DNA of 52,980 bases from Desulfuromonadales bacterium (GTDB lineage: Bacteria; Desulfobacterota; Desulfuromonadia; Geobacterales; Pseudopelobacteraceae). Shown here piece by piece: positions 1-52,980 of the stretch (position 1 is its first letter; each line of letters begins with the position of its first letter). The notes under the pieces are model-generated. The model did not search any database. It was given only the letters and a program-made list of their open reading frames with translations, and had not been told where the DNA came from. The position numbers and the translations under genes were made by a program. The stretch spans positions 1 to 52,980 of the forward strand of contig JAENWA010000121.1 of assembly GCA_016650295.1 (NCBI GenBank), in the 5' to 3' direction.

Positions 1-16
1 AGTAAATTGCATTCAT
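1..16 (-). CDS. 5' end of a gene leaving the window on the left
   Basis: On the minus strand an ATG at 16-14 follows a strong Shine-Dalgarno sequence (GAGGAGG, complement of about 22-28) with five bases between. Only five codons (Met-Asn-Ala-Ile-Tyr) lie in the window, so the product cannot be named. The upstream region folds into a three-branched structure whose basal stem includes this Shine-Dalgarno and start codon, which suggests control at translation initiation. The start is inferred from the ribosome site alone. Confidence 0.4.
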
Positions 17-108
17 GGAAGCCTCCTCGTGGTAGTTTGATTTCGGACGGCTAGGCCGGTCCGACCGCTTGCGCTTACAAGCTATTCAATACCACCGGGG
101 GCTTCCAT
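15..108 (-). promoter_or_regulatory. Foldable leader (three-way junction) covering a ribosome site
   Basis: Bases 15-34 pair with 90-108 with one small internal loop (27-28 against 96) and one G-T pair. Inside lie two further perfect stems: 43-48 with 59-64, and 67-71 with 78-82. Read on the minus strand this is a three-way junction whose 3' basal arm holds GAGGAGG and the start codon of the gene at position 16. That layout is typical of a leader that hides its ribosome site. It does not match any riboswitch consensus I can recall. An integron attC-type site was considered, but the core-site heptamers are absent. Confidence 0.45.
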
Positions 109-208
109 TTCAACTCTTACTTATGCATTCAAACATAATACAAATTAATAACAATCTTATGACGTGATTCTTTATGGTCAATTTGAACTATTCTATGTGA
201 CAACAAAA

Positions 209-247
209 TTGACTTGTATATATGATCTTGATATTGTGTATATACAA
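209..247 (+). promoter_or_regulatory. vapBC promoter and inverted-repeat operator
   Basis: A -35 box TTGACT (209-214) and a -10 box TATTGT (232-237) are 17 bp apart. A perfect 9-bp inverted repeat, TTGTATATA at 214-222 and TATATACAA at 239-247, straddles the spacer and -10 region. Toxin-antitoxin operons are commonly repressed by the antitoxin or the complex binding such repeats, so this is the probable autoregulatory operator. The sites are read from sequence; binding is inferred. Confidence 0.6.
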
Positions 248-267
248 AGTGTATCGGAGGAAAGATC

Positions 268-456
268 ATGGCAACTGCAATGACATCAATCAGGCTGGAT
301 ACCCAGCTGGCCGATGAGGCTGCTCAGATATTGGGAGTAAAAAGCCGGACAGAGGCGGTTCATGCCGCGTTGCGCGAGATCGTGGCACTCAAGAAGTTTC
401 AAAACCTGATGACGAAGCATGCGGGAAAACTGGCTTTCGAGGGGCACGGTGAGTAA
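268..456 (+). CDS. vapB: VapB-type antitoxin
   Basis: A 62-residue protein with a short ribbon-helix-helix-like N-terminus (MTSIRLDTQLADEAAQILG, residues 5-23) and a helical C-terminal tail, matching the size and style of VapB antitoxins of the DUF2191 type. It should bind its own operator as a dimer and neutralise the PIN-domain toxin encoded just downstream. The ATG at 268 has GGAGG at 256-260. Its stop overlaps the toxin start by 8 bp, which indicates translational coupling. The family call rests on size, the N-terminal pattern and pairing with VapC. Confidence 0.8.
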   Translation: MATAMTSIRLDTQLADEAAQILGVKSRTEAVHAALREIVALKKFQNLMTKHAGKLAFEGHGE

Positions 457-856
457 TCTGATTATCTTTGACACTTCGGTATTCATCGACCATCTGCGTA
501 CCGCATGCCACCAGGATCGAATTGACGCCATCAGCGGACTTATCAGAACCTCATCGGTTGTTCTGGCGGAGCTGTGGCGCGGAGCAACGAAACCGGCGGA
601 AATCTCTTTTTTGAAGGATTTGGAGAGGAATCATCCGGTTCTGACACCAACTGAAAAAAACTGGCTTGAATCTGGGCAGATACTGGGGAAGATACGAGCA
701 GACAAAGGTTATTCAGCGGATAAGTTGCGTGATTTGCATTTCGATGTGCTGATAGCTTTGTCAGCCCGTACGCACGGAGCCAGGCTGATTACCTCCAACC
801 GTGGTGATTTTGAGATGATCCGCGAATATCGGGAGTTCGTACTGGATGTGTGGTAG
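449..856 (+). CDS. vapC: VapC-type PIN-domain ribonuclease toxin
   Basis: A 135-residue PIN-domain protein. The reading frame is open further upstream, but the likely start is the GTG at 449, since it has GAGGGG four bases upstream and begins SNLIIFDTSVFIDHLR, the usual start of a VapC (acidic residue in FDTSVFID). Other PIN acidic positions are visible in SSVVLAELWRG, in the HFDVLIA segment and in ITSNRGDF near the C-terminus. VapC toxins are Mg-dependent endoribonucleases, often cutting initiator tRNA or rRNA. It overlaps the antitoxin gene, forming a standard antitoxin-first operon. No downstream terminator was noticed. Confidence 0.85.
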   Translation: MSNLIIFDTSVFIDHLRTACHQDRIDAISGLIRTSSVVLAELWRGATKPAEISFLKDLERNHPVLTPTEKNWLESGQILGKIRADKGYSADKLRDLHFDVLIALSARTHGARLITSNRGDFEMIREYREFVLDVW

Positions 857-978
857 TTCCACGGAGATATAATAGCTCTTCATGAAGTACAGGCAATTTA
901 TCAAAGAATCTCTCGCCAAATTTAGACCCTGTGGACGACTCGTAATACCTCTCTCTTGATGAAAACTGTTCAGGAAGG

Positions 979-1008
979 TTGACAAGCGGATGATTCGGAA
1001 ACTAATAT
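979..1008 (+). promoter_or_regulatory. Predicted sigma-70 promoter of apgM
   Basis: TTGACA at 979-984 and TAATAT at 1003-1008 with an 18-bp spacer, ending 28 bp before the apgM start codon. The -35 box is a perfect consensus. Confidence 0.55.
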
Positions 1009-1036
1009 GTCCGTTATCCCAATCTGAAAGGTCTGT

Positions 1037-2233
1037 ATGAAGGTTATCATTCTCCTCGGCGACGGCATGTCGGACTTACTCTATAGCGAACTGGGCAATA
1101 AATCGCCGCTTCAGGCGGCACACACCCCCAATATGGATTTCATGGCCCGGCATGGCCGGGTCGGGCTGGCCCGCACGGTACCCGACGGATTGCCGCCCGG
1201 CAGTGACGTGGCCAACCTCTCGGTCTTCGGCTACGACCCGCGCACCTGCTACACCGGCCGCTCCCCTCTGGAAGCCATCAGCATGGGGGTCACACTCGGT
1301 CCGGATGATGTCGCCTTCCGCATGAATCTCGTCACGCTCATGCCGAGAGGCAGTTCCATCTTCATGCAGGACTTTTCCGCAGGACATATTTCAACGGAAG
1401 AGGCGCACCTGCTGGTTGAAACCCTGCAGAAGGAGCTGGGCAGCGCCGAGTTCGAGTTTCACGCCGGGGTCGGCTACCGGCACCTGATGGTCTGGCGCAA
1501 CGGCAAAGACGGCATGAAAGGCACCCCCCCGCACGATATCACCGGCAAGTCGGTCCTGGATTTTCTTCCCACGGGCGACGGCGCCGACATTCTGAACAAC
1601 ATCATGAACCACGCCCAGATGGTGCTGCATGACCATCCGGTCAATGTCAAACGCAAGGAAGAGGGGCACCTGCCGGCCAACTCGGTCTGGCTCTGGGGAC
1701 ACGGCAAGACCCCTCAAATTGCCCCCTTCCGTGAGAAGTTCGGTATGTCCGGTACGGTTATCTCGGCAGTGGATCTGATCAAGGGCATCGGCATCTGTGC
1801 CGGGCTGGACGTGGTCAATGTGGAAGGCGCGACCGGCTACATCGATACCAACTATCTGGGCAAGGCACAGGCTGCACTGGCGGCACTGGAGAACCACGAT
1901 TTTGTCTATGTGCATTTAGAAGCGCCGGATGAGGCTTCGCATGCCGGCAACATGCAGCACAAACTGCAGGCTATTGAGGACTTTGACTCTCAGGTGGTCG
2001 GGACGATTCTGGAGGGGGTCAAGAAGTTCGGTGACTACGCCATCCTCTGTACGCCGGATCATCCGACACCGGTCAGGCTGATGACACACACCTCCGACCC
2101 GGTGCCGTTCATCATCTACCGCGGCGGTGAAGGTCCCGGGAATGGTGCCGTCAGCTATGATGAAGCTCAAGCAGCGTCCACCGGACTGTTGCTGGAAGGG
2201 TACAAGCTGATGAAGGAGCTGATGATACCGTAG
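1037..2233 (+). CDS. apgM: Cofactor-independent phosphoglycerate mutase, archaeal type
   Basis: This 398-residue protein matches the aPGAM family of the alkaline phosphatase superfamily, which interconverts 3- and 2-phosphoglycerate in glycolysis and gluconeogenesis using two metal ions. The N-terminal metal site LGDGM (residues 7-11) and the catalytic serine in SDVANLSVFGYDP (Ser62) are present. C-terminal metal ligands are in CTPDHPTPV and THTSDPVP. The length is normal for the family. It has its own predicted promoter upstream and a strong hairpin terminator downstream, so it is probably a single-gene transcript. The start has an AAGG-type ribosome site. Confidence 0.93.
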   Translation: MKVIILLGDGMSDLLYSELGNKSPLQAAHTPNMDFMARHGRVGLARTVPDGLPPGSDVANLSVFGYDPRTCYTGRSPLEAISMGVTLGPDDVAFRMNLVTLMPRGSSIFMQDFSAGHISTEEAHLLVETLQKELGSAEFEFHAGVGYRHLMVWRNGKDGMKGTPPHDITGKSVLDFLPTGDGADILNNIMNHAQMVLHDHPVNVKRKEEGHLPANSVWLWGHGKTPQIAPFREKFGMSGTVISAVDLIKGIGICAGLDVVNVEGATGYIDTNYLGKAQAALAALENHDFVYVHLEAPDEASHAGNMQHKLQAIEDFDSQVVGTILEGVKKFGDYAILCTPDHPTPVRLMTHTSDPVPFIIYRGGEGPGNGAVSYDEAQAASTGLLLEGYKLMKELMIP

Positions 2234-2252
2234 CTGAAGAGTTACAGACACA

Positions 2253-2288
2253 AAAAGGGCATCCGGTCATGACGGGATGCCCTTTTTT
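2253..2288 (+). terminator. Intrinsic terminator after apgM
   Basis: GGGCATCC (2257-2264) pairs with GGATGCCC (2275-2282), followed by six T residues (2283-2288). An A tract on the other side makes it potentially bidirectional, so it could also end transcripts from the minus-strand FecR gene and the SulP remnant. Confidence 0.85.
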
Positions 2289-2315
2289 CATATCTGACCG
2301 GAGAGCACGGACGGT

Positions 2316-2486
2316 TCAGCGCTCCTCCAGAATCTGCAGTTCCGCATCGGTCTGACGCAGGCTTTCGGCGATGCCGAAGGCCACCGATGAGGGGAGCGCA
2401 ACCAGCATGGCAGCCAGTCCACCCCAGAAATCATCCGTCCACGAAGTGCGTTCCGAACGGGCGTTTTCTTTGCTCGATGTGACCAT
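2316..2486 (-). pseudogene. Remnant of a SulP-family anion permease
   Basis: A 56-codon minus-strand reading frame encodes FWGGLAAMLVALPSSVAFGI (residues 20-39). This closely resembles the first membrane helix of SulP-type sulfate/anion permeases. After one such segment it jumps to a charged tail, ESLRQTDAELQILEER, and stops. SulP proteins have 10-14 helices and 500 or more residues, so this is most likely the N-terminal tip joined to a C-terminal scrap by a large in-frame internal deletion. The ATG at 2486 has only a distant AAGGA, so expression is uncertain. It lies just downstream of the FecR gene. It could instead be a real one-helix small protein. Confidence 0.55.
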
Positions 2487-2518
2487 GGATTCGATATCCT
2501 TACGGATTGAACGTGAGA

Positions 2519-4705
2519 CTATCTCTCCTTGCGATCTTTGCCCCGGTTGTCATTTCCTTTCGGTTCACTGCCCTTGGTTTCACTGCCTTTGGGGTCTTTC
2601 TCGGGGCTGCTTTCCGGCGTGGTGACTTTCCAGACCTTTTTCGGCTGTATCTCGCGCGGGACTGACTCGCGACGCGGCTGATCAGCCCGGGGCGCAGTTA
2701 CCGCTTTCGGCGGGACTGCTGCCGGAGCGGTCGGTGTAGCCTGTCGTGCATCTCCGCGTGGTACGGTTGCCGCCGGACGGTTGCGCACATCAGCCGGGGG
2801 AGTGACAGTCTGTCGCGGCTGTTCGGAGCGCTGGGGAGCTGCACCGGGAACCGGAGGCGCGTTTTGCGGAACGGGTGGCACGGGTTGAGGAGCCGCTTGC
2901 GGACGGGTTGTTGGTTGTCGGCGATTTTCTCGTTGCTGCGAAGCCGGTTGTTGCGGCGGTGTGACTGGTGTTGCCGCTCGTTCTGCCGGTACACCGGCAG
3001 GAAGGGTGGGCTGTTTATCCCGGGCCTGTGGCGTATGGCTGGAAGGAGCACCAGGCGGGACCGCCGGACGGTTATGCACGTCAGGCGGGGTGGTTGTTGT
3101 CTGTCGCGGCTTCTCGGAGCGCTGAGGAGCCGCGCCGGGCACTGGAGGCGCGTTTTGTGGAACGGGTGGCACGGGTTGAGGAGCCGCTTGTGGTCGTGTC
3201 GATTGCTGACGGTGCTCATCACGCTGTTGCGAAGCGGGCTGTTGCGGCGGTGCGCCCGGTTTTACCGCACGATCTGCCGGCACAACGACAGGAAAGGTTG
3301 TCTGTTTTTCCCGGACCTGCGGCGTACGGCTGGAAGGAGCCGCAGATGGTACTTTGTCAGCAGGAGCCGTTTGCGGCCGGCGTCGATCAGCAGCCGGCTC
3401 CGGGGTTACCCGCGGAAATCTGTTGCGCAGTTCACGGGTATCTCGGCGCTCCACCCGGGGAGGCGCAACCCGTGGAGGTGTTTGCTTGATTATCGGCATG
3501 CGAGTTTCCCGTAGCGGCTTGATGCGCGGGCTGCCGATTGAAACGGATACCGAAACGGCTGCGTTTCTGGCAGGTTGCTGAGTGGCAGACTTCCCTCTCA
3601 GGAATTCGTTGTGCGGCAATACGGTCAATCCGCCAGGTTTGGTGCGGTTCCTGTAGACAACGGTGCTGGTGTTGATGGTAGCGTTAGTAATATTCACGCT
3701 GTTGCTGCCGTAGTTTCTATGACCGTAAAACTTCTCGCCGGGCGCCAGGGGGGTCCAGCCGACATGGCTTCCGGTGCGGTACCATCCTACATAACCGGGG
3801 CCCCAATACACATCTCCCCGAACGGGCGGCACCCAGCACCACCCGAAACCGCTGACAACAGCCCATCTGCCGAAGTGATACGGCGCCCAGCCCCAAGGTT
3901 CAAATGACAACCAGACGTAGTCGTCACCTCTCCAGATCCAGCGCCCGCTGCGATAGGGGGCCCAGTCAGCCGAGACGATGACGTTCGGTCTCCAGACGGA
4001 GCCGTATTCCGGCACAGACACCCAGGTGCCGTTTACATCAAGCTCCCCGGAGTAGCCGCGAAGTTCATCGGGCAGGCTTGAATTGGCCTTGCCAGACCTG
4101 GACAGTTCCCGATCCCGGTCCACATTCCAGAGTTCCCAGTTGTCGGCAGGATTGAGCGCCAGGATTTCGTTTCGCCCCTCTTCCAGCAGGATATGCTCAC
4201 CGGCGCGCACCCTTGTCCGGCTGCCGTTGCCTTCCACATAGGCTGATCCCTTGATTATGGCGACATCCTCTTCGAAGTTCGGCAGCATATCTATGCGAAA
4301 GCGGGTTCGTGCCGTTGGAAGTACGGTGGTATCGTCGGCGTCGACCTGGAGCGAGTTGTCTTTGACGGCCTGGTCGGTTCTCATGTACAGGTACCCGCTG
4401 GCCAGATGCAGATGTATGAAGCCGTCTTCGTTGGCAAGCAGGTCAAGCTGTGACCCGCCATCCAGCCGCACGACCGTTCCATCAGGGAGTTGCAACTCGA
4501 CTCTGCTGCCGTCGGGACACCAGACGGCATCCCCCTCCTCAAGCGGCGTGTTGATGGCTGCCGGCAGCCATTCATCGCTGTCTGGTGTTCGAAACAGCGT
4601 GTCGCCTTCCATGTATCGAATCCGTGCCGGGCCTGTGACGGCAGCCGACGACCAAGTTGGAATTGTAAACAGTACGAGCAGGCATACCAGGATGATTCGT
4701 TTCAT
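2519..4705 (-). CDS. FecR-domain secreted protein with Trp-rich region and proline-rich repeats
   Basis: The predicted protein has 728 residues. The frame is open to 4759, but the ATG at 4705 has AAGGAG upstream and begins a clear signal peptide (MKRIILVCLLVLFTIPTWSS). A FecR-type beta domain follows (VWCPDGSRVELQLPDGTVVR and a GEHILLEEG turn). Next comes a Trp/Tyr-rich segment (SADWAPYRSGRWIWRGDDYV, WLSFEPWGWAPYHFGRW) of the DUF6600 kind. The C-terminal half is low-complexity Pro/Gln/Arg with two 97-residue tandem repeats and a charged Lys/Gly/Asp tail. It is probably a periplasmic or surface protein; no sigma/anti-sigma partner is adjacent, so FecR-type signalling is not supported. Function unknown. 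Confidence 0.75.
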   Translation of the reverse strand: MKRIILVCLLVLFTIPTWSSAAVTGPARIRYMEGDTLFRTPDSDEWLPAAINTPLEEGDAVWCPDGSRVELQLPDGTVVRLDGGSQLDLLANEDGFIHLHLASGYLYMRTDQAVKDNSLQVDADDTTVLPTARTRFRIDMLPNFEEDVAIIKGSAYVEGNGSRTRVRAGEHILLEEGRNEILALNPADNWELWNVDRDRELSRSGKANSSLPDELRGYSGELDVNGTWVSVPEYGSVWRPNVIVSADWAPYRSGRWIWRGDDYVWLSFEPWGWAPYHFGRWAVVSGFGWCWVPPVRGDVYWGPGYVGWYRTGSHVGWTPLAPGEKFYGHRNYGSNSVNITNATINTSTVVYRNRTKPGGLTVLPHNEFLRGKSATQQPARNAAVSVSVSIGSPRIKPLRETRMPIIKQTPPRVAPPRVERRDTRELRNRFPRVTPEPAADRRRPQTAPADKVPSAAPSSRTPQVREKQTTFPVVVPADRAVKPGAPPQQPASQQRDEHRQQSTRPQAAPQPVPPVPQNAPPVPGAAPQRSEKPRQTTTTPPDVHNRPAVPPGAPSSHTPQARDKQPTLPAGVPAERAATPVTPPQQPASQQRENRRQPTTRPQAAPQPVPPVPQNAPPVPGAAPQRSEQPRQTVTPPADVRNRPAATVPRGDARQATPTAPAAVPPKAVTAPRADQPRRESVPREIQPKKVWKVTTPESSPEKDPKGSETKGSEPKGNDNRGKDRKER
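2759..3340 (-). repeat. Two 291-bp in-frame tandem repeats
   Basis: Two successive 291-bp units (about 3050-3340 and 2759-3049), each coding for 97 residues of Pro/Gln/Arg-rich sequence. Matching anchors such as TCGGAGCG at 2823 and 3114 are exactly 291 bp apart. Each unit starts APSS(R/H)TPQ and contains APQPVPPVPQNAPPVPGAAP. The repeats have diverged at scattered codons, so the duplication is not very recent. Confidence 0.85.
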
Positions 4706-4853
4706 ACCAGACTCCTTGTCAGATGTGGCAAGTAATGATGCTTGTATTCGAAATAGCAAGCAAGGAATGTTCCGTTTTGTAACTAGTTATAATACTTGGA
4801 GTTTTGTGGTGATAGCCCAGGTTGCTCGTGACGCAAATGAGGTGCTGTTCGAT

Positions 4854-5714
4854 CTATTTGAAGTTATCGATGATCCAGCGGGCAATGCTGCGCAGGGGCG
4901 GAAGAGCGGGCAGCGCATCGACAGGAAACCAGCGGGCATCTTCAAGTTCGCGGGTTTCGATGCAGATCTCGCCCCCGTCATAATCGGCAATAAAACCGGC
5001 CATCAGTTGAGCCGGAAAAGGCCAGTTCTGGCTACCCAGATAGCGAACGTTGCGGATGGCGATACCGGTCTCCTCTTTCACCTCACGGATGGCGCATTCT
5101 TCCAGCGATTCGCCGAAATCGAGAAAACCGGCCACCAGACCGTATCTGCCGGCCGCCCATTCCGGCTTGCGGACCAACAACAGTTCATTGCCGCGTTTTA
5201 CCAGTACGATGGCGCAGGGGTGGATGTGAGGGTAATGCTCGGCATGGCAGGCAGTGCAGTGTTTGCCCCAGGTTGCCGGCATGCGCTCCGTTGCCCCACC
5301 GCAGCGCTGACAGTGCCGGCTCTGGAATTCCCAGTGCAGGATCTGCTTTGCCAGGCCAGCCAGGGTCAGGGTTTGTATGTCCATGCGCTCATGGGTGGCA
5401 TTGAAGGGCTCGGCGACCAGAGGCGCTTCAAGAGCCTGACTGCTGCTGACGGTCGCGGCAAACAACGGCCTGTGCTGCCAGGAGCCGATGCAGAGCACTG
5501 TCCCTTGCGGTGACAGCAGTTCCGGTCGTTTGCCCTGCAGCAGTTTCAGGCCGTTACCCGTCTCTTCAAGAACAGCGTTGCTACCCTGGATGATGACCCA
5601 GGTACCTTCTTCAGCCGGTAGAACCGGGCCGGGAGCACAAATTTGCAGGTCGTTTTTTACCGAGGAAAAATTGAACGGCAAATTGACTGCTTCCGGGTAG
5701 AGAGCTGCTTGCAT
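4854..5714 (-). CDS. nudC: NADH pyrophosphatase (Nudix hydrolase)
   Basis: The 286-residue protein has NudC architecture. A zinc ribbon is formed by Cys135, Cys138, Cys153 and Cys156. The Nudix box runs at residues 196-218 (GFLDFGESLEECAIREVKEE) with the catalytic RE and EE pairs. The NudC-specific motif SQNWPFP is at 228-234; the family usually has SQPWPFP. It hydrolyses NAD(H) to NMN(H) and AMP, and in E. coli also removes NAD caps from RNA. The ATG at 5714 follows GCAGGAGA. It lies upstream of the FecR gene on the same strand with a 148-bp gap, so co-transcription is possible but not shown. Confidence 0.93.
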   Translation of the reverse strand: MQAALYPEAVNLPFNFSSVKNDLQICAPGPVLPAEEGTWVIIQGSNAVLEETGNGLKLLQGKRPELLSPQGTVLCIGSWQHRPLFAATVSSSQALEAPLVAEPFNATHERMDIQTLTLAGLAKQILHWEFQSRHCQRCGGATERMPATWGKHCTACHAEHYPHIHPCAIVLVKRGNELLLVRKPEWAAGRYGLVAGFLDFGESLEECAIREVKEETGIAIRNVRYLGSQNWPFPAQLMAGFIADYDGGEICIETRELEDARWFPVDALPALPPLRSIARWIIDNFK

Positions 5715-5902
5715 GGGAATCTCCTGCAGCGAGGTTGGATGTTTTTATTTTGGTTTGGTATGCGAGCGAATGCAGCCAGTCCATAGTCAAAGCCAAACGT
5801 CTCGATAATAGAAAATGAATCTCAGGCGTCAAGTATACCACGAATGGTTCCAATGTGCTGCACGGACTTGACTCGCGGCACATTTATCAACATAATGGCG
5901 CC

Positions 5903-6904
5903 ATGTTTTCCCGTAACCTGTTTTCTAAAACCGTGATTACAAACGCAGTCCGCATCTGTCTCGTCCTGCTGCTGTTCTGGTACCTGTTCTGTCTGTTTGT
6001 CCCGCCGGGTAACGGCGGCGTTGCCCGCGATATCTCATTCCCTTCCGGCAGCGGTATCCGCAAGTTGGCCGCTGAACTGAAAGTCGGCGGCATTATCCGC
6101 AGCAGTTGGCATTTTGTTCTGGTTACGCGCCTGCGGGGGGCAGCCCATCGTCTGAAGGCCGGTGATTATCGCTTCAATGACGGCATGACGCCGGATGTGA
6201 TTCTGAAGAAACTGGTAGCAGGAGATGTGGATTACCGCAAATTCTCCCTTCCGGAGGGGTACTCCATCTACCAGGCAGCCGAGCTGCTGGATCAGAAAGG
6301 GTATTTCACGAAATCTGATTTTCTGGGGAAATGCCGTGACCGGGCCCTGTTGGCCGGCCTTGGAGTGGCTGAAGCATCGGTGGAAGGGTATCTGTATCCG
6401 GCGACCTACAACCTGTCACGCGGCGGAACAGTGGAACAGCTGATCAGCCAGATGGTGGAACAGTCCGACAAGAAGTATGCCGAGCTGACAGCCAAAGGGG
6501 GAGGGGCTGCCGGGCTCTCCCGCCATGCGGTCGTTACGCTGGCATCCCTTATCGAAAAAGAGGCGGTCTCCTCCGCGGAAAAACCGCTGATTTCATCGGT
6601 GTTTCATAACCGGTTGCGGATCGGAATGCCGCTGCAGAGTGACCCTACCGCGGTCTACGGGGTGCGGGCCTTTGCCGGCAAGGTGACCAAGGCTGACATA
6701 GAACGCCCCTCACCCTACAACACCTACCTTGTCAAGGGGCTTCCTCCCGGCCCTATCGGCAACTCCGGCGCCGATGCGATTGAAGCGGCGCTGCATCCGG
6801 CCGCCACACAGTACCTCTATTTTGTCGCCCGTCAGGACGGCACTCACCAGTTTTCCCGCACCCTGGAAGAGCACAACCGGGCAGTGCGGCTTTACCTCAA
6901 GTAA
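5903..6904 (+). CDS. mltG: Endolytic murein transglycosylase MltG
   Basis: The product is a YceG/MltG-family protein of 333 residues from the ATG at 5903. The frame is also open from a GTG at 5855, and neither has a strong ribosome site; 5903 is preferred because it places one N-terminal membrane anchor at about residues 15-33. A LysM-like region follows (FSLPEGYSIYQAAELL), then the catalytic domain with ASLIEKEA (catalytic Glu218, the same number as in E. coli), SVFHNRL, MPLQSDPTAVYG and SPYNTYLVKGLPPGPIGNSG. The enzyme cuts nascent glycan strands in the periplasm and sets their length. It converges on the phosphoesterase gene. Confidence 0.92.
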   Translation: MFSRNLFSKTVITNAVRICLVLLLFWYLFCLFVPPGNGGVARDISFPSGSGIRKLAAELKVGGIIRSSWHFVLVTRLRGAAHRLKAGDYRFNDGMTPDVILKKLVAGDVDYRKFSLPEGYSIYQAAELLDQKGYFTKSDFLGKCRDRALLAGLGVAEASVEGYLYPATYNLSRGGTVEQLISQMVEQSDKKYAELTAKGGGAAGLSRHAVVTLASLIEKEAVSSAEKPLISSVFHNRLRIGMPLQSDPTAVYGVRAFAGKVTKADIERPSPYNTYLVKGLPPGPIGNSGADAIEAALHPAATQYLYFVARQDGTHQFSRTLEEHNRAVRLYLK

Positions 6905-6914
6905 TTCCAATTCT

Positions 6915-7005
6915 AAATCAAGGCGCTATCTTCGTTGGCTCGTCTTCGGCTCCTCAACGTACTATGGGTACGCCTTCGTCGCCTCAATCCTCGCCGCCTT
7001 GATTT
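6915..7005. repeat. Palindromic intergenic repeat element
   Basis: A perfect 11-bp inverted repeat (6915-6925 with 6995-7005; AAATCAAGGCG and its complement) bounds a 91-bp element with an internal GTAC-TATGG-GTAC centre and two imperfect copies of a TTGAGG...CGAAG motif. It sits between convergent genes and has no reading frame of its own. It has the form of a REP or MITE-like dispersed repeat, and may also act as a transcription barrier. Confidence 0.6.
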
Positions 7006-7045
7006 CATCCTTGATTTATAATCGGAAAAAATTTCACCGCTGTTA

Positions 7046-8212
7046 TCATCTGCCGGAGGTTGTGCTGCTGATATCGATCACGGTTACTTCCGGCGGGGCG
7101 AACAGCCGCATGGGCGGCCCCCAGGTTCCGCTGCCGCGGGATACGTGGATTTTTGAATTGTTTGCCAGTGTGGTTGTACCGCAGGGGATCGGGAAATTCA
7201 GGCGCACCAGCAGGTTGAAGGGGAATATCTGTCCCTTGTGGACGTGTCCGGACAGTTGCAGGTCAAAATATTTGCTGCTTGTCGCGACAACCAGCGGGCG
7301 GTGTTTGAGCAGGATCTGGAATTGACTTTGGGACAGCGACTGGAGGAGTTTCAGTTCGGGCGGTTCGACAATCGGCTGGCCCTTGCGCCTTCCGGCGACA
7401 TCATCTACACCACTGATGGTAATTCCTTCCGGAAGTGTCACCGACTGATCACGGAGCAGCGTGAATCCGGCTTTGCGGGTGAACTCCAGGGCCTGATCAA
7501 GCCCGGCGTAATTCTCGTGATTGCCGGTTACCGCGAATTTCCCCCCTTTAGTCGGTACTTCGGCAATCAGTGCGGCCATTTTGTCAAAGTGTGCCAGGAC
7601 GTCTTCCCGGGACAGACGACCATCCACCAGATCGCCGGTTGAGACCAAAATATCGGGCTTTGCCGCCCGGACCGCCTGCAGGACCGATTCCAGCCTGGAC
7701 TCTCGGAACAGCAGCCCCACATGGACATCGCTGATCTGCACGATCCGGATTCTGCTCGCTGTGGGCGGGAGCTTATCCGTAGTCACCACAACATGATCGG
7801 TCCTGATCCGGCGTGCTTCATACAGTGAGTAGCCACTGGCAATCAGTGTCAGGAACAGGGCTATTTCGCAGGTGATGGCTGCGGTCAGGAATCCGGGAAC
7901 GGCGGTATTGCAAAATCGATGTGAAAGCCAGACTGCAGCACGAATCGAATCCGCCGCTGCCAGGGTCGTGCAAAAGATAAATATGCTCCCCATCCAGATA
8001 TAGCCGGCCCAGGCCAGCCAGGTGGCGGTCCGGTCATGTCCGGCACCTTCTGCAATGCGAACCAGCAACGGGGCCACCGTCATCAGCACCATCCAGCCTG
8101 CCAGGAGGGCTGTTACCTGTTGTCCCAGCGAGAACGCCCCGCGCAGCCTGGCGAATGCATAGACATGCATGCCGCCATACAGCGAGAGGAAGGTGATCAG
8201 GAAGAGGGACAT
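7046..8212 (-). CDS. Membrane-anchored calcineurin-like metallophosphoesterase
   Basis: The 388-residue protein has about four hydrophobic segments in the first 130 residues and then a YaeI/YkuE-type phosphoesterase domain. Metal-binding motifs occur in the usual order: QISDVHVG (159-166), STGDLVDG (191-198), TGNHE (229-233), a single His in KHRPL, and LSGHVHKGQIFP. The substrate is unknown; some relatives act on lipid A precursors or on phosphodiesters. The start lies inside the end of rnhB (16-bp overlap) with AGGGAG upstream, so the two genes are translationally coupled. Topology suggests a catalytic domain tethered to the inner membrane. Confidence 0.88.
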   Translation of the reverse strand: MSLFLITFLSLYGGMHVYAFARLRGAFSLGQQVTALLAGWMVLMTVAPLLVRIAEGAGHDRTATWLAWAGYIWMGSIFIFCTTLAAADSIRAAVWLSHRFCNTAVPGFLTAAITCEIALFLTLIASGYSLYEARRIRTDHVVVTTDKLPPTASRIRIVQISDVHVGLLFRESRLESVLQAVRAAKPDILVSTGDLVDGRLSREDVLAHFDKMAALIAEVPTKGGKFAVTGNHENYAGLDQALEFTRKAGFTLLRDQSVTLPEGITISGVDDVAGRRKGQPIVEPPELKLLQSLSQSQFQILLKHRPLVVATSSKYFDLQLSGHVHKGQIFPFNLLVRLNFPIPCGTTTLANNSKIHVSRGSGTWGPPMRLFAPPEVTVIDISSTTSGR

Positions 8213-8847
8213 GATACATGCTCCCTGACGCCTCCGAAGCTCAGGCGGTGGATGGGGGAGGGGCCCAGACAGCGGATCGCCTCCAGATGTGCGGCGGAGC
8301 CGTAGCCCTTGTGTCCGGCGAAGCCGTAACCGGGATGAATTGTGTCCAGTTCACGCATGAGACGGTCACGGGTGACTTTGGCGATGATCGAGGCAGCGGC
8401 TATGGAGAGGCTGAGGGAGTCGCCTTTTTTTATGGTTTTCTGCGGAATGGCTGATTCTATGGTGCTGATGCCGTCGATCAGGATGATATCCGGTTGCGGA
8501 GTGAGTTGTGAAACGGCCGTCAGCATGGCGTGGCGAGTGGCCTGAAGGATGTTGATCCGGTCAATCAGTTCCGGCGATCCCATGCCGACGCCTACAGAAA
8601 CAGCCATGGACATGATAACGTCAAACAGACGTTCGCGTTTGTCCGGAGAGAGCTTTTTGGAGTCATTGACCTCTTCGATATGCAGACCCGCCGGCAGGAT
8701 CACCGCTGCCGCGACAACCGGTCCGGCCAGTGGCCCGCGACCGGCTTCATCCACACCGGCGACCAGATGGAATCCGTTAGTGAGGGCCTGTCGCTCGAAG
8801 TAGAGCAGGTCAACCGGCGAGTTGTTGAAGAGTTCGGTCTGAATCAT
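8197..8847 (-). CDS. rnhB: Ribonuclease HII
   Basis: A 216-residue RNase HII that removes ribonucleotides and RNA primers from RNA-DNA hybrids. The signature GVDEAGRGPLAGPVVAAAV (residues 31-49, catalytic Asp33 and Glu34), NDSKKLS, LIDG and the KVTRDR helix are all visible. The start at 8847 has only a weak ribosome site. It lies just after rplS in the same direction but behind an rplS terminator and a two-hairpin element, so it may depend on readthrough or on an unseen promoter. It overlaps the downstream phosphoesterase gene. Confidence 0.95.
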   Translation of the reverse strand: MIQTELFNNSPVDLLYFERQALTNGFHLVAGVDEAGRGPLAGPVVAAAVILPAGLHIEEVNDSKKLSPDKRERLFDVIMSMAVSVGVGMGSPELIDRINILQATRHAMLTAVSQLTPQPDIILIDGISTIESAIPQKTIKKGDSLSLSIAAASIIAKVTRDRLMRELDTIHPGYGFAGHKGYGSAAHLEAIRCLGPSPIHRLSFGGVREHVSCPSS

Positions 8848-8862
8848 GCGCTATACCCGGGC

Positions 8863-8940
8863 CCTGATAAACAGGATAAGTGCGTTAACGAAGTTATTTC
8901 TGCCTGAAACACGCAGAAATAACTTCTAACTTACTAAAAG
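8863..8940 (-). repeat. Two-hairpin intergenic element, copy 1 (upstream of rnhB)
   Basis: The core hairpin has perfect 14-bp arms at 8890-8903 and 8913-8926, extended by flanking GTTA/TAAC and AGT/ACT pairs. A small second hairpin is at 8863-8866/8872-8875. A second copy with the same spacing lies at 13208-13285 upstream of ffh, and several base pairs differ by compensatory changes. Read in the direction of rnhB it lies between the rplS terminator and the rnhB start codon. Confidence 0.7.
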
Positions 8941-8941
8941 C

Positions 8942-8969
8942 AAAACGCCCCGCAGAGCGGGGCGTTTTA
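8942..8969 (-). terminator. Intrinsic terminator after rplS
   Basis: ACGCCCCGC and GCGGGGCGT form a 9-bp GC-rich stem with an AGA loop. On the minus strand the stem is followed by TTTT. It begins just downstream of the rplS stop codon and closes the ffh-rplS operon. Confidence 0.85.
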
Positions 8970-8972
8970 GTG

Positions 8973-9329
8973 TTATGCAGCCTTGACGTACTTGCGCTCG
9001 CGAATGCGGGCGGCCTTGCCGCGCAGTTTGCGCAGGTAGTAGAGCTTGGCGCGACGGACATGCCCACGGGTTATGACTTCGATCTGCTCAAGGATAGGTG
9101 AATGGAGCGGGAAAACCCTCTCTACGCCTATGCCGTTGGAAATTTTACGGACCGTGAATGACTCGCGGATACCGCCGTTCTGACGGCCGATAACAACACC
9201 CTGGAAAACCTGGATACGCTGCTTGTCGCCCTCAATGATCTTAACGTGCACCTTGACCGAATCACCGACCTTGAAAGGGGTGATATTCTTCTTCATCTGT
9301 TCAAATTCCAGAAAATCGATGGTATTCAT
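8973..9329 (-). CDS. rplS: 50S ribosomal protein L19
   Basis: A 118-residue L19 with typical segments [45 protein letters not shown] and [10 protein letters not shown]19 sits at the interface of the 50S and 30S subunits. It is the last gene of the ffh-rpsP-khpA-rimM-trmD-COG4752 operon and is followed by an intrinsic terminator. Confidence 0.97.
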
Positions 9330-9376
9330 TGCTTGATTCCTCCTCTATGTCTCTCTTTGTTCATGGATGTGTGAAT

Positions 9377-9952
9377 CTATGGTGTTCCCCTCAGCCGGTC
9401 GAGCATGATGGCCGCTGCCGAACGGACCGAGAGGTGATTGTATGTGCCGGGACCCGCTATTGGTTCGAGGATGTAATCCGCATGCTGAAAGCATTCATCC
9501 GTCAGTCCCCATCCGGTTCCCAGCAAAAGCAGGTACGGACTTTCGGAATTGCCGAGCATCTGCCTGAAACCCTCGCAGGTGATGCTCCCCGCTCGATTGG
9601 CGGCGCCGGTTATGACGGTCTTGAGCGGTTCAGAAAAGCCGCTCTGAAAATCTGACAGCGCATCTTTGAGCGTGTCACAGACCCTGACAATATCAAGTGC
9701 TTCCTTGCGATCCGGGTTATAGGCGGCGCCCCAGCCCGCCTGCCAATGTCCTGTTATGCGCTGTGCCAGTGCCCGCTGATCCTGCGACGGGGTTACGATG
9801 TAGAAACGATCAAGGCCGAACGTTCTGGATGAGCGGGCTATATCATGCAGATCCAGGTTGGTCAGGGCCGTGGTGACTACTTCGTGAAGCTTGTTATACA
9901 CCGGATAGTGCACGAGAGCTATGGCCAGATTAGCAGCAGGCAGCGGCATCAT
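9377..9952 (-). CDS. SPOUT-class RNA methyltransferase-like protein (COG4752)
   Basis: A 191-residue protein of the RNA_Me_trans family (COG4752, TM1570-like), a predicted SPOUT methyltransferase using S-adenosylmethionine. Visible features are the N-terminal [31 protein letters not shown] and a C-terminal knot region, [15 protein letters not shown] followed by [19 protein letters not shown]. It is encoded between trmD and rplS, a placement I recall from Geobacter and Thermotoga relatives, and its start overlaps the trmD end by 23 bp. The target RNA is unknown to me. The context suggests tRNA or rRNA modification. Confidence 0.85.
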
Positions 9953-10676
9953 TCCGTTCCAGTTCTGTAATCAGTTTCCGGTCTTCCTTTGTCAGGGCAA
10001 CCCCGGTCATCAGATCCGGACGAAGCAGGCGTGTCTTTCGCAGTGATTCGCTCCGCCGCCATTTCCTGATCAGATTATGGTTTCCCGACAGCAGTATCTC
10101 GGGAACAGTCAGTCCTCTGAATTCAGGGGGCCGCGTATACTGCGGGTACTCCAGTAATCCGTCGCAAAACGAGTCGGTACCCGCCGATTCATCGCTGCCG
10201 AGCACTCCCGGAATAAGACGTGTTACCGCATCAACGATAGTCATTGCTGCGATTTCTCCCCCGGAAAGGACAAAGTCACCGATGGAGATGTCATCTTCTA
10301 TACAAAGGCTGCGCATGCGTTCGTCGATGCCTTCGTAGCGACCGCAAACAATGATCAATCCGCTTTGCCCGGCCAGTTCAGCTGCCACCCGGTGGGTCAG
10401 GCGGCGTCCCTGGGGAGAGGTCAGCACGACCGTCGAAGCGGGATGAAGCTGCTTGACCGACTCAATGCAGGCGGTCAGGGGCTCGACCTTCATGACCATG
10501 CCGGCGCCGCCGCCATAGGGTGCGTCGTCGGTGGTCTGATGGCGATCGGTAGCCCAATCGCGGATATTGTGTATTGCAATGTCAATGAGCTGTTTATCCC
10601 TGCCGCGTCTGATGATGCTCTCATCAAACGGTCCGGCGAACATGCCGGGGAACAGGGTCAATATGTCAAATCTCAT
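9930..10676 (-). CDS. trmD: tRNA (guanine-37-N1)-methyltransferase
   Basis: A 248-residue TrmD that methylates G37 next to the anticodon, preventing frameshifting. Recognised segments are [13 protein letters not shown], the [11 protein letters not shown] loop, VLTSPQG, the knot region [14 protein letters not shown], and [11 protein letters not shown] with the conserved methionine-binding turn. It overlaps rimM by four bases (ATGA), which indicates tight coupling. The C-terminal [19 protein letters not shown] is typical. Confidence 0.97.
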
Positions 10677-11194
10677 AGATCCAGCAGACCATCAATCGGA
10701 GTAACGATGATTTTGCCGCCCACCGGATCAATATCTTTAATGACATCTCCAATGGCCGGAATCAGGTACTCGCGTTCTTCATTTCTCACAACATAGATAT
10801 CGCTGCTGCCGGTTTCAAAAATATCCGCGACGGTGCCCAGCAGGGTGCCATCGTCAGTAATAACCTTGAGACCGATCAGGTCACTCCAGTAGTACTCATC
10901 GTCATCCAGCGCCGAAAGCTGGCAACGCTTGAGGCAGATCTCGTTTCCCATGAATGCTTCAACCAGATTAATGTCATCAAAGTCCTTGATACCTATGATG
11001 AATTTACCGGAGTTGGCATTGAAACTCTGCAGAGTCACCTCACGTAGAACTCCTGCCGGCGACTTCAGGGTAACGGACCGCGCAACACTCAGACTGTCAG
11101 CGTTACCAGAGTAGGAGTGAAGCTTCATCTGGCCCTTGATCCCGTGGGTTCCGATTATTTTTCCGACCGGGATCAGTTCTTCCGAGTCACGCAT
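10673..11194 (-). CDS. rimM: 16S rRNA processing protein RimM
   Basis: A 173-residue RimM, a 30S maturation factor that binds S19 and helps process 16S rRNA. The N-terminal beta-barrel starts with [20 protein letters not shown]. The C-terminal PRC barrel carries [20 protein letters not shown] and [12 protein letters not shown]. The start overlaps the khpA stop (TAATG) and the end overlaps trmD, so all three are translationally coupled. Confidence 0.96.
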
Positions 11195-11424
11195 TATTCC
11201 ACAATCTTGAGAACAGCTTTCTTGTTGTCCTTGGTGGACACTGCATTAAGGATGGTGCGAATCGCCTTGGCGGTACGACCTTCCTTGCCGATGATACGAC
11301 CCATATCTTCCTTTGCGACAGTCAATTTAATGATCAGGGTATCTTCTTCCGTCTCTTCGGCTGTTACTACCAGGGAAGGGTCGTCGACCAGTGCCTTTGC
11401 GATGGTTTCAACAAGTGCTTTCAT
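11194..11424 (-). CDS. khpA: KH-domain RNA-binding protein KhpA
   Basis: A 76-residue single KH-domain protein (YlqC/KhpA, formerly UPF0109). The GxxG loop is in EDMGRIIGKEGRTAKAI, followed by the typical helix. KhpA works with KhpB in Gram-positive bacteria to bind RNAs affecting cell division; here its role is inferred only from family and operon position between rpsP and rimM. The frame is open to 11442, but the ATG at 11424 has AGAGGA upstream and matches the family start MKALVETIAKALVDDP. Confidence 0.93.
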   Translation of the reverse strand: MKALVETIAKALVDDPSLVVTAEETEEDTLIIKLTVAKEDMGRIIGKEGRTAKAIRTILNAVSTKDNKKAVLKIVE

Positions 11425-11478
11425 GACGTATCCTCTGCTCATTGTAAAATGACCGGCGGACCGGGATGGAATACAGGT

Positions 11479-11745
11479 TTATGCCGTCGGTGCCGCCGCC
11501 TTGTCCAGTATTCCGGCTTTTTTGAGAAGCTGTTTGACGGTATCTGTGGGCTGGGCTCCCTTGTTGAGCCATTCCACAATCTTTTCCTCGTTCAGTTTGA
11601 CGACGGCCGGGTTCTTGGTCGGGTCATAGGTACCCATGTTTTCGATGAAGCGGCCATCCCTGCGGCAACGCTCGTCTGCAACCACGACCTGGTAGAACGG
11701 TCTCTTTTTTGCGCCTGCACGAGCAAGCCTGATCTTTGTTGCCAT
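11479..11745 (-). CDS. rpsP: 30S ribosomal protein S16
   Basis: An 88-residue S16 with the family start [20 protein letters not shown] and the segment [18 protein letters not shown]16 stabilises the 5' domain of 16S rRNA. It is preceded by ffh (62-bp gap) and followed by khpA (54-bp gap) in the same direction. Confidence 0.97.
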
Positions 11746-11807
11746 TGTGATTCCTCCTGAGTTGTTCCTTCTGCGTTGATTTTGTATAAATACGGTAATG
11801 TGGTAAC

Positions 11808-13172
11808 TTATCCGAACGGCCGCATACCCTTGCCAAGTCCCCCCATGCCTTTGAGAAGACCTTTTGGCCCGAGTTTCTGCAGCTGTTTAACAACTTTTTG
11901 TGCCTCGGTAAAACGCTTGAGCAGTTGGTTGACCTCCGGAACGCTGGTACCGCTTCCCTTGGCTATGCGCAAACGACGGCTGCCGTTGATGATGCCATGG
12001 TTGGCCCGTTCTCCCGGTGTCATGGAACGGATGATGGCTTCTATGCGCTTCATCTCGTTCTCACTCGGCTGGGCGCCTTTCATCTGTTTCATCATCTTGC
12101 CCATGCCGGGAATCATGCCCATGATCGATTCCATTGAGCCCATTTTTTTGATCTGCTGCATCTGGGCCAGGAAATCTTCAAGATCGAACTGGTTTTTCTT
12201 GAGCTTTTGCTGAAGCCGGGCAGTCTCTTTCTCGTCAAAGACAGATTGGGCCTTTTCCACCAGACTAAGCACATCGCCCATACCCAAAATGCGGGATACG
12301 AGACGGTCAGGGTGGAACACCTCCAGCGCATCCAGTTTCTCGCCCAGACCTACGAATTTGATCGGCTTGCCGGTGACCGCTTTGATGGAAAGAGCCGCAC
12401 CACCTTTTGCGTCGCCGTCAAGCTTGGTCAGCACAACACCGGTGATCTCCAGCCGTTCATTGAAGCCGGCAGCCACGTTGACCGCTTCCTGTCCGGTCAT
12501 GGCATCGGCCACAAAGAGGATTTCCAGCGGCTGCGTGACGGACTTGATCTCCGCCAGTTCACCCATCAGGAAATCGTCAATCTGGTGCCGACCGGCGGTG
12601 TCGAGCAGGACGGTGTCATAACCGTTCAGTTCGGCGAACTTCATTGCGGCGATGCAGATCTCGACCGGTTTCTGGTCGGCAGAGGAGTTGAACACCTCCA
12701 GGCCGAGCTGCCTGCCGACGGTTTTGAGCTGTTCGATCGCCGCAGGGCGGTAGACATCGGCCGGTACCAGCAGCGGCCGGCGTTTCAGGCCCTTCAGGTG
12801 CCTGCCCAGCTTGCCGCAGGTGGTAGTCTTGCCGGCGCCCTGCAAGCCGACCATCATTATTGCTACCGGCGGTTTTGCCGCCAGGTTGAGTGCATTGTCA
12901 CTGCCGCCGCCCATGACGGCAACCAGTTCGTCGTGGACGATACGAACGATCTGTTGGCCGGGCGAGAGGCTCTGCAACACCTCGACACCAATGGCTTTTG
13001 TCCGGACGCTTTCGACGAAATCCTTGACAACCTTGAAGTTTACATCAGCCTCAAGCAGCGCCAGGCGCACCTCGCGCAAGGCATCCTTGATGTTTTCCTC
13101 GGTCATTACCCCCTGACCGCGGAGTTTCTTAAAGACCGACTCAAGTTTTTCCGAAAGGTTATCAAACATCAC
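11808..13172 (-). CDS. ffh: Signal recognition particle protein Ffh
   Basis: The 454-residue protein has the three Ffh domains: an N-terminal four-helix bundle, a G domain and a Met-rich M domain. G-domain motifs are [14 protein letters not shown] near residue 108, DTAGRHQ and [10 protein letters not shown]. The M domain has [18 protein letters not shown] and the RNA-binding helix [19 protein letters not shown]. With 4.5S RNA it targets inner-membrane and some exported proteins to the Sec translocon. It is the first gene of the operon, behind a consensus-like promoter (13292-13321) and a structured leader element. Confidence 0.97.
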
Positions 13173-13207
13173 AAGGTTTCATCGTTTCTTCAGGCAGAAT
13201 ATTCCTA

Positions 13208-13285
13208 CCCCAAAAACGGGATAAGTGCGTCAACGAGATGATTTTGTGCTCAAAATCGCAAAAATAATCTCTGACTTACTAAAAG
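13208..13285 (-). repeat. Two-hairpin intergenic element, copy 2 (ffh leader)
   Basis: Second copy of the element at 8863-8940, of the same length and spacing. It begins and ends with the same flanks (GGATAAGTGCGT and CTTACTAAAAG). Compared with copy 1, several stem pairs are swapped in a compensatory way, and the apical part is less well paired. The predicted ffh promoter would start RNA at about 13285, so this element would form the first bases of the ffh transcript. Confidence 0.7.
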
Positions 13286-13291
13286 GGGATC

Positions 13292-13321
13292 ACTATAAAG
13301 TATAGACCCGAAAACTGTCAA
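13292..13321 (-). promoter_or_regulatory. Predicted promoter of the ffh operon
   Basis: On the minus strand TTGACA (13321-13316) and TATAGT (13297-13292) are 18 bp apart. Transcription would begin near 13285, at the edge of the two-hairpin element. Confidence 0.6.
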
Positions 13322-13337
13322 GAACTATTTGGATTAT

Positions 13338-13375
13338 CAGGAGTCTGTCGGACCTGTGAGTCCGACAGACTCCTG
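13338..13375. repeat. Perfect 16-bp hairpin between ffh and yedF
   Basis: Arms at 13338-13353 and 13360-13375 are perfectly complementary with a 6-base loop. There is no T tract on either side, so it is not a classical intrinsic terminator. It separates yedF, whose transcript ends just to the right, from the ffh promoter and may insulate the two. The core TCTGTCGGAC resembles the 9-bp repeats inside the efflux adaptor gene at 18802-18846. Confidence 0.65.
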
Positions 13376-13421
13376 GGATGCTCGCGGCCGATTGATTCCA
13401 TACGGGACAGGCAGGGGGCTT

Positions 13422-14000
13422 CTACAGCCTTATGACCAGTCCTGACTTCAGCAGGTATTCGGCGATGGATAGCATATTCGTTATGCCGCCGGCCCGCTGC
13501 TTCTCCTTGAGGTTAAAAAAGTCGAGGCACAGACCGCAGGAGAATATCTCGATACCCATACCGTGAAGTTTTGTGAGCGCTTCAAAGGTATCCGAATCCG
13601 CACAGGGCAGGAAGACCCCCGTATTCACGAACAGCATGCGGGAGGGGAGCTCATCGGTTTCAAGCAAGGTGTGGATAAAGCTCTTCATCAGCAGCCGGCC
13701 GAGTTCGTCCGGGCCATCACCGAGACGGTCGGAAGTGATCAGCAGTACGCGATCACCCGGCAACCCGGCGTGATGGGCGGGTTGCATGGCGCCGGGGGGA
13801 GCTGTGATAGTCAGAACCCAGCCAGCGCCATCCGGCTCTTCAGTTACCTGACAGCCGCGATTACGGGAAAAACGGGCTACGTTCTCACGGGGGGCGCCGT
13901 CATCAAGCAGTATTCGGATTTCGCGATGTCCCTGTAAGGCCTTTTTGACGGTGATCACCGGCGCCGGGCATGCAAGATTCCTGCAGTCAATTGTTTCCAT
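13422..14000 (-). CDS. yedF: Selenium-metabolism-linked sulfurtransferase-like protein YedF
   Basis: The 192-residue protein has an N-terminal TusA/SirA-like domain (METIDCRNLACPAPVITVKK, with the CPxP motif at 11-14) and a C-terminal DsrE-like domain ending in a conserved IEIFSCGLCLDFF cysteine pair. This two-domain form is the family often linked to selenium metabolism (TIGR03527). It is encoded two bases after a DUF3343 gene, a frequent partner thought to carry selenium or sulfur. No selD or selA lies in the window, so the selenium role is by family only. Confidence 0.85.
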   Translation of the reverse strand: METIDCRNLACPAPVITVKKALQGHREIRILLDDGAPRENVARFSRNRGCQVTEEPDGAGWVLTITAPPGAMQPAHHAGLPGDRVLLITSDRLGDGPDELGRLLMKSFIHTLLETDELPSRMLFVNTGVFLPCADSDTFEALTKLHGMGIEIFSCGLCLDFFNLKEKQRAGGITNMLSIAEYLLKSGLVIRL

Positions 14001-14002
14001 GG

Positions 14003-14290
14003 TTACGTATCTCCGGCCAAATCCTGTGCATTAAGATAGCTTCCGCCGACAAATCTGCTAACGAAAGCCGGCAATAATTGTTCCTGTTCCAGTATCCGCA
14101 TGACTTCGTCTCTGATTTCGGGGCTGAACCGCAGCGCCAGGCCGCAATCAGTCAACAGCTGGCGAGGAGCGGGGATCAGCAGGATCGGGAGTCCGCGGGA
14201 CTTGAGGATGCTTTCCGCCTTCATTACCCGGTGGGCCGAATTGAATATCGCCAGATAATCGCCTTCCTGAACCATCAATCTGTTTCCCAT
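14003..14290 (-). CDS. DUF3343 putative selenium/sulfur carrier protein
   Basis: A 95-residue DUF3343-family protein (Pfam annotation: putative Se/S carrier). The pattern YLAIFNSAHRVMKAESILKS, then PAPRQLLTDCGLALRF with a conserved Cys, fits the family. The start at 14290 has a weak ribosome site; Met6 at 14275 is an alternative. It is co-transcribed with yedF, two bases downstream, and the pair probably hands a reactive Se or S atom between cysteines. Confidence 0.82.
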   Translation of the reverse strand: MGNRLMVQEGDYLAIFNSAHRVMKAESILKSRGLPILLIPAPRQLLTDCGLALRFSPEIRDEVMRILEQEQLLPAFVSRFVGGSYLNAQDLAGDT

Positions 14291-14365
14291 CTACCGACCT
14301 TGTTAGACAACATGCGGATTGACAAACTCCCTGAGACTTTTTACTATGCCCAAAAGGAGCAGGCC

Positions 14366-14614
14366 ATGCAAGTGTTGTTAACCATTGTCGGACTCATTCT
14401 TCTCACTTTTGTCATCAGTGTCCCTTGTGGATACCTGCGACAGAACTATAAAAAATATTCATTCATGTGGTTTCTGTTGATCCATATCCCGATCCCGTTC
14501 ATAGTTTTCCTGCGTATCGAGGCAGGGCTCGACTGGCATGTCATACCGCTGACTCTGGGAGGGGCGGTGGCCGGGCAGATTTTTGGCGGCTATGTCAGCC
14601 GCCGGAGAAAATAA
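14366..14614 (+). CDS. Small inner-membrane protein of unknown function
   Basis: An 82-residue hydrophobic protein with three likely membrane segments (about residues 2-20, 33-50 and 58-77) and a basic C-terminus, SRRRK. The frame is open further upstream, across the divergent DUF3343 gene, but the ATG at 14366 has AGGAG at 14355-14359 and begins the hydrophobic stretch. It ends one base before the next gene starts, so the two form an operon. I do not recognise the family. Confidence 0.75.
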   Translation: MQVLLTIVGLILLTFVISVPCGYLRQNYKKYSFMWFLLIHIPIPFIVFLRIEAGLDWHVIPLTLGGAVAGQIFGGYVSRRRK

Positions 14615-14615
14615 C

Positions 14616-15095
14616 ATGGCAAGACGGCAGAAGATGCGCTTCCCCCTCCCTCTCGGAGACATCGCCCGCCAGGAGTTCATGGTACGGGGATTGGGGGAGC
14701 GTCTGCGCGAGGCCGAAATCTGGCGGATCTGGCCCGAGGTGGTCGGACCGACAGTCGCTGCTCGGGCCATACCGCTGCGCATCATCAAAGGGACTCTCAC
14801 CGTGGCTGTATCCAGCGGCCCCTGGATGCAGGAACTGCGCTTCCTGACTACAATGATGCGGGACAAGCTCAATGAGCGGTTGGGTGCGGAGGTTGTCAGT
14901 GAAATCATATTGAAGGCCGGCAGGGTTGATCAAGCTGCCGAGCCGGCGCCTGAAGATGTCCCGCGCAAAAAAAGGCTGACAGCCCGTCAACTGGCTCTTA
15001 TTGACGGGCTGTCAGCCGGGATAATAAATCCTGAAACACGTGAAGCCTTTGCCGACCTTATGAAAGCCAGCCTCAAAGCCCCACGATCCAGCTAG
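14616..15095 (+). CDS. DUF721 / DciA-like protein
   Basis: A 159-residue protein with a DUF721 (DciA-type) core: REAEIWRIWPEVVGPTVAAR, then IKGTLTVAVSSGPWMQELRF and MMRDKLNERLGAEVVSEI. DciA assists loading of the replicative helicase in bacteria lacking DnaC; whether this protein does so here is inference, since it is not next to a replication gene. The C-terminal 45 residues are charged. The ATG at 14616 has GGAG upstream and directly follows the previous stop codon. The frame open upstream of 14616 lies inside the previous gene and is rejected. Confidence 0.8.
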   Translation: MARRQKMRFPLPLGDIARQEFMVRGLGERLREAEIWRIWPEVVGPTVAARAIPLRIIKGTLTVAVSSGPWMQELRFLTTMMRDKLNERLGAEVVSEIILKAGRVDQAAEPAPEDVPRKKRLTARQLALIDGLSAGIINPETREAFADLMKASLKAPRSS

Positions 15096-15131
15096 CCGTT
15101 TTTACTCTTCTCCGCAAGACAATTAATTCTG

Positions 15132-16811
<1,680 letters not shown>

Positions 16812-16984
16812 GCCGGATTCTCCTCATGCAGTCGGTAATATACCTGATTCTTTTACACGGCGTCACATCGTGCTGTCAACCGCTTTAGGCGCAGGAATAC
16901 CGACATGTCCGTAAACTCACTTTACTGGACGTAACCCGTCGGGAAGCGTGCCGGATCAGACACCGCTGTGATAGCGAGAATGAC

Positions 16985-17012
16985 TTGACAAAAAGGATTG
17001 AACTGGTATCGT
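16985..17012 (+). promoter_or_regulatory. Predicted promoter of the ferritin-like gene
   Basis: TTGACA (16985-16990) and TATCGT (17007-17012) with a 16-bp spacer, 35 bp before the start codon. Confidence 0.5.
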
Positions 17013-17047
17013 TTTTGTCACCACTTCAATCAAGAAAGGAGCAGGCC

Positions 17048-17539
17048 ATGAGCATAGATGTACAGGAAGCGATCAAGCGCTCCATCCAGACCGAAAAGAA
17101 TGCCATGAACTTTTACCAGCTGGGCGCGGAACAGATGAAAAATACCGACGCTCGCAAAACCTTCGAACTTTTGGCTCGGGAAGAGCGTGACCATGCCGAA
17201 CATTTTTTCAGAATTTATACCGGTTCCGATATCCCGTCGCTGGATGCCTTTCTTGATATCCCCCCCGACAACGAATCCAGCTGGATATCATCCATTGCGA
17301 GGCTGGTTGAAAGCGACTTCACCGAACAGAAGGCCATGGAACTCGCCATGGATCGTGAAAAAAACCTTGAAGAAACCCTGCTGGACACCGCCGTAAAAAT
17401 TGATGATGTGGCTGTCAAGGCTGTCTTTGAGTTGAATGCCAAAGAGACCCATAACCACTATTTGCTGATCGAGTCCGAATATGCCCGTATCATGGGTATG
17501 GTGCATGAATCCGACATGGACACCTACGTCAGGGAATAG
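17048..17539 (+). CDS. Ferritin-like / rubrerythrin-type di-iron protein
   Basis: A 163-residue four-helix bundle protein of the erythrin/rubrerythrin-like group, without a rubredoxin domain. Iron-ligand patterns are visible: QTEKNAMNFYQ (Glu), LAREERDHAEHFF (ExxH-like), SDFTEQKAMELAMDREKNLEETL and NAKETHNHYLL (ExxH). Such proteins handle peroxide or iron in anaerobes. The frame is open from 16985, but the ATG at 17048 has AAAGGAGCAGGCC just upstream and is preferred. It has a predicted promoter and its own terminator. Confidence 0.85.
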   Translation: MSIDVQEAIKRSIQTEKNAMNFYQLGAEQMKNTDARKTFELLAREERDHAEHFFRIYTGSDIPSLDAFLDIPPDNESSWISSIARLVESDFTEQKAMELAMDREKNLEETLLDTAVKIDDVAVKAVFELNAKETHNHYLLIESEYARIMGMVHESDMDTYVRE

Positions 17540-17565
17540 GATTCAATCTTCCTCGTAGATGATGA

Positions 17566-17602
17566 CAACAAAAACCCCTTGCAGTGTGAGGGGTTTTTGT
17601 TG
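17566..17602 (+). terminator. Intrinsic terminator after the ferritin-like gene
   Basis: CAACAAAAACCCCT (17566-17579) pairs with AGGGGTTTTTGTTG (17589-17602), a 14-bp stem with a T run inside its 3' arm. It is symmetrical enough to work in both directions. Confidence 0.85.
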
Positions 17603-17691
17603 TTTTGCGGCAAGAAAAAAAGTTGTAAGGTACGGGTGTTGGTATATACTGCCGACTTTAAAAAAATGAAATTCCTCGGATGGAGCGCCGG

Positions 17692-18885
17692 ATGACAGCC
17701 AGTATGACACGGTCTGTATTTGTTATTACGACAGCAGTAACTATGGGTATCCTGTTCACTGTCTCCGGTTGTGCAAAAAAGGTTGAAAAGCCAAAGGGGC
17801 GGCCACCCGCGCTGGTGGTGACCTCCGTGGCCTCCCGGCAGGATGTGCCGGTGCAGCTTAAGGCGATCGGTAGCATGGAGGCCTCGGAGAGCGTTGTCGT
17901 CAGGACCCAGATCAGTGGAGAACTGATCAAAGTGGCCTTTCGCGAGGGGCAGGAAGTGCAGAAAGGGGCGCTTCTGTACCAGCTTGATCCGCGCACGTAT
18001 CAGGCGGCTATACGCAAGGCCGAGGCAGCCATGGCCCGTGACCGGATCATCACGGCCAACGCCCGCAAGGATTACGAACGCTACTCTCAATTGGTCAAGG
18101 ACGGCATAGTCACCCATGAACAGTCCGAAGGGTACCGTACCAAGGCTGAATCGGCCGCCGCCGATCTGGATGCCGATCAGGCTGCGCTGGACAATGCGCG
18201 GGAGCAGCTGGCCTACTGTACGATAACCGCTCCCATTAGCGGTTGTATAGGTGTTCTGGCGGTCGATCGCGGCAACGTGGTCAAGGCCAATGATACCGTG
18301 CTGGTTACGATAAATAAGGTGACCCCTATTTATGCCACATTTACGATCCCTGAGAAGGAACTGCCGGAAATAAAGCGTCACATGGCAGCAGGTAAAGTAA
18401 TTGTGGAGGCCGAAGTTCCAGGGGGGGGCGGCATCAAGGAAAAAGGTGTCGTATCCTTTTTTGATAACACGGTTGATCCGGCCACCGGCACCATCCGGAT
18501 CAAGGCCACCTTTGGAAATTTCAGAAAGCAGTTCTGGCCGGGACAGTTTGTCAATCTCTCCATCACCATGGCTGTGAAGAACAATGCGGTGGTCGTTCCA
18601 AGTCAGTCCATCCAGACCAGCCAGAAGGGGCAGTTTATCTTTGTAGTCAAGCAGGACGCCACGGCCGAGATCCGTCCGGTAGTGGTCGGCCCCGTTTCAT
18701 CAGGGATGACGGTCATTGAGCAAGGTCTTCAGCCCGGCGAACAGGTTGTGATAGATGGTCAGATGCGGGTGGTGCCGGGCGGCAAGGTCGAAGTTAAACA
18801 GTCAGACAGGTCCGACAAGTCCGACAAGTCTGACAAGTCTGACAAGTCCAAAGCAGTTGAAAAAAGTGCGGACAGCGCTAAATGA
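17692..18885 (+). CDS. RND efflux periplasmic adaptor lipoprotein (MFP)
   Basis: A 397-residue AcrA/MdtA-type membrane fusion protein. It has a lipoprotein signal ending LFTVSGC, then the barrel-sandwich/lipoyl half (VRTQISGELIKVAFREGQEV), a coiled-coil hairpin, the second lipoyl half (CTITAPISGCIG) and beta-barrel and proximal domains. The ATG at 17692 has GGAG seven bases upstream; an in-frame ATG at 17680 is a weaker alternative. The C-terminus carries a Ser-Asp-Lys repeat from five 9-bp DNA repeats. It overlaps the RND permease gene by four bases. It should link the inner-membrane pump to an outer-membrane channel. Confidence 0.92.
   Translation: MTASMTRSVFVITTAVTMGILFTVSGCAKKVEKPKGRPPALVVTSVASRQDVPVQLKAIGSMEASESVVVRTQISGELIKVAFREGQEVQKGALLYQLDPRTYQAAIRKAEAAMARDRIITANARKDYERYSQLVKDGIVTHEQSEGYRTKAESAAADLDADQAALDNAREQLAYCTITAPISGCIGVLAVDRGNVVKANDTVLVTINKVTPIYATFTIPEKELPEIKRHMAAGKVIVEAEVPGGGGIKEKGVVSFFDNTVDPATGTIRIKATFGNFRKQFWPGQFVNLSITMAVKNNAVVVPSQSIQTSQKGQFIFVVKQDATAEIRPVVVGPVSSGMTVIEQGLQPGEQVVIDGQMRVVPGGKVEVKQSDRSDKSDKSDKSDKSKAVEKSADSAK
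18802..18846 (+). repeat. Five 9-bp repeats encoding Ser-Asp-Lys/Arg
   Basis: Successive 9-mers of the form TC(C/T/A)GACA(A/G)G at 18802, 18811, 18820, 18829 and 18838 encode SDR-SDK-SDK-SDK-SDK at the hydrophilic C-terminus of the adaptor. The period of three codons keeps frame whatever the copy number, so the tail can vary by slippage. Confidence 0.85.
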
Positions 18886-21800
18886 ATATCTCCGAACTGT
18901 TTATCAAACGACCGATCATGACCAGTCTTGTTATGCTGGCCGTGATGATCTTCGGTCTGTTTGCCTATCGTCTGCTGCCGGTCAATGACCTGCCGAGCAT
19001 CGATTTTCCCACCATTCAGGTAAACGCCAACCTGCCCGGCGCCAGTCCGGAAACCATGGCCTCCTCGGTAGCCACACCGCTGGAACGCCAGTTTTCGACC
19101 ATAGCCGGACTGGACTCCATGACCTCGACCAACGGTCAGGGCGTCTCGATCATCACTCTCAAGTTTACCCTGGAAAAAAGTATCGATTCGGCGGCCCAGG
19201 ATGTTCAGGCGGCCATCTCCAAGGCGGCCCGCCAGCTGCCGCAGAACATGCCGACCCCGCCCTCCTACCAGAAGGTCAACCCGGCCGATCAGCCGGTACT
19301 CTACCTGGCGCTCAGTTCACCGACCCTGCCGCTCTCGGATGTGAATGAGTTCGCCGATACGGTCATCGCCCCGCGTATCTCCATGATCAATGGCGTGGCC
19401 CAGGTGCTGGTCTTCGGCTCGCAGAAGTATGCGGTGCGGGTGCAGCTGGACCCCAAGGCGCTCACCAGCCGCAAGATCGGACTGGATGAAGTGGCGGCAG
19501 CCCTGGCCAACTGGAACGTCAATCTGCCGACCGGCGGCCTGCAAGGGGCCAAACAGGCCTTTACCATCCAGGCCACCGGACAGCTGTATAATGCCGACGC
19601 CTTCAAACCGCTGATCGTAGCCTATCGCGGCGGCGCACCGGTGCGCCTCCAGGACATCGCCACTGTCATCAACAGTGTCGAGAACAACAAGATCGCCGCC
19701 TGGTACAACACCAAGGGGGTCTCCACCCGGGCCATCGTGCTGGCCATTCAGCGTCAGCCAGGCACCAATACCATTGAGGTAGTGGACAGCATCAAGAAGC
19801 AGATGCCCAGCTTTCGCAGCCAGCTGCCCGGTTCGGTCGAATTGAACATCCTCTTCGACCGTACCGATACGATCCGGGAATCGGTGACGGATGTAAAATT
19901 CACCCTGCTGCTGACTATCGCCCTGGTCATCCTGGTCATCTTCCTTTTCCTGCGCAATATCTCGGCCACGGTCATCCCCAGCCTGGCCCTGCCGCTTTCG
20001 ATCATCGGCACCTTCGCGGCCATGTATGCCCTGGGTTTCTCGGTCAACAACATCACCCTGATGGCCCTGACCCTGTCGGTCGGTTTCGTAGTTGACGATG
20101 CCATCGTCATGCTGGAGAACATCGTCCGCCACATGGAACATGGCGAATCGGCCATGGAGGCCGCGCTCAAGGGGTCCAGGGAGATCGGTTTCACGATCAT
20201 CTCCATGACCATCTCCCTGGTGGCGGTCTTTATCCCGGTCCTCTTCATGGCCGGCATGCTTGGCAGGATGCTGCACGAATTTGCCGTGACCATCACCTTT
20301 GCCATCCTGATCTCCGGGGTCGTCTCGCTGACCCTGACTCCCATGCTCTGCAGCCGTTTCCTGAAGCCGCCGGCCGAGGAGAAACATGGGCGCCTGTACA
20401 ACTTCATGGAGCGCTTCTTCGATGGAATGCTGCATATGTATGAGCGATCACTGACAAAGGTGCTCCGCTACCGCCGCACAACAGTGGTGATTACTTTTGC
20501 CATGTTGATCGTCACGGTCTGGCTTTTTGCAATTATGCCGATGGGACTGTTGCCGGCCGATGACATCGGGGCCATCTTTGCCAGCACCGAGGCGGCTCAG
20601 GGGGTTTCTTTCGAAGAAATGAAGACCCAGCAGAAAAAGCTGATTGATATTGTGTTGCAGGAACCGAATATCGAGGGTTTCATGTCGTCGGTCGGGGCCA
20701 GCGGGACGCGGGTCGGCTCCAATTCAGGCTTTTTTTTCATGAAGCTCAAGCCGCGACACGAACGGAAGCTTAACGCTGACCAGATTATCCAGAAACTGCG
20801 CCCCAAGGTCATGGCAATACCCGGTATCTTGATGTTCATGCAGAATCCTCCGCCCATCCGCCTGGAGGCGACCTTGTCCAAGGCCCAGTACCAGTTTGTG
20901 CTGCAGAGTCCGGACACTGAGGAGCTTTACAAACAGGCCGCGGCCTTTGAAATGAAGGTGCGCGGTCTGCCGATGCTGCAGGACGTGACCAGCGACCTTC
21001 AGATCAAAAATCCCCAGGTAAACCTGGATATCGACCGCGACCGCGCCGCAACGCTGGGGATAACTGCCCAGCAGATTGAGGATACCCTCTACTCGGCCTA
21101 CGGCTCGCGTCAGGTCTCAACGATTTTTTCCCCCACCAACCAGTACCAGGTAATCATGGAACTGGAACCGCGCTATCAGCTTGATCCCGCTTCCCTGAGG
21201 CTGCTGTATGTCCGCTCCGGCGCCGGTCAACTGGTGCCGCTGTCATCGCTGGGCACACTCAGAAACAGCCTGGGGCCGTTGTCGGTCAACCATCTGGGAC
21301 AGATCACGGCAGTGACCATCTCCTTCAACCTCAAGCCGGATGTCCCCCTGGGAGATGCGGTCGTGGCGGTCGAAAAAGAGGCCAAGACATTGCCGGCATC
21401 CATTACAACCGGATTCCAGGGAACCGCCCAGGTCTACCAGGCCTCCACAAAGGGGCTGGCACTGCTGCTGATCATCGCAATCCTGGTGATCTACATCGTG
21501 CTGGGTGTGCTGTATGAAAGCTATATCCATCCGCTGACGATCCTGTCCGGACTTCCGTCGGCAGGTTTCGGCGCCCTGATCACCCTGCTGATCTTTGGCA
21601 AGGACCTCAACCTGTACTCTTTTGTCGGAATCATCATGCTGGTGGGGATCGTCAAGAAGAACGCCATCATGATGATCGACTTTGCCCTGGAGGCCCAGCG
21701 TCATGAAGGCAAGACGCCCATGGAAGCCATTTATCAGGGGTGTCTGGTTCGTTTCCGTCCGATTATGATGACCTCCTATGCTGCACTGATGGGGACACTG

Positions 21801-22004
21801 CCGATTGCCATCGGCTTCGGCGCAGGGGCGGAGTCCCGCCGGGGACTGGGACTGGCAGTGGTCGGCGGTCTTTTGGTGTCGCAGCTGCTGACACTGTATA
21901 TAACACCGGTAGTTTACTACTATATGGATAAGATGCAGAACTGGGCAGTGGCACGTTTTTCGCCGAAGGGCACGCTTCCGGATATGGAAGAACGTTCCGG
22001 GTAA
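18882..22004 (+). CDS. RND multidrug-type efflux permease (HAE1 family)
   Basis: The 1040-residue inner-membrane proton-driven pump is of AcrB/MdtB type, with 12 membrane helices and two large periplasmic loops. The start MNISELFIKRPIMTSLVMLAVM and the helix-4 proton-relay pair in SVGFVVDDAIVMLENI are typical. GIVKKNAIMMIDFALEAQR in the second half is the matching relay region. It is translationally coupled to the adaptor gene (ATGA overlap). No TolC-type outer-membrane factor follows; a Wzi-like barrel gene does. The substrate cannot be told from sequence. Confidence 0.94.
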   Translation: MNISELFIKRPIMTSLVMLAVMIFGLFAYRLLPVNDLPSIDFPTIQVNANLPGASPETMASSVATPLERQFSTIAGLDSMTSTNGQGVSIITLKFTLEKSIDSAAQDVQAAISKAARQLPQNMPTPPSYQKVNPADQPVLYLALSSPTLPLSDVNEFADTVIAPRISMINGVAQVLVFGSQKYAVRVQLDPKALTSRKIGLDEVAAALANWNVNLPTGGLQGAKQAFTIQATGQLYNADAFKPLIVAYRGGAPVRLQDIATVINSVENNKIAAWYNTKGVSTRAIVLAIQRQPGTNTIEVVDSIKKQMPSFRSQLPGSVELNILFDRTDTIRESVTDVKFTLLLTIALVILVIFLFLRNISATVIPSLALPLSIIGTFAAMYALGFSVNNITLMALTLSVGFVVDDAIVMLENIVRHMEHGESAMEAALKGSREIGFTIISMTISLVAVFIPVLFMAGMLGRMLHEFAVTITFAILISGVVSLTLTPMLCSRFLKPPAEEKHGRLYNFMERFFDGMLHMYERSLTKVLRYRRTTVVITFAMLIVTVWLFAIMPMGLLPADDIGAIFASTEAAQGVSFEEMKTQQKKLIDIVLQEPNIEGFMSSVGASGTRVGSNSGFFFMKLKPRHERKLNADQIIQKLRPKVMAIPGILMFMQNPPPIRLEATLSKAQYQFVLQSPDTEELYKQAAAFEMKVRGLPMLQDVTSDLQIKNPQVNLDIDRDRAATLGITAQQIEDTLYSAYGSRQVSTIFSPTNQYQVIMELEPRYQLDPASLRLLYVRSGAGQLVPLSSLGTLRNSLGPLSVNHLGQITAVTISFNLKPDVPLGDAVVAVEKEAKTLPASITTGFQGTAQVYQASTKGLALLLIIAILVIYIVLGVLYESYIHPLTILSGLPSAGFGALITLLIFGKDLNLYSFVGIIMLVGIVKKNAIMMIDFALEAQRHEGKTPMEAIYQGCLVRFRPIMMTSYAALMGTLPIAIGFGAGAESRRGLGLAVVGGLLVSQLLTLYITPVVYYYMDKMQNWAVARFSPKGTLPDMEERSG

Positions 22005-22093
22005 CAGCCGGATTTGACGTGTCCGGGAGTGCGAGCCTTATGGAAAATCCGACGGCAAACTGCAGATGCTGCCGCTACGATGGGGGACTACTC

Positions 22094-23752
22094 ATGCAAA
22101 CAATAGTACGCAACAACGCCGCGCAGTACGCACGTATGGCCGTATGCTGTCTGGTGCTGTTGCTTTTCAGCCAGGCTGTCCCCTGCCATGCCGTCTCCTC
22201 CTCCAACATTCCCCTGGACAGTCCGATTTACCTCTGTTTGGAAAAGCTGTCCGGTTTCGGGCTGATCTCGAGTGACATAAAAGGGATACGGCCCTTTAGC
22301 AAGGCGGAAGCTGCGCGACTGGTGCTGGAGGCAGAAAGGAATCTTTCCGACCGGAAGGAAGAGGTCTCGCCTTTTGCCGCCGAACTCATCCAGCGGGTCC
22401 GCGTTTTGATCCAGCGGGAGGTTCAATTGCGGTCGGAAACCGGCTCCGAGCCGAAAATGTTCGATTACAACCTGATGTCCGCCTTGCGCCTGAGGGCTGT
22501 CTGGCTTGACGGCGCCCCGCGTAACTTTCTGCGACAGGTGCACGTTCCGGGCAACGACGGCGTATTCGGAATTGGTTCAGGTCTGACACCGGTTAATCCC
22601 TATCCTTCTCCCGTGACCCAGCGCGGCAGCGAGGGGACGCCTCTGTTGGAGAACAACAACGGTGTCATCTACCGCAGGGGCTTCAATGGTGATCTGCGCT
22701 GGGCTGCAGAAGGGTATCTGGGCGGCGTGGCGACCGGTTTGATCGAACCGGACCTGCTGGCCGATTCGAGCGGTATCCATTCCAGTATCAACCGCGGTTA
22801 TCTCAAGCTGGGGGGCGGCGGTCTGGAGCTGGAAGCGGGCAAGGACGAAAACTGGCTGGGACTGGGATATCGGGGTAATATAACCCTGACCAACAACGCC
22901 AAAAATTTTATGCTGGTCAAGCTTTCCAGTCCCGAACCGCTGGATGTGGCCTGGATCAAACGCTATCTGGGCGAGGTCAAATACTCCCTGACCGGTTCAC
23001 GATTTGAAAGGACAACAACCGGGACAACAATCGGTGATGTCGTGCGCGAGCCATGGTTCTATGCCTTGAAGCTGTCGGCCAAGCCGACGGCCAACCTGGA
23101 GATTGGCTTCAACCTCGGGCGTCAGGTGGGAGGAACGGGGGTAAGCAACAGCTTTGGTGATACCATGCGTGGACTGATCGGCGGGACCGGCACTGACAAC
23201 TCCAACGGCTTGGCTGGTTTTGAACTTCGCTACCGTATCCCGTGGCTGCGCAACACAGAACTGTACGGCGAGTTTTCCGGTGAGGACACCGCTGCCTTCT
23301 GGCCGATTGTAGAGAGCTATGTGGCCGGATTTTACATCCCGCTCCTGACCGACGACGGCCGCAACGATTTCCGTTTCGAGTTTTTCCAGGGCAACCAAAT
23401 CCTGTACACGAACGGCACCTTTCCGGAGGGCTACCTGTACAAAAATCTGCCGATAGGGCATTCACAGGGTGGGGCCACGCAAGACTTTTTCTTTCGTTAC
23501 AGCCACTGGTTCAGCGCCCGCAACAATCTCGCACTTGAATATTTTTACACGAACCGCGGCATGGTGAGCCGTATGCCGGGGCAGGCCATCGAGAGGAAAC
23601 ATGCCGGCCGCCTCTTCTGGTCCGTGCCGTTGAATGACACCATTGACGCCCAGTTGGGCTACGGAATCGAAAGGGTCTCCAACCTGAATCTGGTGGATGG
23701 TGCAGAGAGCACCAATCAGCTTCTGAAGGTCGAGTTGCGCTACCGCTATTAA
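22094..23752 (+). CDS. Capsule-assembly Wzi-like outer-membrane protein
   Basis: A 552-residue protein from the ATG at 22094 (GGGGGA upstream), with a signal peptide (AVCCLVLLLFSQAVPCHA). A short helical N-terminal region (SPIYLCLEKLSGFGLIS...FSKAEAARLVLEAE) precedes many alternating beta strands ending in KVELRYRY, an outer-membrane barrel ending in an aromatic residue. This matches the Wzi/capsule-assembly family; Wzi in E. coli is a surface lectin for group 1 capsule. It follows the RND permease by about 90 bp in the same direction, so it may share the efflux transcript and possibly serve as an outer-membrane partner. That link is inference. Confidence 0.78.
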   Translation: MQTIVRNNAAQYARMAVCCLVLLLFSQAVPCHAVSSSNIPLDSPIYLCLEKLSGFGLISSDIKGIRPFSKAEAARLVLEAERNLSDRKEEVSPFAAELIQRVRVLIQREVQLRSETGSEPKMFDYNLMSALRLRAVWLDGAPRNFLRQVHVPGNDGVFGIGSGLTPVNPYPSPVTQRGSEGTPLLENNNGVIYRRGFNGDLRWAAEGYLGGVATGLIEPDLLADSSGIHSSINRGYLKLGGGGLELEAGKDENWLGLGYRGNITLTNNAKNFMLVKLSSPEPLDVAWIKRYLGEVKYSLTGSRFERTTTGTTIGDVVREPWFYALKLSAKPTANLEIGFNLGRQVGGTGVSNSFGDTMRGLIGGTGTDNSNGLAGFELRYRIPWLRNTELYGEFSGEDTAAFWPIVESYVAGFYIPLLTDDGRNDFRFEFFQGNQILYTNGTFPEGYLYKNLPIGHSQGGATQDFFFRYSHWFSARNNLALEYFYTNRGMVSRMPGQAIERKHAGRLFWSVPLNDTIDAQLGYGIERVSNLNLVDGAESTNQLLKVELRYRY

Positions 23753-23795
23753 ACAGCGGAATCACGAACTACAAAGCTAACTGTCAGAGGAGATT

Positions 23796-25586
23796 ATGCC
23801 AAAATCGAAAAAACTCACCCTCGAAAACTGTGCCGGCCTGCTGCATAGACGCGGATTTATCTCGGATGAACAGCTCAGTGATGTGCTTGCTCGCGGCAAG
23901 GCCCAGGAAACACGACTGTATGCCCACCATCAAGCCGGAGGCTCACGCAGGATCCAGGCGCGGGCGGAGATGGTCTCTCCGGCCGAAGTATTGGCCTCAT
24001 TCAACCTGGAACTGCTCGGCTCTCAGGGAAAGTTTCTTACCGAAGATGCCATCACCGAGGCGATTGCCGCCGAAGTCGGGCTGACGTACCTGAAGATCGA
24101 CCCGCTCAAACTGGATCTGGATGTGGTCACGTCCCACATTCCTCGTCCGTTTGCCCTCAAGAATCTGATTGTAGCCGTTGGCGAAACTGGCGGTGTCACG
24201 ACCGTCGCCGTGGCTGACCCGTTCAATGACTCCATCATCAGCGAACTGGCCAGCGCCCGCCAGCTGAAGATCTGGCGTGTTCTGAGTTCCAAGAGCGATA
24301 TTCTCAAGATCCTGCAGGAGTTTTACGGCTTCCGGGCCTCGGTCATGGCCGCCGAAGCCGAATCCACAGAGGTCGTAGACCTGGGCAACCTGGAACAGTT
24401 TTTCAAGCTCAAGGGACATCAGGATATCGAGGGAAATGACAAGCATGTCATTTCGGCGGTTGATTTCCTGTTGCATTACGCCTTTGAACAGCATGCCAGT
24501 GATATCCACATCGAGCCCAAACGCGAAAAATCGCTGATCCGTTTTCGCATCGACGGGGTCATGCATAATATCCACATCATCCCCAAACAGCTGCATGCGC
24601 CGATCATCTCACGCATCAAATTGCTCTCGCGCATGGATCTGGCTGAAAAGCGTCGTCCCCAAGACGGGCGCATCAAGACCAATTTTAACAACAAGGATAT
24701 TGAACTGCGTGTTTCCACGGTACCGGTGGCCTTCGGCGAAAAGGTTGTCATCAGGATCTTCGATCCGGACATCCTGTTACAGGATCTGGACAGTATGGGC
24801 TTTTATCCGCGGGAACTGGCACTCTACAACTCCTTCATCCGCCGTCCCAACGGGATCATTTTGGTAACCGGTCCGACCGGCAGCGGCAAAACAACCACAC
24901 TCTATTCAAGTCTGCGCTCGCTTTCCTCGCCAGAAGTCAATATTGTTACGGTCGAGGATCCGATTGAGATGGTCATGGAGGAGTTCAATCAGATCGGCGT
25001 ACAGCAGGCCATCGGAGTCGGTTTTGATTCCATCCTGCGCAATATCCTGCGCCAGGACCCTGACATTATCATGATTGGTGAGATCCGGGACCGCGAGACC
25101 GCTGAAAATGCCGTCCAGGCCGCTCTGACCGGACATCTGGTACTCTCCACCCTGCATACCAACGACTCGGCCTCGGCTATTGTCCGTTTGATCGATCTGG
25201 GGGTGCAGCCATTTCTGATTTCTGCTACGATGATCGGGATTATCGCTCAACGACTGCTGCGCAAGATCTGTCCGCACTGCAAACGCATGCGCGAGTTGAG
25301 CTATGAAGAGCGTAATTACCTCCAGTTGGGAAAGAAATCGCACATCGTCTGGGAAGGAGAGGGGTGTCGGGAGTGCCGCGGCACAGGCTACAAGGGGCGT
25401 ACCGGCATCTTCGAGGTGCTGGATATGAACGAACGGATCAAGGGTCTGGTGACGGGATCGGTTGAGATGTCCGACCTGACGTCTGCTGCCAGGGAGGAAG
25501 GTCTGATCACGCTTCGCCAAGTGGCAATTCGCAAGATGCTGGAAGGTGCGACAACCTACGAAGAGGTTATATCCATAACGGGATAA
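23796..25586 (+). CDS. GspE/PilB-family type II secretion or pilus ATPase
   Basis: The 596-residue hexameric secretion ATPase has an N-terminal GspE_N (MshEN-like) region (about residues 60-180) and a C-terminal ATPase domain. Motifs are Walker A GPTGSGKTTT (359-368), the Asp box ASDIHIEP, the His box STLHTNDS, Walker B-type DPDIIMIGEIRDRETAENA, and a zinc site formed by CPHC and CREC. Such proteins power assembly of T2SS pseudopili or type IV pili from the cytoplasm. No gspD, gspF or pseudopilin genes lie beside it, so it is an orphan here. It could drive secretion of the neighbouring exported proteins. Confidence 0.92.
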   Translation: MPKSKKLTLENCAGLLHRRGFISDEQLSDVLARGKAQETRLYAHHQAGGSRRIQARAEMVSPAEVLASFNLELLGSQGKFLTEDAITEAIAAEVGLTYLKIDPLKLDLDVVTSHIPRPFALKNLIVAVGETGGVTTVAVADPFNDSIISELASARQLKIWRVLSSKSDILKILQEFYGFRASVMAAEAESTEVVDLGNLEQFFKLKGHQDIEGNDKHVISAVDFLLHYAFEQHASDIHIEPKREKSLIRFRIDGVMHNIHIIPKQLHAPIISRIKLLSRMDLAEKRRPQDGRIKTNFNNKDIELRVSTVPVAFGEKVVIRIFDPDILLQDLDSMGFYPRELALYNSFIRRPNGIILVTGPTGSGKTTTLYSSLRSLSSPEVNIVTVEDPIEMVMEEFNQIGVQQAIGVGFDSILRNILRQDPDIIMIGEIRDRETAENAVQAALTGHLVLSTLHTNDSASAIVRLIDLGVQPFLISATMIGIIAQRLLRKICPHCKRMRELSYEERNYLQLGKKSHIVWEGEGCRECRGTGYKGRTGIFEVLDMNERIKGLVTGSVEMSDLTSAAREEGLITLRQVAIRKMLEGATTYEEVISITG

Positions 25587-25610
25587 CCTTGGATTTTGAA
25601 ATGAAACACA

Positions 25611-25645
25611 AAAAAAAACCGCCTGAAAATCAGGCGGTTTTTTTG
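25611..25645. terminator. Bidirectional terminator after the GspE gene
   Basis: CCGCCTGA (25619-25626) pairs with TCAGGCGG (25630-25637), flanked by an A tract on the left and a T tract on the right. It ends the plus-strand ATPase transcript. Confidence 0.9.
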
Positions 25646-25662
25646 TTGTGCTACAATTCTTC

Positions 25663-25700
25663 AAAAAAATGGAGGGGAGCCGGACCCGGCCCCCCTCTTT
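25663..25700 (-). terminator. Terminator of the Ig-like lipoprotein gene
   Basis: GAGGGGAGCCGG (25672-25683) pairs with CCGGCCCCCCTC (25686-25697) apart from minor mismatch. On the minus strand the stem is followed by CATTTTTTT. It lies about 25 bp beyond the stop codon of the gene ending at 25724. Confidence 0.75.
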
Positions 25701-25723
25701 TGCGATACGTGCAGATTGTTACG

Positions 25724-27556
25724 TTACTGGATGGTTACGCTCAGGACTGAAACGGCAATCCCGGGAATATTCGCACCGACTGTGTCAATAACGCCGGCAC
25801 CGGTCAGTGCAACAGTGAAGTTGCCGGCAACCGGGAAATTACCTGCAGCAATGTGGTAATTGAGGGTTGCAAATTCACCAACCAGGATGCCAGCGGTATT
25901 GATCAGGGCAAGGTTAATAGAAGCTACGTTCGTAGTATTTGGAATGAGCGTGGAACCTGCGCCGGCACCGGATGCAGTAATGTCAGCCGGAGCAATGCTG
26001 AGGCCGGTGGATGGAGCTGCGGAAACAATCGCATTTATGCCGCCGATGATTGTGCCAACCAGCGTTCCGGTGGTGCGCACCTTGACGATTGCCAGCGTCG
26101 GCTGGGAGATGAATGACACGCTGACGGTGTTGGAAGTAACGATCGGTGCGGTGCCGGCTCTGGCGTTAACGGTTACGGTGCCGGCTACGGTGCTGTTGAG
26201 GGTTGCTGTTGCAACTCCTGCGGCATTGGTGGTTGTTACAGCCGATATTGTAGCGCTAGCTGCGGCGGTGCCGCCCGTGATGGTAAAGGTCACCGGGGTG
26301 CCAGTAGCAATAGTCCCGCCAACACCAGCCGGCGTAACGGTGGCGGTGAGGGTGATCGGAACCTGATTAGGCGGGATCACTCCCGTGGCCGGGTTCGCTG
26401 CAAGGGTAATAGCGCCCGGTTTGTTGGGGTTGGCAAACGTGATCAGCGCCGTATCACCTGTATGGCCGCCGGCTGCTGCTGTAACAACATATGCCGCGGC
26501 ATCGGTGGCGCTGGTCAGTGTTACTGATGCAACACCGCTGGCATTGGTTGTGGTTATGCCGCTTGCCGGCGACAGGGTGCCGCCAAGGCCGCTCTGAATG
26601 GAAAAGTTGACTATCACGCCGGCCGGTGCAGGCACTCCGTTATGTATAACGGTAGCGGTGATGGTGACTGTTGAATTAATCACGGCAGTTGTCGGTGTGG
26701 CAGGGGTAACCGATACTGTTACCGGATGATGGTTGGCAAGGTTGGTCTTATCAAATCCAGAGTTTGCGAAGTTAAGCTCGGCTACGATGGCGGCATTACT
26801 GTTGGCGACTGATAGCACACCGGCGTTGACATCGGGGAGCAACAGTGCATTAAGCTGATCCAGAGTAATGGAGCTATCCTTCTGGCGTTGGGAGAGTATC
26901 GCCAGAGCCTGGGAGTAGTCCGTCTGGGCCTGGGTAGCGCCTGCGGGAGGAGTAGTCGTGGCGTCAAACGGTTTGGTCTTGAGGATGTCGATACCGGTCA
27001 GGCCAAAGGTGGTGACCACTCTGGCGTTGGCAGCTTTGATAGCGGCATCGGTTGGTGCCGCTGCGCCGAGAGTCTGGACACCCAGTTCGGTGAAGGGGGT
27101 AACGTTTACGGTCAGGACATCGCCGCGCCGGACGGTACCGGAGATGTTGCTGAAAGCTGCACGGAGTCCGCCGGCAGCCTGGTCAACAACGTTTCTCGTT
27201 GTACCGGTTGCCTCATCCTTGTAGGTTCCGTTGGTCAGTTTGAACAGCACGCCGCCGTTCTTCAGGGTCGGAGGGAGCACGAGGCTGAAACTGCCGTCGG
27301 CGGCGGTAGACCCCGTTGCGATAACGGTCGTACCGATACGCGGGATATTAGTGCGGGGAGTAGAAGCACTCGAAATAATCTCGAAAGCCTGGATGGTACC
27401 GCCGATGACCGGACCTTTAACGGCTGACCCGCTGACAACGGTGCCGGAAACTCCTCCTCCTCCGCCTCCTCCAGCGCTGTCTCCTCCGCCGCCACAACCG
27501 ACAATAACCAATGCAAATAATGACAATAAAATCCCGAATACATTTTTCAATCTCAT
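25724..27556 (-). CDS. Secreted lipoprotein with invasin-type Ig-like domains
   Basis: The 610-residue protein begins with a lipobox signal (LFALVIVGC, Cys about residue 21) followed by a glycine tract (GGGGDSAGGGGGGG). After a prealbumin-like region (GSAVKGPVIGGTIQAFEI, AADGSFSLVLPP) it carries two Big_1 Ig-like domains, seen as TTAVINSTVTITATVIHNG...PAGVIVNFSI and PNQVPITLTATVTPAG...TPVTFTI, and a C-terminal beta domain. It lacks the dockerin-like tail of its neighbours. It is probably anchored in the outer membrane and surface exposed. The ATG follows AAAGGAGG, and the 86-bp conserved block lies immediately upstream. Confidence 0.78.
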   Translation of the reverse strand: MRLKNVFGILLSLFALVIVGCGGGGDSAGGGGGGGVSGTVVSGSAVKGPVIGGTIQAFEIISSASTPRTNIPRIGTTVIATGSTAADGSFSLVLPPTLKNGGVLFKLTNGTYKDEATGTTRNVVDQAAGGLRAAFSNISGTVRRGDVLTVNVTPFTELGVQTLGAAAPTDAAIKAANARVVTTFGLTGIDILKTKPFDATTTPPAGATQAQTDYSQALAILSQRQKDSSITLDQLNALLLPDVNAGVLSVANSNAAIVAELNFANSGFDKTNLANHHPVTVSVTPATPTTAVINSTVTITATVIHNGVPAPAGVIVNFSIQSGLGGTLSPASGITTTNASGVASVTLTSATDAAAYVVTAAAGGHTGDTALITFANPNKPGAITLAANPATGVIPPNQVPITLTATVTPAGVGGTIATGTPVTFTITGGTAAASATISAVTTTNAAGVATATLNSTVAGTVTVNARAGTAPIVTSNTVSVSFISQPTLAIVKVRTTGTLVGTIIGGINAIVSAAPSTGLSIAPADITASGAGAGSTLIPNTTNVASINLALINTAGILVGEFATLNYHIAAGNFPVAGNFTVALTGAGVIDTVGANIPGIAVSVLSVTIQ

Positions 27557-27566
27557 GACAATCCTC

Positions 27567-27652
27567 CTTTAGTAGTTTACTTACAGTTGATCTGCTCGTT
27601 TAAAAACAAGTGTAACAGGTTAAAAGTGTAAATCAATGCCTCTGAAAAAAAA
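27567..27652. repeat. Duplicated 86-bp intergenic block, copy A
   Basis: Matches 29770-29855 at 79 of 86 positions, with the last 46 identical. It holds two direct repeats AAGTGTAA at 27608-27615 and 27624-27631, 16 bp apart start to start. Its left end contains the ribosome site of the Ig-like lipoprotein gene. Confidence 0.85.
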
Positions 27653-27690
27653 CTTACATCCAATTAGTCCATTTTCCGGTCAATAATGAC

Positions 27691-29667
27691 TTAAAAAGTT
27701 TCAAGCCCTACTACTCTTCTGAGAATAAGCAAGGCATCGGAAATGTCAACCGCCCCATTTGGTGACCCGAGCGGTGCAACATCGCCATGGAAAAACGGAG
27801 CGGTGTTCGGAGTGATGGTGATCAAGCCAACTGTCGCCCGTAACGCCTGTAGTGCGTCAGCTATGGTGACCGTGCCGTTGCCGTCGATATCGCCATTGGT
27901 AAGGGCGACGATTATGGTGTTCGTGACGGTATTGGTGTTTCCCGCCGAATCGATGGCGGTTAAAGTTATGATTTTTTGGCCATCAGTCAGCGGACCCAGT
28001 GTCGCGGGTGGTGTGGGGAGCAGTGCGACGTTTGTTCCGTTCACCGTGAGGATGGTTGTGGCGAGGTTGAGGTCGGTTGCCGTAAAGGTCAGGGCCTGTA
28101 GTGTCGGCTTGTTGATCACAAGTGCGTCGGCCGGTGCGGTCAGGCTGACATCCGGCCGTATGTTGTCATGGGTAATGGAAAATGCTTCGGGAGGAGCCGA
28201 AGTATTCCCACCCACCTGCGCCAAATCGGTTGCGGTAACGGCAATCGTGTTTACCGCATTCTCATTCAAGACAAGGGGAGTAAATAACCATGTGTTGCCG
28301 GACAAAATCGCAGGCTGGAAGGCTCCCAGATTGAAGGAAACCTGAACGGAGGCAACGCCTGCTCCGCCGGGATTGTCAGCAACCGTTCCCGAGATTGTCG
28401 TAGTCGCGGCATTGGTGAACTTGGCCGCCTGGCCAACTCCGGGGGTGACGATCGGTGCGATACCGTCGCCGACGCCGGTTACTGTGGTCTGGACAGGGGG
28501 AACATCCACACCGCCGGTAATGGTGATCGTCGCGCTCTTGGCTCCGGTAGTTGCCGTGTTGAAGATGACATCGAAAGTGCAGACTGCGCCTGTGGCCAGG
28601 GGTGCGCCGCAGGATGAGGAAGCGATAGTAAAATCAGGACTGGGCGTCGCGCCGGTGCTGATCACGAGTGTAACCGCCGCCGGGCTCAGGTTCTGAAGGG
28701 CAAATGTCCTGGCCGTCGAGGGGGTAGCAAGTTTCCAAAAACCGAAATTGGTTCCCGCGGCCGGAGGAGTAAGGGTCAGGGCGATGATCTGGCCGGCCAG
28801 GGCGAAGTTGTCCGTACGGCCGATCTGTACAAAGCCGGCGCCGGTGTCACGCTCGACCATGAAGGAATTGAAAGGCTGGAGAGTGACGGGATCGAGCTGG
28901 GTTGCGCCCACCACGAACTGGTCGACGTTCGGATCACCAATGAAAAGTTGGTTGCCGACCGTGATCGGCGCCGGTACGCCTCCAACGGCCTTCACCAGGA
29001 ACTGCTGGAGACCGCCGCCGGCCAGGCTGGCGGCGCCGACCGGTGTCGTAATCGGCAAGAATGGCCCGCCGGGCGCCCCAATGCCGATGTCCTCCTGAAC
29101 AACGATGGCTGCCGGTCCGGCTACAACGCCGGTAAATGTCCGTTGGCCGAAGGGATGGGTTATGCGGTAGGTTCCGTTGACCGCTGCGTCAACCACGAAG
29201 CGCACCCGGGCAAAGGTGATCTGATCGCCCGCTACAGCGATGCCATTGCCGAAGGTCCCCTCCAGCGCCGCCCGGTAGTTGGCGCGATCTCCCTGTACTC
29301 CGGCCAGGTCCAGGATTCTGGCGTCCGCGATGTAGTAAAAAAACTCGGGCGGGAAATTGTTGGTGAAGACAACCGGATTGGCCGGATTAAATCCGACGTC
29401 GGGGAGCAGAACGCACATTAACCCGCCTGCCGCATTTAGGTCGGGCGAGATGGTCTGGGAGAGGCAGGGCACCAGCGACAGCCCGCCCAACGGAGGAGGC
29501 GACGGATTAGCCGGGTCGGTGTACCATTTCGGGAAACCGTTGCCGGGAGGTGACGGCAGGTCCTGCGGTCCGGGAGTGAATACTGCCGAAAGAGCCGGTA
29601 GTGCGGCTCCGAGAGAGAACACTGCACAGAGTGCAGCAGCCATAAAATACGAAGATACCTTTTTCAT
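27691..29667 (-). CDS. Secreted protein with C-terminal dockerin-like module (paralog 1)
   Basis: A 658-residue protein from the ATG at 29667 (AAGGGAG eight bases upstream; an in-frame GTG at 29676 is less likely). It has a Sec signal peptide (MKKVSSYFMAAALCAVFSLG...SAV). An N-terminal domain (FFYYIADARILDLAGVQ, RAALEGTFGNG, THPFGQRTF) is shared with the gene upstream. Then come Ig/choice-of-anchor-like beta domains around GVGDGIAPIVTPG and IRPDVSLTAPADA, and a tail GDIDGNGTVTIADALQALRA plus a second half ending SDALLILRRVVGLETF. The first loop keeps the calcium-ligand spacing of dockerins; the second is expanded. Function unknown; probably secreted and assembled with other module-bearing proteins. 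Confidence 0.75.
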   Translation of the reverse strand: MKKVSSYFMAAALCAVFSLGAALPALSAVFTPGPQDLPSPPGNGFPKWYTDPANPSPPPLGGLSLVPCLSQTISPDLNAAGGLMCVLLPDVGFNPANPVVFTNNFPPEFFYYIADARILDLAGVQGDRANYRAALEGTFGNGIAVAGDQITFARVRFVVDAAVNGTYRITHPFGQRTFTGVVAGPAAIVVQEDIGIGAPGGPFLPITTPVGAASLAGGGLQQFLVKAVGGVPAPITVGNQLFIGDPNVDQFVVGATQLDPVTLQPFNSFMVERDTGAGFVQIGRTDNFALAGQIIALTLTPPAAGTNFGFWKLATPSTARTFALQNLSPAAVTLVISTGATPSPDFTIASSSCGAPLATGAVCTFDVIFNTATTGAKSATITITGGVDVPPVQTTVTGVGDGIAPIVTPGVGQAAKFTNAATTTISGTVADNPGGAGVASVQVSFNLGAFQPAILSGNTWLFTPLVLNENAVNTIAVTATDLAQVGGNTSAPPEAFSITHDNIRPDVSLTAPADALVINKPTLQALTFTATDLNLATTILTVNGTNVALLPTPPATLGPLTDGQKIITLTAIDSAGNTNTVTNTIIVALTNGDIDGNGTVTIADALQALRATVGLITITPNTAPFFHGDVAPLGSPNGAVDISDALLILRRVVGLETF

Positions 29668-29769
29668 CTGAATCACTCCCTTAATTGACTCTCAAGTTTA
29701 AATCGATTTGTATGTAGTATTTATAAAGTAAAATTCCGTACACTATTTCTAAATATCTATATAATTCTA

Positions 29770-29855
29770 CTTTAGTTGACTACTTACAGTTGTTCTGCTC
29801 GTTAAGATACAAGTGTAACAGGTTAAAAGTGTAAATCAATGCCTCTGAAAAAAAA
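29770..29855. repeat. Duplicated 86-bp intergenic block, copy B
   Basis: Second copy of the block at 27567-27652, with AAGTGTAA direct repeats at 29811-29818 and 29827-29834. It lies between the two paralogous secreted-protein genes, about 100 bp upstream of the start at 29667. The ribosome-site end has diverged (TAAAGTAGAATT rather than TAAAGGAGGATT on the minus strand). Confidence 0.85.
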
Positions 29856-29894
29856 TATTACATTTATTAGGTTCATTTGCCGGTTAAAAATTGA

Positions 29895-32114
29895 TCAAAA
29901 AGTAGTAACAAGCCCGACTACCCTTCTGAGTATAAGCAAGGCATCTGATAAGTCAACCGCCCCATTCGGGTTAGGCACGCCGTTGGCGTCAAGCGGCGAA
30001 ACATCAGCGTGGGCGAACTGGTCCGGAGTCAGGGGAGCGATACCAACAATCTGTCTCAGCACCGCGAGTGCATCGGCAATGGACGGTGGCGATACTCCCA
30101 GAGTTGTGACGCGACCGTCGGCCAGGACGATGGTGAAGGGCCCTACAGTAGTGGTTGCGGCGTTGCCGGCTAAATCCGTCGTGTCAACTGTCAGGGTGTG
30201 AGAAGAACCCGCCGTAAAGGGGCCGAACGTGGTAGTACCGGAGACCGGGTTTACTACGGTTGTCCCGTCCAGCTTGATGGTGGTTGAAGCGGGGTTGGTT
30301 TCAACCACGTTAAATCTCAGAACCGGGGAAGCTACGCCAAGCCTTCCGTTGACCGGCGCAGGCGAGGTGACCGTGATCACCGGCGGTGTTGCATCGACGG
30401 TGAAACTGGACGTGGCGGTGCCGGCGTTTCCGGCCGAATCGCCGGCGTCAACCCTGACGGTATGCGGTCCATCGGCCAGTGGCCCGAGGGTGGCGGGCAC
30501 CGGATTTACAGCAGCATTGTCAATCGCAACGGTGGTGAATGCAAGGTTAACGTCGGTTGCACCAAAATTCAGCGCCGGTGTTCTCGTGTTGACGAAGGTG
30601 CCGGTTGCCGGCGAGGTAATGGTGACCAGCGGATTGACGGTGTCAGTGGTTATAGTGGCGATCTGTGCCGTTGAAATGTTCCCGCCGGGCTGGGCCGTGT
30701 CGTTGGCGGTCACCGAAATGATGTTTGCGGTACCGGGCGGGGTCGTGTTCGACAGGGTTATCACCTTGGTCCAGGTGGAAACAGGGGTGCCGGGGGTGAT
30801 GGTCGCCGTACCTTGGGACACACCGTTGACCGAGACCTGTACCGAAGCAACGGCAATATTGTCGGAAACCGATCCGGAGATGGTCTGAGTCGCCAGTTGC
30901 GTGAACGTGACGACCGGGTCAAGGACTAATGTCGGCGCAATGCCGTCGCCGACGCCGGTAACCGGAATATTTGCGGTGGGAACACCGGTTCCGGTAATCG
31001 TCACATTACCGCTGACGGAACCGTTGGCGACCGGTGCGAAGGCAACGTCAACCGTACAGGTATCCCCCGGGGCTACCGGGTTGAGCGTGGCGCCGGCACA
31101 AGTACCGGTAGCAATGAAGCCCGCAGGAGGTGTGACGGTCAGCGGGCCGGCAGCACCCCCGGTCAGGTTGGTAACGGTGAAGGTCGTGACCGGTGTGGAC
31201 GTTGCCCCCATTTTCCATACGCCGAAATCGGTCAGACCGGTGGGGGCGACATCCAGGCCCACGATCTGGCCCGCAAGTGTAAACAGGGTGGTCTGCACGG
31301 TGTTGATGCCGACACCGCCAATATCCGGTCCGTCGATCTGGAACCGATTGTTACCGGTGGTACTGCCGGTGACCGCTGTGAGGACTTGGGGATTGCCGAT
31401 GTAACGGTGTCCGGTTGTCGCATCGGTCACCGGGGCAGCGGGGCCGCCCGGCGTGGCACTGGCGATGACAAACGGACCGATCTGGGTCGTTTGTGCCGGC
31501 AGCAATGCGTCGAATACATTTGGAATTGCACCGGTAATAGGGTCCTCCGTCCTGAATGCCTGGCCTGCCTGACCCAGAACGGTGTCGCCGGCCGCGTCAG
31601 TCGTGAACTGAAATGTTCCATACGGGTGGGTAACCGTGAAGGTGCTGTTGGGGGTGAGACCGATCATCTTTTTCAGGTTGATGCGCAGGAAGGTACTCCC
31701 GTTGCCGGGTGCTACAATGGGGCCGTTGGGTACGGTTGCCGCAAACGAGCCTTCCAAGGCCAGCCTGAGGACGGCTATATCACCTCCAAGCGTACCTCCC
31801 ACCGTCATCTTGGCGTCGGCCAGAAAATAGAAAATTTCATTCGGCAGGTTGGTGTCGTCGATCGGCCCGGTGGCGGTGATCGGGAGCGGAGGATTGGTGA
31901 TCAGCGGGTCAAATGCCGGCGTCAGGACACAGAAGAAGTTCTGGTCGAGACAGGGCGCCAGCGCCATGCCGGTGGCATCCTGGTAGTAGGTCGGGATGGT
32001 GTACACGGGGTGGGTTTCCCCGACCGCTGTCAGTGCCGCATGCGCGGAGCCCGCGCCGATGGCGACGGCTGCGAGCAGTGCAGACGCCATGATTAATGAA
32101 GATACTTTTTTCAT
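29895..32114 (-). CDS. Secreted protein with C-terminal dockerin-like module (paralog 2)
   Basis: The 739-residue protein from the ATG at 32114 (AGGAG eight bases upstream) begins with a Sec signal peptide (MKKVSSLIMASALLAAVAIG...AHA). The N-terminal 400 residues resemble the next gene (IFYFLADAKMT, LRLALEGSFAA, THPYGTFQF, GVWKMGATSTP, GVGDGIAPTL), which points to tandem duplication. Two or three Ig-like beta domains follow (DTVNPLVTITSPATG, DATPPVITVTSPAPV). The C-terminus is the dockerin-like module, PPSIADALAVLRQIVGI then DVSPLDANG...AVDLSDALLILRRVVGLVTTF. The first half has lost most calcium ligands. Enzymatic function is not apparent. Confidence 0.75.
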   Translation of the reverse strand: MKKVSSLIMASALLAAVAIGAGSAHAALTAVGETHPVYTIPTYYQDATGMALAPCLDQNFFCVLTPAFDPLITNPPLPITATGPIDDTNLPNEIFYFLADAKMTVGGTLGGDIAVLRLALEGSFAATVPNGPIVAPGNGSTFLRINLKKMIGLTPNSTFTVTHPYGTFQFTTDAAGDTVLGQAGQAFRTEDPITGAIPNVFDALLPAQTTQIGPFVIASATPGGPAAPVTDATTGHRYIGNPQVLTAVTGSTTGNNRFQIDGPDIGGVGINTVQTTLFTLAGQIVGLDVAPTGLTDFGVWKMGATSTPVTTFTVTNLTGGAAGPLTVTPPAGFIATGTCAGATLNPVAPGDTCTVDVAFAPVANGSVSGNVTITGTGVPTANIPVTGVGDGIAPTLVLDPVVTFTQLATQTISGSVSDNIAVASVQVSVNGVSQGTATITPGTPVSTWTKVITLSNTTPPGTANIISVTANDTAQPGGNISTAQIATITTDTVNPLVTITSPATGTFVNTRTPALNFGATDVNLAFTTVAIDNAAVNPVPATLGPLADGPHTVRVDAGDSAGNAGTATSSFTVDATPPVITVTSPAPVNGRLGVASPVLRFNVVETNPASTTIKLDGTTVVNPVSGTTTFGPFTAGSSHTLTVDTTDLAGNAATTTVGPFTIVLADGRVTTLGVSPPSIADALAVLRQIVGIAPLTPDQFAHADVSPLDANGVPNPNGAVDLSDALLILRRVVGLVTTF

Positions 32115-32162
32115 CTGCATTTCTCCTTTTTACTCTCGGTCTTGTCGCCGCGTTGATATAAC

Positions 32163-32190
32163 ATTTTACCACACATAAACGACTCTGCAA
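32163..32190 (-). promoter_or_regulatory. Predicted promoter for paralog 2
   Basis: On the minus strand TTGCAG (32190-32185) and TAAAAT (32168-32163) with a 16-bp spacer, about 50 bp before the start codon at 32114. Confidence 0.5.
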
Positions 32191-32243
32191 TCCGTGTCAG
32201 CTGTTATCAAATTATTAATTTCATCAAGTTCGTTTTTGCAAAA

Positions 32244-32263
32244 ATTTAACAGAATTGTTAAAT
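32244..32263. promoter_or_regulatory. Operator-like palindrome
   Basis: ATTTAACA (32244-32251) and TGTTAAAT (32256-32263) form a perfect 8-bp inverted repeat around GAAT. It lies about 55 bp upstream of the predicted -35 box for the gene at 32114 and could bind a dimeric regulator. Confidence 0.4.
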
Positions 32264-32504
32264 GCTATTCAAAAAGCATGCCAGCGCAAATTGTTCAAAT
32301 AGTGTAATAATTACGATTTGTTATGAAAAATACCATATGTTGCATGCCGTTGTGGGAATAACATCTTTATGCAGCCGGAACAGGCATACATAAGAAAACG
32401 CTGTAATAACCGGTAATTTCAACAGGATGTCGCAATCAGTTTGATGCCAATTCTTTTGCAGGGGGCTTGTGGGTATTACCTGTACGTAATGGTCCTCCGT
32501 AGAA

Positions 32505-32545
32505 TGAAAAACGGCCGCCTTCCGGATGGAGGCGGCCGTGGTGGA
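32505..32545 (-). terminator. Terminator of the di-heme peroxidase-like operon
   Basis: ACGGCCGCCT (32511-32520) pairs with AGGCGGCCGT (32530-32539). On the minus strand the stem is followed by TTTTTC. It closes the transcript from the two peroxidase-like genes. Confidence 0.85.
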
Positions 32546-32567
32546 GATCAATATTTTCTGGTGTGAG

Positions 32568-35168
32568 TTAGAAGGTAACCAGTCCCACAACCTTTCTGAG
32601 GACCAGCAGGGCATCGGCGATATCTATCGAGCCGCTCTGGCTGGGAACGCCGCTTACCAGAGGGGAAACATCAAGTAAATTCAGATCTGGGTCTGTAGGC
32701 TGAATCAAATTGGTCGTTATTCTCAGCGCCTTGAGGGCATCGGAAATGGTCAATGTCGTGCTTGAGTATATTGTGACAAATTTGAATGTAAAGTTTCCCG
32801 CTGGGTCGATGGCGGCGACTCCGATAGAGTTGGCTCCGGGGGTGAGCCCGCTGATCTGTGCGCTCCAGTTGCCGCCTGACAGCGTTACCGGGCTTACGGT
32901 GGCCGATGTGTTGGTTTCCACGAACAGGGTTACCCCCGGCTCCACCGTGCCGGAAATGGTCTGGGTGGTGTTGACGGTCGGGGTGGTGACGGCGTTGATA
33001 GTCAGGGCCGGGTCAACAGTATCCAGGAAAATGCTGCCGGTCACGGTAGTGGCGTTACCACCCGTATCCGTGGCGGTGACCGCAATGCTGTTGGCTCCCT
33101 GCACCAGGCCGGTCAGGGTGGTGCTCCAGGTGGTGTCGGTTACCGTGTCAGCCGGAGACGGTGAACCCGCGTTGAGGCTGACCAGGATTGACGATCCCAA
33201 TTCTTTCGTGCCGCTGATGGTCTGGCTGGACAGGCTGGTGGGGCTGGTGACCGGGTCGAGCGTGATGGCGATCGACGAAGCGGCAACGCCGTTGGCGTCG
33301 CGGGCGGCGATCCTGATAAATTCCGTATCGCCGTTGGGCAGGTGGCCGTTGGGCACGAACAGTTCGGGATGGTCGAAGGGCGCCGATTGATTCCTGACCC
33401 GTTCATCGGTCAGCGACTTCAGAAAGGCGACCATGGCCGTCATCTTGTCCGGGGCATTCTGCAGGACGCCGAGCTCGGCAATGTTGAAGTCCAGGTCCGG
33501 GCTGGCCGCCACCGACGGGAAATTCCCCCCGCGGGTGTAGAAATCGACCACATCCGCCAGGGTCATGACGCTGCCGTTATGGAAATAGGGGGCGGTCAGC
33601 TCCACGTTGCGCAGTCCGGGCACCTTGAAGGCGGCTTTATTGGAGACCGGGAAGTTGACGGGCAACTGGTCCGGCAGCACGATGGATGGAAAGGGGAGGT
33701 TGCCGAGCGCCTGCAGTTCGGCCAGATTGCAGAACCCAAGCGGTGTGAACAGGCCGGACAACGGGTTGATGAAGGGCGAATCCCCCCCCCTGCCGATATC
33801 TTCCGCCATCGGCCGCACACCGGTGCTGTTGTAACCGACATCGTAGATCGTATCAATACCGCTTGCCACCGGCATCTGGTCGATCACTCCGTTGGCGTTG
33901 TTGGTGACGAACGCGGCGGCCGTGGCCGTGGCGCTGGAAAGCTCGGTGCCGCCGTGGCAGACGTCGCACTTGCCGGCGCCGAAGAAGATGTTCATGCCGA
34001 GCTCCTGCTGGGGGGTAATGGCGTTCGAATCACCGCCCAGGAGCCGGTCGAAGGGTGTCTGATCGGAGACCAGGGTCGCCTCGTAGAGCTGGATGGCGAG
34101 CCCCCAGAAGAGCGAGAAGTTGGCCTCCATCTGGGTGAATCCACCCGTCAGCTGTGTGGATTTCCAGAAAGTATCCTGGAAGGCGTCCTTGATCATCTGC
34201 TCGTAGGTGGCATTGAGCCCGAGCTGGCCGGACACCTTTCCGCCCTGAAGGACAGCCCGTGAGAGCGGGCCGAGCACGCTGTCATTGGGGTGGACGACCT
34301 GCTTCCCGAGCGGTGTCAGGCTGAGCATCTTACTGCCCAGCTGCGGGAAGGTGCGGCCCCGGAAGGACATCTCGGTCGTATCGAGTGGCGGTCCGGTCGC
34401 CTGGGAGGCGAGACTGCCCATCTCTATGGAAATTTTCTGTTTCGTCAGGTTCCCGGCGGCGTCACTGAACCAGACACCGGCGGTGGTGTCGAGGGGCCCG
34501 AAAGGGTTCACGCCGTTGAAGAGAAAGTGGGCCCGGCCGTCCCAGAAATTGTTGAAGTTGAAGATCGCGTTGATGTTGGTCGGCGTGTTGCGCGCCGTAA
34601 CCTGCCGCATGCTGACGCCGCCGACCTGGAAGACCGTATCAACAGCCGGCGTCCCGCTGTCGACCGCGGAGCCGGAAATGACATTCACGAAATCGGTGAA
34701 TTTGACCCCCTGCGAGCCGACCACGTCATTGGCGTCGCGGCTGACCGGTGAGGACTGGAAGTCGGGGTTCTGGCGCTGGTGGAAGGGAAAATCGTTCGGC
34801 TGGAGGGTTTCATTGGGGCCGCGTACCTGAAAGGTTGCATCCCCGGCCCTGGCGCCCGGATTGACGGTGTTCTTCAGGCGCTTGTCCACACCGGCTTCGA
34901 AATGGCAGCTGGCGCACGCCTGGACCCCGTCGCTCCCCGCCTGCATGTCCCAGAACAGGGCCTTGCCCAGCTTGATGGCGGCGGGCTTGCTCTTGACGAA
35001 CTGGAACAGGTTGGGGGGCTCGGGCACCGGGACCTGGTTGAGGGGCTGCGCGAACAGGGCGGCCGGTGGATTTGCTCCGAAACTGATAGTCGGCAGCCAG
35101 GTGCAGATCAGAACGGTTGCAATCAAACGCAGAGTTGTTCGTGAGGTCATGTTTAACCCTTTCTTCAT
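32568..35168 (-). CDS. Secreted di-heme MauG/CCP-like protein with Ig-like domains and dockerin-like tail (1)
   Basis: An 866-residue protein with a signal peptide (LIATVLICTWLPTISFGA). The MauG/cytochrome c peroxidase-type part (residues about 40-600) carries two CxxCH haem sites: CASCH at 85-89 and CDVCH near 401. It also has family landmarks LGKALFWDMQAGSDG, NFWDGRA, FHNGSVMTLADVVDFYTRGG and LKSLTDERVRN. Two short Ig-like domains follow (TISGTKELGSSILVSLNAG, TISGTVEPGVTLFVETN), then the dockerin-like module (LTISDALKALR; IDIADALLVLRKVVGLVTF). It would act in the periplasm or outside the cell, reducing peroxide or oxidising another protein. GGGAG precedes the ATG. It lies 25 bp after its paralog. 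Confidence 0.87.
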   Translation of the reverse strand: MKKGLNMTSRTTLRLIATVLICTWLPTISFGANPPAALFAQPLNQVPVPEPPNLFQFVKSKPAAIKLGKALFWDMQAGSDGVQACASCHFEAGVDKRLKNTVNPGARAGDATFQVRGPNETLQPNDFPFHQRQNPDFQSSPVSRDANDVVGSQGVKFTDFVNVISGSAVDSGTPAVDTVFQVGGVSMRQVTARNTPTNINAIFNFNNFWDGRAHFLFNGVNPFGPLDTTAGVWFSDAAGNLTKQKISIEMGSLASQATGPPLDTTEMSFRGRTFPQLGSKMLSLTPLGKQVVHPNDSVLGPLSRAVLQGGKVSGQLGLNATYEQMIKDAFQDTFWKSTQLTGGFTQMEANFSLFWGLAIQLYEATLVSDQTPFDRLLGGDSNAITPQQELGMNIFFGAGKCDVCHGGTELSSATATAAAFVTNNANGVIDQMPVASGIDTIYDVGYNSTGVRPMAEDIGRGGDSPFINPLSGLFTPLGFCNLAELQALGNLPFPSIVLPDQLPVNFPVSNKAAFKVPGLRNVELTAPYFHNGSVMTLADVVDFYTRGGNFPSVAASPDLDFNIAELGVLQNAPDKMTAMVAFLKSLTDERVRNQSAPFDHPELFVPNGHLPNGDTEFIRIAARDANGVAASSIAITLDPVTSPTSLSSQTISGTKELGSSILVSLNAGSPSPADTVTDTTWSTTLTGLVQGANSIAVTATDTGGNATTVTGSIFLDTVDPALTINAVTTPTVNTTQTISGTVEPGVTLFVETNTSATVSPVTLSGGNWSAQISGLTPGANSIGVAAIDPAGNFTFKFVTIYSSTTLTISDALKALRITTNLIQPTDPDLNLLDVSPLVSGVPSQSGSIDIADALLVLRKVVGLVTF

Positions 35169-35193
35169 GGTAATTTCTCCCGTGACAGTACTA

Positions 35194-38100
35194 TTAAAAC
35201 GTTACCAAACCTACCGTTTTTCGAAGGATCAGCAGTGCGTCGGCAATATCGATCAGGTTGTTCTGGGTCGGCAGTCCATTTGCCAGAGGGGCGACATCGC
35301 CATGAATCATGTCCGTGGTTGTCGGCAGTTCCAGGCCGACCGCAAAGCGCAGCGCCTTGAGCGCGTCGGATATGTCCGTAACTCCGCTTCCCTTGAAGTT
35401 CCCATCGCGGGTCCGGGTAATCACGCCCGTGACCGTGGTCTCGTTGAAGAGATTATCCAGTGCAATGACCGTAACGGTAGTGGTTCCGCCTGCCAGACCG
35501 CTGATGTCGCAGCTCCAGGTACTGATACCTGCGCCGGGGACGGTGCTGACCGTTCCGGCCGTTGCGCCGGTGCTTACGGAAACCTGCGGGGTCGAGCCCA
35601 GTTCGACCGTGCCGCTGATGGTCTGGGTGCTGTTGCCCGTCGGGGGACTGACGTCATTCAGGGTCAGCACCGGCGGATTGGCCTTGACCGTCCAGACCCC
35701 CGTGGTGGGGAGCGTAGCGGGCTGCTGGTTGCCGGCTGCATCCTTGCCGTGGACGACAATGGAGTGAGTCCCGTCGGAGAGCGCACTCAGATTTATCGGT
35801 GTTGCGACGGAATCAACGACTATGAGCGGTCCTCCGTCAAATCTGTACTGGTAGCTCACCACCCCGGCTCCCCCGATTGTCAGGGTGGCGCTGTTCTGGT
35901 TGGTCCTGCCTCCCGGCGGGAGGCCGCTGATGGTGGCGGACGGCATCACCTGGATGTTCGCGACGGGAGCGCTCAGGGTATCGCCGGTGTCGTTGGTGGC
36001 GGTGACCGCGATGCTGTTGGGGCCGACGGCCAACCCGGTGACGGTGGCGCTCCAGGTAGCGGTAAAGGGGGTTGCGTCAATGGTGCATGCCAACGTCAAG
36101 GGGTCGATGATGCAGGGGACGGACGCAAAGACCGGTGTCCCGTTGTTGACGCTGATCGCTACTGTTGCCGTCGAGTCCACCGTTCCGGTCAGCAGCTGGC
36201 TGGTCAGAATGGTCGGCGTTGTGACCGGATTCAGAGTCAGGACGGTAAGCGGAACCGGGGCGGGAGCGCCACCGGTGGCAGTCAGCGTGATCATGTCATC
36301 GGCTCCGCTGACCGGATCAACGCCGTTAGGTATCAGGAGCTCCGGATGGTCGAAGGGCGCCCATTCGTTCCTGACCCGCTCATCGGTGAGGGCCTTGAGG
36401 AATTCCACCACCTCGATCCGGCCGGCCGCACCGCTCCTCAAATTGCCGATCGGCTGCATGGCCGCCGCCAGTTGAGGATTGCCGGGGAAATCCCCGCCAC
36501 GGGTGTAGAACTCCACCACCTGATCGAGGGTCAAGGCATCGCCGTTATGGAAGTAGGGGGGGGTCAGCTCTACGTTTCGCAGACCGGGGGTTTTGAAGGC
36601 GCCTTTCGTGTTGTCCGTCGCTGTTAGAACACTTGCAAGCCTGGGGGTCGCGAAGGGGAGTTGCCCCTGGACGCCAAGCAGCGCCAATTGTGCAAAAGAG
36701 AGCGGATAATTCTGGCCGGTAAGCTGGTTGACAAACGGCGCGGTACCCCCTCTCCCCTGGTCGGCTTCCGTGGTTCTGACGCCGATATTGAAGAAGCCGG
36801 CATCGATCAGTCCCGTGGTGAATGTCGTTGGATTGATGTCAAATTTGATCAGGCTGTGGGTGGTGTTGTTGGTGAACGCCACCGGATTGCAGTCAGGGAA
36901 AACGCAGTTGGGGATACTGCTGCCGGCCGCGGCGGCGGTGAACTCCGCGCCGGAATGGCAGACCGTACATTTGCCGTCAAAAGTCGCAAACCCTCGTTGG
37001 GCGGCGGGGCTCAGGGCGTTCCGGTTACCGGACTGGAAGCGGTCGAAGGGGGTCCGGTCGGAGACCAGGGTCGCTTCGTAGAGCTGGATGGCGAGCCCCC
37101 AGAAGAGGGAAAAGTTGGCCTCCATCTGGCTGAACTGCTCGCCTCCGGGGAGTGGGGCAGCCTTGGTCGGCAGGGTGACGGTGCGTGTTGAAATCCAGAG
37201 GTTGTCGGGGAAAGCGGCCTGGATCATCTGCGTGTAGTTGGTGGTAAGCCCTCTGTCACCCGCGACCGTTCCGTCCGGCTGAAGCGTGGCCCGGGAGAGG
37301 GTTCCCAGGACGCTGTCGCTGGAGTGGACAAGCTGCTGCCCGAGCGGCGGGGTTGTCAGGGTGAGCATCTTTCGGCCCAGTTCGGGAAAGGTGCGCCCTT
37401 TGAACGACATTTCAACGTCACTCAAGGCCGGGCCGACCGCCTGTGAGGCGAGGCTGGCGTTGGGGATAGCAATCTTCTGTTTCACCAGCGCCGCGCCGTC
37501 GTCGATCCAGATACCGGCCGACTGGTCAAGCGGGCCGAAGGGGTTTTCTCCGTTGAAGATATTGTTGGCCCGGCCGTCCCAGAAGTTGGCATAATTGAAG
37601 ACTGCGTTGATCACGGACGGCGAGTTGCGCCCGGTTACCTGACGAACGTTGTTGATCGGGTCGGCTGTGGCGCCGGTATGGAAGATCTGGTCGGCCAGCG
37701 GTGTTCCGCTGTCCAGGGCGGAGCTGTTGACGGCCAGGAAATCGGCCAGCCGGATTCCCTGGGAACCGACGACGTCGTTGGTGTCGCGCAGGAGCGTCAC
37801 CTCATCGGCGGTGAACCCGTTAGCCGGATCGGGAGTGAGCCGGGAAGTTATCGGTAATACCTGGAAGAGTGGGAAATCGGCGAATGGCTGCAGGAGGTAA
37901 TTCGGAGCGAACAGCGGACGCGCAGATGCCCTTAAAATCAAAGGTAAATTCAAATTTGTCAACGGGTCGATCGTAAAGGTTTTAATGACCGTGGAGTTGT
38001 TGCCGAAGATGGTATCGGGACCCGGATGGAGCTGGTTCCTGTCCCGTCTGGCCGTTTCCTTGGGAAACGAGCCGACAACCGGGTCCGCTCCGGCGCGGTA

Positions 38101-38382
38101 GTGGCAACTGGCGCAAGCCGTTGCCCCGTCACTGCCCGCCTGCATGTCCCAGAACAGGGCCTTGCCGAGTTGGATAGCGGCAGCTCTGGCAGCGGCAGTC
38201 GGTTTCCCATCCGGACCTGATCGGAGGAACTGGCCAAGGTTGGGTGGCTCGGGAACCGGTATCTTCCTGAGCGGGGGCTGGAGCGCTCCCCATGCAAAAC
38301 CGCTCGGCAGCAGGGCACAGATCATGATAACACACAGCAGACGCCTGACAGTCCGTGATTTCAGACAAAACGATACAACCAT
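35194..38382 (-). CDS. Secreted di-heme MauG/CCP-like protein with Ig-like domains and dockerin-like tail (2)
   Basis: The 1062-residue paralog of the next gene. The start at 38382 has GGAGG and begins a signal peptide (LLCVIMICALLPSGFAWG); the frame open to 38433 is rejected. Haem sites CASCH (near residue 89) and CTVCH (near 470) are present, with ALFWDMQAGSDGATACASCH, NFWDGRANNIFNGENPFGP, FHNGDALTLDQVVEFYTRGG and LKALTDERVRNEW. Three Ig-like or adhesion-like beta domains follow, and the module DISDALKALRFAVGL plus IDIADALLILRKTVGLVTF closes the chain. It carries an extra segment between the haems compared with its paralog. Both genes form one operon ending at the terminator near 32505. Confidence 0.87.
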   Translation of the reverse strand: MVVSFCLKSRTVRRLLCVIMICALLPSGFAWGALQPPLRKIPVPEPPNLGQFLRSGPDGKPTAAARAAAIQLGKALFWDMQAGSDGATACASCHYRAGADPVVGSFPKETARRDRNQLHPGPDTIFGNNSTVIKTFTIDPLTNLNLPLILRASARPLFAPNYLLQPFADFPLFQVLPITSRLTPDPANGFTADEVTLLRDTNDVVGSQGIRLADFLAVNSSALDSGTPLADQIFHTGATADPINNVRQVTGRNSPSVINAVFNYANFWDGRANNIFNGENPFGPLDQSAGIWIDDGAALVKQKIAIPNASLASQAVGPALSDVEMSFKGRTFPELGRKMLTLTTPPLGQQLVHSSDSVLGTLSRATLQPDGTVAGDRGLTTNYTQMIQAAFPDNLWISTRTVTLPTKAAPLPGGEQFSQMEANFSLFWGLAIQLYEATLVSDRTPFDRFQSGNRNALSPAAQRGFATFDGKCTVCHSGAEFTAAAAGSSIPNCVFPDCNPVAFTNNTTHSLIKFDINPTTFTTGLIDAGFFNIGVRTTEADQGRGGTAPFVNQLTGQNYPLSFAQLALLGVQGQLPFATPRLASVLTATDNTKGAFKTPGLRNVELTPPYFHNGDALTLDQVVEFYTRGGDFPGNPQLAAAMQPIGNLRSGAAGRIEVVEFLKALTDERVRNEWAPFDHPELLIPNGVDPVSGADDMITLTATGGAPAPVPLTVLTLNPVTTPTILTSQLLTGTVDSTATVAISVNNGTPVFASVPCIIDPLTLACTIDATPFTATWSATVTGLAVGPNSIAVTATNDTGDTLSAPVANIQVMPSATISGLPPGGRTNQNSATLTIGGAGVVSYQYRFDGGPLIVVDSVATPINLSALSDGTHSIVVHGKDAAGNQQPATLPTTGVWTVKANPPVLTLNDVSPPTGNSTQTISGTVELGSTPQVSVSTGATAGTVSTVPGAGISTWSCDISGLAGGTTTVTVIALDNLFNETTVTGVITRTRDGNFKGSGVTDISDALKALRFAVGLELPTTTDMIHGDVAPLANGLPTQNNLIDIADALLILRKTVGLVTF

Positions 38383-38827
38383 AGAGTCCTCCGGATTCCG
38401 TTTTCTTATGTAGGGCACAACTTTAAATAACAAATTTCAGTCGATAATTGAGCTTTCCAAATCAATACTAAAATAGTAAGCAAAATGCATGCCGCATTAA
38501 TCAGTGGATCTGATTGCCCTCAGTGAACGCATGGTTACACGCTCTTTTCTCAGGAAACGACCGTCTCAGGGGATGCAAAAATTTTTTCAGGGGGCGGGTA
38601 TCTGCGCACTATTTGGTTGACGTTGCCAGCAGGGTTTATTGATACAGTACCCACCTGCATTTAAAATCAACAGGTTGCGGTTCGAATTGACTCTGCCGGT
38701 GTGCCGAATTGATTGGCGCGATACCTGCAAGCATTTTTTTATGTCAATTTTTGTGGAAAACCTGCGAGGTTTTCAAAACCTCGCAGGTCTGTCCTGTCAA
38801 ATCAGCAGCAAACGTGGAGTCAACATC
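38383..38827. other. Divergent intergenic region, no gene
   Basis: About 445 bp between divergent genes that both encode dockerin-like proteins. It must hold promoters for both directions, but none is convincing by eye; TTGACG at 38617-38622 has only a weak -10 partner near 38640. It contains one 29-bp palindrome at 38760-38788. An open frame in the plus gene extends through here, but its signal peptide starts only at 38828. Confidence 0.5.
38760..38788. repeat. Palindrome ACCTGCGAGGTTTT-type, copy 1
   Basis: Perfect inverted repeat with 14-bp arms around a single C at 38774. A close relative lies at 42526-42558, where the G-C pair in the fourth position is replaced by C-G on both arms. It lies in the leader of the gene starting at 38828. 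Confidence 0.75.
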
Positions 38828-41200
38828 ATGAAAAATGTATTCCTGACAGCAGTTTTAGCTATGGTTTTATCATGCTCCATTGCCCAGGCCGTTGTGTATC
38901 AAGGGGCCATGGACAACCGTGCCGGTCTGCCGTTCGTGCCCGGTTTCACCGGCCACTCAAAGGCCTGGGTTACCGGCGGCGACCCCGGAGCGGGGCTGCG
39001 GCTGGAGTGGCAGGCCGACAACGAGACCACCCCCGGTTCATGGACCTACACCTACCGGCTGCTGCGGAACACCGCCAAAAACAAGGGCTTCGCCTTTTTC
39101 GACATCGAAACCGCTGCCGATTTCACGACAGCGAATATAACGTCCAGTCAGGTACTGTCCGCCACGGACGCCACCGGTGCTCCCATTCCGGCGGGGCTGG
39201 CTTCCATTACCATCTCGGGCTTTCAAAACTTTACTTCCCATCACGACTTTTCCAATGCCGCGGTCAGCGAGGTGAATTCCCAGACTGTGCTAAGCAAGTT
39301 TGATCTCAGCCACTACAGCGGCGATCCCGGCCGGGTAGCTCCCGGAAAGCCGGGCAGCAACAACTCGGCTACCCCGTCGGTCGGGCCGGTGCCTCACCCT
39401 TTCAGCGGCATCCGGGTGACCTTCCCCGGATCGTTCGCCGAACTGGCCAGTCTCGGCTATAATGCATGCGAGTGGTCGTTCCGGGTCGTCAGCGACCGGG
39501 TTCCCATGTGGGGGCATTTCTTCGGCTGGAGCGACCAGACCACCCTCTCCCCGTACTGGTATGCCGATATTTTCAACAACCATATCGATGACCCGATCCG
39601 CCTGACACTGGCGCCTATCGACAGCCTGACCGGCGCCGATCCGTATCAAGGCTGGATACTGGTCCCCGGTTCATTGCCGACCGTACTCTCAACCCTGCCG
39701 CTTGAAGGAGCGGTCGCGGCGCCGGTTACCGAGCCGGTCAGCGCCGTTTTCAGCGGTGTGATGGACCCACGGACCATTAAATCCACGACCTTTTCCCTGG
39801 CTGTCAACGGCATCCCGGTGGCCGGCAGGGTCAGCTATGATCCGGATGCCATGACCGCCACCTTTACGCCGAACTCCCCGCTCGTCCCCAACACCAGCTA
39901 TACGGCGACCATCTCCACCGGCGCAAAAGACCTGGCGGGAAATGCCCTGACGCTGCCGAAGAGCTGGGGCTTCACCACCGCTGCGCCGGATGTCACCCCG
40001 CCGACGGTAACAGCCACAATCCCCGGCAACACGGCCAACTTTGTTGGGATTACTACTCCCATCACTGCCTCTTTCAGCGAGGAAATTGATCCTTTTATGC
40101 TCACCGCGAACTTTACCGTCGATGACGCTGGTGATCCGGTATCAGGCACAGTCAGCTATATTCCCGCGATACGAACCGCCGTCTTTACACCGAGCGTCCC
40201 GCTTGCCAACAACACCACCTATACGGTCACCATTGCCACCGGTATCAGGGATCGTGCGGGTAATGCCATGGCCGTGCCGGTGACCTGGAGCTTCACCACC
40301 ATCCGCAAGGAGACGGTGCTGCCGTTAGTTACCGCAACCGTCCCGGCGGCCCGCTCTCTTAATGTCCAGATAAACAGCCCCATCATCGCCATCTTCAGCG
40401 AACCGATGGACCCGGCGACAATCAACGCTGCCACATTCAAGCTCAGCGCTGCGGGCGTTCCCGTTGCCGGCACGGTCAGCTATGACCCGGTATCCAATAC
40501 CGCCAGCTTCACGCCAGCCGAACCGGCCCTTGCCTTCAGTACTGCCTACAGTGTCTCAATTTTCACCGCGGTCAGTGACCTGGCCGGCAACCATCTGCCG
40601 CTGGTAAACGAGTTTACCTTCACAACCGCGGCGCCGGACACTGTCCCTCCGACGGTGACCGCAACCTCACCGAGCGACGGCTCTAATAACGTCCCGGTAG
40701 CGCCCCTCATCAGTGCCACATTCAGCGAACAGATTGATCCGGCGACGCTCGTCCCCGCAAGCATTACGGTGACTGGTCAGAGTTTCCTGGCCAGCGCCCC
40801 CTTTGCCGTCAGCGGAACGGTCAGCCTGAGCAGCGGTGGCATCAGTCTGCCGAGCGCCCTGTTTACACTCGCCGGACCGCTCCCCATGGGCACCGTCTAC
40901 AGCGTCAGGGTCACCGGCGTCAAAGATCTGACCGGGAACCTCATGACGGACAAGATCTGGAGTTTCACCACCATGCCGGACGGTATCCTGATCCCCGGCG
41001 AGAGCGGCGTTACCACGATTGCCGATGCCCTGAAAGTTCTGCGGATCGCCGTGAACCTGATTCCGCCGACGCAGGACGACAAAAACCACGGTGACGTTGC
41101 CCCCCTGGGCCCGGACGGCAAGCCCCAGCCCGACGGGAATATCGACATCCAGGATGCGCTGGTGATCCTGCGCAAGGCGGTCGGTCTGGTAAGCTGGTAA
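38828..41200 (+). CDS. Secreted protein with Big_5 Ig-like repeats and dockerin-like tail
   Basis: A 790-residue protein from the ATG at 38828 (GGAG upstream) with signal peptide MKNVFLTAVLAMVLSCSIAQA. Residues about 22-270 form an unrecognised beta-rich domain (LEWQADNETTPGSWTYTYRL, ISGFQNFTSHHDFS). Four SbsA/Big_5-type Ig-like repeats follow, each with a PxVTAT(I/V/S)P start and a W/F-S-F-T-T end, spaced about 100 residues. The C-terminus is the dockerin-like module, TTIADALKVLRIAVNL then HGDVAPLG...IDIQDALVILRKAVGLVSW. It is the only member of the group on the plus strand. No enzyme motif seen; probably a structural or adhesive partner. Confidence 0.8.
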   Translation: MKNVFLTAVLAMVLSCSIAQAVVYQGAMDNRAGLPFVPGFTGHSKAWVTGGDPGAGLRLEWQADNETTPGSWTYTYRLLRNTAKNKGFAFFDIETAADFTTANITSSQVLSATDATGAPIPAGLASITISGFQNFTSHHDFSNAAVSEVNSQTVLSKFDLSHYSGDPGRVAPGKPGSNNSATPSVGPVPHPFSGIRVTFPGSFAELASLGYNACEWSFRVVSDRVPMWGHFFGWSDQTTLSPYWYADIFNNHIDDPIRLTLAPIDSLTGADPYQGWILVPGSLPTVLSTLPLEGAVAAPVTEPVSAVFSGVMDPRTIKSTTFSLAVNGIPVAGRVSYDPDAMTATFTPNSPLVPNTSYTATISTGAKDLAGNALTLPKSWGFTTAAPDVTPPTVTATIPGNTANFVGITTPITASFSEEIDPFMLTANFTVDDAGDPVSGTVSYIPAIRTAVFTPSVPLANNTTYTVTIATGIRDRAGNAMAVPVTWSFTTIRKETVLPLVTATVPAARSLNVQINSPIIAIFSEPMDPATINAATFKLSAAGVPVAGTVSYDPVSNTASFTPAEPALAFSTAYSVSIFTAVSDLAGNHLPLVNEFTFTTAAPDTVPPTVTATSPSDGSNNVPVAPLISATFSEQIDPATLVPASITVTGQSFLASAPFAVSGTVSLSSGGISLPSALFTLAGPLPMGTVYSVRVTGVKDLTGNLMTDKIWSFTTMPDGILIPGESGVTTIADALKVLRIAVNLIPPTQDDKNHGDVAPLGPDGKPQPDGNIDIQDALVILRKAVGLVSW

Positions 41201-41238
41201 AATACTGCAGCTCCCTTTTTGGCGGTCTGGATACAACA

Positions 41239-41275
41239 ACGCCTCGTCGGCAGATTGCGGACGGGGCGTTTTTCC
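41239..41275 (+). terminator. Terminator after the Big_5 protein gene
   Basis: ACGCCTCGTC (41239-41248) pairs with GACGGGGCGT (41260-41269) with one G-T pair, followed by a T run. Confidence 0.8.
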
Positions 41276-41333
41276 TTCTTTGTCACAGGGAAAATCAAAG
41301 ATTCAACTCGAACGGTTTAATGAATCGGTGTAA

Positions 41334-41564
41334 TCAAACATCTCCCGGCTTGTTTTTTTGATCGTTTTCGCCCTTGGCTTCCTTTTTGCTGTCATTTTCT
41401 GATGCAGCCTTGATTTCGATTTCTTCTTTTCCATCTGCCGCTTTTTTAAAATTACGAATACTTTTTCCCATGGCACCGGCGATTTCGGGGAGTTTTCCGG
41501 CGCCGAAAACCACCAGGACAATAACGAGAATAATGATCATTTCGGGCATACCGAATCCAAACAT
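41334..41564 (-). CDS. tatA: Sec-independent (Tat) translocase protein TatA
   Basis: A 76-residue TatA/E-type protein: a short N-terminal membrane helix ([20 protein letters not shown]), the FGxxKLPE hinge, an amphipathic helix ([14 protein letters not shown]) and an acidic/basic tail. TatA oligomers form the pore for folded proteins carrying twin-arginine signals. It stands alone here, without tatB or tatC, with AAAGGAGG before the ATG. It lies in the same block as a Tat-signal multicopper oxidase (gene at 45296-46810), a possible cargo. Confidence 0.93.
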
Positions 41565-41717
41565 AGATAACCTCCTTTAACTGTGGTTTTTAAAGTTTCC
41601 AGATGAAACGGATTAAGAGTTAGACAAGGTTAGTGAGCTCTGATAAGCTCGAAACTACTGATATCGACTGCCGGCATTTCAGCCTGCTTAACATTTGAAA
41701 AAGGAGAAACTGAAGTT

Positions 41718-42500
41718 ATGAGACTAATGAGATCCACAGTTGTTGCTGCATCTGTAGCGGTAGTTTTTGGAATGTCGCTCTCGAACGCCATGGCAAAAGA
41801 CGAAGCTGTCAAAACCGGAACTGAATCCAAGGCGGTCAAGGTCGAATCAGCAAAAACAGCTAGTGCGCCCAAGCTGGTCAAAGACCATGCTGGTAACATC
41901 AGCAATGCGTCCAAGGTTGTCAAAGAGATTGCCGCCATTCCGAAGAGAAAGATCCCGCCGGTTCTTCTCAATGGCGCCAGTGCCATTGTCATTGTTCCCA
42001 AGGTAGCCAAACAGAGCCTTATGGTCAGCGGCGGGAGCGCCGGCGGCGTGCTGCTGGTTCATGACAGCGAGGGGAAATGGAGTAGCCCCGTATTTATCAC
42101 CATCTCCGGCGGTACCCTCGGCTGGCAGATCGTCGGGGACCCGTTGGACATCGTCCTGGTGATCAAGAGCAAAAAGAGTGTCGATGCCATCCTGAAGGGC
42201 AAATTCACCCTGGATGCTAAAGTAGCGGTAGAACCGGGACGGCTGGGACCCACCATGAAGGGCGCGACCGTCAAAGAGCAGAAGGCGGAGATTGCGTCCT
42301 ATGTCCGCAGCCACGGGGCCTTTGCGGAAGAGGTGACCACGGCGGGCTCTATCCTGCAGATTGATGCCGCTGCCAATGACGCCTTCTATGCCAAGCCGAA
42401 GGTCGAAGCCGGGGATATCGTGTCCGGCAAGGCGGTAAAATCAACCGAGGATGTCAAGGCTCTACAGAAACTGCTGGCCGATTACGCGGCTGCCAAATAG
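41718..42500 (+). CDS. Periplasmic SYLF/YSC84-type lipid-binding domain protein
   Basis: A 260-residue protein with a signal peptide (STVVAASVAVVFGMSLSNAMA), a Lys/Ala-rich linker, and a SYLF (YSC84) domain seen as IPKRKIPPVLLNGASAIVIV, VSGGSAGGVLLVHD, WSSPVFITISGGTLGWQIV and DIVLVIKSKKSVDAILKGKF. SYLF domains bind phosphoinositides in eukaryotes; bacterial roles are unknown. AAGGAG precedes the ATG. A long palindrome lies just downstream and is probably its terminator. Confidence 0.82.
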   Translation: MRLMRSTVVAASVAVVFGMSLSNAMAKDEAVKTGTESKAVKVESAKTASAPKLVKDHAGNISNASKVVKEIAAIPKRKIPPVLLNGASAIVIVPKVAKQSLMVSGGSAGGVLLVHDSEGKWSSPVFITISGGTLGWQIVGDPLDIVLVIKSKKSVDAILKGKFTLDAKVAVEPGRLGPTMKGATVKEQKAEIASYVRSHGAFAEEVTTAGSILQIDAAANDAFYAKPKVEAGDIVSGKAVKSTEDVKALQKLLADYAAAK

Positions 42501-42525
42501 CAAAATTCCAGCAAACGTAAAAATC

Positions 42526-42558
42526 AAACCTCCGAGGTTTTCAAAACCTCGGAGGTTT
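42526..42558. terminator. Long palindrome acting as a shared terminator
   Basis: AAACCTCCGAGGTTTT (42526-42541) and its exact complement (42543-42558) flank a single C. It separates the convergent SYLF gene (ending 42500) and the gene ending at 42560. T-rich arms and a TTTTT run beyond the stem on the minus strand fit termination. It is a relative of the palindrome at 38760-38788. Confidence 0.7.
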
Positions 42559-42559
42559 A

Positions 42560-42949
42560 TCAAGCCTGTTTCTGAAGAAGAATCTGCCTGAAATAGTCCG
42601 GCAGCGAAGCGTCATCTTCCATGTTGAGCTTCAACCCCTTCTGAACCAGGGCGGTCAGCAATTCGGTTCCGCACTGGACACGATCCTGCACATAGGCCAG
42701 CGACCTGCTGTCGGTCGCGGATAGAAGCTCAGTTCGTGTCTCCGGGGTACTCTGAAGGATCTTGTCGATCAGTTCATCCGTGTAGGTCCGCCACAACTCC
42801 CGTTCCTGCGTGATGGTGTCTTTGCTTTCAAGTCGCTTGTACTCTTCCTCAACTTCCGGACGGACGCAGCCGTTCTCAAGCATGAACGTCTCAGTAACAT
42901 ACGCAAGCCAGGCTTCTCCGATCTCCTGTGCAGTCATCGTTGTACTCAT
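42560..42949 (-). CDS. Conserved-looking protein of unknown function
   Basis: A 129-residue, mainly helical, acidic soluble protein beginning MSTTMTAQEIGEAWLAYVTE. The ATG at 42949 has GGAGGTG upstream; the longer open frame to 43045 runs through a palindromic repeat and is rejected. No signal peptide, membrane segment or recognisable motif. It lies alone between two palindromes. Confidence 0.7.
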   Translation of the reverse strand: MSTTMTAQEIGEAWLAYVTETFMLENGCVRPEVEEEYKRLESKDTITQERELWRTYTDELIDKILQSTPETRTELLSATDSRSLAYVQDRVQCGTELLTALVQKGLKLNMEDDASLPDYFRQILLQKQA

Positions 42950-42989
42950 GGGAACACCTCCATTGTTTGTCGCTGTACTTAATTCCAAA

Positions 42990-43085
42990 TTGCATTCAAG
43001 ATGGCGCTTATGTAGAGACGCATTGTATGCGTCTCTGAGACGCATGCAATGCGTCTCTACGGTGATTATGCCATCTTGGTCGCAA
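42990..43085. repeat. MITE-like imperfect palindrome
   Basis: A 96-bp element with outer arms TTGCATTCAAGATGGC (42990-43005) and an imperfect complement (43070-43085), and a nearly perfect inner palindrome of 24-bp arms (43012-43060, GTAGAGACGCATTG...). The core resembles GTAGAGACGCATTGCATGCG-type sequences that I recall as dispersed in several bacterial genomes. It has no coding capacity and lies between a gene start and a terminator. Confidence 0.75.
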
Positions 43086-43105
43086 ATAGCGAATAAAACT
43101 GATTA

Positions 43106-43147
43106 AAAAAAGGGCCTCGTCGATTGCCGACGCGAGGCCCTTTTTTT
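43106..43147. terminator. Bidirectional terminator of the multicopper oxidase operon
   Basis: GGGCCTCG (43112-43119) pairs with CGAGGCCC (43133-43140), flanked by a run of A on the left and T on the right. On the minus strand it lies about 70 bp beyond the oxidase stop codon. Confidence 0.85.
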
Positions 43148-43209
43148 GTCTGCAATCTGCTGCTCCGGTCAGTAACCCCCTGGGCGGAGCAGCATACGGG
43201 CGGGGTGGA

Positions 43210-45231
43210 TTACAGCGGGTTCAATCCCACCACCATTCTGAGAATGTTGAGTGAATCGCGGATGTCGATAACACCGTCCGGCGCCGGGACAGCGTTCAGG
43301 AACGGCGCCACGTCATAACGGAATTTTTCAAAATTATCGGGTTGTCTCAATCCGACCACATCCCGCAGCGAATTCAGGGCATCCGGCAGCTGGTAGCTGT
43401 TGGGCGCGAAGTCGGCAATACTGACCACGATGTTCGGCACGGTTTCGTTCCCGTCGTTGCAGGTAATCAGCTGCGAGGACGGGAAGTAGGCCTTGGTTTT
43501 ACCGGGTATGTCTGCGGTAACAGTGTAGCTGCCGTTGGTAATGCCGTTGATGGTGTATCTGCCGTCGGCGCCGGTCGTCGCCTGAAACGTTCCTGTCAGG
43601 GTACTGGCTGCTGATACGATACAGCCTGCGACCGGTGTACCGAGCTGGTCCACAACCAAGCCGATGAAGGCAAAAGGCGTCGGCTGTATAGGGGTGCCCG
43701 AGACGACGAAGGGCACCCTGGCGGTCATCAGTACCTCAAGCTTCTCACCCGCGCTGGGTTCCTGGCTCTTGTGGTTGATAAATTCGGCGATGATAAAATC
43801 GTTGATCGGGTTGTCAGCCTTGATCAGGGCGTCGAAGCGCCGGCCGACGGCCATGGTGTTAACATCGATAGGGGTGCCGGCCGGCACCAGGTACGACTCG
43901 TTGTGGCCATAGGGAGCCACACCCAGGGCGCGGCCGTCCCAAGCGATGATCACCGCGTTCACCGGCAGGGTGATCCGCAGAAAGTTGTAGGCGGCGTCGA
44001 GAATGCGGATCAGGATCGTATCTCCTGTTGCGGCGTTGACGGAGATTTGGGTGCCGCTGATGCCGCTGTTCAACCCCGGCGGGATGACGAGGCCGGGCGG
44101 GATGTCGCCGGTGCCCCCCTTGTGGGCCGGCACCGGCACGCCGGTGACGTACCAGTAATCGGCATTGAAGTCATTGAAGGCCGCGAAACCCAGCACCCCG
44201 GGATTGAGGTTAAAGCTGTCATTGAACCCCGGCCGGGTGCCCTGTCTGGGGAAGGTGGCCCGGGCACTTTTAGCCAGGTCGCTCCAGACCGAGTCCCGGT
44301 CGTCGAAGACCATCAGCGCCTCCACGTCGAAGGGGACGGTCATGGCATGGGGGTCGGTGGGAAACGATATCTGGGTGTCGTTCGGTCCCGGACCGGGGTC
44401 GGGAGCATCCACCGGATTGCGGTTGAAACCGGGGAACTGGGTGAACCTGGAATTCCCGGTAAGAGGGTCGTCCAGGTTGCAGGCCACCCGGCGCTTGCTG
44501 TCACGGCAGTGGCCGATCGGGACGCTGTTGAGGGTAACATCTCCCGTCAGCGGGTCGGTTGAGCCGATCGAGGCGAAGTAGGTGTCCGGACACTCGTAGA
44601 GCAGGGCGCTGTACAGGCCGAACTCGAAGTGCTGCATGGTGTTGCGGTGGCAGTGCAGGAAGTAGAAACCCATGAAATTGGGCTGCCACTGATAGCCGTA
44701 CTGGCCGAGTTCCATGGAGCAATGGCCGACACCGTCGTTCATGGGGGTCGGCTCCATGCCGTGCCAGTGGATGGTGTGGGGAGGCGGCCCCTTGCCCTGG
44801 ACCTGGGAGTTGAAGATCACACCACGGGGCATGCGCAGGGTGGGACCCGGGAAGGTGCCGGCGCTGGCAGACGGGTTATCCGAGTCGCCGATCGTGAAAA
44901 ACGTGAGCTGTTTCTGGCCGTCCCAGGTCGGAACTGTATGACCGAGCAACAGGGAGCGCTGGACCGTATGCGGAGCGGTCGGCCGGGCAATGGGCACTCC
45001 CAGCGCATTGACGGTAACAATAAAACCACCCGCGGCCATTACCTCCGGCACGGGATTGGGGCGGATCAGGCTGGTGCCGCCTTTGCCATCGGGCACTGTT
45101 TGCGGCTGCAGCAGCAACTGGTCGGTGGGTGGCGGGCTTTCAGTGGGTGGATCCCACATTTTGGCCCACATCCCCTCCATCCCAACGACGGACCAGCGGG
45201 TTACGGTGAAAGCAGGGTTTTGCAGTGACAT
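43210..45231 (-). CDS. Multicopper oxidase subunit B with dockerin-like tail, no signal peptide
   Basis: A 673-residue protein, ATG at 45231 with AAGGAGA upstream. Cupredoxin copper motifs are PHTIHWHG (His152, His155, His157; the HxxHxHG pattern) and FLHCHRNTMQHFEFGL (193-206, type-1 Cys194, His201). There are five residues between HCH and the next His rather than the usual three. After a second cupredoxin-like half comes a carboxypeptidase-regulatory-like beta domain (GLVVDQLGTPVAGCIV, TGADGRYTINGITNGSYTV), then LPDALNSLRDVVGL and DIRDSLNILRMVVGLNPL. No N-terminal signal is visible although the tail domains imply export. The other two HxH motifs are in the gene upstream, so the pair may form one oxidase. 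Confidence 0.85.
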   Translation of the reverse strand: MSLQNPAFTVTRWSVVGMEGMWAKMWDPPTESPPPTDQLLLQPQTVPDGKGGTSLIRPNPVPEVMAAGGFIVTVNALGVPIARPTAPHTVQRSLLLGHTVPTWDGQKQLTFFTIGDSDNPSASAGTFPGPTLRMPRGVIFNSQVQGKGPPPHTIHWHGMEPTPMNDGVGHCSMELGQYGYQWQPNFMGFYFLHCHRNTMQHFEFGLYSALLYECPDTYFASIGSTDPLTGDVTLNSVPIGHCRDSKRRVACNLDDPLTGNSRFTQFPGFNRNPVDAPDPGPGPNDTQISFPTDPHAMTVPFDVEALMVFDDRDSVWSDLAKSARATFPRQGTRPGFNDSFNLNPGVLGFAAFNDFNADYWYVTGVPVPAHKGGTGDIPPGLVIPPGLNSGISGTQISVNAATGDTILIRILDAAYNFLRITLPVNAVIIAWDGRALGVAPYGHNESYLVPAGTPIDVNTMAVGRRFDALIKADNPINDFIIAEFINHKSQEPSAGEKLEVLMTARVPFVVSGTPIQPTPFAFIGLVVDQLGTPVAGCIVSAASTLTGTFQATTGADGRYTINGITNGSYTVTADIPGKTKAYFPSSQLITCNDGNETVPNIVVSIADFAPNSYQLPDALNSLRDVVGLRQPDNFEKFRYDVAPFLNAVPAPDGVIDIRDSLNILRMVVGLNPL

Positions 45232-45295
45232 TAGTATCTCCTTTCTATCCTGTAATGATCTTTCGTATTGATATCAAGCGCCGGCTGTCCGGCCG

Positions 45296-46810
45296 TTAGC
45301 CCGCAACCGTTCGCGGACCGGTTGCCTCGCGGGTGGCGTTGACCCCACCCACGGCCAGGCCGCGGATGTCGCGGAACATCTGGCGGAAATCCCCATCCAT
45401 CGGGAAATTCATGAAATTTCCAAGCCCCTGGCTCTGGGCGTTGCGGTCGCCCGTGATGTAAAACCCGGTGATCAGGCCGCAGTTGTAGTTGCCCCCCTGG
45501 GCGGTCTGGCTCGACTCCAGGTGGTCATGGGCCGGGTAGCAGAGCGGCGACAGGCGCTGGCCCATCTCCACCTGTGTGACCCCGTCGAAAGCCAAGGCTT
45601 TCGTTCCCTCGCGCGGGAAAAAGGTCTGCATCTCCTGCTGGGGCGGCCAGCAGAATGCGCCGGTGGCTGTCCGCAACGGCTGGTCCGGCCGGCCGATGCC
45701 GCGGATATTGGCGTTATCAGGCGGACGCATGAACGGGAAGGTGTAGTCGATCTTGTCCATCGGCCTGTGCCCGTAGATATCCACCCAGATCGGATTGGGA
45801 TTGGGCTCGCCGTTGATGCTGGTGATGAAGAAGTGATTGCAGTGCGTATGATGTGAAATGCCCTGCACACCGGCGTTCAGGCAATGTATCACCACCGGCT
45901 CGCCGACCCGCCCCATAGGGGTGATGGCCGGGTCGAAATGGGAGAAGAAGCCGGACTGGCCGTTAACGGTGAAATACTGGGGCAGGCCGTTGTTGCGGGT
46001 GGGGCTGAACGTGCCGCGGGCGATCTTGTCCATGAACACCTTGGGATCCATTTGCTGCCCGGCCGGCAGAGCGCCCACCTCGGCCTGCAGGTTGGGGCTG
46101 GCCATGTGGTACAGCCAGACATACTGGCGAAAGGGAGGACAGTTGGTGTTCGGGTCGCCCTGTTCCCATTTCAGACCGGGCCAGAACGGGGTGCCGAACA
46201 TGTCAAACAGGTTCTGAACATGGGCGGTTGGACCGGTGCCGTTATTAAAATTGGCAGGGGTGACGTCGTAAGGGGTATAGTTGTGCCCGGTAAGTGCCAC
46301 GGCCGGACGGACCACAAGAGCGCCGTGCAGACCCATAGTCCGGTTGACCGGCGCGTTCAAGTTGTCGTAGTAGAGGTGGGCGCCCGATTGGTTGACGGTG
46401 AAGGTTACCGGTCCGACGGTCCCACCCGCGGGGATGGTACCGCTGTCGAAGATCACCGGGTCGCTGGGGAGAGCGCCGGGGATGAAGAATGAGTGGGGCT
46501 GATCCAAGGCGTTGGTGATCTTGATGGTGATGGAATCGCCTTTGATGGCATAGATTGTCGGTCCTGGACATTCGGGAGGAATGTCCACCCCGTCCGCCTT
46601 CATCTTGTAGATCCAGAAGTAGCAGCGGGCATCGTTGATTTCATTGTGGGTCACCATCTGCTTCATGCAGTCGGTGATGGTTACTTCCAATGTCTGGGTG
46701 GCGGCAAAGGCATTCTTTGTCCCTAAAAAGGGAATCCGGCTGCCCATGATGATGGTTGCAACCCCTGCTGAAGCACCTAACTTCAGGAAATCTCTTCGTT
46801 TCATTGTCAT
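45296..46810 (-). CDS. Multicopper oxidase subunit A with Tat signal
   Basis: A 504-residue protein beginning with a twin-arginine signal (KRRDFLKLGASAG, hydrophobic stretch, cleavage near AFA-A). AGGAGG precedes the ATG. Cupredoxin features include CPGPTIYAIKGDSITIKITN and GLHGALVV. Two copper HxH motifs are visible: HHTHCNH (320-326) and CYPAHDH (424-430). The type-1 HCH motif is missing; it is in the next gene, 64 bp downstream. Folded copper proteins normally use the Tat route. It is the first gene of a two-gene operon. The substrate is unknown; metal, phenol or oxygen-scavenging roles are possible. Confidence 0.86.
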   Translation of the reverse strand: MTMKRRDFLKLGASAGVATIIMGSRIPFLGTKNAFAATQTLEVTITDCMKQMVTHNEINDARCYFWIYKMKADGVDIPPECPGPTIYAIKGDSITIKITNALDQPHSFFIPGALPSDPVIFDSGTIPAGGTVGPVTFTVNQSGAHLYYDNLNAPVNRTMGLHGALVVRPAVALTGHNYTPYDVTPANFNNGTGPTAHVQNLFDMFGTPFWPGLKWEQGDPNTNCPPFRQYVWLYHMASPNLQAEVGALPAGQQMDPKVFMDKIARGTFSPTRNNGLPQYFTVNGQSGFFSHFDPAITPMGRVGEPVVIHCLNAGVQGISHHTHCNHFFITSINGEPNPNPIWVDIYGHRPMDKIDYTFPFMRPPDNANIRGIGRPDQPLRTATGAFCWPPQQEMQTFFPREGTKALAFDGVTQVEMGQRLSPLCYPAHDHLESSQTAQGGNYNCGLITGFYITGDRNAQSQGLGNFMNFPMDGDFRQMFRDIRGLAVGGVNATREATGPRTVAG

Positions 46811-47361
46811 TGTTTCCTCCTTTTGATCTCTGCGTTACCTAGGTTTTATGTCTGTACACTCTTCTGTTGACGTATATGACGTATGATTGAATTTTGGTTG
46901 CTGCAAAGCGCTAACGTTTAAAATCACACTTTCGTTGCGCTAAATTCAATTAATAATATACACAGAATGTGCCAAATATGCAAATTTGCTAAATTGTATA
47001 ATAATTCAAGTGTTTTGCAGAGACAAAGCCGGGGCTTTAGTCGATATATGTGATGTATATTTAAATTTGTATATTTTGGGGTATAAGTAGTTATCATGCT
47101 GAAAGTACTATATTTTTTTTAGATTTGAACGCAATGGTTACTGCCAAAATATTTACAGGGGTAATAACGGTACGTCAGCTCCCCCTGCGGCCATGAAGCC
47201 CCGATTATTCATGAAAACGGCGACAATAATCTATTGACTCTCACCCGATTATCCATGATACAGTTTTTGCTGTATACAACTTTTAGCAAGAGTTCTCTGC
47301 GCAAGCTGAATATAAGGTGGTATATTCAGATGATATATTTTTCGGACGGAAGGACTGGTTG
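46811..47361. other. Long AT-rich divergent intergenic region, no gene
   Basis: About 550 bp between the divergent multicopper oxidase and cusB-like operons, much richer in A+T than the genes around it. It contains an imperfect nested inverted repeat at 46886-46950 (ATTGAATTT/AAATTCAAT outside, AGCGCTAACG/CGTTGCGCT inside) upstream of the oxidase operon, and a TATAAT hexamer at 46997-47002 without a good -35 box. TTGACT at 47234-47239 may be a -35 box for cusB. No copper-box operator or sigma-54 site is evident. Confidence 0.5.
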
Positions 47362-48744
47362 ATGAACAGACGCAGCGCATTTGTGGTTATAATTGTGACG
47401 ATACTTGTCGTATCTGTGACCTACGGGCTGAAGCGTAGTGGACGGCAGGGCGGCGCAGACAGTGAAAATACGTCATCCGCCGGCAGCAAACCTGTACCCG
47501 GCGGAGTTGTCTATACCTGTCCGATGCACCCGTTCATTCTCAAGGATCGTCCCGGTACCTGCCCGATCTGTAACATGGAACTGGTGCAGAAAATCAACGG
47601 CGCCGAACTCTCCGACAATGATCTGCGGGGTGTACGCCATGTGGCGCTGTCGCCGACCCAGCAGGTCATAGCCAATCTGGCGACGGTGACGGTGGGTGTG
47701 AAGCCCTTCACCAGGGAGATAAAATGTACCGGTATCGTAGCCTTCAACCAGGAACGCCAGGGAAAGGTATCCGCCTGGGTGGCCGGGCGTCTCGACCGCC
47801 TGCTGGTCAAAAGCGTGGGGACTGAAGTGCGCAAGGGCATGCCGGTGGCCGAACTCTACTCGGTCGATCTGTACAATGCCGAGGCGCAGTACCTGATGGC
47901 CTACAAGACGCTCAAGATCCTGAACAGCTCCCTATCCGTTACATTTCCCATAAACACCCAGATGTCGCTGGGCGACGCCTACGAGCGTCTGCGCCAGCTC
48001 GGATTCAGCGAAGAGCAGTTCATCCGGCTGCAGAAATCCACAAGTCCGTCGATCCGGGTCCCGATCTACAGCCCCTTCTCCGGCGTGGTTACCGAGAAGC
48101 TTGTCAAGGAGGGACAGTACGTCAATGTCGGTGATCCGCTCTTCGCCATCGCCGACCTCTCCCGGATCTGGGTGGAACTTGAGGTTTTCGAAAGCGATTT
48201 TCCCTTCATCAAGGTCGGCCAGGACGTCACCATTCATTCCCGTTCCTATCCGGGAGAGCCCTCTCACGGGAAAGTGAAACTGATCTATCCCTTTCTGGAT
48301 GCCAAGTCACGTACAATCAAAATCAGGGTCGAGATCCCCAATCCCGGACTGAAGTTGAAACCGGAGATGTACGTGCAGGCGGCCATCAGCGTTCCCCAGA
48401 CGGCATCGCTGGTCATTCCCGCTGCGGCCGTCAAGGACACGGGTACGCGTCAGGTGGTCTGGGTCGAGTCCCGTCCGGGCGTGTTTCAGTCCCGGGATGT
48501 GAAAACGGGCGCCCGGTTCGGCAAGGAGCTGCAGATACTGTCCGGTCTGAAGGCCGGGGAGAAGGTGGCCACCACCGGCGGCTACCTGATCGACTCGGAA
48601 GCTCAGCTCAGTCGCGGTGCTGAAGAGACGCAAAAACCTCCCGCAGCGACGGAAAAACCGGCTGCGGCACCGGCGAAGCAGGCGCCGTCACCATCGCCGG
48701 CGCATAAAGATGAAATGGACATGAAAGATATGAAGATGAACTAA
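47362..48744 (+). CDS. CusB/CzcB-type heavy-metal efflux adaptor
   Basis: A 460-residue membrane fusion protein. The start at 47362 has GGAAGGA upstream and begins a membrane anchor (SAFVVIIVTILVVSVTYGL). A heavy-metal-binding domain (YTCPMHPFILKDRPGTCPIC, NMELV) lies at about residues 52-76. The adaptor core follows (VAGRLDRLLVKSVGTEVRKG, YSPFSGVVTEKLVKEGQYV, YPFLDAKSRTIKIRVEIPNP). The tail is Pro/Ala-rich and ends HKDEMDMKDMKMN, suited to Cu(I) or Ag(I). It partners the HME-type pump encoded at 49376. No outer-membrane channel gene is in this cluster. Confidence 0.9.
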   Translation: MNRRSAFVVIIVTILVVSVTYGLKRSGRQGGADSENTSSAGSKPVPGGVVYTCPMHPFILKDRPGTCPICNMELVQKINGAELSDNDLRGVRHVALSPTQQVIANLATVTVGVKPFTREIKCTGIVAFNQERQGKVSAWVAGRLDRLLVKSVGTEVRKGMPVAELYSVDLYNAEAQYLMAYKTLKILNSSLSVTFPINTQMSLGDAYERLRQLGFSEEQFIRLQKSTSPSIRVPIYSPFSGVVTEKLVKEGQYVNVGDPLFAIADLSRIWVELEVFESDFPFIKVGQDVTIHSRSYPGEPSHGKVKLIYPFLDAKSRTIKIRVEIPNPGLKLKPEMYVQAAISVPQTASLVIPAAAVKDTGTRQVVWVESRPGVFQSRDVKTGARFGKELQILSGLKAGEKVATTGGYLIDSEAQLSRGAEETQKPPAATEKPAAAPAKQAPSPSPAHKDEMDMKDMKMN

Positions 48745-48793
48745 GAAGTCGTCCCTGATGTCGCTTGACAGGGAATATAGAGGAAAGATAACT

Positions 48794-49273
48794 ATGAGAT
48801 TGCTGAGCATTTTTTTGGCTTCCATGATCCTGGTATGTGCCGTTTCGGCTGCCGCGGAGGATATGAACGGTTTTCGGGACTTCACCTGGGGCAGCAACAT
48901 GGAAGTGATCCTGGAATCGGATCCGATGCTGGTCGAGGGGCATATGGGGGTCATGCCGGGGGTCAAGGCCTATCAGCGGAGAGACGAAGACCTGAATTAC
49001 GGCGGAATAAAAGCCGATGGGATCACCTACATCTTTTTCAAGGGGCGGTTTACTTCCGTCAGCATTGATTTCAAGGGATTCGATAACTACGAAAAGCTTT
49101 TAGCCTATTGCTCAAAACGGTTCGGCCCGGTCACCGCGACGGCAGTAATGAGGCAGGAACAATATGCCGGTTTCGATACCCCCAAAACCGGTGTCATGCT
49201 CCTCTACCAGCTGTCCATGCAGACCGCCAACTACGGCAGGCTGTATCTCTACTCCAAGAAATTTTTGAATTAG
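48794..49273 (+). CDS. Periplasmic protein of unknown function between cusB-like and cusA-like genes
   Basis: A 159-residue protein from the ATG at 48794 (GAGG upstream) with a signal peptide (MRLLSIFLASMILVCAVSAA). The mature part starts EDMNGFRDFTWGSNMEVIL, has the segment GGIKADGITYIFFKGRFTSV and ends LYLYSKKFLN. The opening GFRDFTWG recurs in bacterial proteins of unknown role. Its place between adaptor and pump genes suggests a metal-efflux accessory, but it has no His/Cys cluster and few Met residues. Confidence 0.72.
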   Translation: MRLLSIFLASMILVCAVSAAAEDMNGFRDFTWGSNMEVILESDPMLVEGHMGVMPGVKAYQRRDEDLNYGGIKADGITYIFFKGRFTSVSIDFKGFDNYEKLLAYCSKRFGPVTATAVMRQEQYAGFDTPKTGVMLLYQLSMQTANYGRLYLYSKKFLN

Positions 49274-49298
49274 AAACCGGAAGGCAGGGATCGGAATT

Positions 49299-49359
49299 CG
49301 GCACTCGGGATTCGGGACTGGTAAAAACCGGTTTTGCGAGTCCCGAATCCCGAGTGCCG
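49299..49359. repeat. Perfect 21-bp inverted repeat before the cusA-like gene
   Basis: Bases 49299-49319 are exactly complementary to 49339-49359, with a 19-base loop. The stem ends about 7 bases before the GAGG ribosome site of the pump gene. There is no T tract. In RNA it would be a very stable hairpin between two genes of the operon, able to block 3' decay or tune expression of the pump. Confidence 0.8.
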
Positions 49360-49375
49360 GTGCCCGAGGTTTTAC

Positions 49376-52300
49376 ATGATCGAAAAAATTATCGAATTCA
49401 GCGCCCGCAACCGGTTTATCGTTGTGACAATCTTCGGGCTGATCATCGCTTGGGGGGGCTGGTCGATCTACAGCACACCGGTGGATGCCATTCCGGATCT
49501 GTCGGACAACCAGGTCATTGTCTTTACCGATTACCCCGGCCGCTCGCCGCAGGTGGTGGAGGACCAGATCACCTACCCTCTGGCCACCAACCTGCAAGGC
49601 CTGCCCAAGGTCAAGGCCGTACGCGCATCCAGCGCCTTCGGCTTCTCCATGATCTACGTCATCTTCGAGGACTCGGCCGACATCTACTGGGCCCGGACCC
49701 GCGTTCTGGAACGGCTCAACTACGCCTCCTCGCTCCTTCCGCCGGGAGTGGTTCCGACCCTCGGCCCGGACGGTACCGGGGTGGGGCATGTCTTCTGGTA
49801 CACCATTGAAGGCAAGGGCTATGACCTGGAACAGTTGCGCACCCTGCAGGACTGGTTCGTACGCTACCAGCTCAACACCGTCCCGGGTGTGGCCGAGGTG
49901 GCCTCCATCGGCGGATTTGTCCGGGAATACCAGATCGACCTGGACCCGAACAAGCTGTTTGCCTACAAGGTTGCCATCAGCCAGGTCGTGGAGGCGGTCA
50001 AACGCTCGAACAGTGATGTGGGCGGCCGCCTGCTGGAACAGTCCGATGCCGAATACCTGATCCGCGGCCGCGGTTATGTGCAGTCGCCGACCGACCTGGA
50101 AGATATTGTGATCGCCGCCGAACAGGGCGGTACCCCCGTTTACCTGAAGAACCTCGGCACCGTCCAGCTGGGGGGCGCCATCCGACGCGGCCTGCTGGAT
50201 AAAAACGGCAAAGGCGAAGCCGTGGGCGGCATCGTGGTTATGCGCTACGGCGAGAACGCCAAAGATGTCATCGACCGGGTCAAGGTCAAGATCAGTGAGC
50301 TGGAAAAAGGTTTGCCGCCCGATGTCAGGATTTTGGTCTCCTATGATCGCTCCGACCTGATCTCGCGCGCAATCAGCACCCTCAAGAAATCGCTGGTGGA
50401 GGAATCGGTTGTCGTCTCGCTGGTGATACTGGTCTTCCTGCTGCACTTCCGGAGTGCCCTGGTGATCGTGCTGACTCTGCCGATTTCCGTACTGATCGCT
50501 TTCATCACCATGAAACTGATGGGGGTCACCTCCAATATCATGTCCCTGGGTGGCATCGCCATCGCTATCGGCGTCTTGGTTGATGCCGGGGTGATCATGG
50601 TGGAAAACTGCTATCGCCACCTGTCCGAGATGCCGCCGGATACTCCGGACGTACAACGCCTGAACGTTGTCATCAACTCGGCCAAACAGGTCGGCCGGCC
50701 AATCTTCTTCTCCCTGGCAATCATCGTGCTCTCCTTTGTGCCGGTTTTCATGCTGGAGGGACAGGAGGGGAAACTCTTTCACCCGCTGGCCTTCACCAAG
50801 ACCTTCTCCATGATGGGTTCGGCACTGATCGCCATCACCCTGGTTCCGGCACTGATGAGCTGGTTCATGCGCGGCAGGATGCGCCCCGAGAGCTCCAACC
50901 GTGTATCGACCTTTTTCATCAAACTCTATGCACCGGTCATACGCTGGGTGCTGGTCTGGAAGAAAACCACCATTGCCCTGAACATCGTGGCCCTGCTGAT
51001 AGCCGTACCGCTCTTCATGCGCATGGGATCCGAATTCATGCCGCCACTGGACGAGGGTTCGCTGCTCTACATGCCGGTCACCCTGCCCAATGTCTCCATC
51101 ACCGAAGCCAAACGCCTGATTCAGGTGCAGGACACAATCATCAAGAGCGTGCCCGAGGTGAGCCAGGTGCTGGGAAAAGTCGGACGGGCCGAAACCTCCA
51201 CCGACCCCGCGCCGGTCTCCATGTTCGAGAGCATCATCATACTCAAACCCAAGGAACAGTGGCGTCCGGGGATCAAGAAGGCCGATATCGTGGCCGAGCT
51301 GGACGGCAAGCTGCAGCAGGTCGGGGTCAGAAACGGCTGGACCCAGCCGATCATCAACCGCATCAACATGCTCTCCACCGGCGTACGCACCGACCTGGGG
51401 GTCAAGATACTGGGAAGCAACCTGAACGTGCTGAATGACCTGGCGGTGCAGGCCGAGGCGATCCTCAAGCCGATTCCGGGCGCGGCCGATGTGGTGGCCG
51501 AACGGGTCACCGGCGGCAACTTTATCGACATCGATATCGACCGCGAGTCAGCCGCCCGTTATAACGTGAAGGTGGGCGATATTCAGGAAATCATTGAGAC
51601 TGCCCTGGGTGGCGCGGCGCTTTCCACTACCGTCGAAGGGCGCAATCGCTTCCCGATTCGCATTCGCTACCTGCGCGACTACCGCGACAGCATCCAGTCC
51701 ATCCAGCAGATTCTGGTTTCGGGGCAGGATGGCGTCACGCAGGTGCCGCTCTCGCTGGTGACCCGGCTCAAGGTCTCCACCGGCGCACCGGAGATCAACA
51801 GCGAGGGGGGGTTGCTCCGCTCGCTGGTATTTCTCAATGTGCGGGGTCGGGATATGGGCGGTTTTGTTACCGAGGCCAAGCAGACACTGGAAAAGAGCCT
51901 TAAACTGCCCCCCGGCTACTACCTGGCCTGGTCCGGCCAGTGGGAAAACCAGCTCCGCGCCAAGGCCCGCCTGCAGATTCTGATTCCTTTGGGGATTGTG
52001 ATCATCTTCGTCCTACTCTATTTCACCTTCCATTCGGCCCTGGAAGCCTCCATGGTCATGCTCTCGGTGCCTTTTGCCCTGGTGGGTGGGGTCTACCTGG
52101 TCTCGGCCCTGGGGTACAACCTGTCGGTGGCGGTCTGGGTCGGTTTTATCGCCCTGTACGGCATTGCCGTGGAGACCGGGGTGGTGATGGTGATTTACCT
52201 GCATGAGGCCCTGGACAGGAAACTGATCAACGGCCCCTGCACTGAGCAGGACATCAACGACGCCACCTTCGAGGGAGCCGTACTCAGGCTCAGGCCCAAA

Positions 52301-52516
52301 CTGATGACCGTGGCCGTGGCTCTCCTGGGTTTGATCCCGATCATGTGGTCCTCCGGCACCGGTGCGGATGTAATGAAGCCGATCGCCGCGCCGATGATCG
52401 GCGGCATGATTTCATCGGCCGTGCATGTACTGATCATGACACCGGTCATATTCGTTTTGATGAAGAAGAGGGAACTGAAGAAGGGGACCCTGAAGTACAG
52501 CGGGTTGATGAAGTAG
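49376..52516 (+). CDS. CusA/CzcA-type heavy-metal RND efflux pump
   Basis: The 1046-residue HME-family RND permease begins MIEKIIEFSARNRFIVVTIF, the standard CusA/CzcA start. It has the porter loop PVDAIPDLSDNQVIVFTDYP and the helix-4 motif GVLVDAGVIMVENC characteristic of metal pumps. GVRTDLGVKILG and the second-half relay GIAVETGVVMVIYLHEAL also match. It exports metal cations across the envelope using proton flow; metal specificity (Cu/Ag or Zn/Co/Cd) cannot be fixed, though the adaptor tail favours Cu/Ag. The ATG at 49376 has GAGG upstream; the longer frame runs into the hairpin and is rejected. Confidence 0.93.
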   Translation: MIEKIIEFSARNRFIVVTIFGLIIAWGGWSIYSTPVDAIPDLSDNQVIVFTDYPGRSPQVVEDQITYPLATNLQGLPKVKAVRASSAFGFSMIYVIFEDSADIYWARTRVLERLNYASSLLPPGVVPTLGPDGTGVGHVFWYTIEGKGYDLEQLRTLQDWFVRYQLNTVPGVAEVASIGGFVREYQIDLDPNKLFAYKVAISQVVEAVKRSNSDVGGRLLEQSDAEYLIRGRGYVQSPTDLEDIVIAAEQGGTPVYLKNLGTVQLGGAIRRGLLDKNGKGEAVGGIVVMRYGENAKDVIDRVKVKISELEKGLPPDVRILVSYDRSDLISRAISTLKKSLVEESVVVSLVILVFLLHFRSALVIVLTLPISVLIAFITMKLMGVTSNIMSLGGIAIAIGVLVDAGVIMVENCYRHLSEMPPDTPDVQRLNVVINSAKQVGRPIFFSLAIIVLSFVPVFMLEGQEGKLFHPLAFTKTFSMMGSALIAITLVPALMSWFMRGRMRPESSNRVSTFFIKLYAPVIRWVLVWKKTTIALNIVALLIAVPLFMRMGSEFMPPLDEGSLLYMPVTLPNVSITEAKRLIQVQDTIIKSVPEVSQVLGKVGRAETSTDPAPVSMFESIIILKPKEQWRPGIKKADIVAELDGKLQQVGVRNGWTQPIINRINMLSTGVRTDLGVKILGSNLNVLNDLAVQAEAILKPIPGAADVVAERVTGGNFIDIDIDRESAARYNVKVGDIQEIIETALGGAALSTTVEGRNRFPIRIRYLRDYRDSIQSIQQILVSGQDGVTQVPLSLVTRLKVSTGAPEINSEGGLLRSLVFLNVRGRDMGGFVTEAKQTLEKSLKLPPGYYLAWSGQWENQLRAKARLQILIPLGIVIIFVLLYFTFHSALEASMVMLSVPFALVGGVYLVSALGYNLSVAVWVGFIALYGIAVETGVVMVIYLHEALDRKLINGPCTEQDINDATFEGAVLRLRPKLMTVAVALLGLIPIMWSSGTGADVMKPIAAPMIGGMISSAVHVLIMTPVIFVLMKKRELKKGTLKYSGLMK

Positions 52517-52548
52517 ATTCCTTGCTTTGATAAAGCAGGAGGGAAGAC

Positions 52549-52584
52549 AAACAGGGGACAGATCAATTGATTTGTCCCCTGTTT
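52549..52584. terminator. Terminator-like palindrome between convergent genes
   Basis: AAACAGGGGACA (52549-52560) pairs with TGTCCCCTGTTT (52573-52584), with further pairing in the GATCAATTGATT between them. It follows the pump gene and faces the convergent regulator gene, so it can serve both. Confidence 0.75.
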
Positions 52585-52616
52585 GTGTATGACTGCGGAT
52601 TACAGGCCCTGCGCCG

Positions 52617-52642
52617 GTTTGCCGGAAATAAATCCGGCAAAC
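52617..52642. terminator. Hairpin at the 3' end of the regulator gene
   Basis: GTTTGCCGGA (52617-52626) pairs with TCCGGCAAAC (52633-52642) around AATAAA, directly beyond the stop codon of the minus-strand regulator. It lacks a good T run, so termination strength is uncertain. Confidence 0.5.
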
Positions 52643-52644
52643 TG

Positions 52645-52980
52645 TCAGTTGTTTTCTTTCTCGGAACGGGATTTGAGCCGCATGTTCAAGGTTTGGCGCT
52701 TGAGCCCCAGCATGGTGGCGGCGATGCCCTGATTTCCTCCCGCCAACGTCAGGGCCGTATCTATGATGCACTCTTCCGCCTCGCGCAATGTTGGAAAATG
52801 CCCCCAGATTTCCTCAAGCTTGTGCTGGATCTGCTCGCGGTCCATCACGGGGCTGGCTGTCGCTTCGGACGAAAGGTCCGGTGCGATTCGCTGGCGGAAC
52901 GAGTCCAGCGAGATGATGCTGGACTGGCGACGTGCAACGGCATCAACGACCATGGCCTGCAGCTCGCGGACATTGCCGGG
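52645..52980 (-). CDS. C-terminal part of an NtrC-family sigma-54 activator (5' end outside the window)
   Basis: The frame is open to the right edge, starting PGNVRELQAMVVDAVARRQ. PGNVREL is the conserved end of the sigma-54-interacting AAA+ domain. About 111 codons are visible. The end is a Fis-type helix-turn-helix (AECIIDTALTLAGGNQGIAA, TMLGLKRQTLNMRLK). Such proteins activate RpoN-dependent promoters, usually after phosphorylation of an N-terminal receiver domain that lies outside the window. It converges on the metal pump gene, and its target cannot be known from here; no clear -24/-12 site was found upstream of cusB. Confidence 0.9.
   Translation of the reverse strand, partial: PGNVRELQAMVVDAVARRQSSIISLDSFRQRIAPDLSSEATASPVMDREQIQHKLEEIWGHFPTLREAEECIIDTALTLAGGNQGIAATMLGLKRQTLNMRLKSRSEKENN

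Follow-up and report, generated by a model that had tools for sequence, protein, structure and literature searches.

Two adjacent genes of a Desulfuromonadales bacterium, termed here A and B, quite probably encode a multicopper oxidase that requires both of its subunits. Its catalytic cluster would be shared across the interface between the two chains, and the complex would be exported by the Tat system, with B as a hitchhiker on the signal of A. The genes lie within a window of 52,980 nucleotides (the whole stretch of DNA that was analysed). The residues that define a multicopper oxidase, namely eight trinuclear-site histidines and a type-1 His-Cys-His set, are supplied by A and B jointly: the eight histidines are divided four and four between the chains, the type-1 ligands are all in B, and all of these residues are invariant in each of 40 A/B sets collected from 29 genomes, which exceeds chance by far. 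The features concerned are as follows.

45296..46810, minus strand: gene A (504 aa), with a Tat-type N-terminus and two cupredoxin-like domains, the trinuclear-site half being in domain 2
46700..46810, minus strand: region of A with the Tat-type signal, residues 1-37, containing KRRDFLK; 36 of 40 sets have a twin-arginine motif
46304..46582, minus strand: A domain 1 (residues 77-169), Cu-oxidase_3, trinuclear ligands gone, from Pfam and ligand positions
45842..45850, minus strand: A H321-x-H323, trinuclear-site histidines, 40/40
45521..45529, minus strand: A H428-D-H430, trinuclear-site histidines, 40/40
45238..45244, minus strand: Shine-Dalgarno sequence AAAGGAG of B, upstream of its ATG
43210..45231, minus strand: gene B (673 aa), with a type-1 copper domain, a ligand-less domain 2, CarboxypepD_reg and a dockerin-like tail
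44761..44778, minus strand: B H152-T-I-H155-W-H157, a type-1 and two trinuclear histidines, all three 40/40
44614..44655, minus strand: B H193-C194-H195 ... H201 ... G205-L206, type-1 Cys/His and two trinuclear histidines
43687..44334, minus strand: domain 2 of B, approximately residues 300-515, devoid of trinuclear ligands, from profile and sequence alignment
43483..43662, minus strand: CarboxypepD_reg of B (residues 524-583), from Pfam
43213..43398, minus strand: dockerin-like double repeat in the C-terminal tail of B, with 8 further genome matches

The initial annotation had assigned to A two HxH motifs and no HCH, and to B both HxxHxHG and HCH, and this division is what is found: A has HHTHCNH (residues 320-326) and AHDH (427-430), B has HTIHWHG (152-158) and HCHRNTMQH (193-201), and a search for a complete motif set within either chain found that neither has one. 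Within the first motif of A the aligned trinuclear ligands are H321 and H323 (the motif reads MHLHANH in relatives); 26 of the 40 sets have M or P at position 320 and two have H, and H326 is invariant as well. In B, residues H193, C194, H195, H201 and G205 are each invariant throughout the 40 sets, and the axial residue of the type-1 site is leucine in 27 and methionine in 13. Ligand decay is not perfectly clean, inasmuch as domain 1 of A retains a type-1-like H106 in 36 of 40 sets and stray histidines persist at lost trinuclear positions in a few (A 111 in one set, A 150 in three, B 423 in one).

The proposal that an oxidase has been split thus stands as regards two chains with complementary motifs, but not as regards a single enzyme cut in the middle. 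Judged by alignment, A and B each resemble a whole two-domain oxidase from which one set of ligands, that of domain 1 in A and that of domain 2 in B, is absent. A can be aligned along the entire two-domain laccase 2zwn, including the HxMHxH and HDH motifs of 2zwn domain 2; the B profile finds its best match in the domain of 3g5w and 2zwn that carries the type-1 copper; and the A and B profiles are homologous to each other (E 9.6e-11 by hhalign, probability 97.0). Both ligand sets stand together in each of seven single-chain two-domain oxidases (L148-L154), whereas one is missing from A and the other from B. A three-domain oxidase of the CueO or CopA kind was rejected, since A and B reach 22-28 bits where the curated family cut-offs are 479 and 525. 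Single-chain AlphaFold2 models of A and B are poor (mean pLDDT 32.9 and 36.7, five sequences each), and the convergence of the two half-sites is hence argued from homology.

A/B pairs, scored when B lies within 800 bases downstream of A, occur in distantly related bacteria and in one archaeon, Methanoperedens. Of the 40 sets, 39 have A and B in separate frames on one strand, B following as the next gene; in the remaining one (L046) they are naturally fused under one Tat-type N-terminus, and a single-chain homologue, for which the initial annotation had suggested searching, is thereby at hand. (A further locus, L102, stands outside the 40 sets, its A being cut by a contig end.) In an unrooted tree of 35 sets, from which five broken or truncated ones (L166, L087, L103, L094 and L172) were left out, the fused sequence is sister to L048 and L170 (support 0.993) and is nested among split sequences. 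Over the same 35 sets, A and B distances correlate with r 0.93, none of 999 permutations exceeding 0.21, a correlation that partly reflects common species history.

Within the window, B has a good Shine-Dalgarno sequence six bases ahead of its ATG, and the open reading frame listing offers no in-frame start further upstream (the open frame has 687 codons, as against 673), so that the 64-base gap between A and B is unexplained by a simple frameshift. The two genes are therefore separate, at the positions at which they had been annotated, and B has its own ribosome site. A frameshift or assembly error is ruled out by that site together with the 39 split sets. It is likewise extremely unlikely that A and B arose through recent fission of a single-chain oxidase, as a broken or mis-assembled gene: the fused relative, together with an Arthrobacter plasmid copy (L166) that looks like a fused gene whose frame is broken, would fit such an event, but B starts independently, with a ribosome site of its own, the split state extends across both large clades of the tree, the archaeon and the Alphaproteobacteria, and the fused sequence, in the tree from which L166 is excluded, lies among split ones.

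No B was found without A: of 118 B frames scoring above 100 bits in 174 loci (many being repeats of the same gene, and the collection being biased to pairs since most loci were retrieved through a match to A or B), 116 have A just upstream, and the other two are short loci belonging to pairs whose A is visible in longer stretches (L094, L045). A plasmid search with B returned three records, corresponding to two Alphaproteobacterial pairs and the Arthrobacter copy; because that copy has a frame break and because B is interrupted in L087, not every copy need be active. A second search within the same phylum matched 16 genomes, eight of which were already in the collection and yielded one further pair (L173), while the other eight have single-chain two-domain oxidases (L148-L154, along with the incomplete L147). 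The archaeal pair was probably acquired, since among 149 genomes of the order to which the Methanoperedens genome belongs B was found (E up to 1e-20) in that genome alone. These data also bear on whether A and B are separate proteins, with B acting without A as a blue-copper or nitrite-reductase-like protein and A as a scaffold or chaperone. The complete type-1 site within B, whose best PDB matches are nitrite reductases and two-domain oxidases, is compatible with such an arrangement; it is nevertheless very unlikely, given that the four non-type-1 histidines of B, for which a lone type-1 protein would have no need, are invariant along with the four of A, that B accompanies A in the loci examined, and that a natural fusion exists.

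The two-subunit reading is further shaped by the distribution of export signals. A begins MTMKRRDFLKLG, and its assignment as Tat-type combines the twin-arginine motif with Pfam hits below threshold (TAT_signal, E 0.0019, 18.5 bits, under a cut-off of 22.7); of the four sets lacking the motif, three are truncated by a contig start. The N-termini of B are not signal-like by hydropathy: in 38 of the 39 split B chains the best 15-residue value does not exceed 1.11, and in L171 it is a borderline 1.57. A signal on A only, as had been claimed, is consequently what motif and hydropathy indicate, and this is the pattern of a Tat hitchhiker: a twin-arginine signal on the carrier and none on the partner. 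In a distant family whose ligands are similarly divided, the N-termini of both A and B are hydrophobic and Sec-like at all six loci, with values of 1.67-2.85 over the 12 chains (taken within the first 80 residues, as against the first 50 for the Tat-type family); the division is less strict in one of these loci (L051), whose A chain has an additional HCH. That these relatives carry a signal-like N-terminus on each chain supports hitchhiking in the Tat-type pairs. The two chains might form one oxidase with B nonetheless using a signal or route of its own, as yet undescribed: co-export with A has been deduced, and in the window's clade the N-terminus of B is conserved as M-S-x-x-x-P (M1, S2 and P6 invariant in 5/5). 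This seems rather unlikely, however, in view of the hydropathy of the B chains, the paired signals of the Sec-like family and the single Tat-type N-terminus of the fused form.

Three further genes of the neighbourhood are relevant here:

41334..41564, minus strand: tatA/E, 76 aa (PF02416, E 6.6e-19)
35194..38433, minus strand: MauG/MbnH-like di-haem protein with a dockerin-like tail, non-adjacent
32568..35168, minus strand: second MauG-like di-haem protein with a dockerin-like tail

The tatA gene noted earlier beyond the operon is present, 1.6 kb past B. The first di-haem protein is a possible functional partner of the oxidase; that a MauG-like di-haem protein is the electron partner, and that the substrate is Cu(I) or another metal ion, are guesses. 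The dockerin-like tail attributed to B does end this protein, as a double repeat, but is not general to the system, being present at some Desulfuromonadales loci and absent from others and from the archaeal B. Pfam gave no Dockerin_1 hit in the tail of B up to E 0.1, and a hit at E 0.0019, still below the cut-off, in that of L050; of the eight other places in the genome that match the tail region of B, four are inside the window.

A scheme consistent with these observations is that A and B descend from a two-domain oxidase chain of type C, whose type-1 copper lies in domain 1, and have since decayed in complementary fashion: A would have been stripped of its domain 1 trinuclear ligands while keeping the half-site of its type-1-less domain 2 (H321, H323, H428 and H430), and B would have lost the ligands of domain 2 while keeping domain 1, with its type-1 site (H152, C194 and H201) and trinuclear H155, H157, H193 and H195. 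The trinuclear cluster of two-domain oxidases sits between two protomers, according to PMC13151041; since it spans domain 1 and domain 2 of successive protomers, an O2-reducing site would be possible solely where A domain 2 meets B domain 1. A and B would assemble in the cytoplasm, and the folded complex would be exported by Tat on the signal of A, copper probably being loaded afterwards. It is not obvious how a four-domain A-B pair would complete the ring of six domains that the homotrimer forms. More generally, and with moderate confidence, two-domain duplication followed by reciprocal loss of half-sites may have produced a widespread class of hetero-oligomeric multicopper oxidases. A sister class with Sec-like signals would arrive at a similar division using three cupredoxin chains (B-A-C), and may correspond to the two-domain trimer in hetero form.

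If correct, this would be a case in which two different gene products share the catalytic cluster of a multicopper oxidase, and a living example of paired cupredoxin-ring domains specialising, which bears on the evolution of three- and six-domain oxidases. Tat co-export would then amount to a built-in assembly check, the cluster forming only once both gene products meet, and the one-signal Tat-type pairs and their Sec-like relatives, in which both chains bear a signal, would provide a natural contrast for studying hitchhiking. In Methanoperedens and in metal-cycling bacteria, such enzymes will be overlooked by annotation that demands four motifs per chain.

Among known systems, CueO and CopA share with A a Tat-type N-terminus, and the first domain of the CueO, CopA and PcoA kind matches weakly, but their domain plan is unlike that of A and B. 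In having a twin-arginine signal on one subunit and none on its partner, the pair is like Tat hitchhiker enzymes, examples of which are hydrogenases and formate dehydrogenases. OmpB and OmpC of Geobacter and MofA of Leptothrix are multicopper proteins located outside the cell in bacteria that are related or that cycle metals; PMC5566968 describes them as single proteins, and by that description they are set apart from A and B. A literature search found no two-subunit or heteromeric multicopper oxidase of this kind, and the 'heterotrimer' mentioned in PMC10367259 refers to another enzyme. The closest likeness is to the two-domain type C oxidases (2zwn and 3g5w, the type being read from motifs), which have the same two cupredoxin domains and the motifs HTIHWHG, HCHxxxxxH, HxMHxH and HDH, with type-1 copper in domain 1 and a trinuclear site expected between domains 1 and 2 of different chains. 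By sequence alignment A and B share this plan of two cupredoxin domains with type-1 copper in domain 1, although the type-1 ligands are in B and none are in A, and neither chain has both half-sites. Known two-domain oxidases are homotrimers with both half-sites in every chain, whereas A and B have one half-site each and are stripped in opposite domains.

The proposed oxidase is encoded by two neighboring genes, termed here A and B, which are separate, with different frames and a gap of 64 bases between them; a ribosome site, AAAGGAG, precedes the ATG of B by six bases.

45296-46810, minus strand: gene A, 504 aa
43210-45231, minus strand: gene B, 673 aa

Each protein contains a single Cu-oxidase_3 domain (Pfam), to which B adds a CarboxypepD_reg domain. 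The closest named relative of the pair is found in a Desulfuromonadales MAG (L039; 79 % identity for A and 71 % for B). At least five proteins of the window, B included, share a dockerin-like C-terminal double repeat (27691-41200 and 43213-43398); one of these proteins also has four Big_5 stretches, and the tail region of B has 4 further matches elsewhere in the genome, outside the window.

Relatives were sought with A itself, with a profile of the A core (A1, 11 rows) and with a profile of the B core (A2, 11 rows). Loci at which A occurs together with B (termed here A/B sets) were found in the window's own order and phylum, in Citrifermentans bremense, in Ca. Methanoperedens nitroreducens (53 % identity for A, 51 % for B) and on plasmids of Indioceanicola and Arthrobacter. 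Because A1 matched only 13 of 395 genomes of the phylum (E up to 1e-20), the system is scattered rather than universal. The collection comprises 40 A/B sets from 29 genomes; an extra A (L102), cut by a contig end, was set aside. Searches of the open-access PMC literature brought up no account of a comparable oxidase encoded by two genes, although other papers, there or elsewhere, may contain one.

The initial annotation had placed the copper motifs correctly in both proteins, and their active-site residues are invariant: within an alignment of the 40 sets, H321, H323, H326, H428 and H430 of A and H152, H155, H157, H193, C194, H195 and H201 of B are each conserved in 40/40. Between H428 and H430 of A there is an aspartate (20 sets), a cysteine (12) or a serine (8); judging from its motif, MHCHxEPSQT..., in which no type-1 histidine comes after it, this cysteine is probably not a type-1 cysteine. 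The type-1 axial position of B is occupied by leucine in 27 sets and by methionine in 13.

A separate B frame directly follows A on the same strand in 39 of the 40 sets, with gaps of 6 to 341 bases across these split sets (two readings overlap), and A lies directly upstream of 116 of the 118 B frames scoring above 100 bits (174 collected loci, repeats included); the remaining two, L138 and L160, are short loci that belong to pairs L045 and L094. The single-chain homolog fusing A and B that the initial annotation had proposed to look for does exist: in L046 both are encoded by one 854-codon frame. This fused sequence is nested among split ones, as sister (support 0.993) to L170 and L048, the latter being a second split pair of the window's own genome (4.07 Mb). 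Two split sets are damaged: L087, one of five pairs in genome G235/G800 (L084-L087, L173), whose B is interrupted, and L166, which has a frame break. Because the frame of A in L166 continues into B-like sequence, this locus looks like, and probably once was, a fused gene; at 3562-5909 of this locus, on a plasmid of Arthrobacter sp. FW305-BF8, the frames of A and B overlap, and the extension of A is visible by eye. Distances between A proteins correlate with those between B proteins (r 0.93 for 35 sets; permutation maximum 0.21 in 999 runs), which fits A and B having travelled as a unit, though shared ancestry inflates this r.

Other genes of the window include the following:

47317-52516, divergent from A: CusB/CusA-type efflux pair (an RND pump plus a CusB-like fusion protein that carries a domain for binding heavy metals)
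within 32568-38433, same strand as B: two MauG-type genes with dockerin-like tails, downstream of B beyond several other genes

We selected 15 of the 29 genomes and looked in them for MauG-type genes (PF03150): 11 have one no more than 5.1 kb away from an A/B pair, although no genome has more than 7 PF03150 matches. Against a link, none was found anywhere in the genome harboring the fused pair (G024) or in G140; in G232 and G651 the matches sit on contigs other than that of the pair; and none lies near the second pair (contig C93) of the window's genome, nor near two of the three G328 pairs. Long di-haem proteins resembling MauG/MbnH are repeatedly found close to the oxidase pair (in the window at 32568-38433, and in L042-L045 and L047). 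In Ca. Methanoperedens nitroreducens (L041:11297-16372), B is followed by a gene for a 1691-aa protein that has another Cu-oxidase_3 domain. Our guess is that A and B form a periplasmic or surface metal oxidase, perhaps acting on Cu(I), partnered with a di-haem protein.

The initial annotation had further proposed that B is exported as a Tat hitchhiker on A. An RR-x-[FLV] motif is present in A in 36 of the 40 sets (34, plus L170 and the fused L046); it was not seen in L094, L101 and L103, which start at a contig end, or in L166. The N-termini of B are polar: within the first 50 residues, the best 15-residue hydropathy does not exceed 1.11 in 38 of the 39 split B proteins, and the exception, L171, reaches 1.57. 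From its extracellular-type tail, we infer that B in the window leaves the cytoplasm. A more distant family (L049-L054) divides its motifs much alike, with the gene order B then A and with an extra HCH in the A chain of L051; there, both A and B have hydrophobic N-termini (1.67-2.85 for 12 chains at 6 loci, computed over the first 80 residues and thus not quite equivalent to the measure used for split B). Hitchhiking predicts two signals for a Sec-like route and one for a Tat-like route, matching the N-termini observed. The tatA gene noted near the operon is real (41334-41564), though its closeness to the pair may be due to chance. In five of the six distant loci (the contig ends in L053), the type-1-domain chain and the half-site chain are followed by a third cupredoxin-like chain with a hydrophobic N-terminus, and most chains of these clusters end in dockerin-like tails; possibly these clusters encode a three-chain hetero-oxidase.

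Profile A1 aligns over the whole of the two-domain laccase 2zwn, covering its domain 1 and, in domain 2, the HAMHSHGHD stretch and, weakly, the HDHVDTHVTAGG stretch. The match of profile A2 is to domain 1 and takes in HTIHWHG and HCHxN...H. The two profiles also show homology with one another. Seven single-chain two-domain oxidases of the same phylum (L148-L154) carry both ligand sets in one chain. Aligned to these, domain 1 of A has HSFFIPG and YYDNLNAPVNR in place of the expected HTIHWHG and HCH, and domain 2 of B lacks the histidine set. At the trinuclear-aligned positions, histidine occurs in A domain 1 in 0/40 (109), 1/40 (111), 0/40 (148) and 3/40 (150) sets, and in B domain 2 in 0/40 (421), 1/40 (423), 0/40 (481) and 0/40 (483); the type-1-like H106 of A is kept in 36/40. 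Hence, A and B are not, as had been supposed, the two pieces of one single-chain enzyme: they are homologous chains whose ligands are missing from opposite domains, which therefore points to complementary decay of two related proteins, each retaining the half of the ligands that the other has lost relative to the single-chain two-domain oxidases.
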